In this document: piece by piece, positions 1 through 64,000 of the stretch | Layout: each line of letters starts with the position of its first letter | Numbering within the stretch: the first letter of the stretch is position 1 | Assembly (NCBI GenBank): GCA_021775475.1 | Contig: JAJFHS010000053.1 | Coordinates: 108,271 to 172,270 of the forward strand | Source: Hyphomicrobiales bacterium | Lineage (GTDB): Bacteria; Pseudomonadota; Alphaproteobacteria; Rhizobiales; JAJFHR01 | Reading direction: 5' to 3' | Length of the DNA stretch: 64,000 nt | Position numbers and translations under genes: made by a program | The notes under the pieces: model-generated | What the model saw: the letters and a program-made list of their open reading frames with translations, nothing else | The model's database searches: none | Told to the model about the DNA's origin: nothing

Positions 1-778
1 GCAAGTCCATCTGGCTGACAAAAATAAACCAGCCAAGACCACCAGACGCCCCTTCGCTGGTATCCGAGATCGACCCGCCGAACACCAACTCAGCTGCAAT
101 CAGAGTGCGCCAAGCATAGGACCAGCCGATTTTGAGGCCCATAAGAATTTGCGGGAAAGCAGCGGGAATAAGAAGTTTCACAACATAGACAATGCCGCGC
201 AGACCATAGTTACGCCCGACCATGCGCTGGGTTTCGCTGACGCTCATAAAGCCTACATGGGCATTAAGGGCAACGGGCCAGATAACCGAATGCAACAGCG
301 TGAAGATAATGGCATCAGCACCAAGTCCGAACCACAAAAGAGCCAGCGGTAAAAGGGCAATGGCGGGCAGTGGATTGAGCATTGCGGTTAATGTAGACAG
401 AATATCACTGCCAAAACGGGTCGTCGCCGCTGCCGTGGTCAACAACGTGGCAATGACGATACCGATGGCATAGCCGGATATCAGCACCGTAATTGAATTC
501 CATACCATATATAAAAGTTGCTCACTGAACACGGCATCGGCCAGTGCCAGCGCGGTCGCTGAGAATTTCGGCAGGATCAATTCGGAAACACCGCTCAATC
601 GCGAATAAACCTCCCATACGATGACCACGATCACCAGAATGGAGAGCTTGCGCACGGAGTGCATGTCCGATATACGCTCAATCAACGTCAGCTTGCGCGC
701 AACATCCGCCGTACTGGCCTTGCCAATATCGCTGGCCTCGAATTCCGGGCGGACAAGAACATCGGGAATTTTATCCAT
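1..778 (-). CDS. ABC transporter permease, NitT/TauT (SsuC/TauC-like) type, partial
   Basis: Inner-membrane permease of the importer encoded by the next two genes. The reading frame starts with ATG at 778 and remains open to the left edge, giving at least 259 residues, so the C-terminus is outside the window; for this reason it is missing from the ORF track. Its ATG overlaps the ATPase stop by one base (TGATG), a sign of translational coupling. The translation shows a hydrophilic N-terminus of about 45 residues, a first membrane helix (SILVIVVIVW), the helices typical of the BPD_transp_1 fold, and a cytoplasmic coupling stretch with the NYGLRG motif near residue 190. Substrate is not readable from the permease; relatives carry sulfonates, nitrate, pyrimidine precursors or aromatic acids. 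Confidence 0.9.
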   Translation of the reverse strand, partial: MDKIPDVLVRPEFEASDIGKASTADVARKLTLIERISDMHSVRKLSILVIVVIVWEVYSRLSGVSELILPKFSATALALADAVFSEQLLYMVWNSITVLISGYAIGIVIATLLTTAAATTRFGSDILSTLTAMLNPLPAIALLPLALLWFGLGADAIIFTLLHSVIWPVALNAHVGFMSVSETQRMVGRNYGLRGIVYVVKLLIPAAFPQILMGLKIGWSYAWRTLIAAELVFGGSISDTSEGASGGLGWFIFVSQMDL

Positions 779-1626
779 CAGCCCTTGTCCCCGGTTTGAA
801 TTTCATCCTCCAGAATTCTGTCGGCAAACAACATGTCATGGATGCGCTGCTGCACCTCGACAAACTCTTTGGTGCCGACATTTTCGTGGTTGAGATCAAA
901 GGCGTTGAGTTCAGCCTTGACCTGACCGGGATGGGGCGAAAGCACTAAAATCCTGCTACCGACAATCAGCGCTTCCTCGATGGAGTGGGTGACAAACAAC
1001 ACTGTAAAATGAGTGTCCTCCCACAATTGCAACAACTCCTTTTGCATTTGCAGCCGTGTCAGCGCATCCAGAGCTGCAAAGGGTTCATCCATCAGCAGCA
1101 CATCAGGCTCCATCGCCATACCACGTGCAATCGCGACGCGCTGTTTCATGCCGCCTGACAGCATATGCGGATATGTGTCTTCAAAGCCGCTCAGCTTAAC
1201 CTTCTGGATATATTCCATGGCGATGTCATCGGCTTCAGCCGCATTGTCACTCTTGCCGCCATTACGTAGCGCGAAAGTAATGTTCTGTTTAACGGTTTTC
1301 CACGGCAACAACTGGTCAAATTCCTGAAACACCATGACCCGGTCGGGCCCGGGATCAGAAATTTCACGACCCTTGAGGCGAATGGCACCCTCCACCGGCT
1401 TCATGTAACCGGCGATACCTTTTAGCAACGTCGATTTACCGCACCCCGATGGACCAAGCAGAACAAACCTGTCGGCTGGATACACATCAAACCCGACGCG
1501 ATATGTCGCCGTAATCAGATGTTCCTTGGTCTTGTACTGGAGTGTTACCCCGTCAACCTCAAGGATTGGTTTGGTGTCAGCTACGGCGGGCGTTGAGCCC
1601 GCCGCAGTCGAATTTTTCGTATCCAT
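778..1626 (-). CDS. ABC transporter ATP-binding protein, NitT/TauT (SsuB/TauB-like) type
   Basis: ATPase driving the importer. Walker A GPSGCGKST lies near residue 58, the ABC signature LSGGMKQR near 156, Walker B VLLMDEP near 177, and the switch histidine in FVTHSIEEA near 212. At 282 residues it is slightly longer than the usual 250-260 because of an N-terminal extension rich in Ala and Thr. It sits 3 bp after the binding-protein gene and overlaps the permease start by one base, so the three form one transcription unit. The family is certain from the motifs; the substrate is not. Confidence 0.95.
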   Translation of the reverse strand: MDTKNSTAAGSTPAVADTKPILEVDGVTLQYKTKEHLITATYRVGFDVYPADRFVLLGPSGCGKSTLLKGIAGYMKPVEGAIRLKGREISDPGPDRVMVFQEFDQLLPWKTVKQNITFALRNGGKSDNAAEADDIAMEYIQKVKLSGFEDTYPHMLSGGMKQRVAIARGMAMEPDVLLMDEPFAALDALTRLQMQKELLQLWEDTHFTVLFVTHSIEEALIVGSRILVLSPHPGQVKAELNAFDLNHENVGTKEFVEVQQRIHDMLFADRILEDEIQTGDKG

Positions 1627-1629
1627 CGA

Positions 1630-2676
1630 TCAACTACCGTCTTGGTCGTAGTTGTTTTCCCAGTAGTAGTCTTTCCAGCTCGTTGGCATATTCTTGATGG
1701 AACCGATGGAGTTCATGAACTTGGCAAATTCCATTGTCCGCTCCGGTGTTACCGAATACAGCATCTCATTGGGATCGCTAATCATCTTTTCCACATCTGC
1801 GAGCTTCAACTTGGATTTGGTGAATCGAACATAAAGTGCAGCTGCATCTTTCTTGTTACCATTGATCCAGTCAATCGCTGTGCGGTATGAACTGGCAACA
1901 CAGTCATAAAGCTTGGGATTGGCTTTTTTCCACTTCTCCTTGTTGTACATGGCAACCGTCGAATGGCGTCCACCGAGCACATCATAAGAAGTAAGAACGG
2001 TCTTTACCTTACCGGTTTGCAGCTCAGCATAAGAAGTCGGCAGGGTGGCAAAATGACTTTTCACAGCCTGACCACCAGCAAGAAGAGCTGCCATTGCCGA
2101 AGGATGCTTCATCGAAACAGTCATCGGATCAAGCTTGAAAGCTTCTTTGGCGCCCCACTTCTTCTTTGCTGCCATTTGCAGCACCACCGCCTGAATTGAC
2201 ACTTTTACTGATGGCGTAGCAATCTTGTGATCGTTCAGCCCAACATAGTCCCCAAGTTTCGTCACCCGCGGATCGTTGGTGTTCAATTTTAACGGCATGG
2301 CCGAAAGCGTCATCATGGCTTTAACGTTAAGACGTCCCTTGGTTTTGTCCCACAGCTTCAAAAGCGGGCCAATACCTCCGGCGGCAAAATCCACATTGTC
2401 AGACAACAAAGCCTGATTGACAGCAGCGCCACCACTGAAGCGATGCATGGTAACCTTGATGTCACCAAGACCGGCTTTGGCCGCACAGGCCTGCACCAGT
2501 TTTTTATCAACGACCACATGCATGGGGAGATATAACAGCCCGAATTGCTGAGCAAATCTCACCTGGTTTGTTTCCTGTGCAATGGCCACTGCCGACATCG
2601 AAGCTCCGGCGATTGCCAGGATTGCCGCACCGGTGGCAATCTTACAAACCGAGTATTTCTTTAATGTTTTAGTCAC
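1630..2676 (-). CDS. ABC transporter substrate-binding protein, NMT1/SsuA/TauA-like
   Basis: Periplasmic binding protein of the importer, 348 residues. A signal peptide is evident (hydrophobic stretch ATGAAILAIAGASMSAVAIAQ, signal peptidase I site near 33). The mature part has the NMT1-type layout, with RFAQQFGLLYLPMHVVVD at the start in the position where relatives bind the ligand, and two alpha/beta lobes. The gene follows the ComA-like gene after 112 bp and precedes the ATPase by 3 bp. The ribosome-binding site GGGAGG is placed correctly before the ATG. The neighbouring ComA-like protein would fit a sulfonate, but binding proteins of this family also take up aromatic acids and pyrimidines, so the ligand is open. 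Confidence 0.9.
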   Translation of the reverse strand: MTKTLKKYSVCKIATGAAILAIAGASMSAVAIAQETNQVRFAQQFGLLYLPMHVVVDKKLVQACAAKAGLGDIKVTMHRFSGGAAVNQALLSDNVDFAAGGIGPLLKLWDKTKGRLNVKAMMTLSAMPLKLNTNDPRVTKLGDYVGLNDHKIATPSVKVSIQAVVLQMAAKKKWGAKEAFKLDPMTVSMKHPSAMAALLAGGQAVKSHFATLPTSYAELQTGKVKTVLTSYDVLGGRHSTVAMYNKEKWKKANPKLYDCVASSYRTAIDWINGNKKDAAALYVRFTKSKLKLADVEKMISDPNEMLYSVTPERTMEFAKFMNSIGSIKNMPTSWKDYYWENNYDQDGS

Positions 2677-2788
2677 TTAGGTTTCCTCCCTTTTCTACGA
2701 CTTCGCGATGAATGGCCCGATATTATTTTTATGGACCGGCTTTTAATTCCTTTCACTTGTCAAATCCCGTGCGGGAAATGATTTCCCC

Positions 2789-3607
2789 TCACGCAGCTTT
2801 CCCAACCTCCGGCCCCACAACGCTGAGGCCAACGCGTAACGCTTCGGTTTCAAAAATATCATGAGGCATAACATTGGCCAGATTGACATCCGGGCCAAAT
2901 TCGGAGATTAGAAATTTCTTGAGATCATAGACGTCACAATTATGAGTGCCGGGAACCCACGGCCCGATCAACTCGAAAATCACCTTACTAACATCAAGGC
3001 CGTCGCGAAGTTCGGACAGCAACGCCCGGTTGGGCTCACCATCGTTAAGAAGCTCCGCCCCCTCCACCAGCACGACGTCGGCCCCGGCATCAAAACATTC
3101 ATTGGCCTGGGCAATGAGAGTTGCAGCACCGGTGTCTTCGCTTTTTGAGCCGACTTCACCATGCACCTCAAGACCGCAGTCAACGGCGGTGCGTATCAGG
3201 GCCTGACGCGACTGCGTGTCCAGAGGCACGCAATTGTCGGACACTTCAATCGCTTCAAAGCCCAGCCGTCTGGCTTCCTCAAAATACGGCTCCGCGCTGG
3301 CCAGACCTTGCGTTGCAAAAACATACTCGAGAAATTGCCCACCAATGAACGGATGAATATTATGACTTTTATAAAGTGCTATTTTTTGCAGCAGATAGTC
3401 TTCTTCATAAAGCCGAGCAGTACCGGCAACAAACTTGGCGAGATCCACAAATGGTGCCACAAGGTCAAGCCAGTCCCGCTGCACGCCTAACGGCAAACCC
3501 CAGTCCATCATCATCGTCAACCCGGCTCGGCGCGGCTTGTCCATGGAGCGCTCAGATGAACTCGGGACAAGGGAGAAAGGTTGCGATTGTGGCACCGAAT
3601 TCGTCAT
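2789..3607 (-). CDS. Phosphosulfolactate synthase (ComA) family TIM-barrel protein, divergent
   Basis: 272 residues. ComA adds sulfite to phosphoenolpyruvate to give (2R)-phospho-3-sulfolactate. Family landmarks are present: KPRRAGLTM near residue 24, IGGQFLE where ComA has GGTLFE, GFEAIEVSD near 115, VHGEVGSK near 148, and the C-terminal FGPDVNLANVMP resembling FGPNVNLGNI. Several usually fixed positions differ, for example MDWGL instead of the usual D-K-G-L, and IFELIGPWVPG instead of IFEAP. The fold assignment is therefore good, but sulfite addition to PEP is doubtful. The start ATG overlaps the preceding GntR stop (ATGA) with GGAGAGG in front. It lies between a regulator and an NMT1-type importer, so a catabolic role on the imported compound is more likely than coenzyme M-like biosynthesis. 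Confidence 0.75.
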   Translation of the reverse strand: MTNSVPQSQPFSLVPSSSERSMDKPRRAGLTMMMDWGLPLGVQRDWLDLVAPFVDLAKFVAGTARLYEEDYLLQKIALYKSHNIHPFIGGQFLEYVFATQGLASAEPYFEEARRLGFEAIEVSDNCVPLDTQSRQALIRTAVDCGLEVHGEVGSKSEDTGAATLIAQANECFDAGADVVLVEGAELLNDGEPNRALLSELRDGLDVSKVIFELIGPWVPGTHNCDVYDLKKFLISEFGPDVNLANVMPHDIFETEALRVGLSVVGPEVGKAA

Positions 3608-4431
3608 TCCAACCTCTCCGATAGCTCTAAAGGCAGATGCCCCGGTGGCAGAAAAATCTGTTGGTAAGAAGCTGGTGCATCCCGGTAGGAACGCCCCAAA
3701 ACCTGCCAGAAGGTGCCAAAACTGCCATTGCCAAGTTCAAGCCTGCTACACACATCAGGGGTAAATTGCTGACATTGAACCAGATGCTCAAAACGTAAGG
3801 TCGGCATATTGAAAGTCCTGTTGAGGAATTCACGTAATGTGAGACCACTCAACTCCTCACATGAGCGCTGCAACAACGAGCCATAACGTTCAAACGGCAG
3901 ATAGAACCGCGTCAGGCCGGTGAAACGGTCATCCACATTTAAAATCCGTTCAATCCGAATATATGAATCCCCGGAATTCATATATTCCTTCCATGGTGGA
4001 TCGAGGCCTTCGGACTTAGCATCCACCTTGGTTATTGAAAAAACATGCAAATAGATCGGCAGTAGCGATTGACCATCGTCCGACCTGAAACGGAAATGCA
4101 AAAGATCTCGCCGGGCGACTTTTTCCTTGTTAGCGCGGCCAACCTGCATGGCGACACCCGAAACAAAAGTCCCCCTCCCCGCATGCCGCAAAACAACACC
4201 TTGTTCAACAAGGGCATTCATGGCCTTTTGAATAGTACCGAGACTGACGGGAAGCGTTTCCATCAAATCTCGTTCACCCGGCATCTTTGAGCCCGGGATG
4301 TATTCCCCGGATTCTATCGCATCCAGCATGGCATTGGATAACCGAAGGTATTTCGGCACCCTCTCCATACCAAAGGCTGAAGATTGCGAGAAACGCTCTG
4401 CAATTGAAGATGTGTTGAGAGTTTCGCTCAC
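3604..4431 (-). CDS. GntR-family transcriptional regulator, UTRA-like C-terminus
   Basis: 275 residues. The N-terminal winged helix spans about residues 24-95 (RDLMETLPVSLGTIQKAMNAL, then the wing LRHAGRGTFVSG). The C-terminal effector domain is of the HutC/UTRA kind and ends with DAPASYQQIFLPPGHLPLELSERLE. The same ending and the same VSLGTxQKA recognition helix occur in the regulator at 23963-24736, so these are paralogues. Its stop overlaps the ComA-like start by 4 bp, making it first gene of a five-gene unit with the importer; it most likely represses this unit in response to the imported compound or a product of it. An inverted repeat in the upstream gap is a plausible operator. Confidence 0.9.
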   Translation of the reverse strand: MSETLNTSSIAERFSQSSAFGMERVPKYLRLSNAMLDAIESGEYIPGSKMPGERDLMETLPVSLGTIQKAMNALVEQGVVLRHAGRGTFVSGVAMQVGRANKEKVARRDLLHFRFRSDDGQSLLPIYLHVFSITKVDAKSEGLDPPWKEYMNSGDSYIRIERILNVDDRFTGLTRFYLPFERYGSLLQRSCEELSGLTLREFLNRTFNMPTLRFEHLVQCQQFTPDVCSRLELGNGSFGTFWQVLGRSYRDAPASYQQIFLPPGHLPLELSERLE

Positions 4432-4466
4432 GCCCGCATGTCTCCCAGTCCCGTTACACCAACTAA

Positions 4467-4521
4467 TTAGAGCCGTAAACAGAACGCTTATTATTAAAAC
4501 TATATAGCTTTATAGCTCTAA
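4467..4521. promoter_or_regulatory. Promoter/operator region upstream of the GntR-ComA-ABC unit
   Basis: AT-rich gap between the AcnX small subunit and the GntR gene. It contains a perfect 7-bp inverted repeat, TTAGAGC at 4467-4473 and GCTCTAA at 4515-4521, and a direct repeat TATAGCT-T-TATAGCT at 4503-4517. The placement directly upstream of a GntR start suggests autoregulation. It is not proven; the paralogous regulator at 23963 has a clearer pair of palindromes in the same place. Confidence 0.4.
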
Positions 4522-4544
4522 AGATTCGAAAAGTCAATGTAGCA

Positions 4545-4973
4545 TCATTTTTCCCCGACAATGGTCAAGGTTCCCGCTGCCGGATCAACCTCCACGATGT
4601 CGCCGTTTTCAACGAACCCGGTGACATCAAACTCGAAACGGTCAAGCAGCGGCAGGTCAGCGTAAGCCGCTCCCTGCGCCATGATCGGATTGGCAAAATT
4701 GAGGATCAACGCCTTCGGCCCCATATTGCGCGACACCATTTCCTTGAGCATCCAGGCCGACGCCACACCGCCCTTGGCAGCATTGAGAATGAGGATCTTG
4801 TCCACATAGCTATGGCCGAAAAGCTTGTGTTGCGGCCGTGAGAACACGCCCTTGAGCCGGTCGAGGTCATAGCGGGCGCTGAAATTATCCGACGCCACCA
4901 GTGCTTCGCCCCGCACTATCTTACCAATCCCCGCATGGCCTTTGAGAATTCCGCTATTTGTAACTCCAGTCAT
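4545..4973 (-). CDS. AcnX (aconitase X) small, swivelling subunit (DUF126)
   Basis: 142 residues with start at 4973, not at the track start 5009: ATG at 4973 overlaps the large-subunit stop (ATGA) and is preceded by GGGGAGG. The protein carries the DUF126 hallmarks: GIGKIVRGEALVA near residue 18, ARYDLDR, SRPQHKLFG with the conserved serine, NAAKGGVASAW and FANPIMAQGAAYADLPLLDRF. In bacterial AcnX enzymes this swivelling domain closes over the active site in the large subunit. Characterised members are dehydratases: cis-3-hydroxy-L-proline dehydratase in bacteria and phosphomevalonate dehydratase in archaea. Here the operon partners are CoA-thioester enzymes rather than proline enzymes, so the substrate may be new. 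Confidence 0.93.
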   Translation of the reverse strand: MTGVTNSGILKGHAGIGKIVRGEALVASDNFSARYDLDRLKGVFSRPQHKLFGHSYVDKILILNAAKGGVASAWMLKEMVSRNMGPKALILNFANPIMAQGAAYADLPLLDRFEFDVTGFVENGDIVEVDPAAGTLTIVGEK

Positions 4974-6229
4974 CGCACCAGCCTCCCCTTGATTGCGGAC
5001 TCGACACAATTCTCCAGTGACGCCAGCACCGGTTCATAACCATAGCCGCCAATGATGTTGACCAATTTGGCCGAATTGGTCAGCAACCGCTTCCAGCCTT
5101 TGGCTTCACCAATTTCACGTGCGCACATCTGATAAAAGCACACGCCCTGAAGCAACAGCGCACCTGATGCCTCGAATTTCGCCGTCACACCCATGCGATC
5201 AGCGGCAGATTTAACTTCCGGCGACACCGTGGCGATCACGGCAACTTTTTCATGGGTTTGCCGACCATCGAGCAAATCAGCCACGGCAGAAATTTCAATC
5301 AACGACAATTGCGGGGCCGCAAACACCACCACGTCGACAACGTCATCGGCGGGCCAGTAAGCCTCAATGAAAGCATCAATATCGTCTTTGCTAATCGCCG
5401 CCATGGTTTGTGGATTATCGACCAGCGCCACGCGCCCGTCGGCAGATTCCGGTGTAACGCCGGGCATATGAAACAGCGGCGTTGAACCGTAGCTCGCCAG
5501 AGCTGCACCAAAATGCTTGAGTTCGTCCGAGTTCGGTCTTTGATCGAGAGAGGCCAATTCAATCACCGGCACATCCCAGTAAGAATTCATCTGCCGCCCG
5601 ATGATGCCGCCAAGCGCACCCCACTGGGCAAAATCATCAGGACGATCGTTGACCTTGAATATCTTGCTCCCGCGGCGGCACTCATCGAGATGAAAACCAT
5701 ATCGCGGTGCCCGCCCGGTCAGCGCCGAGGCAAGTGCCGAAGGCCCGCCCTGAAAATTGGTGCGCGCGCCCTGCACCGAATTGGCGTAGATTGTCGAGCC
5801 AGTATCGCCGAAGGCCAGATGTTCGCCCAGCACTGGCGGCATAATCGTTTGATAATTGATGCAGGTATCAGTCATCATCACGCCAAGTGCGCGAAAAGCA
5901 TCAATGGCGCGCTGTTCGAGTTCGGCTTGGGCGTCACTTTGGCCAAGGGCTTTATAGTGCTCAAAATCAATTCCACGCGGGTCCGTCACTGTCGGCACCT
6001 TGACCTGACGTTGTTCTTCGGAATACCCGGCCAGCTTTTCGAGAAACAAAACCCCGTCTTCGCCAAGCGATTCCGTGTCCGCCATCAGATGCACCTGGGC
6101 GATCTCGACGCAGTCTTCAGCATCGAAAAAATTCCCAACCTTGACGATCTGCTCCATAGCAAACTGACGCGGCCAGCCGAATTTTCCTTCCAGCATCTCC
6201 TGTTCATATGAACTCAACCGAATTGACAT
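4970..6229 (-). CDS. AcnX (aconitase X) large, catalytic subunit (DUF521)
   Basis: 419 residues, matching the split (type II) AcnX large subunit. Diagnostic motifs are DTCINYQ near residue 121, FGDTGSTIYANSVQGARTN near 140-160, GGPSALASALTGRAPRYGFHL near 161-180, and a GGIIGR segment near 210. Cysteines available for an iron-sulfur cluster occur at DTC, in LQGVCFYQMC and in LENCVES. The ATG at 6229 has GAGAGGG at proper spacing. It sits 20 bp after the biotin carboxylase stop and overlaps the small subunit by 4 bp. The enzyme should dehydrate a small hydroxy acid or hydroxyproline-like compound; the operon context argues for an organic acid linked to carboxylation chemistry. Confidence 0.93.
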   Translation of the reverse strand: MSIRLSSYEQEMLEGKFGWPRQFAMEQIVKVGNFFDAEDCVEIAQVHLMADTESLGEDGVLFLEKLAGYSEEQRQVKVPTVTDPRGIDFEHYKALGQSDAQAELEQRAIDAFRALGVMMTDTCINYQTIMPPVLGEHLAFGDTGSTIYANSVQGARTNFQGGPSALASALTGRAPRYGFHLDECRRGSKIFKVNDRPDDFAQWGALGGIIGRQMNSYWDVPVIELASLDQRPNSDELKHFGAALASYGSTPLFHMPGVTPESADGRVALVDNPQTMAAISKDDIDAFIEAYWPADDVVDVVVFAAPQLSLIEISAVADLLDGRQTHEKVAVIATVSPEVKSAADRMGVTAKFEASGALLLQGVCFYQMCAREIGEAKGWKRLLTNSAKLVNIIGGYGYEPVLASLENCVESAIKGRLVR

Positions 6230-6249
6230 TCTAATCCCTCTCGTAGTGG

Positions 6250-7626
6250 TTACGATACACCGGACGCTTCAAGCCGATAGCTTCCCTCATCCACATAGCG
6301 CGTAGTCGCCAGATCCTCACAAAAAACCCGGTCGCGCAGAACCTGACCAAGAAACTCCAGATTTGTCGAAACACCTTCGATCTCAATTTCGTCCAACGCC
6401 TGCACCATATGCGCAATGGCGTCCTTGCGGTTCTGTCCCCGCGTAATGACTTTGGCAATCATCGGATCATAATATGGCGTGATACGATCGCCCTGCCGCA
6501 ACCCGGTATCGATGCGCAACCCGGCGCTTTCCTCAGGGAAGTCAAAGCGCTTCAGCTCTCCCGGTGATGGCAGGAATTTCTTCTCCGGGCGTTCGGCATA
6601 AATGCGGCATTCAATCGCATGACCATCCGTTGAAATGTCACCTTGTTCCGGCAACACGAGATTTCCCGCCGCCAGTTCGATCTGGGCGGCAACAAGATCA
6701 GCCCCGGTAATCATTTCAGTGACCGCATGTTCAACCTGTATGCGCGTGTTCATCTCCAGAAAATAGAACACTTCCGCTTGCCGGTCATAAATGAACTCCA
6801 CTGTTCCCGCACCGCGATAATTGACATGAGCGACCAGCGCCAGCGCTGCCGCACACAAGCTCGCGCGTGTTTCCGCAGCAAGTCCTGGGGCCGGGGCTTC
6901 CTCGACAACCTTTTGAAACCGGCGTTGCACCGAACAGTCGCGGTCAAAATAATGCACACCACGACCATCGCCAAAGCCGAAAACCTGAACTTCGATATGG
7001 CGGGCGTGGGCTATAAAGCGTTCCAGATAGACCGTACCATCGCCAAAACTGCGTTCGGCCAGGCTTTGCGTGGTCTCAACCTGGGCCTGAAGGTTTTCAG
7101 GATCATCAACCAGACGCATGCCGATGCCGCCACCACCGGCTGCAGCCTTAACCAGCAGCGGATAGCCAACTTCTTCGCCTGTAGCCGCCAATCCAGCCGT
7201 ATCGCCGGGTGAAAACCGCCTACTCCCCGGCACCACCGGAATACCAGCAGCACGGGCGATTTCCCGCGCTCGTTCTTTATCTCCCATCGCCTCTATGGTT
7301 TGGGGTTGCGGGCCGATCCAGATACGTCCCATGTTTTCCACCGCTGCGGCAAAACCCGCATTTTCTGCCAAAAACCCGTATCCGGGATGCACCGCATCGG
7401 CGCCGGAAACCCGCAACGCCATCAGCAAGGCATCCTGATTGAGATAGCTTTTCGCCACCGGTGCCGGACCAATCTCAAGACTGTGACTGGCTTCACTCAC
7501 ATGCAGGGCATCGGCGTCAGCTTCCGAAAACACTGCCACCGTTTTTATGTCCAGCGCCCGGCAGCTGCGTATGATCCGGCAGGCGATTTCGCCGCGATTG
7601 GCGATGAAAACCTTGGCAATACTCAT
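6250..7626 (-). CDS. Biotin carboxylase subunit of an acyl-CoA carboxylase (AccC/PccA-like)
   Basis: 458 residues from the ATG at 7626 (MSIAKVFIANRGEIA), which has GGGGTGGG before it; the longer track start at 7671 would reach into the preceding gene. The protein shows the N-terminal Rossmann domain, the ATP-grasp domain with the glycine-rich loop KAAAGGGGIGM near residue 160, EKFIAHARHIEVQ-like segment (ERFIAHARHIEVQVFG), EMNTRIQVEHAVTEM near 290 and the C-terminal biotin carboxylase domain. It ends without a biotinyl domain, which is supplied by the separate 73-residue carrier three genes upstream. It carboxylates biotin using ATP and bicarbonate for the two carboxyltransferases of the operon. 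Confidence 0.95.
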   Translation of the reverse strand: MSIAKVFIANRGEIACRIIRSCRALDIKTVAVFSEADADALHVSEASHSLEIGPAPVAKSYLNQDALLMALRVSGADAVHPGYGFLAENAGFAAAVENMGRIWIGPQPQTIEAMGDKERAREIARAAGIPVVPGSRRFSPGDTAGLAATGEEVGYPLLVKAAAGGGGIGMRLVDDPENLQAQVETTQSLAERSFGDGTVYLERFIAHARHIEVQVFGFGDGRGVHYFDRDCSVQRRFQKVVEEAPAPGLAAETRASLCAAALALVAHVNYRGAGTVEFIYDRQAEVFYFLEMNTRIQVEHAVTEMITGADLVAAQIELAAGNLVLPEQGDISTDGHAIECRIYAERPEKKFLPSPGELKRFDFPEESAGLRIDTGLRQGDRITPYYDPMIAKVITRGQNRKDAIAHMVQALDEIEIEGVSTNLEFLGQVLRDRVFCEDLATTRYVDEGSYRLEASGVS

Positions 7627-7636
7627 ACCCACCCCC

Positions 7637-9232
7637 TCATGGCGCAACGCCTGCTCTTGCCCGGGGGCCAAGATTGATCTTCAGGCGTTGTTCAGCCAGC
7701 GCAATGTATTCGCACAGAATAGGTCTGGTCTCGCGCGGATCGATAATCTCCTCCACCCCCAGAGCTTCGGCGGTGCGGAAGGGCGAGGCATGAGCGCGCA
7801 GTTCAGCCTCCAGCTCTTTTTCCCGCGCCTTGGGATCATCAGCGGCCGCAATCTCGCGACGAAAGGCTGCCGCCACGCCACCTTCAACCGGCAATGACCC
7901 CCATTCGCCGGTCGGCCAGGCTAGTTTCAGATCGATATCATTCTTGTTACAGGTCGCCATTCCAGCCATGCCGTAGCATTTGCGAATAACAAGCGTCAGC
8001 GTTGGCACTTTCAATTGCCCTGCCGTATAGACAACGCGCATGCCCTCGCGCAACGTACCTTCCTGCTCGGCCTTGAGACCGACCATGAAACCCGGCACAT
8101 CGACCAGAAATACCAGCGGGATGTGGAAGGTGTCGCACAACTCCATAAAGTGAATCTGCTTGCGCGCGGCATCAGCATCCATGGCACCGCCATAGATCAT
8201 CGGATTATTGCCAATAATCCCCACAGGCCGCCCGCCCAGCCGCGCCAGCATGGTGATGACGGCGCGGCCAAAGGTTGGTCTGATTTCAAATTCCGAATCG
8301 CGGTCAATCACCAGAGAAATCAGTTTTTTCATATTATACGGTTGCGTCCGCTTTTCCGGCACCAGCCCCAAAAGCGCCTCCTCACAGCGTTCAACCGGAT
8401 CCTCAACCGGCAACACCGGCGGCAGCTCCCACACATTTTGCGGCATGAAGCTCAGGAAACGCCTGATCTGTAATAAAGCCTCTTCCTCGCTCGCAGCCGA
8501 GTTGTGTATAGAGCCTGCCTTTTTGACCGCAACCTCCGGCCCGCCCAGATCTTCCTTAGTGATTGCCTGACCTAAAGAGCGTTTGACCACCGGTGGTCCG
8601 GCTGCGAAAATCTGACTTGTGCCCTCAACCATAACGGAAAAATGCGACAGGATAGCGCGGCCCGCCGGTCCGCCCGCTGCCGTCCCCAACACAGCAGAGA
8701 TTACCGGAACCTCGCCCAGCAACTCGACCGAGCGTTCAAAACCGTCAACGCCGGGAAAGACGACAAACCCGCGCCGTTTGGCTGATGTGACCGAGCCACC
8801 AGCGCCATCAATGAGATTTATCAGCGGCATCTTGTAGTGGTGCGCCAGATCTTCGATATAGCCGCCCTGCCCGCCCTTGCGGCGCATGGCACCAAAACTG
8901 ATGCCACCGCGCACGGTAAAATCTTCACCGCCAATGGCCACCGGGCGACCATCAATGCGCGCTGTCCCTGCTACATAGGTGGCAGGCGTTACTTTTTTTA
9001 ACTTGAGGTTGTCGTCATATTCGCCGGTTCCAGCCAGTGTTCCGATTTCACGAAAGCTGTCCGCATCACTTAAACCCGCGATACGCTCACGTACCGTCAG
9101 CCGACCGGCGTCATGCTGGCGTTTGACATTTTCCGCCCCCCCCATCTCGGCGGCAAAGGCGCGGCGTTGCGATAATTCAGAAATCTGCTCAGCCCAGAAG
9201 TCTTTGCCTGGTTCTAGCTTTCGATCAGGCAT
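7637..9232 (-). CDS. Acyl-CoA carboxylase carboxyltransferase subunit (second copy)
   Basis: 531 residues with two crotonase-like carboxyltransferase domains. The N-domain contains VKRQHDAGRLTVRERI and the oxyanion segment GGDFTVRGG-like (GGEDFTVRGGISFGA); the C-domain has GRPVGIIGNNP and LVFLVDVPGFMVG. This resembles PccB/MccB subunits that carry carboxyl from biotin to an acyl-CoA. The start overlaps the biotin carrier gene by 19 bp with GAAGAGGACC as ribosome-binding site. It is only distantly similar to the other carboxyltransferase of the same operon (9452-10990), so they are not a recent duplication. Which acyl-CoA is used cannot be read by eye. Confidence 0.92.
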   Translation of the reverse strand: MPDRKLEPGKDFWAEQISELSQRRAFAAEMGGAENVKRQHDAGRLTVRERIAGLSDADSFREIGTLAGTGEYDDNLKLKKVTPATYVAGTARIDGRPVAIGGEDFTVRGGISFGAMRRKGGQGGYIEDLAHHYKMPLINLIDGAGGSVTSAKRRGFVVFPGVDGFERSVELLGEVPVISAVLGTAAGGPAGRAILSHFSVMVEGTSQIFAAGPPVVKRSLGQAITKEDLGGPEVAVKKAGSIHNSAASEEEALLQIRRFLSFMPQNVWELPPVLPVEDPVERCEEALLGLVPEKRTQPYNMKKLISLVIDRDSEFEIRPTFGRAVITMLARLGGRPVGIIGNNPMIYGGAMDADAARKQIHFMELCDTFHIPLVFLVDVPGFMVGLKAEQEGTLREGMRVVYTAGQLKVPTLTLVIRKCYGMAGMATCNKNDIDLKLAWPTGEWGSLPVEGGVAAAFRREIAAADDPKAREKELEAELRAHASPFRTAEALGVEEIIDPRETRPILCEYIALAEQRLKINLGPRARAGVAP

Positions 9233-9435
9233 AGGATTTGGTCCTCTTCCACCGAGTCATCAGGCGCAACTTTGATTTCACTGAGGGTACCGGTGACGGG
9301 AGCCTCAACGGGTATCTCCATTTTCATCGATTCCAGGATCATGATAAGATCGCCTTCCTCGACCGCATCTCCTTTGGCTTTTTCAACCTTCCATACGGTG
9401 CCGATAACCTCTGAAGTGACATTGGTTGTTGCCAT
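9214..9435 (-). CDS. Biotin carrier protein, stand-alone biotinyl domain
   Basis: 73 residues from the ATG at 9435 (MATTNVTSE), preceded by GGGAG; the track start at 9525 lies inside the preceding gene and adds unrelated residues. The protein is a single biotinyl/lipoyl beta-barrel with the biotin attachment motif ESMKMEIP, the lysine being near residue 39, and the usual second half PVEAPVTGTL followed by VKxxDDSVEEDQ-type turn. It carries carboxybiotin between the biotin carboxylase and the carboxyltransferases. Such short free carriers are common in multi-subunit biotin enzymes. The gene lies between the two carboxyltransferase genes. Confidence 0.95.
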   Translation of the reverse strand: MATTNVTSEVIGTVWKVEKAKGDAVEEGDLIMILESMKMEIPVEAPVTGTLSEIKVAPDDSVEEDQILCLIES

Positions 9436-9451
9436 GAATTTATCTCCCTGT

Positions 9452-10990
9452 TCAAAATGTTGTCGGCCACGCGGCCATACGGTGCGCACCGACATCGCCG
9501 GACAGGCGCATCTGGTGAATTTCAAGTTGCTGGATCAAATATCGTCGCGTCTGTGAGGGATCTATGACTGCCTGCGCTGCATAAATTTCGGCCAGTCCAT
9601 AGGCGGAGCTGTCCTTTTCCATGCCTGCACGTATCTCTTGCTTATGCTCATCAGACGCCTGCTGGCCCCATGTGACAATTTCAGTGGCGAACCCAGCATC
9701 CATAAAACTGACCTCGGCAGTTGGCCACAAGGCAACATCATCCGAGTTGCGCCCGCCACCCATATTCAAGTATGCCTGGCCGTAGCTCTTGCGCATAATG
9801 ATTGAAAGTTTCGGCACTGTGCACATCTGCAATGCCTGCATGAAGTTCATGATTTTTCCCGGCGCTTTTTGCTTCTCGCCTTCGATGCCGATAACAAAGC
9901 CCGGCGTATCCACAAGCAGAACAAGCGGTATGTTGAAGCTGTCGCACATGACGGTAAAGCGCGTCGCCTTTTCGCACCCAGCCACATCCAGCGCCCCGGC
10001 CTTGCCCATGGGGTTGGAGGCAATAAAGCCGACGGTGCGCCCGTCCATGCGCGCAAGACCGGTCACCGCCGTGCGCCCGAATTTGGGCTTGAATTCAAAA
10101 AAACTGTCGAGATCAGCCAGACAGGCAATGATCTTGCGCACGTCATATGCGCGCTTGCGGCTTTCCGGCAGTATGTCCAAAATCCGGCTACTGCCCTCAT
10201 CGCTACCGGCAGGCACGGGCGCACGCGGCGGTGGCTCGTTGCAGTGCGACGGCATATAGCTCAAAAACCGCTTGATCTCGGCAATCGCTTCTTCATCACT
10301 CTCAACCACCCGGTCAATCAGGCCGGAAATCTCACTGTGCAGTTTCCAGCCGCCCAAATCTTCGGCTTCGACTTCCTGGCCAATGGCGAAAGAAGCCAGT
10401 CCGGGACTGGCCACCGCCATGATTGCGCCTTTGCGCATAACAACAAAATCAGACAGACAGGTGTACCACGCCGATGAGCCATAACATTGCCCGAGCACGG
10501 CTGAGGCCCACGGTGTCTGGCGGGTGCGCACATATTGCTGTGGGTCCTGGCCCAGATTGCTGCCCATGCCTTTAGCGCCCATATTGTCAGGCATGCGGGC
10601 ACCGGAAGATTCACCGAAGAACACCATCGGAAAACCGCGCTCCGTTGCCACCCGTTTAACATGGCCGATCTTTTTCATATTTGTGGCACTGGACGATGCG
10701 CCCTTGACGGTAAAATCATTGGAGGCAATGCCCACCATGCGCCCGCCGACCTTGGCAAAGCCGGCAACCTTGCCATCAGCCGGAGTTCTGTCGCGATCTT
10801 CCCGCATCATGGAAGAAACCGCCAGCAGCCCGGTCTCAACCCAACTATCGGGATCAATCAGAGCTTCGATCCTGCTGCGCGCATTAAGCAAGCCCTGAGC
10901 TTCGCGCCGGGCCAGCCGATCCGGCCCGCCCATGGCCCGGGCGTGGGCTTCGCGCGCTTTCAAGTCCTCGACCATATCATCGAAACTCAT
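9452..10990 (-). CDS. Acyl-CoA carboxylase carboxyltransferase subunit (first copy)
   Basis: 512 residues of the PccB/MccB family: LNARSRIEALIDPDSWVE near the N-terminus, NDFTVKGASSS at the first oxyanion site, FFGESSGARMP, and in the C-domain GRTVGFIASNPMG and LVLLVDTPGFVIG. The start overlaps the CoA transferase stop by 4 bp (ATGA). Together with 7637-9232 it gives the operon two complete carboxyltransferases for a single biotin carboxylase and carrier. Either two substrates are served by one biotinylation module, or both proteins join in one hetero-oligomer. Known acyl-CoA carboxylases of this type normally use one such subunit. Confidence 0.92.
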   Translation of the reverse strand: MSFDDMVEDLKAREAHARAMGGPDRLARREAQGLLNARSRIEALIDPDSWVETGLLAVSSMMREDRDRTPADGKVAGFAKVGGRMVGIASNDFTVKGASSSATNMKKIGHVKRVATERGFPMVFFGESSGARMPDNMGAKGMGSNLGQDPQQYVRTRQTPWASAVLGQCYGSSAWYTCLSDFVVMRKGAIMAVASPGLASFAIGQEVEAEDLGGWKLHSEISGLIDRVVESDEEAIAEIKRFLSYMPSHCNEPPPRAPVPAGSDEGSSRILDILPESRKRAYDVRKIIACLADLDSFFEFKPKFGRTAVTGLARMDGRTVGFIASNPMGKAGALDVAGCEKATRFTVMCDSFNIPLVLLVDTPGFVIGIEGEKQKAPGKIMNFMQALQMCTVPKLSIIMRKSYGQAYLNMGGGRNSDDVALWPTAEVSFMDAGFATEIVTWGQQASDEHKQEIRAGMEKDSSAYGLAEIYAAQAVIDPSQTRRYLIQQLEIHQMRLSGDVGAHRMAAWPTTF

Positions 10991-12240
10991 GATTTTTCTC
11001 CCCTTGCCGCAAGCTCAGGGGCCACAACGACACCGTCACGCACCAACGCCTCAATTTCAGCATCATCAAGGCTGAGTTCACTTTTCAAAACATCCGTTGT
11101 ATCTGCACCAATATCGCGCCCGGCCCAACGCACCGCACCCGGTGTTTTTGACAATTTAGGTACGATGCCGGCGACTGTTACCGGCCCCAGTACGCGGTCT
11201 TCCACTTCCACCAACATATCGCGTTCACGATAGTGGGGATCGTTGAAAATATCCTCAACCGTATAGATCGGCGCAGCTGGAACCCTTGCCTCCTCAAGCG
11301 CTGCTTCAAGCGTCTCCAGATCGAGCGAGCGCGTCCACTGCGCGATAATTGCATCACAGGCACCTTCATTTTCGGCCCGTTTCAGGGCAGTGACGAAACG
11401 CGGATCATGCGCCAGCTCAGCCTGCCCCATGGCAGCCGCCAGGCGGGCAAAAACCGGATCTGATGCAGCCGCCAGAACGATCTGACGATGATCGCGGCTC
11501 TCATAAAGCGAATTGGGCGTATTGCCGGGCAGTCGCGAGCCCGCCCGCCGGGCAATTTCTCCCAGTTGCTGGAACGCAGGAATATGCGGCTCCATAAAAC
11601 TGAAAGAACCTTCATACAGCGCTGAATCCACCACTTGTCCTTGCCCGGTGTGAGTGCGATCCAGCAGCGCCATCACCGCGCCAAAAGCACCATACAGACC
11701 AGCGATGTAATCAGCCAGCGACGTGGCAACGCGCGGTGGTGGCCGGTCCGGGTCTCCGGTAATTTCGCGCAGCCCACTGACCGCCTCACAGACAACACCA
11801 TAGCCGCCGCGGTCGCTGTAAGACCCATCCTGGCCAAACCCGCTGATGCGCACCATAACAAGACCCGGATTGACCTTGCTCAAGGTGTCATACCCAAGCC
11901 CCCAGCGCTCCATGGTACCGGGGCGAAAATTTTCAATGACAATATCCGCCGTTTCACACAAGCGGCGCACCAGGGCGCGGCCCTCGTCAGTGCGCAGATT
12001 AATAGAGACAGCACGCTTTCCCCGCAATATCGATGTGCCATAAAGTGAACGCCCTTTGCATTGGCGACCCATGGAGCGCACCGCATCGCCTTCGCCCTGC
12101 TCAACCTTGATGACATCGGCACCAAAGTCCGCCAGCAGGCGGGCGCAGAACGGCCCGGCAACAGTTGACCCCAGTTCGATCGCCCGCATGCCTGCCAGCG
12201 GGCCCGATGCCTGTTGCTCAACGTGTTTGGACCCCATCAT
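10987..12240 (-). CDS. Class III CoA transferase (CaiB/BaiF family)
   Basis: 417 residues. N-terminal motif GPLAGMRAIELGSTVAGPFCARLLADFGADVIKVE is the family signature, and the nucleophilic aspartate is in TSLADYIAG near residue 185. These enzymes move CoA from one acyl-CoA to a free acid, so the enzyme probably activates the substrate of the operon. It has GGGGG just before ATGATG at 12240, lies 5 bp after the FCD regulator and overlaps the carboxyltransferase by 4 bp. It is distinct from the two CoA transferases of the 53-56 kb island. Confidence 0.95.
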   Translation of the reverse strand: MMGSKHVEQQASGPLAGMRAIELGSTVAGPFCARLLADFGADVIKVEQGEGDAVRSMGRQCKGRSLYGTSILRGKRAVSINLRTDEGRALVRRLCETADIVIENFRPGTMERWGLGYDTLSKVNPGLVMVRISGFGQDGSYSDRGGYGVVCEAVSGLREITGDPDRPPPRVATSLADYIAGLYGAFGAVMALLDRTHTGQGQVVDSALYEGSFSFMEPHIPAFQQLGEIARRAGSRLPGNTPNSLYESRDHRQIVLAAASDPVFARLAAAMGQAELAHDPRFVTALKRAENEGACDAIIAQWTRSLDLETLEAALEEARVPAAPIYTVEDIFNDPHYRERDMLVEVEDRVLGPVTVAGIVPKLSKTPGAVRWAGRDIGADTTDVLKSELSLDDAEIEALVRDGVVVAPELAARGEKS

Positions 12241-12245
12241 TCCCC

Positions 12246-12935
12246 CTATAGCAGATATTTCTGATAATCATTGAACCAGTCACGGGCGCTGCGGATATTG
12301 TCCCGCTTCAACCGCTCCGCCTCCTCGGCATTTCCCGCGCGCATGGCGGCGAGAATTTCCCGGTGCTGACGCATCCCCTCCTGCATCCGCCCGGGCACCA
12401 GTATCAAACGCCGGATCAGCACTTGCGTGCGGTCATAAAGACTGTCGAGCAGGTTACGCAAAACTTCATTGTCAGCAGCGACAACACATTGGCGGCGAAA
12501 CTGGTAATTGGCTTGTGCATAGGCATCAAAATCATTGCGCGCCAGCGTGTCCTCCATGGAAGGGCCAAACAGGTCGATCAGATTATCCCAGGTTTCCGGT
12601 GGTGATTTTTCCACCGCCAGACGCACCATTTGTGCTTCCAGAGCTTCGCGGACCTCGAACAGCTCCTTGATCTTGTCGACCTCCAGCCGGGTGACAATCG
12701 CACCCCGGTTGGGAATGCGCTCGATCAGGCCGCGTTCTTCCAGAATGCCGAATGCCTCGCGAATTCGAGCGCGTGACACGCCGAACTCATCGGCAAGATC
12801 CTGCTCGCGCAACCGCGACCCGGGGGGCAACTCATGATTGACGATACGCTGGCGCAATTCACCCACCAGCCTTTCCGCTCCCAGGTCAGCACTGGCCAGT
12901 TCGATCACTTTTCCACCTGATTTCGACGCCACCAA
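12246..12935 (-). CDS. GntR-family transcriptional regulator, FadR subfamily (FCD domain)
   Basis: 229 residues: winged helix at about 20-85 (REQDLADEFGVSRARIREAFGILEERGLI) and an all-helical FCD effector domain after it (EVREALEAQMVRLAVEK near 97, then the histidine-bearing HREILAAMRAGNAEEAERL near 195). FCD regulators usually bind carboxylic acids, often through a metal. The track start is TTG at 12935; GTG at 12932 is the equally placed alternative behind AGGGGG. It is the first gene of the minus-strand operon, 5 bp before the CoA transferase, and should control it. A typical FadR-type operator is present 50 bp upstream. Confidence 0.93.
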   Translation of the reverse strand: MVASKSGGKVIELASADLGAERLVGELRQRIVNHELPPGSRLREQDLADEFGVSRARIREAFGILEERGLIERIPNRGAIVTRLEVDKIKELFEVREALEAQMVRLAVEKSPPETWDNLIDLFGPSMEDTLARNDFDAYAQANYQFRRQCVVAADNEVLRNLLDSLYDRTQVLIRRLILVPGRMQEGMRQHREILAAMRAGNAEEAERLKRDNIRSARDWFNDYQKYLL

Positions 12936-12979
12936 ACCCGTTCCCCCTGTTGATTTAAATACAAGGTGAATTATGTTAT

Positions 12980-13011
12980 CAATATTGTCAACAATTTTAA
13001 CGACAATATTG
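12980..13011. promoter_or_regulatory. Probable operator of the FCD regulator operon
   Basis: Perfect 10-bp inverted repeat CAATATTGTC (12980-12989) and GACAATATTG (13002-13011). The left arm overlaps TTGTCAACAA at 12985-12994, which fits the known GntR-FadR consensus of half-sites GT and AC around a short spacer. Position is about 50 bp before the FCD regulator gene, in an AT-rich gap with no other gene. Binding itself is inferred. Confidence 0.6.
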
Positions 13012-13102
13012 CAAGCGTCAGATTACTAACTTTCCGACACCACTGGGCTATCGTTCACATCCATATGAAATTAAATTGAAAGTAGTCAACACCAAAAATG
13101 GA

Positions 13103-13858
13103 TCAAAGAATTTGGCCTAGAAATTCCTTTGTGCGCGGGTCTTTGGCATCATCAAAAAATGTTGCCGGTGGGCCATGCTCGACAATCACACCACGGTCGG
13201 TGAAATAAATGTGATCGGCAATTTCTCGGGCAAAGCCCATTTCATGGGTTACCAGAATGCAGGTCATGCCGTCAGCTGCAAGTTCTTTGATGGTGACCAG
13301 AACTTCCTTTACGGTTTCAGGGTCAAGTGCTGCTGTAACCTCGTCGAACAGCATGACGTCCGGTCGCATGGCGAGTGAGCGGGCAATCGCGACACGTTGT
13401 TGCTGGCCACCTGAAAGTTCACCGGGATAGCTGTCTTCCTTGCCTTCGAGCCGAACTTTTTTAATCAGTTTCCGGGCTCGTGTTTCAACTTCTTGCTGAT
13501 TTTCCTTTAGCACCACAACCGGTGCCATCATAATATTTTCAAGCGCGGTTTTGTGCGGGAACAGATTATACTGCTGAAAGACCATGCCGACTTTCTGGCG
13601 CAATTCGAGCTTGTCCAGATTGGCATCATGAACCTGTTGACCTTCGACGGTAATAGACCCCGCCTGAATATCAATCAGTGCATTGATGCAGCGAATTAAG
13701 GTGGATTTACCAGAACCTGACGGTCCGATAATACAGATCACCTCCCCCTTCATAACGTCCAGTGAAATGCCTTTGAGAACCTCAAGGTCGCCAAATGACT
13801 TATGCACGTCTTTAATCGAGATCAAAGGTTGATCAGCGGTCCATGCCGGTAAATTCAT
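13103..13858 (-). CDS. Polar amino acid ABC transporter ATP-binding protein (GlnQ/HisP-like)
   Basis: 251 residues, standard length for this subfamily. Walker [10 protein letters not shown] near residue 44, Q-loop GMVFQQYNLFPHKTALENI near 90, signature [16 protein letters not shown] near 145 and Walker B VMLFDEVTAALDPE near 168. The Walker B segment has DEV where most relatives have DEP; this variant is seen in some GlnQ-like proteins and should not abolish ATPase activity. It is the last gene of the RpiR-controlled amino acid importer unit, 12 bp after the second permease. Confidence 0.95.
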   Translation of the reverse strand: MNLPAWTADQPLISIKDVHKSFGDLEVLKGISLDVMKGEVICIIGPSGSGKSTLIRCINALIDIQAGSITVEGQQVHDANLDKLELRQKVGMVFQQYNLFPHKTALENIMMAPVVVLKENQQEVETRARKLIKKVRLEGKEDSYPGELSGGQQQRVAIARSLAMRPDVMLFDEVTAALDPETVKEVLVTIKELAADGMTCILVTHEMGFAREIADHIYFTDRGVIVEHGPPATFFDDAKDPRTKEFLGQIL

Positions 13859-13870
13859 GGCATTTTCTTT

Positions 13871-14788
13871 CTATGTTTCAACAGCAAAGCGACGCTCCAA
13901 CACTCGGGTCATTGAAGCTATGGGGTAACTGTAGGCAAAGAACCACGCCATCAGCCATAAATACATCGGGATCAGAAATTCACTGCGCCCTTCTGCCGCC
14001 AGAGCGTTTTGCGTCAAGGTCATGCCATCATTGACACCAAGGATCGAGATCAGCGGCGTCGACATGGTCAAAATGCAATACCAGTTCATCCACGGCGGGA
14101 TCATTCGTTTGACGCATTGTGGCAGAATTATTCTCCACATTGTCTGGGTACGGGAAAAAGCCAGGCTTTCTGCCGACTCCCATTGACCCGTGGGAATGGA
14201 ACTAATGGCACCGCGTACAATTTCCGATACATTTGCCATAATCGGCAGTGACAGCGCAAAAGTTGCCTTTGTCCAGCCGGGTATGTCGATCTGCTGGCCG
14301 GCAATCTTGACAGAAAACGGCAGCAACAACATAAAATAAAACAACAGAACCAGCCAAGGTGAATTACGAAAAATCTGGGTTATGGACCAGGAAATACGCC
14401 GGATATACGAATTGGGCGATACTTGTCCGATACCAAGCCAGAGGCCGAGGAAAGTACCAAGTGCCATGGATATAAAACTAACAGCAATATTGAGGATAAA
14501 CCCGCCAAACTCTCCTTCCGGTCCCATGAACATCAACGGTGTCCATTTTACCAGAGTTTGAAAGATGGTCTGATTGGCATCGCCTTGAATTTGCGCAAAT
14601 GCGGTATCAATCATGAGCCAGGCAGAAAGTATTGCCAACAACGCCAAACCGATTTTTCGGTTGCCCGCCAAACTGACCATATTTTCAATCTGCCAACCGG
14701 GCCCATTTGTCAAAACGAACGGCTTTATTACCGGCAGATCGGAGGCCCCCTGGTGAAGGGAAAACTTGTTATTGCTATTTTCCCTCAT
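13871..14788 (-). CDS. Polar amino acid ABC transporter permease (second)
   Basis: 305 residues when started at the ATG at 14788 (MRENSNNK), which overlaps the stop of the preceding permease by 4 bp; the track start at 14824 would overlap by 40 bp. A soluble N-terminal part of about 45 residues precedes the first membrane helix (IGLALLAILSAWLMI), longer than in most HisM-type permeases. The permease core includes FGGFILNIAVSFISMALGTFLGLWLGI and the coupling loop QWESAESLAFSRTQTMWRIILPQ near residue 230. It forms the channel with the first permease. Confidence 0.92.
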   Translation of the reverse strand: MRENSNNKFSLHQGASDLPVIKPFVLTNGPGWQIENMVSLAGNRKIGLALLAILSAWLMIDTAFAQIQGDANQTIFQTLVKWTPLMFMGPEGEFGGFILNIAVSFISMALGTFLGLWLGIGQVSPNSYIRRISWSITQIFRNSPWLVLLFYFMLLLPFSVKIAGQQIDIPGWTKATFALSLPIMANVSEIVRGAISSIPTGQWESAESLAFSRTQTMWRIILPQCVKRMIPPWMNWYCILTMSTPLISILGVNDGMTLTQNALAAEGRSEFLIPMYLWLMAWFFAYSYPIASMTRVLERRFAVET

Positions 14789-15522
14789 TGGCCAAATCCC
14801 GGTACTTTTAATGATTTTTCCCACTTATGCATCAACCACACAAGAAAACCGACAAGCGAGATATAGATGACCCAGACCACGTTCATCATTTCAAGAACAT
14901 TGTATTCATCTGACCAGATCTGGTTGGCAACATATATGGTTTCCGGCACCGCAATGGCATAAGCCACCGTTGTGGTTTTCAAAAGATTGATCAGATTATT
15001 ATTGAGAGCGGGCAGACATACCCGGAATGCCAAAGGCAGAGTTACGTATCGGTAGACCTGAAGACGATTATAGCCAAGAGCTTCTGCCGCTTCGACGGTT
15101 GATTGCGGCACGGCTTCGACACCGGCGCGAAAAATCTCCACATTGAAAGCACCGGCAAAAAATGACAGGGAAACAACCGCCCAGCCGTAGCCGTCAAGCA
15201 CGCCCCCTTTAATTCCAAGCACAGACGACAAAGTGGCATCGACGGCGAAATAGAAAAAATACAATTGGATGAGAGGGGGCGTGTTGCGGAAAAACTGGAT
15301 GTACCCCTGCACAATATTGCGAAGCCAGATCATTTTTGACATTTGCAGCCAGGCCCCGGCAACACCAATCATCAGGCTTATAACGATAGCGACAATCGAC
15401 AAATGTATGGTCGTCCATATGCCTTTGAGAAATCTGGCACGATCCAGATCATCATAGAAAATCGTCAGGTTGATGCCCTGGGTGTCATACAACCATCTAA
15501 AGAACTCCCAGATTACATCCAA
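14785..15522 (-). CDS. Polar amino acid ABC transporter permease (first)
   Basis: 245 residues, a HisM/GlnP-type permease. Visible features are the helix WTTIHLSIVAIVISLMIGVAGAWL, the family phrase FFRNTPPLIQLYFFYFA and the EAA coupling loop EAAEALGYNRLQVYRYVTLP near residue 155. It lies 82 bp after the binding-protein gene; the gap holds a strong hairpin, which should lower permease expression relative to the binding protein. Confidence 0.93.
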   Translation of the reverse strand: MDVIWEFFRWLYDTQGINLTIFYDDLDRARFLKGIWTTIHLSIVAIVISLMIGVAGAWLQMSKMIWLRNIVQGYIQFFRNTPPLIQLYFFYFAVDATLSSVLGIKGGVLDGYGWAVVSLSFFAGAFNVEIFRAGVEAVPQSTVEAAEALGYNRLQVYRYVTLPLAFRVCLPALNNNLINLLKTTTVAYAIAVPETIYVANQIWSDEYNVLEMMNVVWVIYISLVGFLVWLMHKWEKSLKVPGFGQ

Positions 15523-15558
15523 CCCCGTTACTCCCCGGCAGCTAATTCAAAACAAAAC

Positions 15559-15590
15559 AGGTCCGCCACGTTTGCAATCGTGGCGGACCT
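15559..15590 (-). terminator. Intercistronic hairpin between binding-protein and permease genes
   Basis: Perfect 12-bp inverted repeat AGGTCCGCCACG / CGTGGCGGACCT with an 8-base loop, followed on the minus strand by GTTTTGTTTTG. It can act as a partial terminator or as an mRNA-stabilising structure for the upstream binding-protein message, an arrangement common in ABC operons that need excess binding protein. Confidence 0.75.
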
Positions 15591-15604
15591 CACATTATGT
15601 GTTC

Positions 15605-16498
15605 TTAATAGCTTTCGCCATCATCGTATTTATCGTTGCAGATCTTGTCGCCAGCATTACATTTCTTTTGCATCTCGGCAAGCCAGGTAGTGGCAGGAAT
15701 TCCCCACTTGTTTTCAAGTTTGATCAGCAAACCTGATTTGTGCCAGGCAATAATAGCTTCTGACAACGCTTTGCCCAACGGCGCCTGTCGATCTGCCAGA
15801 CGAACTGCTGCACCCCATGGCACGTTGGCAACAACCGGTGTTGCAATAGAAAAATCCTTCCACTTTTCCGGTGCATTTACTTTCCGCGGAATGAAAGCAC
15901 TGTCATCATACAACCAGCCAACACAGCGTCCATCAAGAACCGCCTTTTCAACCTCAGAAACGCCTTTAAATGCGATAATTTCCGCACCATTCTTAAGGCC
16001 GTGCTCCTTATTGTACCAGGCGCCCTGAATGCCGCAGATTTTCTTGCCTTTCACGGTTTCCCAACTGGAAATACCTGAATCCTTATGAGCCAGTACGGCC
16101 ACACCAGAGGAATAATAGTCCGGCTGTACAATACCGACGACTTTTCTGCGGCCCTTTTTGTTGGACATCGTTGCAATGAACATGTCGATTTTACCCTGCT
16201 CAAGGAACTGCATCCGGTTGGAAGCCACAACAACAACTTTTTCGACAGCGATTGTCTTGCCGGCTTTTGCGCTTAGACGCTTGGCAAAATCAGCAATCAT
16301 ATCGTGTTCCATGCCGACCACCTTGCCATCGGCATCGCGCATGCCCCAGGGAGCATAATCCGCTTTTACGCCAACAACCAGTTTCCCGCGGGCAAAGATA
16401 TCCTCAAGTGTGCCCGCATATGTCGCCGAAGTTGTGACTGCAGCAAACCCTGCTACAGCAGCCATTGATATTCCTATTTTCAATAAATTTTTGAACAT
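15605..16498 (-). CDS. Polar amino acid ABC transporter substrate-binding protein
   Basis: 297 residues of the SBP_bac_3 family. Signal peptide of about 28 residues (MFKNLLKIGISMAAVAGFAA, cleavage after TYA). The mature start FARGKLVVGVKADYAPWGMRDADGKVVGMEHDM is the typical lobe-1 opening of amino acid binding proteins. Two cysteines near the C-terminus (KKCNAGDKICND) could form a disulfide. RBS AAGGGAG precedes the ATG. It is 34 bp after the RpiR gene. With the divergent dimethylglycine/sarcosine-dehydrogenase-like gene the ligand could be an N-methylated amino acid or betaine, but this is only contextual. Confidence 0.92.
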   Translation of the reverse strand: MFKNLLKIGISMAAVAGFAAVTTSATYAGTLEDIFARGKLVVGVKADYAPWGMRDADGKVVGMEHDMIADFAKRLSAKAGKTIAVEKVVVVASNRMQFLEQGKIDMFIATMSNKKGRRKVVGIVQPDYYSSGVAVLAHKDSGISSWETVKGKKICGIQGAWYNKEHGLKNGAEIIAFKGVSEVEKAVLDGRCVGWLYDDSAFIPRKVNAPEKWKDFSIATPVVANVPWGAAVRLADRQAPLGKALSEAIIAWHKSGLLIKLENKWGIPATTWLAEMQKKCNAGDKICNDKYDDGESY

Positions 16499-16532
16499 TT
16501 AGTTCTCCCTTAAAATTACTCGATTTTTCTTA

Positions 16533-17417
16533 CTATTGTTGCCAATAGTCACCAATGGCGTGGCTTGATTGTTCCACGGCATTAATTCTGTTTTGCCCCT
16601 CTTCACCCAATCGTCGCACAATCATACCTGTTAAAATTTCCAGAAATGTCACCAGGGCGACATGGGATGGAAAAAAAAGCGAACTTTCAGCGGGGATTAA
16701 AAAACTGTAGCTCGCATGTTTTAAAAGGGGCGACAAAAGATCATCTGTTATGACGATAATATTAGCACCGGCAGCAGAATTGGCAACCAGCTGAACCGCC
16801 CTGACCGTCTCACTGGCGTAAGGAGCCGCGGCAATCGCGATCAAAACATCATCCTCGCCCGCTCCTGTCAAAATGCCGGAAGAAGACGAAGCGCCTTGCC
16901 CGACAACCCGCCAGTTTGGCGATACCATTTGAGCCATATAGGCAAGATACTCAACCATCGTGCGACCGCACAAAGAGCCAATGAGATACACATTTTTCGC
17001 CGCGACCAGCTGATCGGCTGCTTTGGCCAATTGACCAACATCCATATCATCCAGGAGATGTTGAATTCCGGAAACCGCCGATTGCGCATGAATTGTTGCA
17101 AAGGATCCGCGGCCTGTTTTTGGATTATCTTCACTGGTTTCCTGCAGCAATGCGGCGCGGTCCGCCATGCTAAGACGGGACTGGCGCAGTTCATTTCGGC
17201 AAATATCACGAAGCCCCTCATAATCATCAAAACCAATGGCGCGGGCAAGCCGTGAGTATGTCGGCGGCGTCAAACCGCTCTTGCTGGCTATTTGCCGCAA
17301 GGAGCGCATCGCTACATCTTCAGGGTGTTTGGATACATATTGCGCCGCCCGGCGCAATTGCGGACTCAGGTCGTCAAAATGCTGAACAATTCGATTTTTC
17401 AAAGCAGTTGTTTGCAT
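16533..17417 (-). CDS. RpiR-family transcriptional regulator (HTH_6 + SIS)
   Basis: 294 residues. N-terminal RpiR helix-turn-helix at about 1-80, including LRRAAQYVSKHPEDVAMRSL and LTPPTYSRLARAIGFDDYEGLR. The C-terminal SIS domain (about 125-260) usually binds phosphosugars but also other ligands in catabolic clusters; here YLIGSLCGRTMVEYLAYM and GEDDVLIAIAAAPYASETV are readable. It is the first gene of the unit with the amino acid importer and is divergent from the FAD-GcvT gene; the shared intergenic region holds a long inverted repeat, so it likely controls both directions. Confidence 0.93.
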   Translation of the reverse strand: MQTTALKNRIVQHFDDLSPQLRRAAQYVSKHPEDVAMRSLRQIASKSGLTPPTYSRLARAIGFDDYEGLRDICRNELRQSRLSMADRAALLQETSEDNPKTGRGSFATIHAQSAVSGIQHLLDDMDVGQLAKAADQLVAAKNVYLIGSLCGRTMVEYLAYMAQMVSPNWRVVGQGASSSSGILTGAGEDDVLIAIAAAPYASETVRAVQLVANSAAGANIIVITDDLLSPLLKHASYSFLIPAESSLFFPSHVALVTFLEILTGMIVRRLGEEGQNRINAVEQSSHAIGDYWQQ

Positions 17418-17431
17418 ATTTATAAAAATAT

Positions 17432-17480
17432 CTGTTACATAATTTTCAGTATTGTGTGATTAATGAAACATATGTAACAG
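17432..17480. promoter_or_regulatory. Probable RpiR operator in divergent promoter region
   Basis: Perfect 10-bp inverted repeat CTGTTACATA (17432-17441) and TATGTAACAG (17471-17480), separated by 29 AT-rich bases, centred between the RpiR gene and the FAD-GcvT gene. Centre-to-centre spacing of about 39 bp is near four helical turns, suiting a tetramer or two dimers on one face of DNA. RpiR binding is inferred from position only. Confidence 0.55.
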
Positions 17481-17525
17481 TGCTTTGCAACGAAAACTTG
17501 GAATTTTTTTTGTTAGAGTTTGCTA

Positions 17526-19937
17526 ATGAGTTCACCCCTTCCTGCCCATAGCTCTGTCGTCGTCATCGGTGGCGGGGTTATGGGGTGTTCAACCCTCTAT
17601 CATCTGGCCAAAGCGGGCGTTAGTGATGCAATTTTGCTGGAACGCAATCAACTGACTTCTGGAACAACATGGCATTCAGCCGCTCAGGTGCGGGCTTTAC
17701 GGTCGACCCGAAACCTTACGGATCTGATCCGGTATTCTGTATCACTATATTCCAGTCTGGAACAGGAAACCGGTCAGGCCACGGGTTGGATCAGCAAGGG
17801 ATCACTTTCTATTGCCACCAATAAAGAACGCCTGACACACATCAAACGACAGGAATCGCTTGCACATCTATTTGGCGTTCCAGCTTTTTCTATTTCCCGC
17901 GACGAAGCTCTGGAACGTTGGCCATTAATGAACGCAGACGATGTCGTTGGGGCAGTATGGTCACCTGAGGATGGGCGGGTCAGCCCCTCTGATCTTTGCG
18001 CAGCATTGGTAAAGGGGGCAAAATCTCGTGGTGCCAAGGTTTTCGAAAACACCGGCGTTACTGGAATTTTGACAAAAGGTGGAAAAGTCGTTGGCGTTGA
18101 AACAAATCAGGGAACAGTCAAATGCGATGCGATTGCCTTATGCACCGGATTATGGAGCAGAGCGGCAGGTGCTATGGCAGGCGCGCAAATCCCGGTTTGG
18201 TCATGCGAGCATTTTTATCTGCTGACCAAACCCATTGCGGGCATTTCCGGCAACATGCCAACTTTATCCGACCACGACAATCACCTTTATATTCGTGATG
18301 ACAGCGGCGGTCTCCTTGTCGGCTGTTTTGAACCCATGGGCAAAGCCATTGATCCTGACCGGCTTGGCGAAGATTTTGCCTTTCAGCTTTTGCCGGAAGA
18401 CTGGGATCATTTTGAACCGATGATGATCAATGCTCTGCACCGGCTACCGGCACTGGAAACCGCTGAAGTAAAAATGCTGCTCAATGGGCCAGAGAGCTTC
18501 ACACCCGATGGATCATTTTTGTTGGGTGAGACGGCTGAAACAAGAGGACTGTTTCTGGGATGCGGCATGAATTCGGTTGGTGTTGCAACTGGCGGTGGCG
18601 CGGGAATGGCGCTGGCCCATTGCATCATCAAAGGTCACACGCCGGTTGATCTGCACGAAGCCGATCCCAAGCGCTTTCCTGATTGTTTTAACTCTGTTGA
18701 AGCTCTTTGCCACCGCGTTCCCGAAGTACTTGGTAAACACTATGAGATAAGTTTTCCCAGTCGGCAGATGTCGACAGGTCGCAACTTGCGAAAAACTTCG
18801 TTGCACGAAAAATGGGAAAAAGAAAAAGCACATTTCGGCCAGTTTTATGGTTGGGAACGACCGCTGTATTTCAGAAAATTAACCGAGCCTGTGATGACCT
18901 TTGGCAAACCGGATTGGTTTGATCAGGTGGGACGCGAGGTTGCTCAGGCACATGAAAAAGCGGCCATCTTTGATCAGTCAACCTTTGGTAAAATTGAGGT
19001 TGAAGGAAAAGATTCCGCGCGTTTTCTCAATCGTATCTGCGCCAACAATATGGACAAAAAACCCGGTCGCGCCATCTATACGGCAATGCTTAATGAGCGT
19101 GGCGGCATCGAGAGCGATTTGACCGCCATCCGAATTGCCGAGGATCATTATCGTCTGTTTGTCGGAACAACTGCAATCCGCCGTGATATGGCCTGGTTGA
19201 GGCGACATCTTGGTGACGCGCAAGTATCGTTACGTGACAGTACACAAGAGTATGCTGTGATCGGTTTAATGGGACCTGATACCGCAGAAATTGCCACGCG
19301 TGTTGGTGCACCAGAACTCAACGAGTTAAAGTATTTCGAAGCCGGTCCAGCTCACATTGCCGGAGCCCACATCCGCGCTGTGCGAATATCCTATGTTGGT
19401 GAAGCCGGTTGGGAAATTACCTGTAAAGCTGAAAATGCCGGCAAGATATATGACGCTCTGCATGAGCATGGCGCTCTGCCAGCCGGGATATTTGCCCAAA
19501 GCGCTATGCGTATAGAGAAACGCTTTTTGGCCTATGGCCATGATCTTGATACAGGTATTTCCCCCCTTCAGGCAGGTCTCGATTTTGCCGTTGCCTGGGA
19601 CACGGATTTCATTGGCAAAACGGCCCTGGAAAAACAAAAAGATATCGGCGAGGCTAATCGCGTTGTGACCATCATTCTCGATGATAAAAATGCGATCCCA
19701 CTTGGCAGTGAACCATTCTATATCGATGGCCACATTGCCGGAAAGACAACATCTGCTGCTTACGGATACCGGGTTGACAGGCCTGTCATAATTGCAGATT
19801 GCAACCATGCAGATGCGCGGACCCAAGGCGCCAGGGTTGACGTTGATATTGCCGGAAAACTCTATGCAGGCCAGGTTACGCTTCACCCTGCATTCGACCC
19901 CATGGGCCAAAGGATGAGAGTCTCGTCGCCAAAATAA
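17526..19937 (+). CDS. FAD-dependent oxidoreductase fused to GcvT domain (dimethylglycine/sarcosine dehydrogenase-like)
   Basis: 803 residues from ATG 17526 (the track start is a TTG two codons earlier). The N-terminal DAO domain has the dinucleotide motif VVVIGGGVMGCSTLYHLAKAG and SGTTWHSAAQ near residue 50, where the histidine aligns with the covalent FAD histidine of dimethylglycine dehydrogenase. A FAO_M linker follows, and from about residue 420 the GcvT/aminomethyltransferase fold (EKAAIFDQSTFGKIEVEGKDS, later YVGEAGWEI) that accepts the one-carbon unit on tetrahydrofolate in relatives. Expected role: oxidative N-demethylation of a methylated amino acid with methylene-THF formation. It is divergent from RpiR and its importer. 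No dedicated folate enzymes are nearby. Confidence 0.88.
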   Translation: MSSPLPAHSSVVVIGGGVMGCSTLYHLAKAGVSDAILLERNQLTSGTTWHSAAQVRALRSTRNLTDLIRYSVSLYSSLEQETGQATGWISKGSLSIATNKERLTHIKRQESLAHLFGVPAFSISRDEALERWPLMNADDVVGAVWSPEDGRVSPSDLCAALVKGAKSRGAKVFENTGVTGILTKGGKVVGVETNQGTVKCDAIALCTGLWSRAAGAMAGAQIPVWSCEHFYLLTKPIAGISGNMPTLSDHDNHLYIRDDSGGLLVGCFEPMGKAIDPDRLGEDFAFQLLPEDWDHFEPMMINALHRLPALETAEVKMLLNGPESFTPDGSFLLGETAETRGLFLGCGMNSVGVATGGGAGMALAHCIIKGHTPVDLHEADPKRFPDCFNSVEALCHRVPEVLGKHYEISFPSRQMSTGRNLRKTSLHEKWEKEKAHFGQFYGWERPLYFRKLTEPVMTFGKPDWFDQVGREVAQAHEKAAIFDQSTFGKIEVEGKDSARFLNRICANNMDKKPGRAIYTAMLNERGGIESDLTAIRIAEDHYRLFVGTTAIRRDMAWLRRHLGDAQVSLRDSTQEYAVIGLMGPDTAEIATRVGAPELNELKYFEAGPAHIAGAHIRAVRISYVGEAGWEITCKAENAGKIYDALHEHGALPAGIFAQSAMRIEKRFLAYGHDLDTGISPLQAGLDFAVAWDTDFIGKTALEKQKDIGEANRVVTIILDDKNAIPLGSEPFYIDGHIAGKTTSAAYGYRVDRPVIIADCNHADARTQGARVDVDIAGKLYAGQVTLHPAFDPMGQRMRVSSPK

Positions 19938-20557
19938 AAATATCTGCCAAACACTCAACAGGCTAACCCGGGTTTCTTTTCAAATGTAGCGCGCAATTTC
20001 GAATGGCGCGGCGCGCAACTTCGGATGGCGGCAACTTATTGGCAAGGTTGTTGTTACACCTGATTCAAATTTTGATGGTGTGACAATTGATCTGTTCGGT
20101 GATTTGGCGGGAATATTAAGAACCGCTATTGGTGATAAACCAGGAAAAGATCAACAAGAGATTGATTTTAAACAAATAAAAATGGTTCTCGGCCTAGACA
20201 ACCTTCCCTTTAACTCCAAACAGGGTAAGTTGGTGGTGGACGCAGTCATGAGCGAACCCGTCCCGCCCGCACTTTTCCCTGTTATACGGGAAAATACAGG
20301 AAAAATATTCAATTTTTATTCATTTCTGGAAAATTTACCCAAATTTAAGTCGCAATTACAGCGGTTTACAGTTGAATTCCCTATAAAAGATAACAGAGAA
20401 ATTATTTGCCTTAATAGGGAAATCTTTTTGTGGAACAGGGAATAAGTTTCAAAAACTGGGAACGCCTGCGCAGTGTATATTATTAGGTGCCAATCTAGAG
20501 ATTTAATGGTCCCATATACGGGGCCGTGCTAGAGTCCGCACAGAGCTATCAGTCACC
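19938..20557. other. 620-bp low-coding region between convergent genes
   Basis: Between the FAD-GcvT gene and the convergent GAF gene. The only ORF is 20080-20445 (121 codons, plus), with no signal, membrane segment or family resemblance and AT-rich composition. Its second half contains short repeats (see separate entry). Around 19985-20030 there is GCGC-rich near-duplicated text (GCGCGCAATTTCGAATGGCG / GCGCGCAACTTCGGATGGCG). It reads as decayed or non-coding DNA, and I do not support a functional protein here. Confidence 0.5.
20392..20445 (+). repeat. Short tandem repeat with 21-base period
   Basis: Units starting at 20392, 20413 and 20434 share AACAGAGAAAT / AATAGGGAAAT / AACAGGGAATA and are spaced exactly 21 bases. 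In the plus frame they read as NREI-type heptapeptides (NREIICL, NREIFLW, NRE). A related phrase IRENTGKI lies about 100 bases upstream. This kind of degenerate NRE repeat is a remnant type I associate with alphaproteobacterial intergenic DNA, but I cannot name it. Confidence 0.55.
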
Positions 20558-21079
20558 TTAATAAATATCATCCGGATTGTTTTCAATACTCACAGGACCG
20601 ATGAGTTGGGCGGCAAGAAACAAGCCCCATTCCAAATCTCGTGCGTCATAAACAGAAACATCATTGAGGAAATTTAACGTGCCTTTTGTCCGCCCGTAAA
20701 TGCGAACAGGGATGTTCATCACTGATTTTAGCCCGAGTTCGAAAATGAAATTATGATCATCAAAATTTTCTCGAATGTCCTCTTCCGTCGTACTTATAAA
20801 GGGGCGACCTTCAATCAGAACCTGGCGTCCCCATAGCGTATCACGCTTGCCTTTGCCACCACCCAACGGATATGCGTCCGGATTGCTTGAGTAAATGCGT
20901 TTAACCCGCATACTCTCAGCGTCAAACGCCATGATAGTGAGAAGTTTGTAGTCGATACAGCTTTTGGCGGCATCAGCTACCGAGGCAAAAATCTCGTCCG
21001 GACCTTCCGCTTCGGCAATAGTGCCTGTCAGGCTCATCAGCTGAGCCAAAGTTTGATCGGAGACAGGTTTATGGTTCAT
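20558..21079 (-). CDS. GAF-domain protein
   Basis: 173 residues, essentially one GAF domain: SLTGTIAEAEGPDEIFASVADAAKSCIDYKLLTIMAFDAESMRVKRIYSSN at the start, then the middle strand region GRPFISTTEEDIRENF and MNIPVRIYGRTKGTLNFL near 135-155. There is no output domain, so it may be a ligand sensor or a small-molecule binding enzyme similar to free methionine sulfoxide reductase, whose cysteines I do not see. It lies 30 bp after the gamma-glutamyltransferase gene and closes the minus-strand unit MBL-GGT-GAF. Confidence 0.8.
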   Translation of the reverse strand: MNHKPVSDQTLAQLMSLTGTIAEAEGPDEIFASVADAAKSCIDYKLLTIMAFDAESMRVKRIYSSNPDAYPLGGGKGKRDTLWGRQVLIEGRPFISTTEEDIRENFDDHNFIFELGLKSVMNIPVRIYGRTKGTLNFLNDVSVYDARDLEWGLFLAAQLIGPVSIENNPDDIY

Positions 21080-21109
21080 TTTTGAATATTCTCTCAGCTT
21101 ACAGATTAC

Positions 21110-22876
21110 TCATTGGCCTTTTGCGTAACCGGCACGCCGAGGATCGGCCCCGGCTTGCATCGTACCTCTTTCAATATCCACCTGAACGGCACAGACACCA
21201 CCCGCCTTCCAGGTTCCATCTGCCCACCTCTCGCAACTATGGCCACGCGCGTTCAGATCGCTTTTTGTTTCATCATATAATTGCCCTTCTAACATGAGCA
21301 GACCCGGAAAATAGTCATGAGGCGCAAAGGAGGAGGGAAAGCTGTAGCTCGCAAATCGGGGGGCTTCGATTGCTGATTGCATATCCATACCAAAACACGT
21401 TGCATTCAGATAAACCTGCACCATAGCCTGAATTTGCACATCACCACCCGGTGTGCCAAATGTCATAAACGGCTTATCGTCTTTGGTGGCCAGAGCCGGG
21501 TTTGGAGTTAGCCGCGGGCGTTTACCCGGCGCTACCGCATTGATAGATGTGGAAATCCCGCGCGATTGCGACCCGCGCGATGATGGGCATAGCCCGGTAC
21601 CGGGTATAACTTCTGTATCTGCAGAAGTGTCACTTGGAGTTGCCGAAAACATATTTCCGTGAACGTCTATAACGCTGACATATGATGTATCCGCAGAGGC
21701 AGGACCGCCTGCGGGTAATGTATCCTGTGGTTTTGTCGCATGGGCATTTCCGCCACTGATTTCAGCTGTGGAATGAACTGTCTTGTCGTATATTATTTTG
21801 CGCCCTTGCCTGGGGTCACCTGCCGGGGGCATTTCTTTCCAGGCTTTATCCGGGTCTATCAGACTGGCACGTACCTTCAGGTAATCAAGGTCAAGTATCT
21901 CAACGTCAGGCACATCGGTAAAAAGCGGATCAGCGACATAAAATTCGCGGTCCGCAAACACCAGTTTCAGGGCTTCCGTCACATGGTGAATATAATCTGG
22001 TGAGTTATGACCAAGTTGGTCAAAACTCACACCATCGAGCATAGCAAAGGCTTGCGCCAGGGAAATTCCCTGGGACCAGGGACCACAGCAGTAAATTTTT
22101 TCCCCACCAAATTTCACCTCCAAAGGTTCCTCATAGCGAATCTGATAACCGGCCATATCTTCCATCGCCAAAAAGCCACCATGTTGGCGATGATACTCAC
22201 ATATAGTTTTCGCGATATCACCTTTGTAAAAGGCATTGTAAGCGGCCTGCAATCCTTCGGCGCGGCTGCCTTTTGCCGCTTTTTCTTCATCAATCATATA
22301 CTGCAGAGACCCGGCAAGATCCTCTTGAACGAATAGTTCTCCGGTTTCAGGCGGGCGCCCCTGTGGCAGGTAGATGCGCGCATTTTCCCTGGTGCGGCGG
22401 TATCCGGCCTCGTGGTTGGCGATAAACTCGGCAAACACGCCATACGCCGGAAAACCTTCACGGGCATAGCGCGCAGCAAAACCCGCAATTTCGCCAAAGG
22501 CCATCGTGCCAAAATCTTTCAAAGCGGTAATCCAGGCTGCTGGCGCAGCAGGCACGACAGTGCGCAGAATTCCTTCTGGCATTGCGCCGCCAAATTGGCT
22601 TTCAAAAAACTCAACTGAAGCCGCTCGGGGCCAGGTGCCAAGACCGTCAATTGTAATCACCCGACCGGTGTCGGCCATGCGTATCATGATCGGTGCAACG
22701 CCTGCGAAATTCACCAAATCACTATGCAGAACGCTTAAAGCAATACCGGCGGCAACCCCGGCGTCAACAGCATTGCCACCGGTTGAGAGAACTTCATACC
22801 CGGCTTCGGTAGCCAATTGATGCCCGGATGATATTGCAAACTGTCGGGCATTAACAACGGGGCGATGGGGAAGCAT
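21110..22876 (-). CDS. Gamma-glutamyltransferase-family Ntn hydrolase (cytoplasmic type)
   Basis: 588 residues. The N-terminus has the family opening TEAGYEVLSTGGNAVDAGVAAGIAL. The autoprocessing threonine is in ADTSYVSVIDVHGN near residue 398, and the small subunit begins there. Later landmarks are RLTPNPALATKDDKPFMTFGTPGGDVQIQAMVQV. There is no signal peptide, unlike periplasmic glutathione-degrading GGT, so this resembles cytoplasmic relatives such as oxamate amidohydrolase or other amide hydrolases. It lies 46 bp after the MBL-fold gene in the same unit, divergent from a tripartite tricarboxylate importer; hydrolysis of an amide-type substrate brought in by that importer is a reasonable guess. 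Confidence 0.88.
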   Translation of the reverse strand: MLPHRPVVNARQFAISSGHQLATEAGYEVLSTGGNAVDAGVAAGIALSVLHSDLVNFAGVAPIMIRMADTGRVITIDGLGTWPRAASVEFFESQFGGAMPEGILRTVVPAAPAAWITALKDFGTMAFGEIAGFAARYAREGFPAYGVFAEFIANHEAGYRRTRENARIYLPQGRPPETGELFVQEDLAGSLQYMIDEEKAAKGSRAEGLQAAYNAFYKGDIAKTICEYHRQHGGFLAMEDMAGYQIRYEEPLEVKFGGEKIYCCGPWSQGISLAQAFAMLDGVSFDQLGHNSPDYIHHVTEALKLVFADREFYVADPLFTDVPDVEILDLDYLKVRASLIDPDKAWKEMPPAGDPRQGRKIIYDKTVHSTAEISGGNAHATKPQDTLPAGGPASADTSYVSVIDVHGNMFSATPSDTSADTEVIPGTGLCPSSRGSQSRGISTSINAVAPGKRPRLTPNPALATKDDKPFMTFGTPGGDVQIQAMVQVYLNATCFGMDMQSAIEAPRFASYSFPSSFAPHDYFPGLLMLEGQLYDETKSDLNARGHSCERWADGTWKAGGVCAVQVDIERGTMQAGADPRRAGYAKGQ

Positions 22877-22922
22877 AATTTTTTCCTAAAACCTGAAGTA
22901 CTATTCACACATGCTTCATAAC

Positions 22923-23810
22923 TTAATCTATCTTGTGCAACTGCTTTATTTTCAGCGGCACTTCCATAAGATCCTGTCCAATAATTATATTGCCATTGAA
23001 AACAGCCTTCATTTCGCAAATCAGGTTTTCCATAATACCGGGGCCGTCGAGCATCGATATACAGTGGGTCAAAACCACCGTTTTTACGTTTGCCCGTTTT
23101 GCGGTCTCGGCAATATCCATGTGATTGCCACAGCCTTGCCGGTATGCGTCACTCGGTTCCGTGCCCGACAAAAAATGACACATGTGGATGAGAACATCAC
23201 AGTCGCGAGCCAATTCAATCATACTCTCCTGAACGCCGCCATTATCGCCTGAATAAACAAGTGTTCCTTCGTCGCTCTCCACCCTATATGCCAGGCACTC
23301 CAGAATTGGTTGAAAATGGAAAGCTTCTCCAACAGTAATGCGCCAGGCTTCCCCTTCAATCTTATCACCAGGAACAACCTCTCGCACTTCAGGTCGCGGT
23401 TTTAATCGCGGCAATATTCCACCGCGCGAAACAAACACATCCTGGCTCACCGGGTGATTGACACGCGATTCTATATCAAGCCCAAAGGCACCCTCTTCAC
23501 CGACCAGCTGTTGGGAAATACGAGCCAGGGGCTGTGGACCGAAAACTTTCAGGTCAGGAATTTTTCCAGCTCCCATATCCCAGTGCTGCAGCACCAACCT
23601 GGGGTAATCCATTATGTGATCATAATGCATGTGAGTGAAAAACGCATGCGTCACATCTGAGGGATGGTGGCCCGCTTCTAACAGCCTGTGTTGGGCACCG
23701 GGGCCATGATCCAAAACAATAACATCCTCACCTATTTCAATCAGATAGCTCGAACTCTGGCGCGTCAGGGACGGCGCTGGCGTACCTGTGCCGAGTAAAG
23801 TGATTTTCAT
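22923..23810 (-). CDS. Metallo-beta-lactamase-fold hydrolase (tRNase Z/arylsulfatase-like subgroup)
   Basis: 295 residues. The first strand MKITLLGTGTPAPSLTRQSSSYLIE and metal motif FFTHMHYDHIMDY (HxHxDH) near residue 76 identify the fold; later ligands are the Asp in YSGDNGG near 205 and the histidines in DVLIHMCHF and LTHC. The protein lacks a signal peptide. It heads the minus-strand unit with the GGT and GAF genes and is divergent from the GntR regulator. Substrate not readable; lactone, ester or phosphodiester hydrolysis are all possible in this subgroup. Confidence 0.9.
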   Translation of the reverse strand: MKITLLGTGTPAPSLTRQSSSYLIEIGEDVIVLDHGPGAQHRLLEAGHHPSDVTHAFFTHMHYDHIMDYPRLVLQHWDMGAGKIPDLKVFGPQPLARISQQLVGEEGAFGLDIESRVNHPVSQDVFVSRGGILPRLKPRPEVREVVPGDKIEGEAWRITVGEAFHFQPILECLAYRVESDEGTLVYSGDNGGVQESMIELARDCDVLIHMCHFLSGTEPSDAYRQGCGNHMDIAETAKRANVKTVVLTHCISMLDGPGIMENLICEMKAVFNGNIIIGQDLMEVPLKIKQLHKID

Positions 23811-23911
23811 ATTTTAATCCTGTTTACCAGATGACCCGGGATATCAAAACTTTCGGTCAAGAAGTGCCAACCCCTGCGAATAAAGTTTCGTTGACGATCG
23901 GGATGATTTAG

Positions 23912-23946
23912 TACTATATAGTAAATAACAATTATACTATATTGTA
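23912..23946. promoter_or_regulatory. Paired GntR operators in divergent promoter
   Basis: Perfect 12-bp palindrome TACTATATAGTA (23912-23923) and a second copy TACTATATTGTA (23935-23946, one mismatch), 23 bp apart, about two helical turns. They lie immediately upstream of the GntR start at 23963 and between it and the divergent MBL-GGT-GAF unit. HutC-like GntR proteins bind palindromes of this size, so autoregulation plus control of the divergent unit is likely. Confidence 0.7.
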
Positions 23947-23962
23947 AAGAGAAGTCGCAACT

Positions 23963-24736
23963 ATGAGTGAAATCGCCTTGGATGCATTGGAAGATTTCAT
24001 AGCTGCGGAATCCAAAAACTTGGATTCCCCGAAGTACCTGCGCTTGTTTGAAGCCTTCGCCAAAGGCATCCGTACCGGGCTTTTCAAACCTGGCGAGCGC
24101 GTGCCGACAGAAACCGAGCTCACCAAACGTTTACCTGTCAGTCTCGGGACGGTTCAAAAAGCTTTGGCAAAATTGGTGACGAGCGGATTGGTGGTTCGCA
24201 GTCGCAAAACCGGTACCTATATTGCTGATCGCCGATCTCAGGTTGAAGAAGTATTTGCGTATCGCTTCAAGGATCCCGATACAGGCCAGGTCATGCTTCC
24301 CTTTGTCAGGGTAATCGCCGTTTCAATTGATGAAAACAAGGGCCCCTGGCATGAGGCATTGGAGGTGGATCGCTGCGTGCGGATCGACAGACTGGTCTGG
24401 TTTGATCAGGATCCTCCCGCCTTTTCCAGCGTCTTTTTCGCCTATGAACACGGAGAAGTTTTTCTCGACATGCCTCTGGAAGAACTCCACGGTGCCTCCA
24501 GCCATCGGGTTTTAATTGAGAACTTCAATTTACCCACTCTTCGTATGGAACATAAAGTCGGATGTCGGATCCTTTCAGATCTGGCCTGTAAGCATCTTTT
24601 AATTCCTTCTCAAAGCATGGGCGTCGTCTGGGATATAGAAGATTATTCCTTTCATGATGCCCCCTCATTATTTCAAAGGTTTCAATTACCACCCGGTCAT
24701 CGGCCTGTAGAAATTTCAGAACGTTTTGGTAGGTGA
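23963..24736 (+). CDS. GntR-family transcriptional regulator, paralogue of 3604-4431
   Basis: 257 residues. Winged helix at about 30-95 (TELTKRLPVSLGTVQKALAKLVTSGLVV, wing RSRKTGTYIADR), then a UTRA-like effector domain. It matches the regulator at 3604-4431 along the whole length, including NLPTLRMEH versus NMPTLRFEH and the end DAPSLFQRFQLPPGHRPVEISER. It precedes the TctCBA importer by 82 bp in the same direction and is divergent from the MBL-GGT-GAF unit, with two palindromes just before the start. It likely senses the imported organic acid or a derivative. Confidence 0.93.
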   Translation: MSEIALDALEDFIAAESKNLDSPKYLRLFEAFAKGIRTGLFKPGERVPTETELTKRLPVSLGTVQKALAKLVTSGLVVRSRKTGTYIADRRSQVEEVFAYRFKDPDTGQVMLPFVRVIAVSIDENKGPWHEALEVDRCVRIDRLVWFDQDPPAFSSVFFAYEHGEVFLDMPLEELHGASSHRVLIENFNLPTLRMEHKVGCRILSDLACKHLLIPSQSMGVVWDIEDYSFHDAPSLFQRFQLPPGHRPVEISERFGR

Positions 24737-24818
24737 AAAAGGCTCAATAGCATTTGAAAAAGCAACAGGTTTACAACACGAAAACTAAATCAAAAACAGG
24801 ACAGAGGAGAAAATTAAG

Positions 24819-25748
24819 ATGAAATTTATTATCTCAATTATGATAGCCATCGGACTGATGGCCAGTCCAGCACAGGCTCAATGGAAGCCCAACGGGCCAA
24901 TCAAATTCTGGATTGGTTTTGGTGCCGGTGGTGGCACTGACACACAAGCGCGCACGCTCGCCAAAGAACTTGAAAAACTCAAAGGTTGGCGCATTATCCC
25001 AGAAAACAAAGCCGGTGGCGGTGGTACAGTGATGGCTGCCCAACTTAAAAAAGCTCCAGCCGATGGCCAGACAATCGGTTTAGCCATCAACACAACCTTT
25101 GATTTCGCAACTCTTAAAAATGATGCGCTCTCAATTGATGACTTCACGTACATTACCATGACCGCAGGCTCACAAACCGGCATTTTAGCCCGCGCAGATT
25201 CAGGCTGGAAAACCCTGGAAGATGTTGCGGCAGCCTCTAAAAGCGGCACCAAAATCGTTTGGTCAAACTGGGGTGCGTTGGTGCAGGCAGGCTCTGAAGT
25301 CGTCGGCGAAAAACTCGGCATCAAGGTAAATCATTTGCGGATGAAAGGTGGCAAAGCCACGCTCAACGCATTAGTAGCTAAAGACGCCAACCTTGCCTGG
25401 GGTGGCGGCATTCAACGCGGCCTGGTTGCTGCGGGTGAAGTTGTCATTTTAGCTTCGGCTGAGGACAAACCGTTGGTTCAGGCCAAAGACGGCAAGACGC
25501 TGAAAGATTATGGCATTGATCACTATTTCGGTTTTCAATTCCTGCTGGCGGGACCGAAAAATATGAACCCGGAAGCCCGCGAAGCAATCACCAAAGCTAT
25601 ACACGAAGTGTTGTCAAACCCGAATTCAGAAACCCGGAAATTCATTTCCAAACAATATCCGTCCGCACCTGTTTTAATTGCCGGCAAGGAATTGGAAGAC
25701 CGTTTGATGACCAATTACAACGCTAACAAGGCGCTGCTCAAGAAGTAA
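24819..25748 (+). CDS. Tripartite tricarboxylate transporter substrate-binding protein (TctC family)
   Basis: 309 residues with a short signal peptide (MKFIISIMIAIGLMASPAQAQ). The mature protein begins with the TctC phrase KFWIGFGAGGGTDTQARTLAKELEKL, and ENKAGGGGTVMA forms the carboxylate-binding loop of the family. RBS GAGGAG is 9 bases before the ATG. The stop overlaps the TctB-like start by one base (TAATG). TctC proteins bind carboxylates such as citrate, or other small acids, in the periplasm. Confidence 0.93.
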   Translation: MKFIISIMIAIGLMASPAQAQWKPNGPIKFWIGFGAGGGTDTQARTLAKELEKLKGWRIIPENKAGGGGTVMAAQLKKAPADGQTIGLAINTTFDFATLKNDALSIDDFTYITMTAGSQTGILARADSGWKTLEDVAAASKSGTKIVWSNWGALVQAGSEVVGEKLGIKVNHLRMKGGKATLNALVAKDANLAWGGGIQRGLVAAGEVVILASAEDKPLVQAKDGKTLKDYGIDHYFGFQFLLAGPKNMNPEAREAITKAIHEVLSNPNSETRKFISKQYPSAPVLIAGKELEDRLMTNYNANKALLKK

Positions 25749-26353
25749 TGACCTTGACGACCAAAAACCAACGCCCGGCGCGGGACCCATGGAATGTTGG
25801 GTTCGGTGTCGTGGCGTCAATAGCCGCTTTTTTTACATTGCTGATTTGGATCCCCAACGACATCAAGGGCGGTTTCATTGAAATCAATCAGATTGGCAAA
25901 CCGGAACCCGGCGATGCTTTCTTCCCGATAATTCTCGCCAGCCTGATGTTGGTTCTGAGCACCGGGCAACTGGTTGGCGCCGTATTAAGTTCAAAGCCTC
26001 AAGAGGCATCGGGAAAATTAACAGCACATAATCTCAAATTTTTATTTCTGTTCTACACCATCGTCCTGGCGGGGCTGACCGTTATGTATTGGCTTGGGCC
26101 TTTGGTAGTTGATGCATTGCGTTCAACCGGTGTCATCGACAGCACCTATCGCCAGTTGGTCGATACAGCACCCTACAAATATCTGGGTTATGTGGCGGGG
26201 GGCTTTTTAATGACAACAGGCCTGATCGCCTGGGCCGAGGGCTCTATACGACCACAGGCCGTACTAACCGTGGCTATCATCATTGGTGCCCTGATTTTAG
26301 TGCTTGATATATTGCTTTACAATATTCAGATTCCCCCAAACGCGGACTTTTAG
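25748..26353 (+). CDS. Tripartite tricarboxylate transporter small membrane subunit (TctB family)
   Basis: 201 residues with four predicted membrane helices: VASIAAFFTLLIWIP, FPIILASLMLVLSTGQLVGAVL, LFLFYTIVLAGLTVMYWLG, and the C-terminal pair GGFLMTTGLIAWAEG with AVLTVAIIIGALILVLDILLY. This fits the poorly conserved TctB subunit in length and position. The segment between helices 3 and 4 is longer than usual. One-base overlap with TctC and a 3-bp gap to TctA make a clear operon. Confidence 0.88.
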   Translation: MTLTTKNQRPARDPWNVGFGVVASIAAFFTLLIWIPNDIKGGFIEINQIGKPEPGDAFFPIILASLMLVLSTGQLVGAVLSSKPQEASGKLTAHNLKFLFLFYTIVLAGLTVMYWLGPLVVDALRSTGVIDSTYRQLVDTAPYKYLGYVAGGFLMTTGLIAWAEGSIRPQAVLTVAIIIGALILVLDILLYNIQIPPNADF

Positions 26354-26356
26354 CTC

Positions 26357-27961
26357 ATGGAACTTGTATGGGAATACATCGTCCGTGGCGTTATGGGCGT
26401 GTTCTTTGATGCCAATGGCGCCTTTGATATAATCCCCATGGCAATGGTCTTTAGCGGATTGATGCTTGGTATTGTTGTTGGCGCAACACCGGGGCTGAAT
26501 GGCCCGTTTGCCATGGCTCTGTCCCTGCCCATTTTAATTTCGGTCTTTGGCGTATCCAACGAAGCCTTACTGCCAATCTTAGGCTTCCTCATCGGTTTGA
26601 TGAAAGGGGGAACAATTGGTGGAGCAGTTCCGGCAATTTTATTTAACACACCGGGAACTCCGGATGCTTTTCTAACCACGCTTGATGGATACCCCATGGC
26701 CCAAAAGGGTCAAGGTCTAAAGGCCCTGAAAATTTCACATTTTAGTTCAGCCTGTGGCGACACGTTCAGTGATATTGTCCTTTTCCTAACCGCCCCGGTT
26801 CTGGCGGTGTTGATCGAAAACGTTCTCGATCTGCCGGAAAAATCCGCCTTGATCATCCTGTCACTCTCGTTCATGGCAGCGGTTGCCGGCAAGTCTCCCA
26901 TAAAGGGTTTGATCATTGGCATCCTGGGTATGTTTCTCGCACTCATGGGCTCCACCTTGTCCGGCAATGGCGCGCGCTTAACCCTGGGCATTGATGCTCT
27001 TGGCAACGGACTCCCGCTAACATCAGCGGTGATTGGTGTGCTGGTTATTGGTGAGGTATTTCTCGCGCTTGAAGATACAGCGCGTGATCGCTTGTCCAAG
27101 CTTAAGGCAGCCGTGATCTTGCCGGAGGGTGATAATTCATTCGGCTTGAAAGACATCCGCCAGATCATGCCACGCATTTGCACCTCTGCAGCAATCGGTA
27201 CAATGGTCGGGGCTCTGCCGGGGATTGGCACAACGCTGGCCGCAACACTCGGGTATGACGCAGCCAAACGATTGTCGAAACACCCGGAGAAATTTGGTAC
27301 CGGTTTGCCCGAAGGTGTGGCTGCGACCGAAGCTGCCAACTCAGCTGTTTCCGGAGCCAATCTGATCCCGGTTATGAGTCTCGGTATCCCAGGCAACTTC
27401 GCTGCTGTATTCCTGATACTGGCAGTTGAATCAGTCGGCGACTTTACACTCGGCCCCTCCGTTTTTCGTTTTACAGCGATCAAAGAGATTGCGGACTATG
27501 GGACCATCATCAACAAGGATCTTGTGGTCGCCTTCGGCATCTTCACCTTGATGGTGATGGGTAATTTTTTCAACTGGACTGTAGGATGGTGGTTGATGCG
27601 TTCTCTTGGCATCCTCGCCCGCATCCCCAAAACAATAATGATGCCGGTGGTCCTTTTGATCACACTCACGGCCGTTTATGTGCAAGATGGCGGATTCATT
27701 GCCATCTGGGTGGTCTTGGCATTTGGTGCTATGGGATATGTATTGCGACGGCTGGAGATTTCAATCCTGCCTTTTGTTATCGGCTTCATTTTAGCACCAA
27801 AGCTGGAAGAACTCATTCGCGGGGGATATTCAGCCTCGGGAGGCGATGCGCTGTTTTTACTCAAATCACCCTTGGCAGTGTTCTTCATGTTCACCGCAAT
27901 TTTGATCGTCGTATTCGTCAGCCGTCAATCGGCAGGAAAGTCAGAAAGCCGGAACAGATAG
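26357..27961 (+). CDS. Tripartite tricarboxylate transporter large membrane subunit (TctA family)
   Basis: 534 residues, about 12 membrane helices. Signature repeats of TctA are present: GIVVGATPGLNGPFAMALSLP near residue 35, the second inverted copy GTMVGALPGIGTTLAATLGYDAAKR near 280, and EAANSAVSGANLIPVMSLGIPG near 325. The C-terminus is soluble and basic. This is the channel subunit energised by proton or sodium gradient. It is the last gene of the importer; a weak hairpin follows at 27993-28008. Confidence 0.95.
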   Translation: MELVWEYIVRGVMGVFFDANGAFDIIPMAMVFSGLMLGIVVGATPGLNGPFAMALSLPILISVFGVSNEALLPILGFLIGLMKGGTIGGAVPAILFNTPGTPDAFLTTLDGYPMAQKGQGLKALKISHFSSACGDTFSDIVLFLTAPVLAVLIENVLDLPEKSALIILSLSFMAAVAGKSPIKGLIIGILGMFLALMGSTLSGNGARLTLGIDALGNGLPLTSAVIGVLVIGEVFLALEDTARDRLSKLKAAVILPEGDNSFGLKDIRQIMPRICTSAAIGTMVGALPGIGTTLAATLGYDAAKRLSKHPEKFGTGLPEGVAATEAANSAVSGANLIPVMSLGIPGNFAAVFLILAVESVGDFTLGPSVFRFTAIKEIADYGTIINKDLVVAFGIFTLMVMGNFFNWTVGWWLMRSLGILARIPKTIMMPVVLLITLTAVYVQDGGFIAIWVVLAFGAMGYVLRRLEISILPFVIGFILAPKLEELIRGGYSASGGDALFLLKSPLAVFFMFTAILIVVFVSRQSAGKSESRNR

Positions 27962-27992
27962 TCCAGCTTTAAGGAACAAAGACTTAAATCGT

Positions 27993-28008
27993 GGTGCACT
28001 TTTGCACC
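27993..28008 (+). terminator. Weak hairpin after tctA
   Basis: GGTGCA-CTTT-TGCACC, six-base stem and four-base loop, 32 bp after the tctA stop, without a clear T-run. Between two convergent genes, so a bidirectional terminator role is possible but weakly supported. Confidence 0.3.
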
Positions 28009-28052
28009 GCTACAACACGACAATCGTGCCGTCTAACTGGTGTAGTATTGCA

Positions 28053-28106
28053 CCGGCGTTGACTGGCTGGACGGCCGTTCCAGGCATAAAAATCACGCGA
28101 TGTGAC
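28053..28106 (-). pseudogene. Fragment of IS3-family OrfB
   Basis: On the minus strand the frame reads VTSRDFYAWNGRPASQRR, which corresponds to ITSRGFRAWRSRPASQRQ near residue 27 of the intact OrfB at 59739-60596. Reading-frame context around it is decayed and no terminal repeats were found. It marks an old insertion between the tctA and EmrA-like genes. Confidence 0.55.
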
Positions 28107-28194
28107 TTTCGACGATTCATGCAGAATGAACGATATGGGTCAACTTTTCCAGGCACGTCTGATATCAAATGGTTCAATATGATCTGGAAACACT

Positions 28195-29274
28195 CTAACG
28201 TGACAGTACCGACTGCATCATCGCGACAGCGTTCAGATTTCCCAGAAGGTCACCCAACAAGCGTTCTTTCTCTGTGTCGATGGCTACCTGGGCAGTCATG
28301 CCAGCCCGCAACTGCGGCATGCCGGGGCGGAGCTTAAGCTGCAAGCGAACAGGCAAACGTTGCACCACTTTTACCCAGTTGCCCGAGGCGTTTTGCGGTG
28401 GGAGAATTGCGAACTGGGCACCGGTTGCCGGACTTATGCTTGTCACCCTGGCTTGCCAGCGCACATCTGGATATATGTCAAGTTCAATGGTTGCCTTCTG
28501 CCCCACTTTCACATTGGTAAGCTGGGTTTCCTTGAAGTTGGCATCCACCCAAGGCGTCGTATCTGTTACAATGGCAAACAAAGGCTGTGATGCAGTTACC
28601 TGTTCGCCGGAAACCAAAGGTACAGCTGCAATTGTTCCGCTTACCGGTGCTTTTACAATTGTTCGTTCCAGATCAAGCAGGGCCTGATCAACAGCCACAA
28701 GTTTGGCACGTACCATGGGGTGGTCATCAATCGGTTGCTTCGAGGTGCCCCCGAGAGACGCACGCACCCGATTTATTTTCTGCCGCGCCATAACCACCCG
28801 GTCTTTCGCTGTATCAGCGTCATTTTCAAGTTCATCGCTTCGGGTCGCTGCAACGATGCCTCGCTTTGTCAAATCGATCTGTCGTTCATAGCGTTTGCGA
28901 AAATAATTATAGCGATCTTGTGCTTCTGTGAATTCCACCTCTGCTTCAACGAGCGTTTCGCGCAGAATTTTCACCTGCTGACGGGCAATTTCAAGCTCAG
29001 CTTGAGCCCGCGCAAGTGTATATTTAAAAGGGCGGGGGTCAATTTTTATCAGAACATCACCTTTATTGACCTTTGTATGAGCCTGCACACGCACCTCTAT
29101 GGTTTTACCGGAGACCTCAGCGGTAATTTTGGCAATATCTATTTTAACAAAGGCATTTTCGGTAACGACGTAGCGGGCGCTTTTGAGCCAATAATTAGCC
29201 GCGATTACGATTGATGCAATCGGGACAATGACCATCGTCAAAAACAAAAACCACTTTCGCTTAATCATTTTCAA
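28195..29274 (-). CDS. HlyD/EmrA-family membrane fusion (periplasmic adaptor) protein
   Basis: 359 residues: one N-terminal membrane helix (WFLFLTMVIVPIASIVIAANYWL), a lipoyl half-motif VTENAFVKIDIAKITAEVSGKTIEVRVQ, a coiled-coil hairpin (about 95-200, including ELEIARQQVKILRETLVEAEVEF), the second lipoyl half ERTIVKAPVSGTIAAVPLVSGEQV, and a beta-barrel domain. It links an inner-membrane exporter to an outer-membrane channel. The start overlaps the MarR stop by 14 bp. The exporter partner is the divergent EmrB-like gene at 29818; no outer membrane factor is in the window. Confidence 0.92.
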   Translation of the reverse strand: MKMIKRKWFLFLTMVIVPIASIVIAANYWLKSARYVVTENAFVKIDIAKITAEVSGKTIEVRVQAHTKVNKGDVLIKIDPRPFKYTLARAQAELEIARQQVKILRETLVEAEVEFTEAQDRYNYFRKRYERQIDLTKRGIVAATRSDELENDADTAKDRVVMARQKINRVRASLGGTSKQPIDDHPMVRAKLVAVDQALLDLERTIVKAPVSGTIAAVPLVSGEQVTASQPLFAIVTDTTPWVDANFKETQLTNVKVGQKATIELDIYPDVRWQARVTSISPATGAQFAILPPQNASGNWVKVVQRLPVRLQLKLRPGMPQLRAGMTAQVAIDTEKERLLGDLLGNLNAVAMMQSVLSR

Positions 29275-29743
29275 CTCCCAACACCGGCGCTGCAGCGTGC
29301 GTGTTTTTTTGCAACATCTGTTGGAGCTGCCGCTTCACATTTATCATCAAATCTGTGAGGAGTTTGCGTTCGGCTTCAGTCAGGCTCAAAAGCTCCTCTT
29401 CCAGCATGGCTTCAGCTATCGGGCCTATGGTGTCATGCGCTTTTTTCCCGCGTTCGGTCATGTAAATACGTTTGATGCGCCGGTCTGCCTCATCGGTCCG
29501 GCGTTCAATCCAGCCGTTTTTCTCCAACCGGTCAATAAGGCGTCCAGCCGTTGCTTTTTCAACCTCCAGCAGTTCGGCTAGTTCTGATTGACTGACACCG
29601 GGTTGTCTGCCCAGCCGTCCCAGCACCAACCATTGCGAACGGGTAAAGCCAAGCTTGCGCACCCGCCTGTCAAAGACCGTGCGTTGCAGGCGGGCTGCAT
29701 CTGATATCAGGTATCCCAAATAACGTTCTTCGGAAATAGACAA
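29261..29743 (-). CDS. MarR-family transcriptional regulator
   Basis: 160 residues. The winged helix is readable as LVLGRLGRQPGVSQSELAELLEVEKATAGRLIDRLEKNGWIERRTDEADRRIKRIYMT between 40 and 100, with DRRxK wing motif. It heads the MarR-EmrA unit and is divergent from the EmrB-like exporter. It should repress both in the absence of a toxic or phenolic ligand. The 17-bp imperfect direct repeats in the divergent region are the likely binding sites. Confidence 0.93.
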   Translation of the reverse strand: MSISEERYLGYLISDAARLQRTVFDRRVRKLGFTRSQWLVLGRLGRQPGVSQSELAELLEVEKATAGRLIDRLEKNGWIERRTDEADRRIKRIYMTERGKKAHDTIGPIAEAMLEEELLSLTEAERKLLTDLMINVKRQLQQMLQKNTHAAAPVLGVEND

Positions 29744-29767
29744 GAAAAACCTCGAAAAATTTAGTAA

Positions 29768-29814
29768 GTAAGGTTACTATTGCATAGCTTACAGTATGTA
29801 GGGTTGCGATTGCA
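29768..29814. promoter_or_regulatory. MarR operator candidate: imperfect direct repeats
   Basis: GTAAGGTTACTATTGCA (29768-29784) and GTAGGGTTGCGATTGCA (29798-29814) match in 14 of 17 positions and start 30 bp apart. The first copy contains the inverted GTAA-GG-TTAC. The second ends 3 bp before the exporter ATG, leaving no room for a ribosome-binding site, so repressor binding would block translation initiation region and promoter alike. Confidence 0.5.
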
Positions 29815-29817
29815 AGA

Positions 29818-31371
29818 ATGGCCGGAAAAACAGTCACCGATTTCGTAATGGAAGAGCAGGAGAACGATTTGTCCCCTGCCCACCGGGGCATTATTCTTTT
29901 TGCCGTCATGTTGAGTGCCACACTTTACAGCACCACAATACTGCTGGTGGCAAGCATCCTGCCGCAATTACAGGGAGCCATGTCTGCTACTGCAGATGAA
30001 ATTTCCTGGACCATGACCTTCAACATTCTGGCCACTGCTGTGGCCACGCCGATGGCGGGCTGGCTGGCAGCCCGGCTTGGCATGCGGCGATTGATGCTGT
30101 GGTCGGTTTTAGGATTTTCTGTTGCCACCTATTTTTGCGGCACCGCTAATTCATTAACAGAGCTGATTTTCTGGCGCGTGGTTCAAGGAGCGTTTGGGGC
30201 ACCGATAACCCCGATTACTCAAACCATTCTGCTTGATACTTTTCCAAAACGCCAGCACGGCACAGCGATTGGCCTGTTTGGCATAGGCGTAGTGCTGGGC
30301 GCCTTTCTGGGGCCAGTTGTTGGTGGTGTCATGGTCGAGCTTACCAGTTGGCGCTGGGCATTTTATATTCTTTCACCCGTGGGTGCGTTTGCCTTTATGG
30401 CGTTGTGGTTGTCGCTGCCGCGAGACACTTCAATTTCGCATGTCCGGCTCGACTGGAGCGGCTTTTTGCTTCTGTCAATCACGATTGCCAGTACGCAGCT
30501 TGTCTTATCGCGTGGCCAGCGTCTCGACTGGTTCGATTCCAGCGAGATTTTAGTAGAAGCCTTTCTGGCGGTGATTGCGGGGTATTTATTCATAATACAT
30601 AGCTTTACTGCAAAGAAGCCATTCATCAATCTGCGTCTTCTGAAAAACAGAAATTACGCTCTTGGTCTGGTGCTGGTGTTCATTTACGGCATGTTGAACT
30701 TCACTCCGATGGTTGTTCTGCCTTCGTTGCTACGTGATCAGGCCGGTTTCCCGGATTCGCTGATTGGTTACGTTTTGGGCTCACGCGGTTTCGGGGCCAT
30801 GATCGGTTTTTTTACTGCCATGTTCATCGGTCAGAAATACCCGCGAGAATCGATGCTGGCGGGATTTGCCACACTTATGATTGCGGGAGCATGGCTTACG
30901 ACGATTGATCTTAACGTTACCTTTCTGGAACTGGTCCTCAATGGCATGGTTCAGGGACTTGCTGTAGGTATCATCTGGGTGCCGATCACTATTGTCAGTT
31001 TTTCCACGCTTCCTGTTGCGGTGAGGCCTGAAACATCTGCCGTTTTTCATTTGCTGCGCAATCTCGGCTCAAGTTTTTTCATTTCCCTGACGGTTACGGA
31101 AATTGTGCGCTCCACGGCGATAAATTATGAATATATGACAGAGATGGTAACACCTTTCAGCCAGCCATTTTTATACCCCTGGGTGAGTGGGGGCTGGAAC
31201 ACGGGTAGCGTTGAATCTCTTGCCCAACTGTCAAAGGAAATAGCTCGTCAGGCAACCATGATCAGTTATCTTAATGCTTTTGGTTTTTACACCATGGCCG
31301 CCGCTGCCGCTATTCCGTTGGTATTGCTGGTGAACCCGGCCCCTAAAAAATTATCCCGAGCCCCATTTTAG
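29818..31371 (+). CDS. MFS multidrug exporter, DHA2 family (EmrB-like, 14 helices)
   Basis: 517 residues. The first helix pair ([34 protein letters not shown]) is typical of DHA2 exporters; motif A appears as [21 protein letters not shown] near 80, and motif C as [16 protein letters not shown] near 160. It should work with the divergent EmrA-like adaptor. The ATG at 29818 has no good ribosome-binding site; an in-frame ATG at 29848 is the alternative but is no better. The stop overlaps the convergent ABC ATPase end by 4 bp. Confidence 0.93.
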
Positions 31372-32123
31372 TGCAAAAGTATCTGACTTAGAAAGAGTTT
31401 TGTCCTATCATTTTTCGGGTTTGTGAAGAATTCAGCAGGAGTTGCTTCTTCGACAATCCTGCCTTCATCCATAAAAATCATTTTATCAGCCACGGTTTTC
31501 GCAAAGCCCATTTCATGGGTGACACATATCATGGTCATTCCGGTTTCAGCCAATTCTATCATGACATCCAGCACCTCTTTAATCATTTCCGGGTCCAGGG
31601 CTGATGTGGGCTCATCAAACAACATGATTTTTGGGCTCATACAAAGTGAACGGGCGATGGCAACGCGTTGTTGCTGCCCTCCCGAAAGCTGGCTGGGATA
31701 TTTACCGGCCTGTTCGGGTATGCGCACCTTTTCGAGATACCTCATGGCCAGTTTTTGGGCTTCTGTGCGGCTGATGCCGCGCGCTTTCATCGGCCCAAGC
31801 GTGCAATTATCCAACACTGATAAATGCGGAAACAGATTGAACAGCTGAAACACCATGCCGATCTCGGCACGAATTTCTGCAATTTTTCTGGTGTCATCAT
31901 CCAACCTTATGCCATCAACGATGATCTCACCTGTCTCATGTTCTTCCAGCCGGTTGATGCAACGAATGAGAGTGGATTTGCCTGAACCCGACGGCCCGCA
32001 GATAACCACTCTTTCACCCTGATAAACATCCAGGTTGATATCGTACAAAGCCTGAAAATCGCCAAACATCTTATTGACGCCTCTCAATTGGATCATGGCT
32101 TGCTTGCCTGTGCCGTCGCTCAT
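31368..32123 (-). CDS. Polar amino acid ABC transporter ATP-binding protein (GlnQ/HisP-like)
   Basis: 251 residues. Walker [10 protein letters not shown] near 43, Q-loop [18 protein letters not shown] near 90, signature [16 protein letters not shown] near 143, Walker [15 protein letters not shown] near 167. Last gene of the second polar amino acid importer (binding protein, two permeases, ATPase), 26 bp after the permease. It has standard DEP, unlike the paralogue at 13103. Confidence 0.95.
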
Positions 32124-32149
32124 GTTTTAATCCTTAAAAAGATCACCTT

Positions 32150-33043
32150 TTAATACCTGTGAGCTCCCATACGCCGTTCGAGCCAGCCAAAGGCCTTGGC
32201 GCAAGAATAACAAACGGTGAAATACATAAAGCCGGTGAATATCCAGACTTCGAAAAAACGCTGTTCAGAAATGGCAATCTCCATAGCCAGAAATGAGAGT
32301 TCCTGGACCGAAATCAGGGCGATAAGCGATGAATCCTTGATCAGGGTTATGAATTGACCGGCCAGGGGTGGCACAACACGCTGAATGGCCTGAGGTAAAA
32401 TAATATAACGCATGATCGCAAATGGAGACAGGCCGATGGTCTGCCCGGCTTCGCGTTGTCCTTTAGGAATAACCTGAATGCCAGATCGTACAATTTCAGC
32501 GATATAAGCTGCCGACATCATAGACAGGCTGATCATGCCGGAGAGGAAATTCGTCATCAGATTGGCCGGTCCAAACATAAACTCCGCCACCGCCAGTTTT
32601 TGGGGCGAAGCGCTATAGACAAATTCATCGATGCCAAGTATTGGCATGATCTGGCTACTGATGAAAAAATAAAACAGAAACAAAAAAGGTACCGGCGGTA
32701 TATTGCGGATAAACTCCACATAAGCCCAACTCACCAATCTGGGTAGTAAACGGTCGCTGGTCCGCGCAATACCGAGAATGACACCCAAAATTGAGGAAAC
32801 CAGCATCGCCCAGATGGCAACGCGAATGGTTGCAATCATTCCCTTGATCAGCAGGTTGGGCACAAGGGATGCGGTTTTTTCATCCCAGCGAAACAAGTAT
32901 GTTGGGATAACAGACCAGTCCCATTTATAGATCAGGACAAAATTTACCCGGTAGGCGATAAAACCAACAAGGGCAACCACCGAGGTCAGAACAATGACAT
33001 CGAGAACTCCGATTGTAAGTTTAGCAGATTTTTGCTTCACCAT
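32150..33043 (-). CDS. Polar amino acid ABC transporter permease (second)
   Basis: 297 residues from ATG 33043 (MVKQKSAK), which comes one base after the upstream stop (TGATATG); the track start at 33145 overlaps the neighbour by 101 bp and is rejected. First membrane helix LDVIVLTSVVALVGFIAYRVNFVLIY, a longer N-terminal module as in the AapM-type permeases, then FIRNIPPVPFLFLFYFFIS and the coupling loop QREAGQTIGLSPFAIMRYIILPQ near residue 210. It pairs with the first permease. Confidence 0.92.
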   Translation of the reverse strand: MVKQKSAKLTIGVLDVIVLTSVVALVGFIAYRVNFVLIYKWDWSVIPTYLFRWDEKTASLVPNLLIKGMIATIRVAIWAMLVSSILGVILGIARTSDRLLPRLVSWAYVEFIRNIPPVPFLFLFYFFISSQIMPILGIDEFVYSASPQKLAVAEFMFGPANLMTNFLSGMISLSMMSAAYIAEIVRSGIQVIPKGQREAGQTIGLSPFAIMRYIILPQAIQRVVPPLAGQFITLIKDSSLIALISVQELSFLAMEIAISEQRFFEVWIFTGFMYFTVCYSCAKAFGWLERRMGAHRY

Positions 33044-33044
33044 A

Positions 33045-33890
33045 TCACCGGCCCCGCCCGATACGTCGTTCCAACACCCCGACCAGTGTCGAAAGGGTAA
33101 TGGTGACCACAAGATACATGGCGCCAATAGTGAACCAGATTTCAAAGCTCATGAATGTATCGCCAATCAGGTTACGGGCTTCCGTTGTTAATTCGAATAC
33201 CGCCACAAAACTGAGTATGGCTGAGTGCTTGACCAGATTAACCAATATCCCGGTGAGCGGCGGAAGCATCAGGGGCACGGCCTGGGGCAGAATAACGTAG
33301 ATGTAGGTTTTAGCTTTACTGAGTCCGACCGTCGAGCTTGCCTCCCATTGGCCGCGAGGCACCGAATTGATGCCGGCACGGATAATTTCGGATGCAAACG
33401 AGCCTTCAAAAAATGCCAGCGCCAATATGCCGGTCCATAACGGATTGTTGATACCGAGTATGGGCTGAAGCACAAAATAGAAGATTGACACTTGGACCAG
33501 AAGGGGAGTGTTTCTGATTGTTTCGAGGTAGGTTCTGGCAAGGACCTGTCCGGCGAAAGAGTCTGACAGCCGCAGGATGGCGGTAATCAGGCCGATAATC
33601 AGTGTCAGCACCATTCCCCAGGCGGCAATCTCCAGGGTTACAAACATTCCGTTTATTAATGGCCCCCAGATGAGTTCACCATCAATGATCCGGTAAAAAT
33701 ATTTTGGTAATCGATACCATTGCCAGCGATAGTCCATTGCCGCTGCACTGCGCCAGGTTATCCAGACCACAAACGCTATAAGCGCAATGAACTGGAGGAA
33801 GTCGAACGTTCTCGATTTCCACCAGCGCACCTTGCGCCTGTTGAGTTTTTTCCCGGAATTAGCGCTCTGGGCCACATCAATAGCAGGCAT
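33045..33890 (-). CDS. Polar amino acid ABC transporter permease (first)
   Basis: 281 residues. Basic N-terminus, first helix FLQFIALIAFVVWITW, then permease core with TIRNTPLLVQVSIFYFVLQP and coupling loop QWEASSTVGLSKAKTYIYVILPQ near 195. The extended first part with a periplasmic YRWQWYRLPKYFY region resembles AapQ-like permeases of general amino acid importers. It follows the binding protein after 47 bp. Confidence 0.92.
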   Translation of the reverse strand: MPAIDVAQSANSGKKLNRRKVRWWKSRTFDFLQFIALIAFVVWITWRSAAAMDYRWQWYRLPKYFYRIIDGELIWGPLINGMFVTLEIAAWGMVLTLIIGLITAILRLSDSFAGQVLARTYLETIRNTPLLVQVSIFYFVLQPILGINNPLWTGILALAFFEGSFASEIIRAGINSVPRGQWEASSTVGLSKAKTYIYVILPQAVPLMLPPLTGILVNLVKHSAILSFVAVFELTTEARNLIGDTFMSFEIWFTIGAMYLVVTITLSTLVGVLERRIGRGR

Positions 33891-33937
33891 TTGCTTACAA
33901 TCTCGCCATTCTCATTGAGAAAACAAAGAGGTGGAGA

Positions 33938-34765
33938 TTATTTTACCTTGTCTTTCCAATCCCGGTTTTTGAACCACTTGTCGTGGGTCTTTTGCAACCA
34001 GCCATCCAACTCACGATACAGGATCCAATTGTTGAAGAAATTAAGCCCGTCCGGGTCGCCTTTGCGCACGGCAAATGCTGAAGCAGACGGATCCCACGGT
34101 CCTGTTCCAAAGGGATTAAAAAGCACCTCGGGATTATCAATCACATAGTAGGTGGGCTTGGGCTCTGAGGTTAGAAAGGCGTGTGCGTTGCCATTCAAAA
34201 CATCCTGAAGTGCCTGTGCATCATCATCAAACTGGCGAAGTTTGGCTTTTGGAAACAATCGCGCGACGGTCTCTCCCGGTGCGGTTGCGCGTTTAATCGT
34301 CAGCGTTACGTTAGGGTTATTCCAGTCTTCAAGTGTCTTGAGGCCATCTTTTTCAGCAAGTTTTTTGTTGGCGGCCATACCGACTTTCAAAAAAGCATAG
34401 GGCCGTGAGAAATTGACCGTCAGGTTGCGCTTGGGCTTAATCACCATGCCGGTAATGATGACGTCAAACTTTTTAGCCAGAAGAGCTGGTATGATGCCAT
34501 CCCAGGCCGTTGGCACAAAGACCACCTCAACCCCCATATCCTTGGCAAGTTGTCGGCTCACGTCAATTTCGAAACCGATCAGGCTGCCATCTTTCGCGCG
34601 CATCGACCATGGGACAAATGTGGACAGGCCAACCACCAGTTTTCCGCGCTTGAGAATATCATCGACAACACTTTGGGCCGCTGCCTGATTTGCAAAACTC
34701 AGCAGCGCTCCCAACATCAAGGTTGTGGCCACCAGCACACTCATAATTTTTTGTTTGAATAACAT
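33938..34765 (-). CDS. Polar amino acid ABC transporter substrate-binding protein
   Basis: 275 residues, SBP_bac_3 family. Signal peptide (SVLVATTLMLGALLSFANQAAAQ, cleavage after AAA-Q region near 30). Mature opening ILKRGKLVVGLSTFVPWSMRAKDGSLIGFEIDV and ligand loop DVIITGMVIKPKRNLTVNFSRPY are typical. It lacks the cysteine pair of the binding protein at 15605. First gene of the importer, divergent from RidA; the shared region holds a palindrome. The neighbouring catabolic genes suggest an unusual amino acid or cyclic amine as ligand. Confidence 0.92.
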   Translation of the reverse strand: MLFKQKIMSVLVATTLMLGALLSFANQAAAQSVVDDILKRGKLVVGLSTFVPWSMRAKDGSLIGFEIDVSRQLAKDMGVEVVFVPTAWDGIIPALLAKKFDVIITGMVIKPKRNLTVNFSRPYAFLKVGMAANKKLAEKDGLKTLEDWNNPNVTLTIKRATAPGETVARLFPKAKLRQFDDDAQALQDVLNGNAHAFLTSEPKPTYYVIDNPEVLFNPFGTGPWDPSASAFAVRKGDPDGLNFFNNWILYRELDGWLQKTHDKWFKNRDWKDKVK

Positions 34766-34875
34766 TTCTATTTCTCCCCTTTTTCTCTATCGTTATCTTA
34801 ATTTTTGGAAAAATTGATTACCTTCCCCGCACCCAACATTACAACCTTATAGCAATTGCAAAACAGAGGACAGTG

Positions 34876-34890
34876 CGAATATAATATTCG
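34876..34890. promoter_or_regulatory. Palindrome in the divergent importer/RidA promoter
   Basis: CGAATAT-A-ATATTCG, perfect 7-bp arms about a single base, 43 bp before the RidA start and 111 bp before the binding-protein start. The XRE-cupin regulator encoded at 36418 is the nearest candidate binder. Confidence 0.5.
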
Positions 34891-34932
34891 TACCAAAAGG
34901 CATTTTGAAAATGATTATGGAAGGAAGAACCT

Positions 34933-35325
34933 ATGCGCAAACTGGTATCCAGTAACCGGCCATGGGAAGATCAGGTTGGCTATTCGCGTGCGATACGCGT
35001 GGGCCCTGTAATTGAAATTGGACTGACCTCACCTTCAGCCCCTGATGGGACAATCCTGCATGCGGGCGATGTTTACAAACAGACAGTCGAGTGCCTGAAA
35101 ATTGTTGCAGATGCTCTTGAAGAGGCCGGAGCATCTTTCGATGATGTCATTAAAACCAACATAATGATGCTCGATACAACAAAGTGGGCGGATGCCGGTC
35201 GCGCCCATGCCGAATTTCTTGGCCATGTTCGACCGGCCCTGTCTTTCATTGGTGTAAGCGGGTTCTTTGACCCGCTGATCGAGCTTGAAGTTGAGGTCAC
35301 TGCCTATATTGAAAACGACAATTAA
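34933..35325 (+). CDS. RidA/YjgF-family protein
   Basis: 130 residues. Family features: SSNRPWEDQVGYSRAIRVGPVIEIG at the start, GDVYKQTVECLKIVADALEEAGASFDDVIKTNIMMLD in the middle, and RPALSFIGVSGFFDPLIELEVEVTAYIE at the end. The usual catalytic arginine of RidA imine deaminases (in the phrase PxRxxV near residue 105) is replaced here by a hydrophobic stretch (ALSFIGV), so this is probably not a classical 2-aminoacrylate deaminase but one of the Rid subfamilies found in catabolic clusters. RBS GGAAGGAAG is strong. It is divergent from the importer and convergent with the M29/NicX-like gene. Confidence 0.85.
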   Translation: MRKLVSSNRPWEDQVGYSRAIRVGPVIEIGLTSPSAPDGTILHAGDVYKQTVECLKIVADALEEAGASFDDVIKTNIMMLDTTKWADAGRAHAEFLGHVRPALSFIGVSGFFDPLIELEVEVTAYIENDN

Positions 35326-35335
35326 CCAGCCCGGG

Positions 35336-36421
35336 TTAACCGGTTATTCCAATTTCATCTGATGGGTTCTTATATAAGTCCTTCAGTTCCGGCCACTTTT
35401 CAAGACACTTTGCGGTTTGGGCAAAAGCCTCTGGATGAAGGCGTCCCATGTCCCATAAATCAACTCCATCTATGGAGATCGTGGGATCCAGCACCATCCA
35501 GCAAATTTCACCCGGCGCGTAATTTCCGCAGGTGTGAAAATGGAGAAAATGGGGATTGGTAAATACCGTATTGGACCACCGGTCCGGGTCCAGGCTGGCT
35601 GCAACTTTATAGGCACAGCCGGGATGAATACCCGCATGCCACGAGTGCACAATATCGCGTTCGATACCAAATTCTTCGGCGATCTTGTCATAATGCTGCT
35701 GCACGAGACTGACCGTTTTACGATCTCCTTCAAAATTCAAAATACGCCCCGCTTCAACCTTTGCAAAGACTACCTGTTCCAGCTTAAGACAAGCTGGCTC
35801 ATATGATTTTGAACCTGTGGGTGTCAGATATCCGGCAAGGGCAATTCGTCCTGAAAACGTGTTGGCATTAATGGGTGCCGGCACCCCAAGTGGAAAGCGC
35901 AAAACAGATACATCAACCGGGTTTTCAACTTCGCCTTTGGAAATCTGGCCGGCATAGTCTGTGCCAAGGGGACAGGTGATCTCAATATGTTGCGCCGTCA
36001 ACAGGGCAGTATTGACAGCTTCTTTCATGGCATAAAGTGCCTGGTGTGAGGCTCTGCCATAGGATGACGCCAGCATTTCAGCGTTACGCGCATAACACAT
36101 CACACTCATTTTTCCGGGTGGTAATTTGGAAAATCTATCCTGATCGCCAATGCGGGAAAAAAATATTGTATAATCATGTTGGGCGATTGCTTGTGTCAGG
36201 CCTGAACTCAAATGATTTTCCGGTCTGCCCACTTCAAGCTGGCTTACCACAGCCCCCATGTCTATTGCTTCATTTGCCACCGCACTGGATACTTCAGCAT
36301 CATACCAGCCAAGATCGGGCGTTTCCGAGATTATCAAAACGGTATCACCACATTTGATACCTGCGCAATTTACAAGCAGGTTTCGGGCACCTTTTGAAAG
36401 CTTGCCAGAAAATTCCATCAC
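35336..36421 (-). CDS. M29 aminopeptidase/NicX-like metalloenzyme
   Basis: 361 residues. The layout recalls the M29 (AmpS/AmpT) fold and the related non-haem iron enzyme 2,5-dihydroxypyridine dioxygenase NicX, which has about 350 residues. Readable parts are an N-terminal alpha/beta domain (CGDTVLIISETPDLGWYDAEV), IEITCPLGTDYAG near 170, NFEGDR near 255, and a His-rich C-terminal part HSWHAGIHPGC and PHFLHFHTCGNY near 290-325 followed by DPTISIDGVDLWDMGRLHP. The histidines could be metal ligands. Start overlaps the XRE-cupin stop by 4 bp. Ring cleavage or peptide hydrolysis cannot be separated by eye; the oxygenase-like and RidA neighbours make ring cleavage attractive. Confidence 0.6.
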   Translation of the reverse strand: MMEFSGKLSKGARNLLVNCAGIKCGDTVLIISETPDLGWYDAEVSSAVANEAIDMGAVVSQLEVGRPENHLSSGLTQAIAQHDYTIFFSRIGDQDRFSKLPPGKMSVMCYARNAEMLASSYGRASHQALYAMKEAVNTALLTAQHIEITCPLGTDYAGQISKGEVENPVDVSVLRFPLGVPAPINANTFSGRIALAGYLTPTGSKSYEPACLKLEQVVFAKVEAGRILNFEGDRKTVSLVQQHYDKIAEEFGIERDIVHSWHAGIHPGCAYKVAASLDPDRWSNTVFTNPHFLHFHTCGNYAPGEICWMVLDPTISIDGVDLWDMGRLHPEAFAQTAKCLEKWPELKDLYKNPSDEIGITG

Positions 36422-37014
36422 CGGGGCTCCGCTTGTACATTAATAAAAGTGAATGTTTCAGAAATCACTTCTTTAAACCCGTGATTGAGTTCAGCATCCA
36501 GACTTAGACTGTCATTTGCCTTGAGCGTAATTTCTCGTTGCCCATACCCGTATATCGCCTCACCTTGAACCACGTAGATAAACACCACCCCATGTCCGAC
36601 ATAGACGGGCGGGCGCCCGGTCTGGCGCGTTAAAGTCACTATGTGGGCTTCAAACTGCAAATCGCGACGCGCGTGCATGGCAAGATTGATAAAATCATGG
36701 GCATGATTGTCGACAACTCGAGTGGACTTCAATCCCTTGCCATCTATTACATGGGTAAAATCCGTCTGGCCTGAGGCAGTTTCACGAAACAAACTGACCA
36801 AAGGCACGTCAAGTGCCAGACTGAGTGCATTAAGGGTGGAGATTGAAGGGGAAACCTGGCCATTTTCAATTCGACTGACCATTGCCGCCGAGACGGCAGA
36901 AACTTCCGCCAGCTGTCTGGCTGTTAACCCTGAGGCCTCACGTAAATCACGCAATGCAGTTCCGATTGCCAGATCGATTGCCCCGCTTTGGGGACTAAGG
37001 TTTTTATCACCCAC
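36418..37014 (-). CDS. XRE-family regulator with C-terminal cupin domain
   Basis: 198 residues from the GTG at 37014, which follows the preceding stop by 4 bp; the track ATG at 37113 would overlap the neighbour by 95 bp. Neither start has a clear ribosome-binding site. HTH at about 15-70: LRDLREASGLTARQLAEVSAVSAAMVSRIENGQVSPSISTLNALSLAL. The cupin part (about 110-190) contains HGVVFIYVVQGEAIYGYG and LNHGFKEV. Regulators of this build control small catabolic or polyamine-type operons through ligand binding in the cupin barrel. It is embedded in the operon AhpD-like / oxygenase / XRE-cupin / M29-like and likely regulates it and the importer. Confidence 0.85.
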   Translation of the reverse strand: MGDKNLSPQSGAIDLAIGTALRDLREASGLTARQLAEVSAVSAAMVSRIENGQVSPSISTLNALSLALDVPLVSLFRETASGQTDFTHVIDGKGLKSTRVVDNHAHDFINLAMHARRDLQFEAHIVTLTRQTGRPPVYVGHGVVFIYVVQGEAIYGYGQREITLKANDSLSLDAELNHGFKEVISETFTFINVQAEPR

Positions 37015-37018
37015 TGAT

Positions 37019-37984
37019 TTAACTTTTACGATAGGAAAACGCTTTGTTAAATCGCCAGACAAGATAGTCACCACAGGTAATCGGCTCTTCTTTAGCCGCG
37101 TAATCTGCTCCATATATCTCGTTAGCGCTGATCAGCGTATCAGGGTCGGGATCATACGCCAGGACTAATGAAAGCCGCTCGCGCCCGGAGCTGTTTACCA
37201 CACGGTGCGGGGTTGATTTATAAGCACCATCTGTCCAGCGGGCCAGAAGATCGCCAACATTGACCACCAATGTTCCTTCAATTGGCGGAGCGTGAACCCA
37301 CTCGCCATCAAGGGTCTGCACCTGCAAGCCTCCCACAGAATCCTGGCACAATACGGTAAGGACACCAAAATCCGTATGCGGCCCGACACCAAACTGCTTT
37401 TCACCCAGATCTTCACGCTGTTGGGGATAATAGACAAATGAAGCGCGGCTGAGGGGTTTGGAACTGGTTTGTAAAAAATATTTCTCATCAAGGCCAAGAC
37501 CCAGGGCAAAGCCACGCATCAGATGATGGGCCACAACATGTGCATGATCAAAGTATTCCATCGCGTGTTGTTGCAACTCGGGAAGAAAAACCGGCCACTG
37601 ATTTTGACCCCGCAATGGATGATCATCAGGGGTATTGCCAGCCCTATCCTGAAATCCCCAGATAAAGCTCTCCTTGAGATCCGGCGCAACATCATCCTGC
37701 ATTTTTGCCAGCCCTTGTCCCAACCACCCCCGATGACGGGCTGAAATTTTCACTGTTGCTTTATCGTCATTAGATCTGCGAAAAAAATCCAGTGCATTGG
37801 CGCGCGCAGCTTCTATGGTTTTTTCAGGAATACCGTGACCTTTAATGTAAATAAATCCCAGGTTCTGGCTGGTTGAATGTAACAACTGAGCTACTGATCG
37901 CGGATCACTGCCATCAATCAGGCGACTAATATCCACTACAGGAATAATTTCCGCATCAAGTTGCTTTGCCTGCGCATAGACCAT
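37019..37984 (-). CDS. Isopenicillin-N-synthase-like 2-oxoglutarate/Fe(II) dioxygenase
   Basis: 321 residues from the ATG at 37984 (MVYAQAKQ), chosen because GAAGGA precedes it at 7 bases; the track start at 38017 has none. N-terminal DIOX_N part IPVVDISRLIDG and FIYIKGHGIPE near 45-55. The catalytic jelly roll has the metal motif HTDFGVLTVL near residue 200 and the distal HRVVNSSGRERLSL near 255 providing the third histidine and the RxS motif for 2-oxoglutarate. All three metal ligands and RxS are intact. It would hydroxylate or otherwise oxidise the pathway substrate. It stands between the AhpD-like and XRE-cupin genes. Confidence 0.92.
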   Translation of the reverse strand: MVYAQAKQLDAEIIPVVDISRLIDGSDPRSVAQLLHSTSQNLGFIYIKGHGIPEKTIEAARANALDFFRRSNDDKATVKISARHRGWLGQGLAKMQDDVAPDLKESFIWGFQDRAGNTPDDHPLRGQNQWPVFLPELQQHAMEYFDHAHVVAHHLMRGFALGLGLDEKYFLQTSSKPLSRASFVYYPQQREDLGEKQFGVGPHTDFGVLTVLCQDSVGGLQVQTLDGEWVHAPPIEGTLVVNVGDLLARWTDGAYKSTPHRVVNSSGRERLSLVLAYDPDPDTLISANEIYGADYAAKEEPITCGDYLVWRFNKAFSYRKS

Positions 37985-38001
37985 TAGTTTTTCCTTCGCC
38001 A

Positions 38002-38052
38002 AACAATTGTTGCTCATAATACAATAAATTGCATGGCACGCAATAGTTTATT
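38002..38052. promoter_or_regulatory. Palindromic region before the dioxygenase gene
   Basis: Contains a perfect palindrome AACAATTGTT (38002-38011) and an imperfect inverted repeat AATAAATTGC (38023-38032) / GCAATAGTTTATT (38040-38052) that runs into the stop of the AhpD-like gene. An internal promoter/operator is possible. Low certainty. Confidence 0.3.
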
Positions 38053-38626
38053 CTTCAGTGTAATACCCGACAATATCCCCTTGTGTTGAAACGCCAAGCC
38101 CGTTCAGACACCGGTTTACGTAGTTAAAGTAACCGATAATCTGGTTGGCTTCGAGAATTTGACCATCATCAAATCCTGTATCTTTCAGGGCATCAACATC
38201 TGCTTTGATCACGTCTGCGGGGAAAAGCGTCAATTTTTCAGCATACTCAAGCAGCGCTAATTCCGCGCCACAAAAAGTGGGTTCCAATGTGCGTGTGTTC
38301 AGCGCCTTTTCAATTTCATCGGCACGCTTTTCATCGTTAATCAGATGACGGGCATTGGCCCAATGGTTCGCCAGCGAATAGCTGCACCCATTCAAAATGG
38401 AGACATAAGAGCTGATTGTTTCCTGTAGCCATGCCGGCAAGGTGTTGGCATCATCATGCAGGGCGGCGCGGTAAAGAACCACATGGCCGCGTAACGTGCT
38501 CGGCCGGAGCGAATGAACGCGCATGACATTATCCACCGTTCCATGTGGTGTACGGGCAAGCTTCAGAGCATCAAGTAATTCGTCATCAGCCTCATCATCT
38601 GAAATCATCTTTATCCAAGCAGTCAT
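38048..38626 (-). CDS. AhpD-like (carboxymuconolactone decarboxylase fold) peroxidase-related protein
   Basis: 192 residues, length typical of the peroxidase-related AhpD-like family. The active-site region near residue 78 reads SILNGCSYSLANHW, where the family normally has N-x-C-x-Y-C-x-x-x-H. The first cysteine and the histidine are present but the second cysteine is serine. Without the second thiol the usual disulfide peroxidase cycle is not possible, so a different chemistry (for example decarboxylase-like or proton-transfer) should be considered. It is the first gene of the operon with the dioxygenase, XRE-cupin and M29-like genes. Confidence 0.8.
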   Translation of the reverse strand: MTAWIKMISDDEADDELLDALKLARTPHGTVDNVMRVHSLRPSTLRGHVVLYRAALHDDANTLPAWLQETISSYVSILNGCSYSLANHWANARHLINDEKRADEIEKALNTRTLEPTFCGAELALLEYAEKLTLFPADVIKADVDALKDTGFDDGQILEANQIIGYFNYVNRCLNGLGVSTQGDIVGYYTEE

Positions 38627-38842
38627 ATATAATCTCCCGAAATTCTTTGATTTAGAATAAGAGGCAATTTAATTTACTGATTGATTTTGGCAAATCAAAT
38701 TCACAAATGGTTTTTTGATCAATGGACTTACCTTGAAAAAGTGAAGGGACTTCTGATGCTAATATCATCTATGGACGCCCGTCGAGCGGGATTGTCACAT
38801 TAAAAAAGAACGGTGCCAGATTGAATCTGAGTTTTCTATAAA

Positions 38843-39265
38843 CTATTTGCAGGTCGGGTCGTGTCCCTCAATGATTTCTTCAACCACAAGGTCTATAAGT
38901 GGCTGGTCGTCCAACCTACTTCCACGGCGGAAATTTCCGCGAAGACGGGCACCGCAACGTTGAAGCCTGCCGCTGACTTTGTTGTATTCCGTGATAGAGT
39001 CCTCGACGCCAAAGTCAATTCGAACCACACCAAAACGCTTCCCTTCTGCATCCATGAATATTCTTCCCGGACAGGGTGCGCGATAACACAAACGAAAATC
39101 AACAAGCGATAGCACTCGGCTCTTGTCACCAAGATCGTCACCCCATTTTATGCGAGCTTCAATGGGTGACTTCTTCTGCGCCTGGACAGGCTCCACTGTG
39201 GGCGCCAACAACGCTGTTACTACCATTGTGGATACCAGCAGTTTCACGGTGCTTTTTAGTAACAT
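38843..39265 (-). CDS. Small exported protein with four cysteines, IalB-like
   Basis: 140 residues from ATG 39265 (MLLKSTVKLLV), preceded by AGGGA; the track start at 39325 lies upstream of a clear signal peptide. Signal sequence ends near VQAQ. The mature part has LCYRAPCPGRIFMD, then FGVEDS, and single cysteines near residue 100 (QRCGARLRG) and at the penultimate position. The pattern of a small secreted domain with two disulfides recalls invasion-associated locus B proteins, but similarity is weak. It is the last gene of a four-gene operon of exported proteins. Confidence 0.65.
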   Translation of the reverse strand: MLLKSTVKLLVSTMVVTALLAPTVEPVQAQKKSPIEARIKWGDDLGDKSRVLSLVDFRLCYRAPCPGRIFMDAEGKRFGVVRIDFGVEDSITEYNKVSGRLQRCGARLRGNFRRGSRLDDQPLIDLVVEEIIEGHDPTCK

Positions 39266-39321
39266 TGGATTTTCCCTATGAAATGCAACTGATCTACGCC
39301 TTAACTCCAAGCTTACCAGGG

Positions 39322-40689
39322 TCACTTCACCTTGAATATCTCAACGGCATCGACAAAAACCAACGCCTCTCCATCGGCTTTATTGTACTTTCCAAGCAGC
39401 ATGGTAAATTTGCCCGGACTGCGCAATGAGGTCAGCGGTTTGGTGTTCTGCTTGATCTCCGTTGTTTTTCCATCCAGAACACCCGAAATCTCAATAGCTC
39501 CTGTGTATTCTCTGCCCCTCTTGGACAAAATCATTTTAGTCTTTGAATTCGCTACAAATTCTATCCAGTTTTTATACTCTTGAGGGTTGAAATTACCACA
39601 AATATCAGCGCCCTTGCCGCCGACAAGGGTGTTAAATACCGCCTCCTTGCCGCGCGACCTTTTAACAAGTTGGATTTTTGCACCGTTGCAGGTTGAAGAG
39701 CCGGTAAATGTATAAAAAGTGAGGCCGAGATAATTTTGTTCGTCCTTACGCAAGGCAATCGAAAACTGATCTTTGCCGGTTTTCAGCTCTGCGATCAGGT
39801 TGACTTCAATGTCCCAATCTCCTTTGGGCAGTTTTTCGCCAAGAGAGACAAAGTTGTCTGAATCAGCATTGTAAAGTGTGGCAAGCTGGCTGGACAGCAT
39901 TAGCAGAGACCCTTCTTCGACCACATATGATTCCGGGTTTGGATTGGTCACTGACCAGCTTTCGCCAAGAGCCTCTCCGTCAAAATTATCCAGAAAAACG
40001 CTTTCGCGCTGTGGTGCAACGGGTTGGGGTTTCGGTGCTGGTGGCGGTTCTGGTTTGTCATCGACAGCAACCTTGATAACCTCTTTTATGGCGTCGGAAA
40101 AACCCTGTGTGCTGTTGGCTGGAAAATATTTTCCACCACCATAATCAGCAATGCATTGCAACTCTGCGCGATCTTTTTTGGAGATGTCAAAGCCGACCAC
40201 GTGGACTTTGACATTAATATTTTGATTAGCCAGCCAAGAAGCGGCTGAACAGACATTGCCACCACAAGTCTCGATGCCATCAGAGATCAACACAACATAA
40301 TTTGAATCTCCCGGAGCGGTTCCGGCAAAAGCCTGTTTGGTCTGTGTCAGAGCATAGGAAATCGGCGTCTTGCCAAGCGGTGTCAACCGGGAAAGAGCTG
40401 CTGAAGTGCTGGAGCCAGCACCTATAGGCGAAATCAGCTCAACATCTTCGCAGGATCCTTTTTGGCGATGGCCATATGCCATAACACCCGCCTTTGCGCC
40501 TTTGGGAAGATCACCAATAAGACGTGTAAGAACATTTTTGGCTGTGCTCATTTTGGCAACACCATCCACCTGCCCCCACATGGAGCCTGATGAATCAAGC
40601 ACAAAAAGTATATTGGTTTTCGCCTGTGCACTGACAGCCGTCGATATCATGAGCGCTGCAGCTAAAATAGTTGTTATAGATTTACTCAT
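39322..40689 (-). CDS. Exported von Willebrand factor A-domain protein
   Basis: 455 residues. Signal peptide ending SAQA near 24. vWA domain at about 25-205 with a complete MIDAS: DSSGSMWG near 32, T in GKTPISYAL near 103, and D in LISDGIETCGG near 136. A proline-rich linker (PEPPPAPKPQPVAPQ) near 220 leads to a C-terminal beta-rich domain (DNFDGEALGESWSV to the end) that looks like a concanavalin/LamG-like or glycan-binding sandwich. Two cysteines flank the SDG loop and may form a disulfide. Metal-dependent binding of a partner outside the inner membrane is expected. It belongs to the exported-protein operon, 135 bp after the coiled-coil protein gene. Confidence 0.88.
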   Translation of the reverse strand: MSKSITTILAAALMISTAVSAQAKTNILFVLDSSGSMWGQVDGVAKMSTAKNVLTRLIGDLPKGAKAGVMAYGHRQKGSCEDVELISPIGAGSSTSAALSRLTPLGKTPISYALTQTKQAFAGTAPGDSNYVVLISDGIETCGGNVCSAASWLANQNINVKVHVVGFDISKKDRAELQCIADYGGGKYFPANSTQGFSDAIKEVIKVAVDDKPEPPPAPKPQPVAPQRESVFLDNFDGEALGESWSVTNPNPESYVVEEGSLLMLSSQLATLYNADSDNFVSLGEKLPKGDWDIEVNLIAELKTGKDQFSIALRKDEQNYLGLTFYTFTGSSTCNGAKIQLVKRSRGKEAVFNTLVGGKGADICGNFNPQEYKNWIEFVANSKTKMILSKRGREYTGAIEISGVLDGKTTEIKQNTKPLTSLRSPGKFTMLLGKYNKADGEALVFVDAVEIFKVK

Positions 40690-40824
40690 TTTTCTTTTCC
40701 TCCCTGGTGCAAAAACTTGTCATCATCGGTTCAGAATTTTCATCTGCGCCTACAACTGAGAATGTTACGGTAACTGTATCAACCAGATTGTCGATACCAG
40801 TGATCTTTTCACAGCCTAAACAAA

Positions 40825-42978
40825 CTATCGTCGTCGCGATTTTACTGTAACGGTAATCTTTAAATTGCTTTCATTTGAGGTTGCCAGCAAATCCACTCCG
40901 GCCCGCGGCAAGACAAACTCCAATGGTCTGGCCCGCGACAGGTCGACATCACCAAGTTTCATGTTTATACGCGCACGTCGCAGGTAGCGTCGGCTGGACG
41001 GTGCCGTCTTCAGTTTGAATCTGTAGCCTTGGGCAGCCACAAACGGCTCATTCCTGTCAATATAAAACTCAATGCTTGGGATAAGTGGTAATCTTCTTGT
41101 GGTCTGCTCAATTTCTCGGTCCAAATCCACAACACGCTTTTGCAGTTGTATGTAAATCATGGTGACTGGTCTTAAAAATTGCCCGATGTCATTGACCTGA
41201 ATTATGGCTGCTGCCAAATCTCTCATTGGCTCGTCCGTGAAGTATCTGTCTGCAAATTCTTTAGAAGCCTCTATTAAAAAGGATTGTAACATCTCAAGTA
41301 ACACTTCAGTCCTTAGATTTGTTATCCCTTTGCGAGAACCTTGTCCCAATCCCAAACTTAGGCTTGCCTTTTGTAAATTCTTCAACATAAAATTAGCGGT
41401 CAAAGGGCCTACTTTGCGTTCAAAAACGGCGCTCGCAGCGATCTTTTCCAGTAATTTTATTGTACCACGCCGGGTCAGTCCTTTAGTTGTTTCTGCACTA
41501 CCAGTTTTCCCAGTTTCTACAGCAGCAGCCTTGATGTTGAATTCCCTGAACAAGTTTTCCATTGAATTACGATAGGTATAATCACCAAAAAACACTTCCC
41601 CCATAGCGGCTGCAAACACTCCGCCAACACCCCCGGTAGCCCTGGCCCGAAATATGGTTAAGAATTTCGATCCAAGATTGATCATCATTTGAGCATTCAG
41701 TGACCGGCCTGTTGCAGCGGTGGATTTATCCAGCGCTTGAAGAAATTCCGCTTGCGCTTTCATTGCACTTTCAAGCGCTGATTCTCGTTCAGAGCGAATT
41801 GTTTTATAGGTTTGAAGCAATTTCCGATACCGCTCCAGCAGGTCTGACCGGACCTTGACAGGTTGATCCCACTTGCCGGAAAAATCATCACTGGCCAACG
41901 TATCAAACCGCGAGGACAACAAATTGTTCAATCGAATAATTCGTTCCAGTTTCCGGGCCCGTTCCTCCAGAAATTGTGATAGTTGCTGGTCAAGCCGGGT
42001 ATATAATTCGGACCGGCGTTTTATTTTTCGATCTTCAGCCGCGCGTCGTCGCGCACTGTCTTTAAGGACAAGCTCAAAATCGGGATCCACGCGATCCGAC
42101 AGGCGTACGATTTTTAATTTCGCATCGTTGATTTCCCGCGCCAGACGCTTTTTGGTTCGCCGGGAGGCGCCGGGTTTGGTTTTTTGTCTTTCCCAGCTTG
42201 TTATTTTTGTTTTGATCTTACTAATCTGCCGCAAACCTTCGGCATCCGGGCCAGTTACCGAGATGCCGGTTTTTCGTTCGATTGTTTTTGCTTCTTTCGC
42301 AACGCGCCTGCGTTCATTGTCTTCGAATTGAAGCCGCTCGTTGCTGGCCTTATCCAGTTTTTCTTTAGCCAGGTTTAGTTCTTGAATAAGGATTCTCGGC
42401 GTATTGCGATTATAATCATTTGTAATGGTATTAAGTTCTGATTTTACTTTGCTAAAAATCAGGTCCACGCCGGAAATTGAAAACCTCACTGGCCGAATGA
42501 CAATCGCAGTGGTTTTATAGAAGCGATTACTTTCTATAATTCTGTTACTGTTTTGCGCCAATACAATTTGTGTGCGGCCCGGCCAAATCCGTAATCCGGG
42601 ACCATTCGGGTCATTAAAAGGTTCGATTTGCGCATGTTTGCGATAACCGGCATCGATGATGCCCTGCCGGTCCTGCGCCGACAACTCGCGATCCAGATTT
42701 TGAGCCTCATCACGCCATACTTTCGGCAGATCATCAGGGACCGGCTTATATTGCACGACAAATTTTCCCTGAACGAAACTGCCTTTATATGTGCGGTCAA
42801 TACTTATTCGTGTGAACTTGAAATCAGAACCCTCATGAGCGATCGTAAATCTCTGGTTATTGCCGGATGCCCAAACACCGCTGTAGTCAATTTCTTGCGC
42901 ACTGACGGGGGATATAAGAAACAGACAGAAGAAAAGGGCGGCCGACGCGCTGGATTGAAATTTTTTTGTAAGAACCAT
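40825..42978 (-). CDS. Exported coiled-coil protein of unknown function
   Basis: 717 residues; no family recognised. Signal peptide (ASAALFFCLFLISPVSAQ). Residues about 28-140 form a beta-rich domain beginning IDYSGVWASGNNQRFTIAHEG, lipocalin-like in flavour. Residues about 190-400 are highly charged with strong heptad character (for example ELNLAKEKLDKASNERLQFEDNERRR and RRAAEDRKIKRRSELYTRLDQQLSQFLEERARKLERI), a long coiled coil. A glycine/alanine-rich hydrophobic patch (ARATGGVGGVFAAAMGEVFFGDY) near 455 may be a membrane-interacting segment. A beta-rich C-terminus (YRFKLKTAPSSRRYLRRARINMKLGDVDLSRARPLEFVLPRAG) follows. It starts 4 bp after the upstream Cys-repeat gene. Confidence 0.75.
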   Translation of the reverse strand: MVLTKKFQSSASAALFFCLFLISPVSAQEIDYSGVWASGNNQRFTIAHEGSDFKFTRISIDRTYKGSFVQGKFVVQYKPVPDDLPKVWRDEAQNLDRELSAQDRQGIIDAGYRKHAQIEPFNDPNGPGLRIWPGRTQIVLAQNSNRIIESNRFYKTTAIVIRPVRFSISGVDLIFSKVKSELNTITNDYNRNTPRILIQELNLAKEKLDKASNERLQFEDNERRRVAKEAKTIERKTGISVTGPDAEGLRQISKIKTKITSWERQKTKPGASRRTKKRLAREINDAKLKIVRLSDRVDPDFELVLKDSARRRAAEDRKIKRRSELYTRLDQQLSQFLEERARKLERIIRLNNLLSSRFDTLASDDFSGKWDQPVKVRSDLLERYRKLLQTYKTIRSERESALESAMKAQAEFLQALDKSTAATGRSLNAQMMINLGSKFLTIFRARATGGVGGVFAAAMGEVFFGDYTYRNSMENLFREFNIKAAAVETGKTGSAETTKGLTRRGTIKLLEKIAASAVFERKVGPLTANFMLKNLQKASLSLGLGQGSRKGITNLRTEVLLEMLQSFLIEASKEFADRYFTDEPMRDLAAAIIQVNDIGQFLRPVTMIYIQLQKRVVDLDREIEQTTRRLPLIPSIEFYIDRNEPFVAAQGYRFKLKTAPSSRRYLRRARINMKLGDVDLSRARPLEFVLPRAGVDLLATSNESNLKITVTVKSRRR

Positions 42979-42982
42979 GACG

Positions 42983-44245
42983 TCACCAGTCCAATGTTAT
43001 TTCAAACTTTTTCTGGCCAAGTTTTTTGGCACATGAATACAATCTATCCACATCACCCGGTCTGTACTCATTAAGCACCAGAGTGCCATTTGGGCATAGT
43101 TCAGCGACTTCTATATCAAATGTCTGCGGGGTGGACTGTATGGGCGGGACCACTTCGCCCGGGGCATAAACAGGCTGAGGGCGATCCCAAAAATTGCACT
43201 GTCCCAAGATTTTCAGTTCTTTTAATAAGCCCGCTTTTGTTACTGTGATATTCAATTTGGCCCCATATTGAAGTCCGGCCTTCTTGTTACACCAACTGGT
43301 GAGGCTATCGCCAATGGAGGGATCCTCAACCGGTCCCCTGCAATAGTTTTTGATGAAATAAAGTTTACTACCCACCTGGTAATATGCGGCTTTCCAGTTG
43401 TCTCCATACGTTTTCTTACAACGTTCAAATTGAACCTTAATTTCAACAGGTGACGGTTGTGGGTTGTTCCGTTGGTCGGTATCTCTTTTGTTGCCGGGTG
43501 TGTTTTTTCCTGTTCCTTGCGAAGATCCGGGGTTTTGTCTTTGCGGGGTTTGAGAGGCCTGTTTTTTTTGAATGCTCCCTGCTCCTGGGGCGGCGCTGTT
43601 GGTGCATTCAAAAAACTTGCCCAACTGATTTACCTTGACGTCGCCACCAGCGCAAAGTTGATTCTTTGCAATTACTCGGTGTTCCAGCCCCAAACCACCG
43701 TTCGTCCGGCGCGAACACAATGGTGAACCATCCGTGCGCCTTTGCGAGCCGAACCAGTCCGGGCCAAACTTGTTGCGGCACCAGGTATCCAGACTTTGAG
43801 GCTGGGTGTTTACAACGGGTTTAGGAATATCCACACAACTGAATTTGAAACCCTTTGCAGGTCTGCGAACCTGCCCGGTCGGGCAGGGAGTTCTTTGCCC
43901 ACCCACCTGCTGAATTGGTGATGGCGTCGGTTGCTTGAACTTTTTGGATTTCTTAACCTTTGCCTTGGGCGTGCAGGGAATAAGAGGACAGTACTCATTT
44001 TTTGGTACAACCCGGTGTTCCAGCCCCAGCCCGCCGAATGTCTTGCGCGAACACATTGGTGCATTGTCGCTCCGGCGTCTTGTTCCAAACCATTCCGCGC
44101 CATATTTTCCCGCACACCACTTCGTAAGTTCTTGGGATTGTGCTTTACTTTCATTGATTGCAGATAGAAACAACAGGGATGTTATCACCGCTCCCAGCAG
44201 TAATAGAAACCAATTTTTATTTGACAACTGGTCCTTTAGAAACAT
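42983..44245 (-). CDS. Exported protein with duplicated cysteine domain, unknown function
   Basis: 420 residues from ATG 44245 (MFLKDQLSNKN) behind AGGG; the track start at 44302 adds 19 upstream residues. Signal peptide or anchor FLLLLGAVITSLLFLSAINESKA. Two copies of a 48-residue cysteine module follow: WCAGKYGAEWFGTRRRSDNAPMC near 40-60 with GGLGLEHRV, and WCRNKFGPDWFGSQRRTDGSPLC near 160-180 with the same GGLGLEHRV, each with a further KNxxC. A Pro/Gln/Asn-rich disordered linker separates them from a third, degenerate copy (CKKTYGDNWKAAYY) and a C-terminal domain with WCNKKAGLQYGAKL. No known family. First gene of the exported-protein operon. Confidence 0.75.
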   Translation of the reverse strand: MFLKDQLSNKNWFLLLLGAVITSLLFLSAINESKAQSQELTKWCAGKYGAEWFGTRRRSDNAPMCSRKTFGGLGLEHRVVPKNEYCPLIPCTPKAKVKKSKKFKQPTPSPIQQVGGQRTPCPTGQVRRPAKGFKFSCVDIPKPVVNTQPQSLDTWCRNKFGPDWFGSQRRTDGSPLCSRRTNGGLGLEHRVIAKNQLCAGGDVKVNQLGKFFECTNSAAPGAGSIQKKQASQTPQRQNPGSSQGTGKNTPGNKRDTDQRNNPQPSPVEIKVQFERCKKTYGDNWKAAYYQVGSKLYFIKNYCRGPVEDPSIGDSLTSWCNKKAGLQYGAKLNITVTKAGLLKELKILGQCNFWDRPQPVYAPGEVVPPIQSTPQTFDIEVAELCPNGTLVLNEYRPGDVDRLYSCAKKLGQKKFEITLDW

Positions 44246-44315
44246 GATCAGCCCTAGCAAATATTGTTTCTTATGCGTGAGCGTAGCCCGAAAATAGTTC
44301 AATGGTCAAATTTAG

Positions 44316-44873
44316 ATGAATACTAAAATGCCACTTGCCGTATATTGTGACAGTTGTGGAGCTGACTGGTCTAAAGGTCACTTTAGTACCCGGTGTGAGC
44401 AATGTGGCGGTGGGGCACTATATCGAACATGCCCACAATGCAGCGGAATATGCGGGTGCACGTGGCAACGGGCAATGTTGGATTCTCAGGATGAGCATTT
44501 AGCCCACTGGGTGGGTATCTGCAATCTTGAAAAAGACGAAAAATCACAAGAACATATTTTGACTAACATTTCTGCCCAGTGGTGGCTGGATGAATCTGCA
44601 TTGGCCGATCTATATTGGGCCTGCCTTATTTCACTGCCAGGACGGGGCGCAGTGGTTGTCGACCTCGATGGTACAGAGCACGCCTTTGCTGGATACGAAG
44701 CAGCAGTAACATGGTTGCGCGAGGATGAATATGAGCCAATACTACAATTGGTTGAACGAAATGAGATTGCTAGTGATGTATTGCCACCAGCGCAAATGAT
44801 AGCTTTGGCGCTTCACGTTTCCGGAAATTTGAATGGTGGATATAAAGGACAAAAATCAACCCATAAAATTTGA
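44316..44873 (+). CDS. Hypothetical protein with N-terminal zinc ribbons
   Basis: 185 residues, no signal peptide. Zinc-binding motifs at the start: CDSCGADW (9-16), CEQCGGG near 28, CPQCSGICGC near 39, enough for two zinc sites. The rest is acidic and alpha/beta (WWLDESALADLYWACLISLPGRGAVVVDLDG). Not a recognised family. It is divergent from the exported-protein operon with a 70-bp intergenic gap, so the two may share a control region, but no functional link is evident. Confidence 0.6.
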   Translation: MNTKMPLAVYCDSCGADWSKGHFSTRCEQCGGGALYRTCPQCSGICGCTWQRAMLDSQDEHLAHWVGICNLEKDEKSQEHILTNISAQWWLDESALADLYWACLISLPGRGAVVVDLDGTEHAFAGYEAAVTWLREDEYEPILQLVERNEIASDVLPPAQMIALALHVSGNLNGGYKGQKSTHKI

Positions 44874-45022
44874 TGTTGTTGACTTTTCCCGAGTTGAACT
44901 TCTACTGTTGAACAGACCTGCGCACCCTCTCACAGGTGCTATGTGGTCGATTAAGTTCGATTTTGATACTATATTTTGTTCCGAGAGTTTTAGTCCTGAA
45001 AATTCTGATGATCGGATGTATT

Positions 45023-45733
45023 ATGAATATCAAACATTTCACCAGCCCTGCCGCTTTATTCGGGATAGTCCTAACAACGACGCTGGCGACATTGACCGTT
45101 GCCCCCCGCGCCTCAACAAGCCCTGCAACGTGGGTCACTGACAGGATTATAGGGGTGAGCGATGGTGCCTGGATTGCCCTTCACGTCGAGAGAAATGTCA
45201 AATCAGGCTATGAGTATCGTACACGCTCAGAAGTTCGCATCATTCGCGTGACCAATAGCTGCATCCACAAACGGGTATCACTGGGTGACGTTAACAACGT
45301 TGACCGGGAAGCGACTGGAAATTGGCAGAAATCACAAATCTCCCGCGGTGACGGTTCCAACCTTGCAGTTTTATCCACCATGGCGCCAGTAGTACCAAGC
45401 GATTGGCGCGAACTCATCACAATCGAAAATGGATCAATTGCACTCTTGGAAGACAAGAAAAAAATTCCAATCATCCCATCTGGAACTGTCCTGAAGTGGG
45501 CAACCTTGCAGGGTGCTAAAATCAATTCTGTCTCCAGGATAGCAGCTGTGTTTCAATCGGCTGATACGTTGCGCGGAAATAATTGGATCTATCTGGAAAT
45601 CGAAACTGCCGAACGAGATGTGGATGTAGATTACACCCGGTTTGTGCTCCCGCTCAAAATCAACCCTCTGCCATCTGGAACCAACGGTCCCGCAGAGCTA
45701 TCAGCTATTCAACCACAGCCAGATGGGTGCTGA
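45023..45733 (+). CDS. Hypothetical exported protein
   Basis: 236 residues from ATG 45023 (MNIKHFTSPAALFG); the track start at 44936 has no ribosome-binding site and precedes the signal peptide. Hydrophobic segment LFGIVLTTTLATLTVAPRAS acts as a signal sequence. The mature part is beta-rich (TDRIIGVSDGAWIALHVERN, VLKWATLQGAKI) with two cysteines and no recognised family. It ends 156 bp before a degenerate IS6-family element. Confidence 0.55.
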   Translation: MNIKHFTSPAALFGIVLTTTLATLTVAPRASTSPATWVTDRIIGVSDGAWIALHVERNVKSGYEYRTRSEVRIIRVTNSCIHKRVSLGDVNNVDREATGNWQKSQISRGDGSNLAVLSTMAPVVPSDWRELITIENGSIALLEDKKKIPIIPSGTVLKWATLQGAKINSVSRIAAVFQSADTLRGNNWIYLEIETAERDVDVDYTRFVLPLKINPLPSGTNGPAELSAIQPQPDGC

Positions 45734-45889
45734 ATTGGCACTGTCATCTATGGACGCCCCTTGGAAAGCAAGGATTTTTTTGATCTGATACAAGGTGGAT
45801 TTGCAGTCATCTATCCGGCCTGTGTGTGCAGCATCATTTTGCTGCGGGCCCTGATGGAATCCAAAGATCGACGCCCTATCACGTTGTCG
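45734..45889. other. Short segment between exported protein and IS6 remnant
   Basis: Holds GGCACTGTCATCTATGGACGCCC at 45737-45759, of which 16 bases (TCATCTATGGACGCCC) recur exactly at 38765-38780. A possible truncated plus-strand ORF runs from 45761 into the IS6 left end, with a hydrophobic stretch GGFAVIYPACVCSIILLRAL; it could be a small membrane gene interrupted by the insertion. Evidence is thin. Confidence 0.3.
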
Positions 45890-46586
45890 GGCTTTGTCAG
45901 AGCAATAATTAAAGGACAAACTGTGCTCTATACTGGCGCAATTTCAGGCTGCAAGTTGCCGCCACTCTGCCAAAGCTACAAATCGGTTGTGCTTGAAGTT
46001 TTGTCGGCTGCAGAGATGACGTTCCAGGTTGAAATGATTATGGACTGATGCATGGAGGGCGGTGAATTTCTGTAACGACTTGGCGCTCCTGAACTTTGCC
46101 ATCGCTCGTTCTCGTCGACGAAATGGTTGATGCGAGTTTTCAGCCCGATTGCTGAGCCAGCGCCCAGTCGCTTGGCAGTATGCATTTCCAATGACTTTCA
46201 TTGCAGCGCCGTAAGAGCGAAGCCGGTCAGTTACAGTCACTTTTGGACGGCCATACCGTTTCATTAATTTACGCAAAAACTTCATCCAAATGCCAGCGCC
46301 ATTGCGGTTGGTATCGATGTGCAGCAGCGCGTTTCATCCTGATCTTGAATGCAAAGAGCGGGCCGAACCGATTCCACCAGAACCGGATAGTTTCGTAACT
46401 GATATCTATACCGCATTCATGAAGCAAATCTTCCACGTTGCGGAGCGAGAGCGGAAAGCAGACGTACATCATCACTGCAAGGCGAATAATCTCGGGCAAG
46501 GTTTTGAAATAGCGGAACGGATTTTTCATCAACAAAGCCTACGAGGTGTGCAACCAGGGCTCAAGTTATTTTCCTCTGACAGTGCC
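45890..46586 (-). mobile_element. IS6-family insertion sequence, internally deleted
   Basis: Terminal repeats are GGCTTTGTCAGAGCAA (plus, from 45890) and GGCACTGTCAGAGGAA (minus, from 46586), matching in about 13 of 16 positions and resembling the GGCACTGTTGCAAA ends of IS26-like elements. The transposase starts 51 bp inside one end and stops 54 bp from the other, as is normal for the family. Length 697 bp is about 100 bp short, matching the internal deletion. No 8-bp target duplication is seen (CGTTGTCG versus ACAACACC). Confidence 0.8.
45944..46535 (-). pseudogene. IS6-family transposase, inactivated by internal deletion
   Basis: The N-terminal part FRYFKTLPEIIRLAVMMYVCFPLSLRNVEDLLHE to WRWHLDEVF is followed, after loss of about 35 codons and a frame change, by the C-terminal part KRYGRPKVTVTDRLRSYG, NRAENSHQPFRRRERAMAKF and HNHFNLERHL. 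The three DDE residues (HLDE, TDRL, NRAENS) are all still encoded, but in two frames (46269-46535 and 45944-46285). The join at 46275-46282 lies in AAGTTTTT (minus), a sequence that both flanks plausibly shared, as expected for a short-repeat deletion. Confidence 0.85.
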
Positions 46587-46918
46587 ACAACACCTTCTAC
46601 GTTCAACGCCATCTCATTTCCCGAAAGACATTACGCAAATTTCGTGGCGAAGCGATGAGCGTGTGGCAGTCCGTAACTGCTGCCGCCTGAGTAAAATCTG
46701 CATCGTGGTTTCGTGCGCCTTTGTTTTGATAACGTGACAGCACCCTCTGATTTGTAGAGGCGATGCGCAGCGACATAAAAGATAAGAAGAAACGCGATTT
46801 TCTTGAAAATCGGCGTGAGCGATCTGAAGCTAAAGCGCCAAACCAACATTTGGAGCGGTAGCACTCAAAGCTTGAAATATCAAATAACTAATACTAAAAT
46901 GTTAGTTATTGCGATAAT
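46587..46918. other. 332-bp non-coding stretch before hipBA
   Basis: No supported gene. The minus-strand ORF 46631-46864 has no family features. Near the right side lies the HipB operator-like inverted repeat, described separately. Composition and the neighbouring IS6 remnant suggest scrambled DNA at a junction. Confidence 0.5.
46883..46910. promoter_or_regulatory. HipB operator candidate
   Basis: Perfect 9-bp inverted repeat AATAACTAA (46883-46891) and TTAGTTATT (46902-46910) around a 10-base spacer, ending 8 bp before the HipB ATG. Position and size fit autorepression by the HipB dimer, as in other hipBA loci, although the sequence differs from the E. coli TATCC-GGATA site. Confidence 0.65.
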
Positions 46919-47245
46919 ATGCAGGATATTGATATTATAACATCACTCATAACGGTTTCGAAGGCTCAAAAAATACTCGCGGAGAATGCGCGCGCGCGTA
47001 GGCTGGCTATGGGCCTGACGCAGGAAGGGCTTGCAAATCGTTCGGGCGTAAGCCTGCCGACTTTGCGCAAGTTTGAGCAAAAAGGACTGATATCGCTGGA
47101 ATCCTTCCTGAAGCTGATGATGGCACTGGACGGGCTGGCGCGCATTGTTGAGGCAAGCGCTCCGGAACAGACGGCGTTCTCTTCCATTGATGAGGTGCTC
47201 GAAGCGGATAAAAAACCAGCGCGCAAGAAAGGCTGGCGCACATGA
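46919..47245 (+). CDS. hipB: HipB-like antitoxin, XRE family
   Basis: 108 residues. HTH at about 22-75: ARARRLAMGLTQEGLANRSGVSLPTLRKFEQKGLISLESFLKLMMAL. A lysine/arginine-rich tail follows (KPARKKGWRT). It overlaps the HipA start by 4 bp (ATGA). As in hipBA pairs, it should neutralise HipA and repress the operon through the palindrome just upstream. There is no good ribosome-binding site before the ATG at 46919, so initiation may be weak or leaderless. It lies between an IS6 remnant and a solo IS6-like end. Confidence 0.9.
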   Translation: MQDIDIITSLITVSKAQKILAENARARRLAMGLTQEGLANRSGVSLPTLRKFEQKGLISLESFLKLMMALDGLARIVEASAPEQTAFSSIDEVLEADKKPARKKGWRT

Positions 47246-48474
47246 GTTTTACGCCTAACACGCAAATCAAGGTCGGGCTGGATTTTGACGCAGGTATTCT
47301 GCCTGTTGGACGCCTCGCTATACGCGAAGGCGATATCTATTTTGAATATGACGGTGATTTTCTGGATCGCGGTTTGGAGATTTCGCCCCTGCGTTTGCCG
47401 CTTAGTCCAGAACTAAAAACATTTGATCGTGCCTTGTTTGAAGGCTTGCCCGGTGTTTTCAATGACAGCCTGCCTGATGGCTGGGGGCGTTTGCTGCTGG
47501 ATCGCTCAATGCGGGCTCAAGGGATTTTGTCCGAACAATTAAGTCCGCTGGATCGGCTTGCGCATGTCGGCGCTTCAGGCATGGGTGCGCTAACCTATGA
47601 ACCGGATTACGGTGCGGAAATTCCAGGCGCTGAAATCAATCTTGATGTTCTGGCCTCTCATGTCATGGAAGTTCTGGATGGTGAGGCGGAAGATGTTTTA
47701 CAGGAACTTCTGGCCTTGAATGGTTCTTCGGCAGGTGCGCGTCCCAAAGCCGTGATCGGGGTTGATGACAAACGCCAGAACATCATTCATGGCGCGCATG
47801 CCTTGCCGGATGGCTTTTCGCCGTGGTTGGTTAAATTCCCTAACGTGCAAGACGGCGCGGATGCGGGCGCGATTGAATATGTCTATGGCCTGATGGCGGT
47901 CGAGGCAGGCGTCGCCATGACGCAGACGCATTTATTCCCCGCGCAAAAAGGGGCGGGTTATTTCGCGACTGTTCGCTTTGATCGCGAGGGGCAAAGCCGC
48001 GTTCATACGCATACGGCCTGCGGTGCACTGCATTCAGATTTTCGAACACCTTCGTTGGATTACGAAGATTTACTCGCCCTGACTGGTATGCTGACCCGTG
48101 ATGTGCGTGAGGTTGAAAAAATGTTCCGGCTCGCTGTGTTCAACGTGTTCGCCCATAACCGCGATGATCATTCGAAGAATTTTACATTCCTGATGAGCAA
48201 GCGCGGTGAATGGAAGCTCTCACCCGCCTATGACCTGACCTTTTCCTCCGGCCCGCGAGGCGAACAAAGCACCATGGTCATGGGCGAAGGTAAAACCCCA
48301 GGCATCGAACACCTGGAAAAGCTCGGACGTGAAGCCAGGATCGATGAAAAACGTGTTTCGGAAATTATCGAGCAAACACGCGCAGCACTCAGCAATTGGG
48401 AAATGCTGGCTAAAAAACACGGCGTAACCAAAGCTAATATCAAACTGATCAACCAAAAGCTCCTGAGCAGTTAA
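47242..48474 (+). CDS. hipA: HipA-like serine/threonine kinase toxin
   Basis: 410 residues. The N-terminal subdomain contains GLPGVFNDSLPDGWGRLLLDR near 70-90; the kinase core has the ATP loop NGSSAGARPKAVIG near 160, catalytic FNVFAHNRDDHSKNF near 297-310 (HxxDDHxxN) and the metal-binding SPAYDLTFS near 332. All catalytic elements are present, so the kinase should be active. Classical HipA phosphorylates glutamyl-tRNA synthetase and causes growth arrest; related kinases target other tRNA-linked enzymes, so the target here is open. HipB overlaps upstream. Confidence 0.93.
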   Translation: MSFTPNTQIKVGLDFDAGILPVGRLAIREGDIYFEYDGDFLDRGLEISPLRLPLSPELKTFDRALFEGLPGVFNDSLPDGWGRLLLDRSMRAQGILSEQLSPLDRLAHVGASGMGALTYEPDYGAEIPGAEINLDVLASHVMEVLDGEAEDVLQELLALNGSSAGARPKAVIGVDDKRQNIIHGAHALPDGFSPWLVKFPNVQDGADAGAIEYVYGLMAVEAGVAMTQTHLFPAQKGAGYFATVRFDREGQSRVHTHTACGALHSDFRTPSLDYEDLLALTGMLTRDVREVEKMFRLAVFNVFAHNRDDHSKNFTFLMSKRGEWKLSPAYDLTFSSGPRGEQSTMVMGEGKTPGIEHLEKLGREARIDEKRVSEIIEQTRAALSNWEMLAKKHGVTKANIKLINQKLLSS

Positions 48475-48546
48475 TGGTATTTATAGGCCGAATAAATCTG
48501 GTTGTTTTGAAAGCATTCTGTCCAGCACCAACAGAGGTGCAAAATC

Positions 48547-48568
48547 GGCTTTGTCAGAGCAACAATTA
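48547..48568 (+). repeat. Solo IS6-like terminal repeat
   Basis: GGCTTTGTCAGAGCAACAATTA matches the left end of the IS6 remnant (45890-45911) in 21 of 22 bases, same orientation, and diverges at once on both sides. With the remnant it brackets hipBA over 2.7 kb. It may be the residue of a second IS6 copy. Confidence 0.65.
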
Positions 48569-48586
48569 GTCGTCTGTGAAGAATTA

Positions 48587-49561
48587 TCATCGCATTGATT
48601 TTATTTGATTATCAGGCATCACCTGCAATTCTTGCAAGTGTTTATTCAGCCGCTGCTCCAATATCCGAAAACCGCGTACGATGACGTAGACGAACACAAG
48701 GTAGAAAGCGGCAACCCCGACATAGACCTCGAAAAACCGGAATGTCCGCGCCGCAATGGCCGTCGCCAAGCCGGTCAAGTCAACAATCGTGATCAAGCTG
48801 ACGAGCGATGTTGCCTGGAACAAAAAAATGAATTCATTGATATAGGCTGGCAGCGCGGTTCGCAGAAGGTAGGGCGCTTCGATGCGCACCAGCGTTCGAC
48901 GCGACGGAAGCCCGATAGCTTTTGCGGCCTCCACTTGTCCTTTCAGTAAGGTTGTGAGCGCCCCCCTTATGAGTTCATAGGTGTAAGCTGCGGTGTTAAG
49001 GCTAAGGGCTAAAACAGCGCAAAAATAGGTGTCTTGGAACCACGGCCAGAGACCAATGAAGCGTATTTCCACCGCAAATTGACCGCTGCCGTAGTAGATT
49101 AAGAACAACTGCACCAGCAAAGGTGTTCCGCGGAACACGAAACTGTAAGCTTCAGCAAAGGCGCGCGCCGCGGTGTTCGCACGCGCTGCCAACGCGAAAG
49201 CCGTTGCCATGACGAGCCCGAATACAGCCGACAAAACCGTCAAGCTGATCGTTATCCAAAGCGCATCTAGGAGGCCTGGCGCTGCTTGCGCCCAAATATC
49301 AGACCACATGAGCTTTGGCCTTTTGATTGTAACACGGCGCTGTAGCCAGTGCTGTACAAGTACTGACACCGCAGTGATCAAGAGATAGATCGCAGCTGCG
49401 GCAAGGATCATGTCGAACGGACGCCGGAACTTCAGGGTGGCGGGCAAGAAGCGGATCGTCGCGGAGGCTAACTTACTGGGCTGGATGGAGGGAGCTCCGT
49501 CGCAGCCAGAGGTCTGAAGGAAAATTTCCAATGTATCGGTTACATCTGACGTCAGACACAA
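48587..49561 (-). CDS. Polar amino acid ABC transporter permease, orphan, with unusual N-terminal extension
   Basis: The ORF is 324 codons. From Met85 (position 49309, MWSDIWAQAAPGLLDALWITISLTVL) it is a normal HisM/ArtM-type permease of 240 residues, with FRGTPLLVQLFLIYYGSGQ and the coupling loop QVEAAKAIGLPSRRTLVRIEAPY. The preceding in-frame 84 residues include another membrane helix and ending FDMILAAAAIYLLITAVSVLVQHWLQRR, which looks like the last helix of a partner permease, as if two genes were fused by a deletion. No binding protein or ATPase is adjacent; the gene starts directly after the molybdenum-hydroxylase stop. Function is therefore doubtful. Confidence 0.75.
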   Translation of the reverse strand: MCLTSDVTDTLEIFLQTSGCDGAPSIQPSKLASATIRFLPATLKFRRPFDMILAAAAIYLLITAVSVLVQHWLQRRVTIKRPKLMWSDIWAQAAPGLLDALWITISLTVLSAVFGLVMATAFALAARANTAARAFAEAYSFVFRGTPLLVQLFLIYYGSGQFAVEIRFIGLWPWFQDTYFCAVLALSLNTAAYTYELIRGALTTLLKGQVEAAKAIGLPSRRTLVRIEAPYLLRTALPAYINEFIFLFQATSLVSLITIVDLTGLATAIAARTFRFFEVYVGVAAFYLVFVYVIVRGFRILEQRLNKHLQELQVMPDNQIKSMR

Positions 49562-51835
49562 TCAAACCTGCTCTATCGCCTTTAAAACTTTTGGTGGCGT
49601 AAGCGGAAGATGGCTCATGGTCTTTCCGATCGCATTTTCAACAGCATTGGCAACAGCAGCCGGTGCTGAAATCAATGGCGGTTCGCCAACACCCCTAACC
49701 CCGTAAGGATGATTGGGATTGGGAACCTCAATCATCACGGTATCAATCATTGGAACATCAGAGGCCACCGGCATGCGGTAATCAAGAAAACCGGCATTCT
49801 GCAACTGGCCCTTGTCATTATAAATATATTCTTCGTTCAACGCCCAGCCAATACCCTGGACAGCCGCACCCTGCATCTGGCCTTCGACATAATCAGGCGA
49901 AATAGCCCGGCCCACATCCTGAAAAGCGGTATAGCGAATGGGCGCAACAAATCCCGTTTGCGGATCAATTTCCACATCAACCAATTGGGCAGAAAAGGCA
50001 GCCCCCTGACCGCTGGCATTGATTTCCGAATGCCCGGCTATTGGACCGACCATCCCCGGAGCCATTTTCGCCAGCTCCTTCAGGTTCAGTGGTTTGATGT
50101 CATCGGCTGTGGACTTCACGGGCCGGGCCAAACCAGCTTCCCAGCTTACCTCATCAACAGGCACCTGCCATTTTTTGGCCGCCACTGCGCGCAATTTATC
50201 AATCACCATGCGGGTGGCGTTGATGACCGCCATGCCGGTTGCATAGGTGGTTCGGCTTCCGGCTGTCTGGTAGCTGTAGGCAATGCTTGCGGTATCTGCA
50301 ATGACCGTATTTATGAGATCAATATCAATCCCCAGTTCCTCGGCCGCCATCACCCGCATTGACGAGCGCGATCCGCCAATATCCGGGCTGCCGGTGGCCA
50401 GTGAAATCGTCCCGTCATCGAGCACGCTGACCGACGCACTGCTCAGGCCGCCACCGTGCATCCAGTAGCCCAGTGCTATTCCGCGGCCCTGATGGGGTTT
50501 AAGTGCTGCCGAATAATGTTCATGGGATTTTACTTTCTGCAAAACCTCAATCAGGCCGATAGGACCATTATACTTCACGCCCAGCAGACTTTCACAGCCT
50601 TCGCTCACCGCATTTTTCAGGCGAATATCAACACCATCCATACCCAGACGCACGGCAAGTTCGTTGATGACGCTTTCAACAGCAAAGGCCGCCATCGGTG
50701 CGCCCGGCGCCCGGTAGGCAGCAACTTTCGGGCGGTTTACACATACGTCATAGGTTGTAACCTGCACATTGGCGATGGTGTAGGCTGAAAAGAAACTATC
50801 GGTGGCGCGCACAAGCGGTGCGCCCTTAAAGGCACCGGCCTGTATCCACGAGTTCGCCTGTGCGGCCGTAATTGTACCATCTTTCCTGACTCCCATTTTA
50901 ATGCGGGTGCGCGTGCCAGAAGCAGGTCCTGAGGCACGAAAAACCTCCGGTCTTGTCATCACCATGCGAACCGGTCGCCCGGTTAATTGTGACAGGCGGA
51001 TTGCCACCGGCTCACCATAGATTGTGGTTTTTCCACCAAAACCACCGCCAATTTCCGACGCGGTGACCCGGAGTTTTGACAATTCCATTTTCAAGACACC
51101 GGCAATCAGCCCGCGAGCGATAAAATGCCCCTGTGTTGATGTCCACAACTCAACATTTCCGTCTTCCGAGCTGGTAGCGATGCAGGCCAGCGGTTCGATA
51201 TAGCCCTGATGAACCGGTTGGGAGGAGAACTCCCGTTCGATAATAATATCAGCTTGATCAAAACCTTTTTCAAGGTCTCCGCGTTGCCCGGCATGGGTCC
51301 GTGCAAGGTTGGATGGTGCGTCATGTTCCCGGTCGCTGCCCGCTGTATATTGATCGTCATGCAACAAGGGGGCATCGGGCCCGCAGGCATCAAGCGGATC
51401 AAGAACATGGGGCAACACCTCATATTCAACCGCAATCAACCTTACCGCCTGGCGGGCAATTGCAGCACTGGTGGCAGCAACCGCGGCAACCGCATGACCG
51501 TCATATAAAACTTTTTCCCGAGCCATAACGTTGCGCGAAATATCGTGAAAGTCATTGATGACGGGTGGATAAGGCGGCTTCGATAATGGGTGATCTGGAA
51601 TATCCGAACTGGTTATGACCGCTTTGACACCGGCAAGCGCTGCCGCTTTGCTCACATCAATCGAGAGGATATTGGCATGGGCATGAGGGCTGCGTAAAAT
51701 CTCTGCGTGAAGCATTCCTGCCATAAGCAGGTCATCTCCGTAGCGCGCCCGACCGGTTACCTTATCGACACCATCCGGGCGCGCAGTGTTTTTACCGACC
51801 CAGCGGAAATTAGTTTTGGTTCTGTCGTCAGCCAT
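49562..51835 (-). CDS. Molybdenum hydroxylase large subunit (xanthine dehydrogenase/CoxL family)
   Basis: 757 residues, molybdopterin-cytosine-dinucleotide type. Landmarks: ARYGDDLLMAGMLHAEILRSPHAHA near 30, GGGFGGKT near 265, AYRAPGAPMAAFAVESVINELA near 385, GSPDIGGSRSSMRVMAAEELG near 500 and the catalytic glutamate in GVGEPPLISAPAAVANAV near 715. It hydroxylates an N-heterocycle, aldehyde or related substrate using water. The 2Fe-2S subunit lies 2 bp upstream. A separate FAD subunit (CoxM-like) is missing here, so it may be the two-subunit type that donates electrons to a cytochrome, or use an FAD subunit elsewhere. Confidence 0.93.
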   Translation of the reverse strand: MADDRTKTNFRWVGKNTARPDGVDKVTGRARYGDDLLMAGMLHAEILRSPHAHANILSIDVSKAAALAGVKAVITSSDIPDHPLSKPPYPPVINDFHDISRNVMAREKVLYDGHAVAAVAATSAAIARQAVRLIAVEYEVLPHVLDPLDACGPDAPLLHDDQYTAGSDREHDAPSNLARTHAGQRGDLEKGFDQADIIIEREFSSQPVHQGYIEPLACIATSSEDGNVELWTSTQGHFIARGLIAGVLKMELSKLRVTASEIGGGFGGKTTIYGEPVAIRLSQLTGRPVRMVMTRPEVFRASGPASGTRTRIKMGVRKDGTITAAQANSWIQAGAFKGAPLVRATDSFFSAYTIANVQVTTYDVCVNRPKVAAYRAPGAPMAAFAVESVINELAVRLGMDGVDIRLKNAVSEGCESLLGVKYNGPIGLIEVLQKVKSHEHYSAALKPHQGRGIALGYWMHGGGLSSASVSVLDDGTISLATGSPDIGGSRSSMRVMAAEELGIDIDLINTVIADTASIAYSYQTAGSRTTYATGMAVINATRMVIDKLRAVAAKKWQVPVDEVSWEAGLARPVKSTADDIKPLNLKELAKMAPGMVGPIAGHSEINASGQGAAFSAQLVDVEIDPQTGFVAPIRYTAFQDVGRAISPDYVEGQMQGAAVQGIGWALNEEYIYNDKGQLQNAGFLDYRMPVASDVPMIDTVMIEVPNPNHPYGVRGVGEPPLISAPAAVANAVENAIGKTMSHLPLTPPKVLKAIEQV

Positions 51836-51837
51836 GC

Positions 51838-52314
51838 TCAGTTTTCCCTCATTTCAGCGGCAGCATCCAAAACAGCACGCACAATTTTATCATAGCCGGT
51901 ACAACGACACAGGTTCCCGGCCAGGCCAAAACGCACTTCGCTCTCCGTCGGGTCCGGGTTGTTTTCCAGCAATACCTTGGCCATATTTAGTATTCCTGGT
52001 GTGCAGATGCCACATTGCAGGGCCGCATGATCAAGGAATTTCTGTTGCAGGGGGTGCAGTTTTTCACCTTTTGCCATGCCTTCAATGGTGTCAATACGCG
52101 CACCATTCATCTCCACCCCCAATACCAGACAGGCATTGACGGCACGACCATTGAAAATAACGGTACAGGCGCCGCAATCCCCGGTGCTGCAGCCGTTTTT
52201 GGTTCCGGTCATGCGCAGTTCACTGCGCAGAACATCCAACACCGTCTGCTCCGTTCTGCAGGTAAATTCAACATCGTCACCGTTGATGTTTGCTGTTACA
52301 AAATGCCTCGTCAT
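51838..52314 (-). CDS. Molybdenum hydroxylase 2Fe-2S subunit (CoxS family)
   Basis: 158 residues, full length for the family. The plant-ferredoxin-like cluster is bound by CSTGDCGACTVIFNGRAVNAC near 42-62, and the second all-helical cluster by QCGICTPG near 100 and CRCTGYDKIV near 135. It passes electrons from the molybdenum centre. Order small subunit then large subunit, 2 bp apart. It follows the MmgE/PrpD gene by 48 bp. Confidence 0.95.
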   Translation of the reverse strand: MTRHFVTANINGDDVEFTCRTEQTVLDVLRSELRMTGTKNGCSTGDCGACTVIFNGRAVNACLVLGVEMNGARIDTIEGMAKGEKLHPLQQKFLDHAALQCGICTPGILNMAKVLLENNPDPTESEVRFGLAGNLCRCTGYDKIVRAVLDAAAEMREN

Positions 52315-52362
52315 CCGTTTTTCTCCGCTCTTTCCTAAGCTTTTTTAAGGTGCAACAGGCCA

Positions 52363-53721
52363 TCAACCAGCTTCCTTCATCAGCACCGCGATATCACTCA
52401 CATTATCCAGAGTTTCAACCAAAGCAATCAATTCTGCTGTCTTGCGCGACCCCAACACAGGTATGACCAGTGCGTCAAATTTACCTGTCAGCCGTTTCCA
52501 TTGCAAATCCGCGTCCGATTCAGGCATGCCTACATCAGCTTCAGAACTTAGAACACGCCCGTCCGTCAACTTGAGGGTAACAATGGCCGCCGTCCGGGCC
52601 ATGTTTTCGCTCAGATCGAGAACAACGCGGTCTCTGGCCTTGATGTAATGCTCATCGATAGCATTTCTGGTGCAATATGTGCCAAGTGAACCGGTATCAA
52701 CACCATCAAGCGCCATCGCGGCCAGATGTTGAATAGAAAATTTAATCTCCAATCCGCTAGCCGGCTGGGCAATGCAGCAAACCGAGGTATGGGTTGAGCG
52801 GACCTTCAGCGTTGCAACCTCAACGTCATCCAGTGAAAATTCATGTTTCTTGCGCAACGCCTGTATCGCATTCAATGTTGAATGGGTGAGATAGCACGCA
52901 GCGTGGTATTTATAGAGCATCTCTTCTACTGCATAAGCTGACGTGTCGTCGCGACGAATGGGCCCGGCTTTAAAACTCGGCACCTGGGCCTGGGCAAAAC
53001 CCTGTGGCCCCTCAATTGAGCGATCACTCGCGGTGAAGCCCCGCGCGGCAAGCCTGGCCGCCATCAGCCCGTTCATGGCAGCTTTTCCGGCGTGATAAGG
53101 TTTGGTCATGGTGCCGAAATTTACCTTAAGGCCAGAAGCCTGCGAGGCGGCTATGCTCAATGCGTGCGTGGTTGCAGCACCATCCAGCCCCATAAGACGG
53201 GCGCAAGCCGCTGCCGCTCCAAATGTTCCCATGGTGCCGGTTGCGTGAAACCCGGCCTCATAATGGCCGTCATCACACATCTCACCCAGAGCGCATCCAA
53301 CCTCTGTACCAATGATAAAAGCGGTGAGGATATCGCGCCCGCTTGCGCCCAAAAACTCGCCAAGAGCCAATGTGGCCGGGGCAATACAAGTGGTTGGGTG
53401 GCCATGCAGGCGAAAGTGAACATCATCATAATCCAGAGCATGGGCCGCCGTACCATTAATCAGTGCTGCATTATGAAGACTGGTGCTCCTGCCAGATGCA
53501 ATCAATGTACTTGCGCCAGCGCTGGCGTTACCGGCAAATTCCTCGCGCATGATTTCCATTGCCGGCTCCCCCTGCCCGGCAATAGCACAGCCGATGCAAT
53601 CAAGGATGGCATGCCTGGCAAAATCATAAGCTCGGGCCGGAATGTCATCGGCATCAAGATTTGCCACCCAGTCTCCCGCCTGAGTAGTCACCGGGAAATT
53701 GACTTTCTTATTATCGCTCAT
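52363..53721 (-). CDS. MmgE/PrpD-family protein
   Basis: 452 residues. Typical family phrases: YDFARHAILDCIGCAIAG near 38, NAALINGTAAHALDYDDVHFRLHGHPT near 105 and MTKPYHAGKAAMNGLMAARLAARGFT near 205. Characterised members are 2-methylcitrate dehydratase and cis-aconitate decarboxylase, so dehydration or decarboxylation of a polycarboxylate is the likely chemistry. Its start overlaps the upstream CoA transferase by 4 bp. Relation to AcnX in the first operon is functional only (both dehydratases), not by sequence. Confidence 0.93.
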   Translation of the reverse strand: MSDNKKVNFPVTTQAGDWVANLDADDIPARAYDFARHAILDCIGCAIAGQGEPAMEIMREEFAGNASAGASTLIASGRSTSLHNAALINGTAAHALDYDDVHFRLHGHPTTCIAPATLALGEFLGASGRDILTAFIIGTEVGCALGEMCDDGHYEAGFHATGTMGTFGAAAACARLMGLDGAATTHALSIAASQASGLKVNFGTMTKPYHAGKAAMNGLMAARLAARGFTASDRSIEGPQGFAQAQVPSFKAGPIRRDDTSAYAVEEMLYKYHAACYLTHSTLNAIQALRKKHEFSLDDVEVATLKVRSTHTSVCCIAQPASGLEIKFSIQHLAAMALDGVDTGSLGTYCTRNAIDEHYIKARDRVVLDLSENMARTAAIVTLKLTDGRVLSSEADVGMPESDADLQWKRLTGKFDALVIPVLGSRKTAELIALVETLDNVSDIAVLMKEAG

Positions 53722-54914
53722 ATCACCCTGCCCTCCTTCAACTGACCTATCTCATCGCTGGAAAAGCCCAGTTCAGCCAACAACTCATCATTATGTTGCC
53801 CCAGCGCTGGCGGCGGCATGCCGGTTTTGACTGCCTTGCCGTCAAGCTTGATACCTGTGCGGGCAATGCGCACGTCGCGGCCGACACCGGGCACCTTTTC
53901 AAAGGCACCAATCATCTCTCTGTCGGCGATTTGCGGCTGCGCCAGAGCTTCGGGAACACTTAACACAATCCCGGCAGGAACACCCGCCTGGTTCAATTCC
54001 TCAACCCACGCAGTCGCTCTTTTACCGATCATCGCCTCTTCCAGAATTTCCGTTAGTGCCGCGCGATTGTCAATACGCGCCCGGCGGGCAGAAAACCGGG
54101 GATCGGTTAACATCTCGGGCTTGCCGACAATACGGCACACAGCTTCAAATTGTTCCTGCTTGTTGGCGGCAATATTGATGAGACCGTCGCCGGTTTGAAA
54201 AGCCCCTGACGGACTGGCGGTGAAATTATCATTACCGCGCGGCTCAGGTGCTTTATCTGCCATCAGAAAATCTGAAATCGCCCACCCCATGGACGCCATT
54301 ACAGCCTCCAGCATCGACACATCAATGAAACACCCCTTGTCGTCAGACCGGTTGGCAAGGGCGGAAGAAACGGCGAAGGCTGCTGTCATGCCGCCAATGG
54401 TATCTGCCATGGGATACCCCACCCGGTATGGCGCATTATCCGGTGCACCGGTAATGCTCATAACACCGGACAGGCCTTGAATAATTTGGTCATAGGCCGG
54501 CAGGTCCCGCATCGGCCCGTCCTGACCAAACCCGGAAATCGCGCAATAGATCAGCGCGGGGTTTTCAGCTTTGAGAACCTCGTACCCAACGCCCAGCCTG
54601 CCCATGACGCCCGGCCTGAAATTTTCAACCACCACATCAGCCGTGCCTACAAGACGTTTAAAAACATCCCGGCCTTTTGCTAATTTCATATTTACGGTTA
54701 GAGAGCGCTTGCCGCTGTTTTGGGCCAGAAACGATATCCCCATGAGCCTGTCATTGAGGGCTGCATCTGCACCCAATTGCCGCGCAAGGTCACCCGTTTG
54801 AGGTATTTCAACCTTGATAACGTCGGCCCCCATGTGCGCAAGTTGATGGCAACAAAACGGCCCTGCCAGAACATTGGTCAAATCCAGAACTCGGATACCT
54901 TCGAGTGGCTTCAT
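53718..54914 (-). CDS. Class III CoA transferase (CaiB/BaiF family)
   Basis: 398 residues. N-terminal signature LEGIRVLDLTNVLAGPFCCHQLAHMGADVIKVE; catalytic aspartate in GYPMADTIGG near residue 168; GFGQDGPMRDLPAYDQIIQGLSG near 130. Heads the minus-strand unit CoA transferase, MmgE/PrpD, 2Fe-2S, molybdenum subunit. It is divergent from another CoA transferase of the same family at 55169, with which it shares only moderate similarity. Confidence 0.95.
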   Translation of the reverse strand: MKPLEGIRVLDLTNVLAGPFCCHQLAHMGADVIKVEIPQTGDLARQLGADAALNDRLMGISFLAQNSGKRSLTVNMKLAKGRDVFKRLVGTADVVVENFRPGVMGRLGVGYEVLKAENPALIYCAISGFGQDGPMRDLPAYDQIIQGLSGVMSITGAPDNAPYRVGYPMADTIGGMTAAFAVSSALANRSDDKGCFIDVSMLEAVMASMGWAISDFLMADKAPEPRGNDNFTASPSGAFQTGDGLINIAANKQEQFEAVCRIVGKPEMLTDPRFSARRARIDNRAALTEILEEAMIGKRATAWVEELNQAGVPAGIVLSVPEALAQPQIADREMIGAFEKVPGVGRDVRIARTGIKLDGKAVKTGMPPPALGQHNDELLAELGFSSDEIGQLKEGRVI

Positions 54915-55168
54915 TCAAATGTCCTCGAGTTTTAATGTAAATTGTGTATCGGGTAAATATCTTCCCAGGGAATGGGCACCCGTCATTTATGGCAATAAAT
55001 ACGACCCGCTGCAACGCTAAACAGGGTTTAGGCAAGCATCATTCTATTGACGGATGCGAGGTTCGGGAAGTAGCATCAGGTATCAATGAATTGCGAAATT
55101 CACACCCGCTTTTTGTATCGGCAAAATCTGTTCGCTACACAGTTCCAACGACGGTCACACCAGACACG

Positions 55169-56317
55169 ATGCCAGAAACACAAATAGAAAAACCACTTGC
55201 AGGCACGCTTGTTGTTGAAATTGGCACCAGTGTAGCCGGGCCTTACGCCTCCTGGATTTTAGCAGCTCTGGGCGCAGAAGTCATCAAGGTGGAACGCCCC
55301 GAAGGCGGCGATGACACCCGTCAATGGGGGGGCATTTTCCCCGATGGCACATCGTCCACTTATCATTACCTCAACAACGAGAAAAACTCGATCACGATTG
55401 ACTTCAAGGACGATGGCGACCGCCAGTGGTTGCGGGATTTTTGCCTTACCAAAGCAGATGTGGTTATTCAGAATTTACGCCCCGGCACCATCAATCGTTA
55501 TGAATTGGACGCCGACACGCTGACTTCAGAAAATGACAAGCTGATTTATTGCAATCTCTGGCCCTTTGGCAACACCGGCCCGTTGAAAGATCAACCCGGG
55601 TACGATCCGCTGATGCAAGCTCTTAGCGGCATTATGAGTGTGACGGGGGAAATTGGCCGCCCGCCTGTGCGTGTTGGCCCGTCGATCATTGATATGGGTA
55701 CCGGCATGTGGTGCGCTATTGGTATTCTGGCCGCCTTGAATAAAAGGATCGAAACAGGAAAAGGCTGTATTGTAGATGCCTCGCTTTATGAAACTTCACT
55801 GGGCTGGATGGCAAGTTCAATGGCCAACATGCAGGTCACCGGAAAAACCCCAGAGCGCCAGGGTACAACAGCGCGTGGCATGGCACCGTATCAGGCTTAC
55901 GAATGTGCCGATGGCTACCTGATTATCGCCGCACCCAACAACAGTCTGTTTGAAAAGCTATCCAAAGTATTGGGCCATCCTGACTGGATCAACGACAAGC
56001 GTTTCATTGAAAACATGATGCGCTACAAAAACGTGGCCGCTCTCAACCAGCTCATGGAGCCTATTTTGCTGGCCGAAACATGCGATTACTGGCGCGGCAG
56101 ATTCGATGAAGCAGGCGTGCCTTCAGCCCCGGTAAGAGATACAAAAAAAATGATGGCCGACGAACAGACAAAAGCATTGGGAATTATCCAGAAACTCACC
56201 GACGACACGCCGCTGCAAATGGGCCTGCCTTTAAGTTTCAACAAAATCAGACCACAGTTGAGCCGCGCTGCCCCTGCCTTGGGCGAGCATAACGCCAAGA
56301 TAAAGGACAAGAGCTGA
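55169..56317 (+). CDS. Class III CoA transferase (CaiB/BaiF family)
   Basis: 382 residues from ATG 55169 (MPETQIEKPLAG). The track start at 54944 adds 75 residues with no family resemblance; no ribosome-binding site is obvious for either, so the start is uncertain. Signature TLVVEIGTSVAGPYASWILAALGAEVIKVERPEGGDD; catalytic aspartate in PSIIDMGTGM near residue 170; RQGTTARGMAPYQAYECADG near 230. First gene of a plus-strand unit with enoyl-CoA hydratase, HMG-CoA-lyase-like and acyl-CoA dehydrogenase genes; it should supply their CoA thioester. Confidence 0.93.
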   Translation: MPETQIEKPLAGTLVVEIGTSVAGPYASWILAALGAEVIKVERPEGGDDTRQWGGIFPDGTSSTYHYLNNEKNSITIDFKDDGDRQWLRDFCLTKADVVIQNLRPGTINRYELDADTLTSENDKLIYCNLWPFGNTGPLKDQPGYDPLMQALSGIMSVTGEIGRPPVRVGPSIIDMGTGMWCAIGILAALNKRIETGKGCIVDASLYETSLGWMASSMANMQVTGKTPERQGTTARGMAPYQAYECADGYLIIAAPNNSLFEKLSKVLGHPDWINDKRFIENMMRYKNVAALNQLMEPILLAETCDYWRGRFDEAGVPSAPVRDTKKMMADEQTKALGIIQKLTDDTPLQMGLPLSFNKIRPQLSRAAPALGEHNAKIKDKS

Positions 56318-57108
56318 TGCGTGACGATTTTGAAACTATAAAAGTGGAACGCATTGACGAACACATCTTGCTGATTACGCTCAACCGCCCGGATTTTGCC
56401 AATGCCAAAAATACCGCCATGGGCCTGGAACTGAAAGAGGTTTACGAAGGCCTGTATGTGGATGGGGAAGAGTATCGATGCGTGGTGATGACCGGGACCG
56501 GCAAGGTTTTTTGTGCCGGGGGTGATCTGAAAGAACGCAAAGGCATGAGCGATCAACAATGGCAGCGCCAGCACGCTATTTTTGAACAAGGTGTGCATGC
56601 CCAGCGCATGTGTCCCATGCCGGTAATAGCCGCTGTCAATGGCCCGGCCTATGCGGGTGGCTGCGAAATGGTGCTGAATTCTGACTTTGCCTATGCGTCT
56701 ACCACAGCGCGTTTTGCCCTTACCGAAGTAACACTTGGCATTATGCCCGGGGCCATGGGCACGCAAAACCTGCCCCATGCCGTAGGCGAGCGTCGAGCCA
56801 AGGAGATCATCCTCACAGGCCGTCCATTTTCCGTCGAGGATGCCGAAAAATGGGGACTGGTGAACAAAGTCTGCGAACCCGATGACCTCCTCAATTCTGT
56901 ACTCAATACAGCACGTATAATAGCCGAAAATGCGCCACAATCGGTTATGCGTGCCAAGCGCTCAATCTCTGTTGCTACACAGATTGACCGTTTCAATGGC
57001 TATCAGTTTGAACTTGAGGCCTACAATCAACTGGTGCCGATGGCCGACCGGCTGGAGGGTATTCTGGCATTCAACGAAAAACGTAAACCTAAGTTTACCG
57101 GCAAGTAA
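56317..57108 (+). CDS. Enoyl-CoA hydratase/isomerase family protein (crotonase fold)
   Basis: 263 residues. Oxyanion residues in GKVFCAGGDLKER near 65; the first catalytic glutamate position in GGCEMVLNSDFAYAS near 112 and the second in ALTEVTLGIMPGAMGTQNLP near 135. Both glutamates present means water addition or elimination on a 2-enoyl-CoA is likely, for example of the 3-methylglutaconyl-CoA hydratase type. Its ATG overlaps the CoA transferase stop by one base (TGATG), and the lyase gene follows after 14 bp. Confidence 0.93.
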   Translation: MRDDFETIKVERIDEHILLITLNRPDFANAKNTAMGLELKEVYEGLYVDGEEYRCVVMTGTGKVFCAGGDLKERKGMSDQQWQRQHAIFEQGVHAQRMCPMPVIAAVNGPAYAGGCEMVLNSDFAYASTTARFALTEVTLGIMPGAMGTQNLPHAVGERRAKEIILTGRPFSVEDAEKWGLVNKVCEPDDLLNSVLNTARIIAENAPQSVMRAKRSISVATQIDRFNGYQFELEAYNQLVPMADRLEGILAFNEKRKPKFTGK

Positions 57109-57122
57109 GGAGGTGCGTTGAC

Positions 57123-58067
57123 ATGGGCGATAACATTGATGTTCTGGTACATGAAGTTGGACCGCGCGACGGCCTGCAAAGCATAAAAACCATCTTCCCC
57201 ACACAAGCCAAGCTAGACTGGATCAAGTCCGAAGCCGCTGCTGGCGTGCCGCAAATTCAAGTGGGATCGTTCGTGCGACCGGACCTTTTGCCGCAAATGG
57301 CTGACACAGCGGAAGTGGTCAGACAGTCTCTGGAAATTCCTGACCTCACCGTTGCTGTTCTTGTTCCCAATCTTAAAGGTGCCCAAAACGCTATTTTATC
57401 GGGCGCCCATCAAATCGGTGTGGTGATGTCCGTATCGCAAGCGCACAACAAATCCAACATCAACCGCACTATTGCCGAATCTCTGGAAGATTTCCGCAAG
57501 ATTATTGAATACCGCAATCAGGTAGACCCGGAGCGCAAAACAGTCATATCTGGCGGTCTGGCCACCTCGTTTGGCTGTACAATTTCCGGGCCTGCGCCGG
57601 TGCGCGATGTCATGTGGCAGGCCGAACAACTTTTGAAACTGGGCGCGGACCGGCTCAGTATCGCCGATACTGTAGGCTTTGCCAACCCGCGCCAGGTTAA
57701 AGACCTGTTCGATGAACTTTATCGCACAATCGGCAAGGACGTGCCCGTAGGTGCGCATTTTCACGACACCCGCGGCCTCGGCCTCGCCAATGCCTTTGCC
57801 GCTCTTGAGGCGGGCGTTCGTGAGCTCGATTCCTGTCTTGGCGGTTTGGGCGGATGTCCTTATGCACCCGGTGCCAGTGGTAATATCGTCACCGAGGATC
57901 TGGTTTTTATGCTGGAATCAGGCGGCATGAAAACCGGCATTGACCTTGATGCCCTGATGGAAACACGCGAGTTGATGATCCATCACCTTAACGGTGAGCC
58001 CACTCAAGGAACTTTCGTTACCGCCGGTCCACCGCTTGGTTTCGTTGCGGCATCGAACGCTGCTTGA
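57123..58067 (+). CDS. HMG-CoA lyase-family protein
   Basis: 314 residues, TIM barrel of the HMGL group. Catalytic features: VGPRDGLQS near 12 (Arg and Asp), HFHDTRGLG near 218 (metal-binding His pair), and the C-terminal loop GLGGCPYAPGASGN near 243 with the catalytic cysteine. These match true HMG-CoA lyases, which cleave 3-hydroxy-3-methylglutaryl-CoA into acetyl-CoA and acetoacetate. RBS AGGAGG directly precedes. Context with CoA transferase, hydratase and dehydrogenase suggests cleavage of a 3-hydroxy-3-alkylglutaryl-CoA or citramalyl-like thioester as the last step. Confidence 0.93.
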   Translation: MGDNIDVLVHEVGPRDGLQSIKTIFPTQAKLDWIKSEAAAGVPQIQVGSFVRPDLLPQMADTAEVVRQSLEIPDLTVAVLVPNLKGAQNAILSGAHQIGVVMSVSQAHNKSNINRTIAESLEDFRKIIEYRNQVDPERKTVISGGLATSFGCTISGPAPVRDVMWQAEQLLKLGADRLSIADTVGFANPRQVKDLFDELYRTIGKDVPVGAHFHDTRGLGLANAFAALEAGVRELDSCLGGLGGCPYAPGASGNIVTEDLVFMLESGGMKTGIDLDALMETRELMIHHLNGEPTQGTFVTAGPPLGFVAASNAA

Positions 58068-58106
58068 TTTCTCTGGAAATGAAAAACAGTAAAGTTGAGG
58101 AAATAT

Positions 58107-59294
58107 ATGTCTGAATGTGAATCGTCAATTTCTGTTGCCGAGGATTACCCGGAGATCCGCGAGCAGGTAAGAGCTTTGTGTTCAAACTTCCCGGGTAAGT
58201 ACTGGCAAGGGCTGGAAGACCAGCCACCGGAGACAAGCTATCCAACCGAATTTATCGAAACCCTTACCGAGGCCGGTTATCTCGCGGCATTGATACCGGA
58301 AGAATATGGCGGTGCCGGATTGCCCATTCGCGGTGGCGGCGTCATCCTTGAAACCATTAATGCCACCGGTTGCAATGCCAGCCCGGGCCATGCACAGATG
58401 TATACCATGGGTACAATCCTGCGCCATGGATCCAAAGAACAGAAAGAGTATTTTCTACCGCAAATTGCCAGAGGCGAGTTGCGCCTGCAGGCCTTCGGTG
58501 TCACCGAGCCCACAACAGGTTCGGACACTACACAGCTCAAGACGCGCGCAGACCGGCAGGGCAACGGCTATGTGATTAATGGTCAAAAAGTTTGGACCAG
58601 CCGGGCGGCGCACTCTGATTTAATGCTGTTGCTGGCCCGCACCACGCCAGCAGACAAATGTGAAAAACGCACCGATGGTATTTCCACCTTCCTGATTGAT
58701 TTGCGCGAAGCCCAGAAGAATGGTTGCGAAATAAAGCCCATCAAAGCCATGATCAACCACAATACCTGCGAGGTGTTTTTCGACAATGTGCCCATTCCCG
58801 GCGATGCCCTTATTGGCGAGGAAGGCAAGGGGTTTCGTTATATACTGGATGGCATGAATGCCGAACGTTGCCTGGTTTCAGCTGAATCAATCGGCAATGG
58901 CCGTTATTTTGTCGAAAAAGCAGTGAATTATGCAAATGAGCGTGAGGTCTTTGGTCGCCCCATTGGTCAAAACCAGGGTATCCAGTTCCCGATTGCCCAG
59001 GGTTACGCCCAACTGGAAGCCGCTGACCTTATGGTACGAAAAGCCAGTGCCATGTTTGATGCACATATGCCCTGTGGCGCTGAAGCCAATATGTCGCGGT
59101 TGCTGGCGTCAGAGGCTGCCTGGGAATGTGCAGAAGCCTGTTTCACAACATATGGTGGCTTTGCCTTTGCGGTTGAGTACGATATTGAACGTAAATGGCG
59201 CGATGCCCGGCTTTCTCGTACGGCACCCATTTCCACAAACATGATCTTGAATTACCTCGCACAACATGTACTCGGGCTACCGCGGTCTTATTGA
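58107..59294 (+). CDS. Acyl-CoA dehydrogenase
   Basis: 395 residues from ATG 58107 with TGAGG in front; the TTG at 58095 in the track is rejected. FAD-binding phrases RLQAFGVTEPTTGSDTTQLKTRA and VINGQKVWTSRAAHSDLMLLLARTT near 130-175, EVFFDNVPIPGDALIGEEGKG, and the C-terminal domain REVFGRPIGQNQGIQFPIAQGYAQLEAADLMV. At the usual C-terminal glutamate site the sequence is RTAPISTNMI, without Glu. The glutamate in GMNAERCLVSAESIG near 257 takes the position used by isovaleryl-CoA dehydrogenase, suggesting a branched acyl substrate. Last gene of the plus-strand unit. Confidence 0.93.
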   Translation: MSECESSISVAEDYPEIREQVRALCSNFPGKYWQGLEDQPPETSYPTEFIETLTEAGYLAALIPEEYGGAGLPIRGGGVILETINATGCNASPGHAQMYTMGTILRHGSKEQKEYFLPQIARGELRLQAFGVTEPTTGSDTTQLKTRADRQGNGYVINGQKVWTSRAAHSDLMLLLARTTPADKCEKRTDGISTFLIDLREAQKNGCEIKPIKAMINHNTCEVFFDNVPIPGDALIGEEGKGFRYILDGMNAERCLVSAESIGNGRYFVEKAVNYANEREVFGRPIGQNQGIQFPIAQGYAQLEAADLMVRKASAMFDAHMPCGAEANMSRLLASEAAWECAEACFTTYGGFAFAVEYDIERKWRDARLSRTAPISTNMILNYLAQHVLGLPRSY

Positions 59295-59466
59295 GTGTTT
59301 GCCATGAGTTCTGTCTTGGGTGTTGACAGATTAACTTCTGAAAATTCCGCAATGCAAACTTCTTTCCAGTGACTATGCTGCAGTCGTCACATTTTGCCAC
59401 ACTGGACTTGCCACGATTTAGTTCCGTGTCCTTGAATGGAATATCAGCCATCAAGGAGAAACAACA

Positions 59467-59742
59467 ATGGCACGAAGACACAGTGAAGAATTCAGACATG
59501 AAGCAATACGCATTGCCCTGACGAGCGGTCTTTCACGCCGCCAGGTGGCGTCTGATTTGGGGATTGGATTTTCAACGCTCAGTAAATGGATACAAAAATC
59601 CCCTCGCGATGACATGCCGCCAGCAGCAGATTTGGATTTGGCCAGGGAGAATGAACGGCTTCGCAAAGAGAACCGCCGTCTCAAGGAGGAGCGGGATCCG
59701 CTAAAAAAGGCCACGGTGTTCTTCGTGGAGCAAAGCAAATGA
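59467..59742 (+). CDS. IS3-family transposase OrfA
   Basis: 91 residues. HTH_Tnp_1: RHSEEFRHEAIRIALTSGLSRRQVASDLGIGFSTLSKWIQ, then a leucine-zipper-like tail LARENERLRKENRRLKEERDPLKK. The A-AAA-AAG heptamer at 59703-59709 in frame with orfA is the classical -1 slippage signal; after slippage the frame is open into orfB, giving the OrfAB transposase. Start has AAGGAG. Confidence 0.95.
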   Translation: MARRHSEEFRHEAIRIALTSGLSRRQVASDLGIGFSTLSKWIQKSPRDDMPPAADLDLARENERLRKENRRLKEERDPLKKATVFFVEQSK

Positions 59743-60596
59743 GATTTGCCTTCGTTCAAGAACACTGCAGCCACATCCCTGCCGAGCGACTTTGTCATAT
59801 TATGAATATCACATCGCGTGGCTTTCGTGCCTGGCGCAGTCGTCCAGCCAGTCAACGTCAGCGCGAAGACATGGTGTTATTAGCTCACATTCGTGAGCAA
59901 CATCATCTCAGTCTTGGCAGTTACGGTCGCCCCCGTATGACGCAGGAATTGAAGGAGATGGGCATACAAGTTGGTCACCGGCGCGTAGGCCGTTTGATGC
60001 GTGACAATGGCTTTAAAGTAGTCAGAACCCATAAATACAAGACAACAACTGATAGCAATCATCGCTTCAACATTGCACCAAACCTGTTGGACCGGAACTT
60101 CGAAGCCAAGCGCCCTAACCAAAAATGGGCTGGCGATATCAGTTACATCTGGACCCGAGAGGGCTGGTTGTATCTGGCGGTGATGATTGATTTGCATTCA
60201 AGGCGTGCGATTGGCTGGGCTGTGAGCAATCGTCTCAAACGCGATCTGGCAATCCGGGCACTCAACATGGCAATTGCGTTGCGCAGACCGCCACCTGGGT
60301 GCATTCACCACACGGATCGAGGCAGCCAGTATTGCTCCCATGATTATCAAAAGCTATTGCGTGAATGCAGCTTCAAAGTATCAATGAGCGGCAGAGGCAA
60401 CTGCTACGATAACGCCGCTGTCGAAACCTTCTTCAAAACAATCAAGGCAGAACTGATCTGGCGTCGAACATGGCAGACAAGACGCCAGGCCGAGATTGCC
60501 ATCTTCGAATATATCAATGGCTTCTACAATCCGCGTAGACGTCATTCAACATTAGGAGGAAAAAGCCCTATACAATTTGAACGAAAAGCAGCCTAA
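59739..60596 (+). CDS. IS3-family transposase OrfB (DDE integrase domain)
   Basis: 285 residues as a separate ORF, normally made as the C-terminal part of OrfAB. N-terminal HTH_21 region SLGSYGRPRMTQELKEMG; integrase core from about 125 with the three acidic residues in WAGDISYIWTREGWLYLAVMID, HHTDRGSQYCS, and GNCYDNAAVETFFKTIKAEL. Ends YNPRRRHSTLGGKSPIQFE, as in IS3 elements. All catalytic residues are intact, so the element may be mobile. Confidence 0.95.
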   Translation: MRFAFVQEHCSHIPAERLCHIMNITSRGFRAWRSRPASQRQREDMVLLAHIREQHHLSLGSYGRPRMTQELKEMGIQVGHRRVGRLMRDNGFKVVRTHKYKTTTDSNHRFNIAPNLLDRNFEAKRPNQKWAGDISYIWTREGWLYLAVMIDLHSRRAIGWAVSNRLKRDLAIRALNMAIALRRPPPGCIHHTDRGSQYCSHDYQKLLRECSFKVSMSGRGNCYDNAAVETFFKTIKAELIWRRTWQTRRQAEIAIFEYINGFYNPRRRHSTLGGKSPIQFERKAA

Positions 60597-60634
60597 TCGA
60601 GAATGGGATGCGGAAATAATACGCGACAAGTCCA

Positions 60635-60830
60635 ACTTGCAGAACAACTGAACGAAGATCGGAACGAGATCAGACGATTTTTACCCCTGGCCTTCCTGGC
60701 TCCTGATATCACCGACACGATATTAAATGGAAACCAACCGGTAGATCTGACAATCAGAAAACTACGTAATCTTCCGGCATTACCCTACAGCTGGAAAGAA
60801 CAACGCCAGTTACTCGGAATGTCCACCTAA
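60635..60830 (+). pseudogene. 3' fragment of a site-specific recombinase gene cut by the IS3 element
   Basis: Immediately after the right IS end the frame reads LAEQLNEDRNEIRRFLPLAFLAPDITDTILNGNQPVDL and ends with LPYSWKEQRQLLGMST. The LAFLAPDIxxxIL-G-QP and W-EQR-LLG phrases are typical C-terminal ends of serine recombinases/DNA invertases in alphaproteobacteria. The N-terminal part is not found upstream of the IS, so most of the gene is gone. The track ORF 60603-60830 begins inside the IS. Confidence 0.75.
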
Positions 60831-61030
60831 AATTCCCGAATTCCACCATCGTTGCATTCAAACGTCTGGTCGCCAAAAGTGCTCCACAGAGACGAATGGT
60901 CAAAATCTAAAAAAATACCGAATTTCTTCAATCTCTGCACCAGACGGCAGACATCATACCCTCTAGGAACCGCCGGAATACGGGGGAAACGGAGACTGTT
61001 ATGGGTATAGTATAAAAAATGAGAAAAGAG

Positions 61031-61107
61031 TGGTGGGCCCGGCAGGACTCGAACCTGCGACCAGACCGTTATGAGCGGTCGGCTCTAACCAACTGAGCTA
61101 CAGGCCC
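61031..61107 (-). tRNA. tRNA with CAT anticodon (elongator Met or Ile2)
   Basis: 77 nt including the encoded CCA. Folds as acceptor GGGCCTG / CGGGCCC, D arm GCTC-AGTTGGTTA-GAGC, anticodon arm GACCG-CTCATAA-CGGTC, variable loop TGGTC, T arm GCAGG-TTCGAGT-CCTGC, discriminator A, then CCA. The anticodon is CAT. It is not initiator (acceptor 1:72 pair is formed); deciding between Met and lysidine-modified Ile2 needs a classifier. A T-rich stretch follows the 3' end. Confidence 0.95.
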
Positions 61108-61290
61108 CGGGGATTTGCCTACACCGAACACGGACAGAAGACAAAGGAAAACTGGTGAATTGTTGAAATTTTACCGGGACACCAAATCTGATATACATAT
61201 ACTGTGTTCTAATGGGGTCTTAATCTGTCTTCATTGAGTTATGATAATGTGCAGTCATCGTGGAACTCAACTTAAACGGGAACAGTGAAC

Positions 61291-62019
61291 ATGAACAGAC
61301 ACCTGCCATGCCTTTGGCGCACTGGCGCGCTTGCCTTAAGCATATTTCTTGTCGCCAGCCTGCCCTCGCGCGCTGAGGGGAACAATTCGAAAGCTGTAAT
61401 CTCAATTACAGGCCTGGGTGAAATCAGTGCCAGCCCCGACATTGCCCGGATAACCAGCGGTGTGGTATCGCAGGCTAAAACGGCTGCAAAATCACTGCAA
61501 TCCAACTCAGCTGCGATGACCCGGATAATCGCTGGCCTCAAGGTTGCGGGTATTGGTGCCAAAGACATTCGAACCTCCGGGTTTTCTGTTAACCCCACCT
61601 ACTTTTACGATCAGAAAAACCGCCGAAACCCACCTAAAATCATCGGCTATGAGGTGCGAAATCAGGTTCATATAACCGTGCGCCAGCGCGACGAACTTGG
61701 CAGCATTCTTGATAAGATGATTACGCTGGGGGCAAACCAGATCAATGGTATCTCCTTTGCCATCGACAAGCCGCAAAAACTGCTCGATGAGGCCCGCAAA
61801 CGTGCGGTTGAAGATGCGCTTCGCAAAGTCGAAATCTATGTGGCCGCTACCAACAGCAAGCTGGGCCGGATAATTTCCATATCTGAAGGTCAGGCACGCC
61901 CACCCGTTCGGCAATTTGTCCAAAGGCTCGAGGCCCGGAGTGTCCGCGCGGATGTCCCCATAGAAGCAGGCCAACAAGCCTTGCGAATTCAGGTCAACAT
62001 CACCTGGGAGCTGGAATAA
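61291..62019 (+). CDS. SIMPL-domain (DUF541) periplasmic protein
   Basis: 242 residues from ATG 61291 (a GTG two codons earlier is the track start). Signal peptide ALALSIFLVASLPSRAEG. The SIMPL fold follows: ISITGLGEISASPDIARITSGVVSQAKTA, GIGAKDIRTSGFSVNPTYFYDQ, VRNQVHITVRQRDELGSILDKMITLGANQINGISFAI and ARKRAVEDALRKVEIYVAATNSKLGRIISISE. Relatives are periplasmic or outer-membrane-associated proteins linked to stress protection, with unknown biochemical role. Apparently monocistronic, convergent with the cyclase gene. Confidence 0.9.
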   Translation: MNRHLPCLWRTGALALSIFLVASLPSRAEGNNSKAVISITGLGEISASPDIARITSGVVSQAKTAAKSLQSNSAAMTRIIAGLKVAGIGAKDIRTSGFSVNPTYFYDQKNRRNPPKIIGYEVRNQVHITVRQRDELGSILDKMITLGANQINGISFAIDKPQKLLDEARKRAVEDALRKVEIYVAATNSKLGRIISISEGQARPPVRQFVQRLEARSVRADVPIEAGQQALRIQVNITWELE

Positions 62020-62021
62020 AA

Positions 62022-63224
62022 CTATCCCGTGCAGGGAACAAAAAGTGTTGTCTCGCCGGGAACTCCGGGTAAAATGACATCGCGGTATTTGGTGTAAGCG
62101 TTGTCGGGCAGGCGTTTGACGAATTCTTCCGACATCAGCAAACGGCGATCAAAACTTGAACACATGTCAGCAATTCTCGAGGTGTAATTAACGTCACGCC
62201 CGATCACCGTGAAATCAAGCCGCGTGCCCGAGCCCACATTGCCATAAGCCGGATTGCCAAAATGCAGGGCAACTCCGGCATGAATGGGACACTCCCTGCC
62301 CTTTCCGCGCTCGATATTGTGCTGATCGATTGCTTTGAGAACCTTCTTTACCGCACCAAGCACGCGACCACAGGCATCAGGCCCCTGCCCGGGTTCAGCT
62401 TTGAAAACCGCTAAAACACCATCCCCGATAAATTTCAAAACTTCGCCGCCAGCAGCTTCAACATGTGGCACCACACAAGTGTAATATTCGTTTAAAACCT
62501 CGACCAGTTTTTCTTCAGACACTTGGCTGGACAGTCTGGTGAAGTTGCGCATATCCACAAACATGATGGCCGAGCGGGTGCGTTTAACCTCACCAAGGTG
62601 AATATCACCTTCCAAAATCATCGCCGCCGGTTCTGCTCCCACATACGTCGCCAGTGCCGAGTGCATACGCTGGGCCGATGATTTTATTTCAGCAATAGCG
62701 CGAAAGGCCGGCAATATCTGCTCGATCAGCTCCAGATGTGCCGATGTCAGGCCGCTTGTGTCTTTGGTGGCAAAACTCAATCCGTTTTGTACACCGTTGG
62801 AAAAAAACAACGGCAAGCAGATATAATGGGTAAAACCCTGCTCTTTAAAATCACCGACAATACCAAATTCTTCATCCGGCGTATCAGCCAGACAAAGTGA
62901 CAGGCTTTTACGATTTTCATGCACCCAGGCAAAAGGACTGTGCGTATAAAGCCCATCCGTTCTGCTACCGTATAAAATCGGAATATATGTGGAAGGCGCA
63001 CCGGGTGTCCACACCCGACCATAACCGCTTTGTTCTGCGTGCAGTGTTTCCGCCAGATACATGGCGCGTTCGACAGGGATACCCGCAATAACCAGACGCT
63101 CACAAAACCCGTCAAATATCCGGGCGGGATCTGGTTCGTTTATGGCCTCTTTCAACAACCAGTCGCTGATGTCGGCAGCGTGCATCATGTGCGCTTCTCT
63201 CTGTTTAACAGTCGTAGTGGACAT
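62022..63224 (-). CDS. Class III adenylate/guanylate cyclase with N-terminal GAF-like sensor
   Basis: 400 residues. N-terminal part (about 20-200) is GAF-like (FCERLVIAGIPVERAMYLAETLH, GFTHYICLPLFFSNGVQNGLSFATK). The cyclase domain (about 205-395) has the metal aspartates in IMFVDMRNFTRLS and FIGDGVLAVF, the lysine in GEVLKFIGDG and aspartate in RLDFTVIGRDVNYTSRI, as expected for ATP selectivity, and the transition-state Asn/Arg (NYTSR). All catalytic residues are present. It likely makes cAMP in response to a cytosolic ligand. Confidence 0.93.
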   Translation of the reverse strand: MSTTTVKQREAHMMHAADISDWLLKEAINEPDPARIFDGFCERLVIAGIPVERAMYLAETLHAEQSGYGRVWTPGAPSTYIPILYGSRTDGLYTHSPFAWVHENRKSLSLCLADTPDEEFGIVGDFKEQGFTHYICLPLFFSNGVQNGLSFATKDTSGLTSAHLELIEQILPAFRAIAEIKSSAQRMHSALATYVGAEPAAMILEGDIHLGEVKRTRSAIMFVDMRNFTRLSSQVSEEKLVEVLNEYYTCVVPHVEAAGGEVLKFIGDGVLAVFKAEPGQGPDACGRVLGAVKKVLKAIDQHNIERGKGRECPIHAGVALHFGNPAYGNVGSGTRLDFTVIGRDVNYTSRIADMCSSFDRRLLMSEEFVKRLPDNAYTKYRDVILPGVPGETTLFVPCTG

Positions 63225-63255
63225 TCAAATGTTTGCCACATTTATCGCCTCCTAA

Positions 63256-63292
63256 CTTCGTCATCCTCGGGTCAAGCCCGAGGATGACGAAG
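63256..63292. repeat. REP-like hairpin, perfect 16-bp stem
   Basis: CTTCGTCATCCTCGGG-TCAAG-CCCGAGGATGACGAAG. The CGTCATCCTCGGG...CCCGAGGATGACG core is a dispersed intergenic palindrome type in alphaproteobacteria. It lies 32 bp upstream of the cyclase start and could also serve as terminator or mRNA-end structure. Confidence 0.8.
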
Positions 63293-63409
63293 AAGGATGA
63301 TTTTGCAACCTATAAATACAACGTGTTTTAAAACAGGATCGAATTACACAAACCCAGTTGCACAGTTTCCGATCTTGCTTTATCCGGTTCAACCAAATGT
63401 ATCCTTTTT

Positions 63410-63435
63410 GTCATCCTCACCTGCGCAGGAATGAC
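63410..63435. repeat. Second REP-like element
   Basis: GTCATCCTCACCTGCGCAGGAATGAC, imperfect inverted repeat of the GTCATTCCTGCGCAGG kind, common as dispersed intergenic repeat. Lies between the cyclase and the partial hypothetical gene, just after the latter's stop. Confidence 0.6.
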
Positions 63436-63469
63436 GCCGATGGCAGGACTGTGCCAAACAAAATTTCTC

Positions 63470-64000
63470 TTAACCGACCGGTGCTTTTTCAATAAAATTA
63501 TTTCCGCCCTCATCAAAAAAACAAACACGATAAAAATTGATGTCCGTGACCTTCCTGAATGCAGCATCAACCACATAATCGAAACCATTATCGATGTGTT
63601 GATGAAATTCTTTTACAAAAACTAACAACCAGTATCCCCGACCATCGTGGTTGGATTTTCGCTCCAGGGATCCAATAATATCTCGCTCATAAGCTGCGTG
63701 ACACTTCTCCGTTGTGTAGCTTTCACCCACAAGTGAGGCCTGATCCGGTTTCCACTTCCTGACTGTCTTTGGATTTAATCGTCCAACCCCAGCAAATTCA
63801 CCTTGTTTATTCATCAACTCATTTTTTAATCTAGATTGATACCCAGCATTTTCCCCCGGGTCGCAATTCAGGCTGGGATTACAAACCGTGATCTGCAAAT
63901 TCCACTCATCTTCCGCTGTTAATCGTTTAACCTTGATGTCGATCTGATCACCCGGCGGGGTGATCATAAAGAAGCCATCTTTCGAAAGCCCTTTGTGATC
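63470..64000 (-). CDS. Hypothetical protein, partial (5' end outside window)
   Basis: The frame is open to the right edge, upstream of the track ATG at 63967 (DHKGLSKDGFF precedes it), so at least 176 residues and probably more. Readable parts: DEWNLQITVCNPSLNCDPGENAGYQSRLKNEL, GRLNPKTVRKW, TEKCHAAYERDIIGSLERKSNHDGRGYWLLVF. The cysteine spacing suggests an extracytoplasmic protein, but its N-terminus is unseen. No family recognised. Confidence 0.6.
   Translation of the reverse strand, partial: DHKGLSKDGFFMITPPGDQIDIKVKRLTAEDEWNLQITVCNPSLNCDPGENAGYQSRLKNELMNKQGEFAGVGRLNPKTVRKWKPDQASLVGESYTTEKCHAAYERDIIGSLERKSNHDGRGYWLLVFVKEFHQHIDNGFDYVVDAAFRKVTDINFYRVCFFDEGGNNFIEKAPVG

Follow-up and report, generated by a model that had tools for sequence, protein, structure and literature searches.

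A probable junction of two catabolic gene modules with an uncharacterised aconitase X subclass in a Hyphomicrobiales bacterium

Background

Two reactions are known for aconitase X (AcnX) enzymes, the dehydration of cis-3-hydroxy-L-proline and the dehydration of mevalonate 5-phosphate. Further bacterial forms, the types IIc to IIf, have been named with no function assigned (PMC8184944). Neither the AcnX clade described here, nor its neighbouring carboxylase set, nor the function of DUF3604 was covered by any paper that the literature searches found. The locus lies in a window of 64,000 nucleotides, which is the whole stretch of DNA analysed. The interval from 12935 to 4545 on the minus strand is probably the point where two catabolic modules, A and B, meet head to tail, each of them conserved on its own and usually found apart from the other, with AcnX belonging to module B. 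Gene content, separate conservation, residue exchanges and tree position are the observed parts of this two-module reading.

Gene content and layout

All eight open reading frames of the interval are intact and encode, in this order, an FCD regulator, a CaiB CoA-transferase, the carboxyltransferase CT1, the biotin carrier BCCP, the carboxyltransferase CT2, the biotin carboxylase BC and the AcnX large and small subunits (AcnX-L and AcnX-S). Order, strand and family assignments agree with the earlier note on this DNA. The intergenic distances are 5, -4, 16, -19, 10, 20 and -4 bp, all at most 20 bp. Three probable start codons were corrected: ATG 4973 for AcnX-S, which then overlaps the stop of AcnX-L by the 4 bp ATGA, ATG 7626 for BC, and ATG 9435 for BCCP, giving 73 aa and matching relatives. 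A second species of the genus (G002, locus L031) has these eight genes in identical order, so the arrangement is not due to chance; its AcnX-L is 95% identical and its FCD gene is broken into two reading frames. Given the gap of only 20 bp between BC and AcnX-L and the conservation of this junction in two species, the genes may be co-transcribed across it and may truly be linked in function. A promoter and terminator scan of positions 1-13600 was uninformative because the counts equalled those of shuffled sequences.

Module A starts with the FCD-type GntR regulator (12246..12935), which has FCD-type NCBIfam neighbours below equivalog cut-offs and also heads the module at loci L155, L156 and L216. 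The CaiB/BaiF class III CoA-transferase (10987..12240) has NCBIfam neighbours below all equivalog cut-offs and 4ed9, 4hl6 and SUGCT as PDB neighbours. The two carboxyltransferases, CT1 (9452..10990; PF01039, 328 bits) and CT2 (7637..9232; PF01039, 342 bits), have 1vrg (propionyl-CoA carboxylase beta) and 7w5u as nearest PDB structures, respectively, and are 33% identical to each other. Searches of CT1 against phages returned distant matches only. BCCP (9214..9435, open frame to 9525; PF00364, 63 bits) carries an ESMKME motif and has a 73-aa homologue in L155. With BC (6250..7626, open frame to 7671; PF02786, PF00289, PF02785), the module thus holds the biotin carboxylase, biotin carrier with MKM motif and carboxyltransferase that define biotin-dependent acyl-CoA carboxylases. 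In module A, an organic acid would be converted to its CoA ester, which a predicted biotin-dependent enzyme with two different carboxyltransferase subunits would then carboxylate. The possibility that the amino-acid ABC operon at 13103-16498 supplies the transporter of module A was rejected, as cytochrome-type genes lie upstream of FCD in G002 instead.

The interval of the earlier note ended too early, since the same strand continues downstream of AcnX-S. Module B comprises AcnX-L (4970..6229) and AcnX-S (4545..4973), followed by a GntR-UTRA regulator (3604..4431; PF00392, PF07702; kept in L060 and L061), a ComA (phosphosulfolactate synthase) family protein (2789..3607; PDB 1qwg), an SsuA-like ABC substrate-binding protein (1630..2676; TIGR01728, 46 bits, below the cut-off of 163.5) and an ABC ATPase (778..1626; PF00005), all on the minus strand. 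Beyond the window edge, the module goes on with two permeases, a TauD-family dioxygenase, DUF3604 and a sulfatase (L030). The AlphaFold model of DUF3604 from a single sequence was not usable (pLDDT 33). This gene set would serve the uptake and breakdown of another compound, possibly an organosulfur compound.

Separate conservation of the modules

Each module is found complete without the other. Module A lacks an adjoining AcnX in G440, G300 and G834. At L155 and L156 it is accompanied by TAXI-TRAP transporter genes (G440 and G300), and the genomes of both loci gave no AcnX match at E<=1e-75. At L216, BC is followed by imuA and not by AcnX; 5' of imuA, G834 carries module A where G833 carries module B. 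L060 and L061 lack the carboxylase and have module B in the same order (AcnX-L identity 84%). Among the best 80 of 482 AcnX loci by sequence, only the copy from the genus (L059) has the full carboxylase set adjoining AcnX, and neighbourhoods vary widely across the clade.

The earlier note proposed that AcnX acts on a substrate or product of the carboxylase and suggested co-occurrence as a check. Among 384 other alphaproteobacteria, one genome holds both AcnX and CT1 with 0.58 expected (p=0.45), which is not above chance, and four hold AcnX together with ComA with 0.5 expected (p=0.0008), both p-values being optimistic because related genomes are not independent. The co-occurrence of AcnX with ComA elsewhere is often not one of neighbourhood (G478, G293). 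The proposed link thus finds no support beyond one genus. The note's refutation rule joined an AcnX inside the hydroxyproline dehydratase clade with a gene order not conserved elsewhere and required both; the analysis found only the second of the two, outside the genus, which amounts to half of the rule.

A single assimilation route, in which the CoA-transferase and carboxylase would produce or consume the hydroxy acid that AcnX dehydrates, is nevertheless the alternative that survives best, though we consider it unlikely. The single-strand layout and the 20-bp gap kept in two species speak for such a route. Three close relatives carry both modules, fused in G002, unlinked in G834 and with a cut-off CT1-BCCP-CT2 in G835, so a functional link between A and B is possible. 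The TAXI-TRAP genes of G440 and G300 (L155/L156) are missing from module A in the window, as if the substrate came from elsewhere; L216 is also without them. L138 independently has a different CT1 cluster beside AcnX, but this cluster brings its own transporter, MR/MLE enolase and acyl-CoA ligase, like Sulfitobacter L056. The separability of the modules, the chance-level co-occurrence and the conserved AcnX partners, which are module B genes, argue against a single route. Somewhat more doubtful still is a new catabolic route that would start from an organic acid freed by module B. AcnX, rebuilt with another general base, would make an enoate from this acid, and the CaiB/two-carboxyltransferase module would convert the CoA ester to a central metabolite, all from one transcript in the genus.

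CaiB-type genes lie near 11 scanned AcnX loci (both copies of the genus locus counted), where a density of 11 copies per 3.9 Mb predicts about 4, and this proximity was given no weight because the excess is modest. A glyoxylate link was raised by glyoxylate carboligase in L063, L066, L072 and L089 and by malate synthase and glycolate oxidase in L053. It was rejected, as opposite-strand genes separate the operon from AcnX in L063 and L072.

An uncharacterised AcnX subclass

Membership in the AcnX family is shown by matches to PF04412 (365 bits, large subunit) and PF01989 (72 bits, small subunit) and by the aconitase X fold: the AlphaFold model of AcnX-L has a pLDDT of 88, and its top Foldseek matches are AcnX structures (7cnr, 7cnp). 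The key positions of AcnX-L are M49, D83, C123, D142-T143-G144, A305, C364, Y366, K388 and I392. In the alignment, 90 clade rows share the signature MxDCDTG(A/G)CYKI, compared with DxNCESN.C.KY in 19 rows including the Agrobacterium enzyme and A-S-N-C-E-S-S-C-C-V-K-Y in the Thermococcus enzyme. The subclass was found at some 480 loci (482) in a species-level genome collection, and clade members are present in Hyphomicrobium zavarzinii and Filomicrobium insigne, which are culturable relatives (L080, L095). It is a widespread, uncharacterised subclass with an active site unlike both AcnX enzymes studied so far. It keeps the fold, two of the Fe-S cysteines and the active-site lysine, with the general base, the hydroxyl-binding glutamate and the carboxylate and substrate residues exchanged. 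The exchanges point to a lyase whose substrate is most likely a small carboxylate other than cis-3-hydroxyproline and mevalonate 5-phosphate, from which it would eliminate water or a different leaving group. An ether-lyase reaction of the carboxymethoxysuccinate type was raised from fumarase and glycolate neighbours and then dropped.

The small subunit could also indicate a protein without catalysis, acting in binding or regulation. The catalytic serine is glycine in all 89 readable clade rows, and the loop reads KGG in all readable clade members versus GS in all 21 others (KGGVASAW in the window). We regard loss of catalysis as very unlikely, though. Across alpha-, beta- and gammaproteobacteria, the clade retains the lysine, two Fe-S cysteines and a new invariant GDTG motif, and a conserved Ser/Thr lies three residues past the lost serine, which suggests a site that was rebuilt and is not dead.

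Residues, tree and genome content agree with the earlier note that AcnX fits neither known reaction. Identity as a cis-3-hydroxy-L-proline dehydratase is highly improbable, even though the only NCBIfam match of AcnX is the model of that enzyme (209 bits, cut-off 700). D203, E292, S293, Y534 and the small-subunit serine of the dehydratase are all exchanged, with its Asp, Glu and Tyr replaced by Met, Asp and Ile in 90/90 clade rows (M49 and D142 uniform). The tree check suggested in the note separates the clade, together with L037 (support 100/99), from the Agrobacterium enzyme and its kin. As the note had it, no hydroxyproline genes were seen in the AcnX neighbourhood, and the proline racemase-family genes of the genome lie on a different contig (C36). 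A mevalonate 5-phosphate dehydratase is next to impossible: among PDB entries, AcnX matches the Thermococcus enzyme best (182 bits), but the phosphate loop is one residue shorter and contains D51, the third Fe-S cysteine (at the position of A305), Tyr and Ser are lost, and HMG-CoA reductase was not found in the genome (no PF00368 match).

Comparison with known systems

Module A resembles acyl-CoA carboxylases of the propionyl-, acetyl- and 3-methylcrotonyl-CoA type in its separate carboxyltransferase-family, biotin carrier and biotin carboxylase subunits. Unlike these, it has two distinct carboxyltransferases, a CaiB CoA-transferase and altered motifs (ESSGAR, GAGGSV). This module, which elsewhere comes together with TAXI-TRAP transporter genes, can be assayed alone and forms a second uncharacterised unit beside AcnX. 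The ComA-family protein of module B shares the PF02679 family with phosphosulfolactate synthase (190 bits) but stays below the equivalog cut-off of TIGR03849 (163 bits, cut-off 280), reads EGAE where the archaeal enzyme has EGRE, and lacks a coenzyme M context. The repeated AcnX partners (ComA-family, DUF3604, TauD-family, sulfatase, organic-acid and SsuA-like transporters) provide a short gene list for joint assay.

AcnX in the window shares its fold with hydroxyproline dehydratase (PMC8184944, PMC5144071; Foldseek 7cnp, E 1.7e-32) and keeps the equivalents of Cys273, Cys508 and Lys530. It differs by D203 to M49, N233 to D83, E292 to D142, S293 to T143, Y534 to I392 and Ser70 to Gly, and from type I AcnX by its two separate subunits. 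Separate large and small subunits and the same fold are shared with the type IIb enzyme of Thermococcus (TkAcnX; 7cnr, E 7.9e-33), but the third of the three Fe-S cysteines and the phosphate-binding loop of type IIb, as well as Glu129, Tyr365 and Ser62, are not kept, and the mevalonate pathway is absent. Most active-site residues of the two characterised enzymes, general base included, are exchanged in the subclass. It resembles the types IIc to IIf, bacterial two-subunit AcnX proteins that lack the landmark residues of both known enzymes, and the clade is probably one of these types.

A junction of two gene modules

The eight minus-strand genes described in the earlier note are present in that arrangement, intact and tightly packed. 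Six of them form module A, comprising an FCD regulator, a CaiB-type CoA transferase, carboxyltransferase CT1, a biotin carrier, carboxyltransferase CT2 and a biotin carboxylase. The last two encode the large and small (swivel) AcnX subunits, AcnX-L (4970-6229, minus strand) and AcnX-S (4545-4973, minus strand). Probable starts of the biotin carrier (ATG 9435), biotin carboxylase (ATG 7626) and AcnX-S (ATG 4973, in an ATGA overlap with the AcnX-L stop) make each gene slightly shorter than its open reading frame. AcnX belongs to module B, which continues on the same strand inside the window with a GntR-UTRA regulator, a ComA-family protein, an SsuA-like binding protein and an ABC ATPase. Beyond the window's left edge follow two permeases, a TauD-family dioxygenase, a DUF3604 protein and a sulfatase, as well as a metallophosphoesterase on the opposite strand. 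Another species of the genus (G002, L031/L059) has all eight genes in identical order, and its AcnX-L is 95% identical. The FCD regulator of this species is split into two open reading frames (L031:8027-8773), which may reflect a frameshift or an assembly error.

The earlier note had linked AcnX to the carboxylase in one possible assimilation route. The gene order instead marks the point at which two modules meet in this genus and does not represent a conserved pathway. When species genomes were scanned with the AcnX-L clade, 482 relatives came up; among the nearest 80 of these, which were retained, the complete carboxylase set lies beside AcnX at the genus copy (L059) alone. At locus L138, AcnX is adjoined by another CT1, biotin carboxylase and carrier, in a cluster with its own transporter, MR/MLE enolase and acyl-CoA ligase that resembles a Sulfitobacter cluster. 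In the latter, a gene annotated as metK (L056:9742-10908) lies with an MR/MLE enolase, CT1 and an acyl-CoA ligase, unusual surroundings for a SAM synthetase. Loci L060 and L061 (AcnX-L 84% identical) keep the order of module B from AcnX to the sulfatase, and no carboxylase is present at either locus. Module A is complete without AcnX beside it in G440 (L155, CT1 70% identical), G300 (L156, 65%) and G834 (L216, 88%), accompanied in the first two by a TAXI-TRAP transporter. G834 is also the genome of L061 and thus holds both modules, unlinked on different contigs. In G834, imuA comes after the biotin carboxylase. In G833, to which L060 belongs, the region 5' of imuA is taken up by module B, and the assembly (3.0 Mb, perhaps incomplete) yielded no close CT1. 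That this region carries module A in one genome and module B in a close relative (L216:8623-9453 and L060:7351-8127) is suggestive of an insertion hotspot.

Co-occurrence was counted in 384 genomes of other alphaproteobacteria. Of these, 16/384 carry the AcnX clade and 14/384 CT1, with both in 1 (expected 0.58, p=0.45). ComA-family proteins occur in 12/384 genomes, 4 of which also carry AcnX (expected 0.5, p=0.0008); this overlap is counted per genome, and the genes are not always neighbours. Both p-values ignore the relatedness of genomes. Among the closest AcnX relatives, CT1 is present in G002, G834 and G835 and apparently not in G833, so that shared ancestry and a functional link within the lineage fit alike. 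The window's genome has two further carboxyltransferases elsewhere.

Proposed functions

CaiB enzymes move CoA from one acid to another, and biotin carboxylase, carrier and carboxyltransferase together carry out ATP-costing carboxylation of acyl-CoA. Because CT1 and CT2 differ (33% identical), their sequences suggest a mixed complex. The families of module B (ABC transporter, TauD, sulfatase and ComA) hint at the handling of an organosulfur compound, although each has other uses too. TauE-like permeases near other members of the AcnX clade and a sulfite-dehydrogenase-like gene in L138 fit this reading. Matches of the ComA, binding, TauD, permease and sulfatase proteins to equivalog-type models all fall below cut-off.

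Other clusters were seen as well. The window carries a second CoA-based cluster (52363-59294) with MmgE/PrpD, two CaiB-type CoA-transferases, enoyl-CoA hydratase, HMG-CoA lyase-like and acyl-CoA dehydrogenase genes. Another stretch (21110-27961) encodes a GGT-family hydrolase, an MBL-fold protein, a tripartite tricarboxylate transporter and a GntR-UTRA regulator similar to that of module B; GGT genes also lie near AcnX in other loci. In L063 and L072 (AcnX near 10000), a TauE-like permease sits immediately upstream of AcnX-L/S near glyoxylate carboligase genes, possibly a minimal transporter plus enzyme unit.

A divergent AcnX clade

The AcnX itself is of real interest. Residues were mapped using the Agrobacterium cis-3-hydroxyproline dehydratase AtAcnX, with its amine-binding Asp203 and carboxylate-site Tyr534, and the Thermococcus mevalonate 5-phosphate dehydratase TkAcnX (PMC8184944). 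In the window's AcnX-L, Asp203 of AtAcnX is replaced by M49, Asn233 by D83, Glu292-Ser293-Asn294 by D142-T143-G144 and Tyr534 by I392. The third cluster cysteine positions are A305 and Y366, and C123, C364 and K388 are retained. This pattern is constant in 90 aligned clade sequences, varying only at the Ile206 position and between A and G at 305. The general-base loop of the small subunit reads KGG in 90 sequences, including the more distant L037, and GS in 21/21 others, a count made without the unreadable L119. In a maximum-likelihood tree, 43 sequences including the window and L037 form one clade (support 100/99) that excludes AtAcnX with its relatives; where exactly the long Thermococcus branch attaches is uncertain. 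An AlphaFold model (pLDDT 88.4, weak at 144-155) has AcnX structures as first matches. The earlier note's view that this AcnX fits neither known reaction agrees with the exchanged residues, the tree, the lack of an HMG-CoA reductase in the window's genome and the location of its proline racemase-family genes on another contig. Bacterial AcnX types IIc-IIf are uncharacterised and lack the landmark residues (PMC8184944). The clade is probably one of these types, and a missing serine base may be apparent in them as well.

Follow-up and report, generated by a model that had tools for sequence, protein, structure and literature searches.

A conserved gene cluster of mostly marine Proteobacteria pairs a NicX-fold protein with interchangeable oxygenases and may serve the catabolism of an N-methylated heterocycle

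Nine neighbouring genes of a marine Hyphomicrobiales bacterium represent a cluster that is real and conserved, in 80 or more loci, and whose pathway is not recognized in any resource searched, though a 2026 paper on homarine may already describe it; the original prediction from the sequence had likewise matched it to no familiar pathway. Besides a protein with the fold of NicX, the cluster comprises an amino-acid-type ABC importer, an AhpD-like protein, a regulator and an oxygenase, which belongs to the Fe(II)/2-oxoglutarate (2OG) family in some loci and to a Rieske family in others. The best reading is still the one first proposed, that the cluster degrades something like an amino acid in modified or cyclic form, and the substrates named below are candidates. 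There is nearly an even chance, in our judgement, that the cluster degrades a small carboxylated, probably N-methylated N-heterocycle without a conventional free alpha-amino group, with homarine (N-methylpicolinate) as the leading candidate. We put forward more tentatively that the NicX-fold protein founds a new family, in which a 2-His-1-carboxylate iron site became a 3-His(-Glu) site, and which would open the ring in an undescribed pathway for a widespread marine N-methylated heterocycle, where one or the other of two unrelated oxygenases carries out the activation.

The window, that is, the whole stretch of DNA analysed (64,000 nucleotides), contains every gene named in the original prediction, as family matches and conservation both attest. 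That prediction covered positions 33938-38626; the importer permeases and ATPase (31368-33890), lying outside, also belong to the block (Table 1). The rid gene lies on the plus strand and converges on the NicX-fold gene. Short overlaps had been thought to tie the enzymes and the regulator together: the regulator and the NicX-fold gene do meet in a TGATG junction at about 36418, the sole true coupled overlap, whereas the overlap of 95 nucleotides between the 2OG and regulator genes is an artefact of an over-long reading frame. Because homologues and sequence both point to the GTG at 37014, 4 nucleotides after the 2OG stop, the regulator start was moved there, and the probable start of permease B was placed at an ATG because of the adjacent stop of permease A (PermA).

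Table 1. Features of the gene block, with positions in the window and corrected boundaries
Feature	Positions	Strand	Basis or remark
ABC importer ATPase, polar amino acid type, GlnQ/EhuA-like	31368..32123	-	families; orthologues in other loci
ABC importer permease B	32150..33043	-	ORF from 33145; likely start ATG 33043
ABC importer permease A (PermA)	33045..33890	-	family matches
Periplasmic substrate-binding protein, family 3	33938..34765	-	carboxylate Arg kept; Ser for usual ammonium-binding Asp
Divergent intergenic region, importer operon / rid	34766..34932		promoter-like sequences in both directions, no more than chance would give here
Rid-family protein without RidA catalytic Arg	34933..35325	+	family match, motif
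NicX-fold ('M29/NicX-like') putative metalloenzyme	35336..36418	-	ATG 36418 start; GTG 36421 also possible
XRE HTH + cupin regulator, 198 aa	36418..37014	-	GTG start 37014; ORF runs from 37113
Fe(II)/2OG oxygenase, IPNS-like	37019..38017	-	likely start ATG 37984; HxD...H, RxS intact
Peroxidase-related/AhpD-like (CMD superfamily) protein	38048..38626	-	single Cys, C-x-Y-S...H

A scan of genomes taken one per species retrieved 360 relatives of the NicX-fold protein, and 80 loci were kept, mostly from marine Alpha- and Gammaproteobacteria; 64 loci longer than 15 kb are counted here as full-length. The distribution of the gene is patchy: of the genomes sampled, 9 of 289 from the class and 8 of 101 from the order have it, and neither of two further species in the genus does; when two genomes of the same genus were compared for an empty site, the flanks did not match. 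An AhpD-like gene lies near the NicX-fold gene in 58 of the 64 full loci and an amino-acid-type importer in most, with an orthologue of the importer ATPase in 45/64. Gene order, which the original prediction had held up for scrutiny, proves strongly conserved. The commonest arrangement runs ATPase, permease, AhpD-like gene, 2OG gene, regulator, NicX-fold gene, and is often joined by a divergent binding protein, a GST and a creatininase-family hydrolase. In Hwanghaeella grinnelliae (L076), all nine window genes stand side by side, Rid included, with importer proteins 69-80% identical. Chance adjacency is rejected, as the conservation goes far beyond chance. Rid is an occasional partner, present in 5/64 full loci and of two different types. 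Plasmid copies in Roseobacter and Paracoccus show the same gene sets, annotated, including purU and trimethylamine methyltransferase-like genes. In the loci of SAR116 and of some roseobacters, the permease and oxygenase genes are separated by that of a second, small protein of the CMD family (112-114 aa), for example at L051 8631-8969 (SAR116) and L102 14163-14507 (Leisingera).

The NicX-fold protein has no match by sequence in Pfam, NCBIfam or the PDB, and none to the M29 family (PF02073) at E values up to 10. A profile of 44 rows retrieved nothing meaningful from the PDB, and a profile search across the phylum did not connect it with NicX; it took hhalign and a structure model to do so. Foldseek, run with an AlphaFold model built from the 44-sequence alignment (pLDDT 95, pTM 0.92), places NicX first (7cn3, E 1.5e-14, TM 0.61-0.64) and the M29 aminopeptidases PepS and AmpS behind (TM about 0.43-0.50); all 350 residues of 7cn3 agree with the NicX sequence used for comparison. 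By hhalign, the profile matches NicX relatives with an E value of 8e-5 over 283 collinear columns. A search of viral structures returned nothing. We consider the fold assignment firm. NicX, the 2,5-dihydroxypyridine 5,6-dioxygenase of Pseudomonas putida KT2440 (7cn3, 7cup), shares the fold over nearly the full length at 12-14% identity, and the window protein, which no known family model matches, likewise lies in a cluster proposed for N-heterocycle catabolism. With family M29 (AmpS, PepS), the likeness is distant and structural only; the NicX-fold protein is shorter than these peptidases and is embedded in an oxidative catabolic cluster.

In NicX, the iron ligands are His265, Ser302, His318 and Asp320 (PMC7910607). 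Only the first of these aligns, strand for strand, with an invariant His of the window protein, H261; His318 is replaced by E304 and Asp320 by C306, a position variable between C, S and A, while the place of Ser302 is uncertain in the alignment. H261 and a new pair, H293-x-H295, are invariant in 90/90 sequences, and E304 is kept in 88/90, the other two having His or Asp. His189, the substrate residue of NicX, is probably matched by the near-invariant R174. Conservation and alignment together suggest that the protein carries a rebuilt, His-rich metal site. Of the label 'M29/NicX-like' given at the outset, the NicX fold stands, but the protein has the HxD metal motif of neither a standard M29 enzyme nor NicX. 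A standard M29 aminopeptidase site, which would have spoken against the original prediction, is rejected on this motif, because the HxD ligands near the C terminus give way to E304-x-C/S/A306 while H261, H293 and H295 are invariant.

The Fe(II)/2OG oxygenase (PF03171/PF14226) displays strong sequence similarity, over most of its length, to the solved enzymes 9ovh and 6jyv. As predicted, the HxD...H and RxS motifs of IPNS-like oxygenases (thymine dioxygenase, 9ovh, 6jyv) are intact: H214-x-D216...H271 and R281-x-S283 do not vary among 28 homologues. By contrast with those relatives, it constitutes a conserved subfamily of its own, whose place in the cluster can be taken by a Rieske enzyme: the 64 full loci have the 2OG enzyme only (42), the Rieske enzyme only (17) or neither (5), and never both. 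Mapped on the tree of the NicX-fold protein, the oxygenase state requires 3 switches, against about 19 with shuffled labels; two loci with the 2OG enzyme (L079, L080) fall within a clade whose other members carry the Rieske enzyme. Fisher tests on co-occurrence within loci ignore relatedness, and counts of changes on the tree are the safer numbers. The Rieske partner is a single family with a VanA-type C-terminal domain, kept (46-58% identity) even beside the distant NicX-fold relative of Rhodobacteraceae bacterium M382. Among solved structures, the closest to it is dicamba O-demethylase, which acts on an aromatic carboxylate; methylxanthine N-demethylases are more distant. We read the pattern as the replacement of one activating oxygenase by another, and the interchange itself is firmly established. 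Two further associations recur near the core genes. A fatty-acid-desaturase-like protein and a ferredoxin are found mostly in Rieske-type loci (L101 13219-14484; also L017, L067, L092, L093, L095, L097 and L098), and a pair of intradiol dioxygenases (protocatechuate 3,4-dioxygenase-like) immediately precedes the 2OG gene, but solely in the Emcibacteraceae/Kordiimonadaceae clade (L034 7666-8340; same place in L036, L038, L041, L042, L048, L059 and L066).

In the family of the importer's binding protein, an Arg holds the carboxylate of the ligand and an Asp usually holds its ammonium. The binding proteins of the cluster are of two types, and in all readable sequences the Arg is kept while the Asp is found in none, so that the usual pair of PAAT proteins is incomplete. 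The amino acid importer of the original prediction stands as to its type, without the residue expected to hold an ammonium. A plain amino-acid importer is weakened by this absence; the objection is tempered, however, because 9e2b, the closest solved relative of the window's binding protein, is reported with bound L-tryptophan and also lacks the Asp, which tryptophan therefore does not require. The SBP6 protein of the alternative importer is about 55% identical to SAR11_1068 (5kkw) and shows the same Asp-to-Ser change, whereas the window's own protein, of the second type, is closer to the tryptophan-bound 9e2b. SAR11_1068 was solved with methylpiperidinium sulfobetaine, a ligand that may be a crystallization additive. 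Both types are compatible with a carboxylate that is heterocyclic or aromatic. The AhpD-like protein is present as predicted, but without the CxxC pair of AhpD: in 70/70 loci it has C81-x-Y-S84 and a downstream His, and since Ser replaces the second Cys throughout, a disulfide peroxidase of the AhpD kind is rejected. The Rid protein, also as predicted, lacks the catalytic Arg of the RidA imine deaminases, having Leu in its place (PALS for PARS).

Neighbouring genes give hints about the pathway. Genes of the SoxBDAG (sarcosine-oxidase) type lie near the NicX-fold gene in 17/66 loci, with 9 changes on the tree, and an N-acyl hydrolase, either a DoeB-like deacylase or a creatininase and never both, in 30/64. 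The window has no Sox, creatininase or deacylase gene adjacent to the cluster, and homologues are found elsewhere in the genome. We infer the substrate, the order of the steps and their chemistry from the genes, conserved residues and fold observed here, as follows. The substrate would enter through the ABC importer, and the Fe/2OG oxygenase, or elsewhere the VanA/DdmC-type Rieske monooxygenase, would oxidize the ring or the N-methyl group. The NicX-fold enzyme would then open the ring much as NicX does, with an N-acyl (N-formyl) compound as the product; the hydrolases found nearby in relatives (creatininase-type or DoeB/AstE-type deacylase), with the single-Cys AhpD-like protein and the GST and Rid helpers, may finish the conversion. 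A complex of the sarcosine-oxidase/N-methylglutamate-dehydrogenase type would remove the N-methyl group, yielding glutamate and C1 units, and the XRE-cupin protein would regulate the cluster. By carbon count, a NicX-like cut of homarine between C5 and C6 with loss of C6 would leave N-methylglutamate, and N-methylglutamate dehydrogenase is reported to take part in homarine catabolism (PMC13390433).

Homarine is our leading guess, and a histidine-derived betaine or imidazole comes second. The latter, the main rival, appears rather unlikely: hercynine, ergothioneine, an imidazolium carboxylate or a deaminated imidazole acid would be demethylated or oxidized by the oxygenase and the Sox-type complex, the NicX-fold and AhpD-like enzymes would handle the ring or the sulfur, and the product would enter the hut pathway. 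Indeed, hut genes, often whole operons, stand beside the cluster in 10/67 loci (9 changes on the tree), including a Leisingera plasmid. Moreover, 2OG oxygenases 42% identical to that of the window, its nearest plasmid relatives, are encoded in or beside hut genes on an Azospirillum thermophilum plasmid (L138 7986-13016) and in Caballeronia (L139 3020-9954), each with its own amino-acid-type ABC importer and a binding protein without the ammonium Asp; no NicX-fold or AhpD-like gene was seen at these two loci. Both observations favour a histidine-related substrate, and a 3-His site would resemble that of thiol dioxygenases. However, most loci are without hut genes, the Rieske partner belongs with the VanA/DdmC enzymes that act on aromatic carboxylates, not with the quaternary-amine class, and co-location with hut could reflect glutamate as a shared end product. 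The hut linkage, which homarine does not explain, also tells against a homarine pathway, and against a reading we regard as improbable to about the same degree, namely that these genes are a homarine operon described before, in the same or a variant form, and the pathway is known. That operon is reportedly named homABCDER. A 2026 paper in Nature Microbiology, cited for the part of N-methylglutamate dehydrogenase (Mgd) (PMC13390433), reports a conserved homarine pathway in environmental bacteria; homarine catabolism has in common with the cluster its marine hosts and the implication of genes of that dehydrogenase type. Ruegeria pomeroyi consumes homarine quickly (PMC12817926), and the host range fits. 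This possible prior description is the main limit on the novelty of the cluster. In the surface ocean, labile organic nitrogen is consumed to a large extent by SAR116, roseobacters and their relatives, and for many of their N-methylated substrates the genes are still unassigned; the cluster offers named target genes, a short list of substrates and culturable hosts (Hwanghaeella grinnelliae, Paracoccus seriniphilus and Ruegeria conchae).

The function of the NicX-fold protein can also be read otherwise, as that of a metal-dependent hydrolase, amidase- or peptidase-like in the manner of M29, ring opening taking place elsewhere or not at all. The superfamily does include M29 peptidases, retrieved by Foldseek, the metal site differs from that of NicX as well, and in SAR116 loci (L060 11083-12321) a true M29 peptidase (PF02073) directly follows the NicX-fold gene. 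Yet NicX is clearly the better structural match by E value and TM-score, hhalign against a single M29 peptidase aligns 30 columns only, and the M29 HxD ligands are absent; we hold the hydrolase to be the least probable of the readings weighed here. With a recognizable fold and an apparently rebuilt metal site, the family bears on how NicX dioxygenases and M29 peptidases diverged. At the same SAR116 locus, the M29 peptidase is followed by a protein of 342 aa without a Pfam match. The genes that adjoin the cluster in the window, at 39322-44302, look like unrelated neighbours; they encode a protein with a von Willebrand A domain and a pair of large proteins, one of which (717 aa) has no Pfam match.

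Follow-up and report, generated by a model that had tools for sequence, protein, structure and literature searches.

The window analysed here is a 64,000-nucleotide stretch of contig JAJFHS010000053.1 from a Hyphomicrobiales bacterium (assembly GCA_021775475.1). An ORF check of the window identified four minus-strand genes at 38843-44245, in the order g1, g2, g3 and g4, with intergenic spacings of 4, 135 and 56 bp when internal ATGs are taken as the starts of g1 and g4. The features of the locus are as follows.

42983..44245, minus strand: g1, exported cysteine-repeat protein (420 aa from the ATG; 439 aa from an upstream TTG at 44302).
43982..44131, minus strand: g1 Cys repeat 1, pattern [WY]C....(F/Y)G......R.D..P(L/M)C......L...H......C from the repeat alignment, found in G095 and G267.
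43649..43795, minus strand: g1 Cys repeat 2, from the repeat alignment.
40825..42978, minus strand: g2, exported helical/coiled-coil protein (717 aa, ORF).
40843..41346, minus strand: C-terminal part of g2 (aa 545-712), with homology to the end of a coiled-coil protein at locus L069 (C-terminus).
39322..40689, minus strand: g3, exported vWA plus ConA-like protein (455 aa; Pfam vWA and homologue searches).
40117..40614, minus strand: g3 vWA domain, aa 26-191 (PF00092), with a complete MIDAS and invariant cysteines 80, 142, 147 and 179.
39328..39999, minus strand: g3 C-terminal domain, aa 231-454, predicted ConA-like beta-sandwich (AF2 and Foldseek).
38843..39265, minus strand: g4, small exported protein with four cysteines (140 aa from the ATG; 160 aa from an upstream GTG, extending to 39325).
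45944..46535, minus strand: fragmented IS240/IS6-type transposase beside the operon and not part of it (DDE_Tnp_IS240 match in 45944-46285).
47242-48474: HipA, inside the region missing from congeners.

For each of the four genes, the native frame gave the top score among the six frames. The N-termini of all four products (4/4) combine a hydrophobic core with a downstream cleavage-like site, as judged by a crude hydropathy rule rather than SignalP. The mature proteins contain even numbers of cysteines in g1 (16), g3 (6) and g4 (4), and mature g2 contains 0. Judged from these sequences, export and disulphide formation are well-founded predictions for the operon proteins. The ORFs and the N-terminal hydropathy thus agree with an earlier sequence-only reading, which had described four exported proteins on one strand with this spacing. 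Since scans for promoter and terminator signals around g1-g4 gave none above chance, it is the spacing and the common strand that suggest co-transcription. The same reading had left two of the four genes without a family. We found that a Pfam family is recognised in g3 alone, and the number of family-less genes rises to three of four: g1, g2 and g4 have no credible family in Pfam, NCBIfam, PADLOC or PHROGs, and g2 has no match in any of them. Nevertheless, the genes are more than chance ORFs, because homologues of g1, g3 and the g2 C-terminus exist elsewhere. We found no description of this operon type in the literature.

The genes scanned around the operon are metabolic, transport, HipA or IS genes. 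Two congeners lack the region at 33938-49500 except for IS matches and its far flank. Because of this gap, the adjoining IS240-type remnant and a slightly low operon G+C (46-51% vs 53% in reference genes), we regard the operon as an accessory locus, and the region as a whole, including HipA and the IS240 remnant, is probably an accessory island. Upstream of g1, at 44316-45733, two divergent genes encode a 185-aa protein resembling a zinc ribbon and an exported protein of 265 aa, neither with a curated family.

The gene with a recognisable family, g3, scored 45.5 bits against PF00092 (cut-off 23.8). Its MIDAS is complete (D32-x-S34-x-S36...T108...D137), and these residues together with Cys80, Cys142, Cys147 and Cys179 are invariant in 43 of 43 proteins that combine a vWA domain with a C-domain of this type, g3 included. 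A vWA protein with a complete MIDAS had been read from the sequence before, and the alignment bears this out. The AF2 model of the C-terminal domain, built from a 40-sequence alignment, reached a pLDDT of 96.3 and a pTM of 0.92. Its top PDB neighbour in Foldseek was 6ms3 (E 9.5e-10, TMq 0.63), and the solved structures nearest to it are GH43 beta-xylosidases, enzymes that bear a C-terminal ConA-like domain. These neighbours agree with the weak Pfam GH43_C2 matches seen in 5 of 12 members of the g3-type protein; a C-domain sequence of this type scored 13.1 bits against GH43_C2 (PF17851), below the Pfam cut-off of 22.7. No Pfam model reached its cut-off on the g3 C-domain, and a C-domain profile gave no match of value to PDB sequences. 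The confident predicted fold, with the C-terminal ConA-like domains of GH43 enzymes as its best matches, therefore supports at fold level the earlier suggestion that the C-domain is carbohydrate-binding-like. The domain is predicted to share the fold of the beta-xylosidase C-terminal domain but occurs without a glycoside hydrolase domain: it is attached to a vWA domain, attached to a caspase domain, or found alone. The caspase fusion is an exported Peptidase C14-like protein (E 4e-39; L048:761-2710).

Among known systems, g3 resembles exported MIDAS vWA proteins (PF00092/PF13519) in its above-cut-off domain score, complete MIDAS and signal peptide; it differs in the fused ConA-like C-domain and in having operon partners without a family. 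In MoxR-vWA/Bat operons and vWA-MoxR ternary systems, the vWA protein acts as a connector, as we propose for g3, but no MoxR AAA+ ATPase or Bat gene is found among g1-g4, and all g1-g4 products are predicted to be exported. DUF1194 proteins are exported vWA-like MIDAS proteins encoded near T11SS in Rhodobacteraceae (PMC12282271), and g3 is likewise an exported MIDAS protein of Alphaproteobacteria. However, g3 has no match to Pfam DUF1194 at E up to 1, and no DUF560 outer-membrane gene (T11SS) is present among the neighbours scanned, which cover part of the window genes. T11SS cargo carries a C-terminal eight-stranded barrel, whereas the g3 C-domain is predicted to be a sandwich.

Gram-negative bacteria also have exported MIDAS proteins that serve as adhesins, such as the gliding adhesin CglB (NF033757; PMC12282271) and Bdellovibrio Bd0875 (PMC11003981). 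They raise the alternative that the operon is a secreted adhesion or prey/host-contact module, with g3 as a surface MIDAS adhesin and g2 presenting it away from the cell. The lectin-type C-domain would suit such a role, and g3 does match the CglB model weakly; yet its 18.6 bits lie far under the model cut-off of 200, g3 has no lipobox, and the operon contains neither an outer-membrane secretion gene nor gliding or predation genes. We consider this alternative unlikely, though it is the strongest of those weighed here.

Two-part proteins like g3, hereafter the hub, were collected at 43 loci, i.e., the window and 42 others. A search with g3 in 101 related genomes yielded many vWA relatives, seven of them full-length, and further loci were added by a genome-contig profile scan, which used the full-length alignment, and by a class search; some loci come from related genomes. 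The carriers span Alpha-, Gamma- and Deltaproteobacteria. Most are Alphaproteobacteria (Roseibium, Stappia, Cognatishimia, Afifella-like and many Rhodobacteraceae), and the hub also occurs in Halochromatium and in Gamma- and Deltaproteobacterial MAGs. Neighbourhood reconstruction showed a stand-alone exported copy of the C-domain adjoining the vWA gene at 12 hub loci. SH3b, L,D-transpeptidase and MltA genes neighbour the hub at some loci, which hints at an envelope context.

At 16 or more of the 42 other hub loci, the hub adjoins a large exported protein that either belongs to no known family or contains WG repeats. Such proteins lie near the hub at L037, L040, L068, L069, L071, L072, L073, L075, L076, L080 and L155-L157, and those scanned have no Pfam family. 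A WG-repeat family accompanies the hub at five further loci. Because neighbours were picked as longest ORFs, single neighbours may be wrong, and the partner families rest on homology between loci. Specifically, one family unites L071 and L073 (968 and 963 aa) and another L075 and L076 (2913 and 2407 aa). The family at L156 and L157 (1348 and 1317 aa) has an oppositely oriented homologue at L160, and that of L155 (1185 aa) has one at L067 (1150 aa). The C-terminal C...H patterning of the last two partners (L155:5467-9024 and L067:12870-16322) is reminiscent of papain-like enzymes, with no Pfam match.

These partners are very variable, range from 600 to 2900 aa at homologous positions, and in several cases contain Gly-rich hydrophobic segments within the helical region. 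They could accordingly be pictured as toxins or effectors docked or delivered by the conserved hub at a polymorphic effector locus, with g2 as a non-toxic or pore-like member. We regard this as improbable, since the partners tested showed no Pfam toxin domain and no PADLOC match of value, no immunity-like gene was recognised, and g2 ends in a beta domain common to L069 rather than in a variable tip.

Another recurrent partner, the uncharacterised W618 family, is found in the hub gene run at L040, L064, L067, L069, L071 and L073 and nearby at L155 (7 loci). In a sample of the class it occurred in 1 of 240 genomes. At this one class-sample locus, L191, W618 is flanked by an F5/8-type-C repeat protein on one side and a coiled-coil protein of 821 aa on the other, and no vWA is detectable on the short contig. 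Where the hub loci have the ConA-like domain, L191 has another lectin-type fold, F5/8-type-C (discoidin-like).

The linkage with W618 bears on the explanation that the four genes have no joint function, and that a widespread exported vWA protein stands by chance beside unrelated exported genes in an accessory island. This would fit the absence of the region at ~34.5-49.5 kb from both congeners apart from IS matches, the adjoining IS remnant, the low G+C of the operon and the lack of relatives of g4. Against it, the linkage with W618 recurs at 7 hub loci against 1/240 genomes, and partners homologous to one another stand with the hub in both orientations (L155 and L067; L157 and L160). We therefore give this explanation little weight, somewhat less than the adhesion module and more than the effector locus.

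For g2, one significant relative was identified. With phmmer, the final ~170 residues of g2 align to the coiled-coil protein of hub locus L069 (E 4e-4, reciprocal 1.3e-4), and the alignment runs collinearly to both C-termini. In a control with shuffled g2, 1 of 200 queries reached E 6e-4 against some ORF. The match is modest, and we take it as real because it fell on one of the 119 hub-neighbour proteins within ~14,000 ORFs. In 348 genomes of the order, searches with full-length g2 revealed no relative, a g2 C-terminal profile found none in a sample of the order, and none appeared in viral contigs, plasmids or the genome-contig scan. The single-sequence AF2 model of g2 was poor (pLDDT 39.7) and largely helical, and it was not used for a fold search. 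By eye, g2, L071 and L073 have a similar 'SGxW' N-terminal start, and L055 and others a comparable motif, but hhalign and profile tests gave no support for homology. At L069, a 10-N scaffold gap (L069:13360-13370) immediately precedes the g2-related gene and truncates the upstream ORF of 174 aa; both pieces may belong to a single gene, which makes the true length of the coiled-coil protein uncertain.

Two homologues of g1 were found among 398 genomes of the order: L177 (552 aa, E 7e-22) and L055 (435 aa, E 2e-11). Neither is next to a ConA-type vWA gene. At L055, the gene after the g1 homologue starts 1 bp further on and encodes an exported helical protein of 610 aa; next comes a 173-aa protein common to L177. 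On the same contig, beyond two unrelated genes and in the opposite direction, lies a gene for an exported vWA protein whose C-terminus is of a different type. A Cys-rich protein at L070 was discarded as a g1 relative, as a profile built without L070 did not recover it. No convincing relative of g4 was found in 101 genomes.

The exact four-gene set has no second occurrence in the genomes searched. Joint conservation of the genes, which the earlier reading had named as a check, thus does not hold for the set itself (g4 is an orphan, g2 has one relative, and the g1 homologues are not beside a ConA-type vWA gene), but it does hold for the hub with a large exported partner. The latter arrangement, in which related vWA plus ConA-like proteins recur beside large exported proteins, also supports the suggestion that the vWA protein connects an assembly of the envelope; the metal dependence attached to that suggestion is our inference by analogy.

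We therefore propose, with a probability of about 0.55, that g1-g4 encode an extracytoplasmic (periplasmic or cell-surface) assembly in which g3 is a metal-dependent, glycan-engaging hub and g2 a helical spacer. The disulphide-braced MIDAS vWA domain of g3 would hold a partner protein by way of an acidic side chain coordinated to the metal, and a glycan of the envelope or the extracellular space would be the ligand of the ConA-like domain. The protein held by g3 would most likely be g2, which is pictured as a helical rod or spacer with a small beta domain at its end; g1 and g4 may be accessory parts stabilised by disulphides. Elsewhere, this hub would be paired with different large exported partners, the hub being conserved and the partner varying. 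The analysis establishes the gene order, the vWA domain with its MIDAS, the C-domain fold as a confident prediction, and the recurrence of the hub beside large exported proteins. That the proteins form a complex and what each partner does in it are proposals, and contact, metal use and sugar binding are drawn by analogy from other MIDAS proteins (PMC11003981, PMC12282271) and from ConA-like domains. Sequence comparison lends support to the assembly in that the only relative of g2 lies at a hub locus, and the g1 homologue of L055 precedes an exported helical protein with a vWA gene on the same contig. On the other hand, partner families differ between loci, and co-location could partly reflect an accessory-gene neighbourhood.

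On a broader scale, we tentatively suggest a widespread, hitherto undescribed system across Alpha-, Gamma- and Deltaproteobacteria, in which a hub with MIDAS and ConA-like domains may hold interchangeable large exported helical partners (g2-like, W618 and the 900-2900-aa families), with optional stand-alone lectin-like copies and Cys-repeat accessories. We give this generalisation somewhat less credence than the assembly at the window itself. To our knowledge, few bacterial MIDAS vWA proteins have a known partner and ligand. The hub family, with its invariant metal site, assigned lectin-type domain and recurrent family-less partners, offers a concrete test set for metal-dependent envelope assembly in Gram-negative bacteria, and the hub loci give a first context to several large proteins without a Pfam family.
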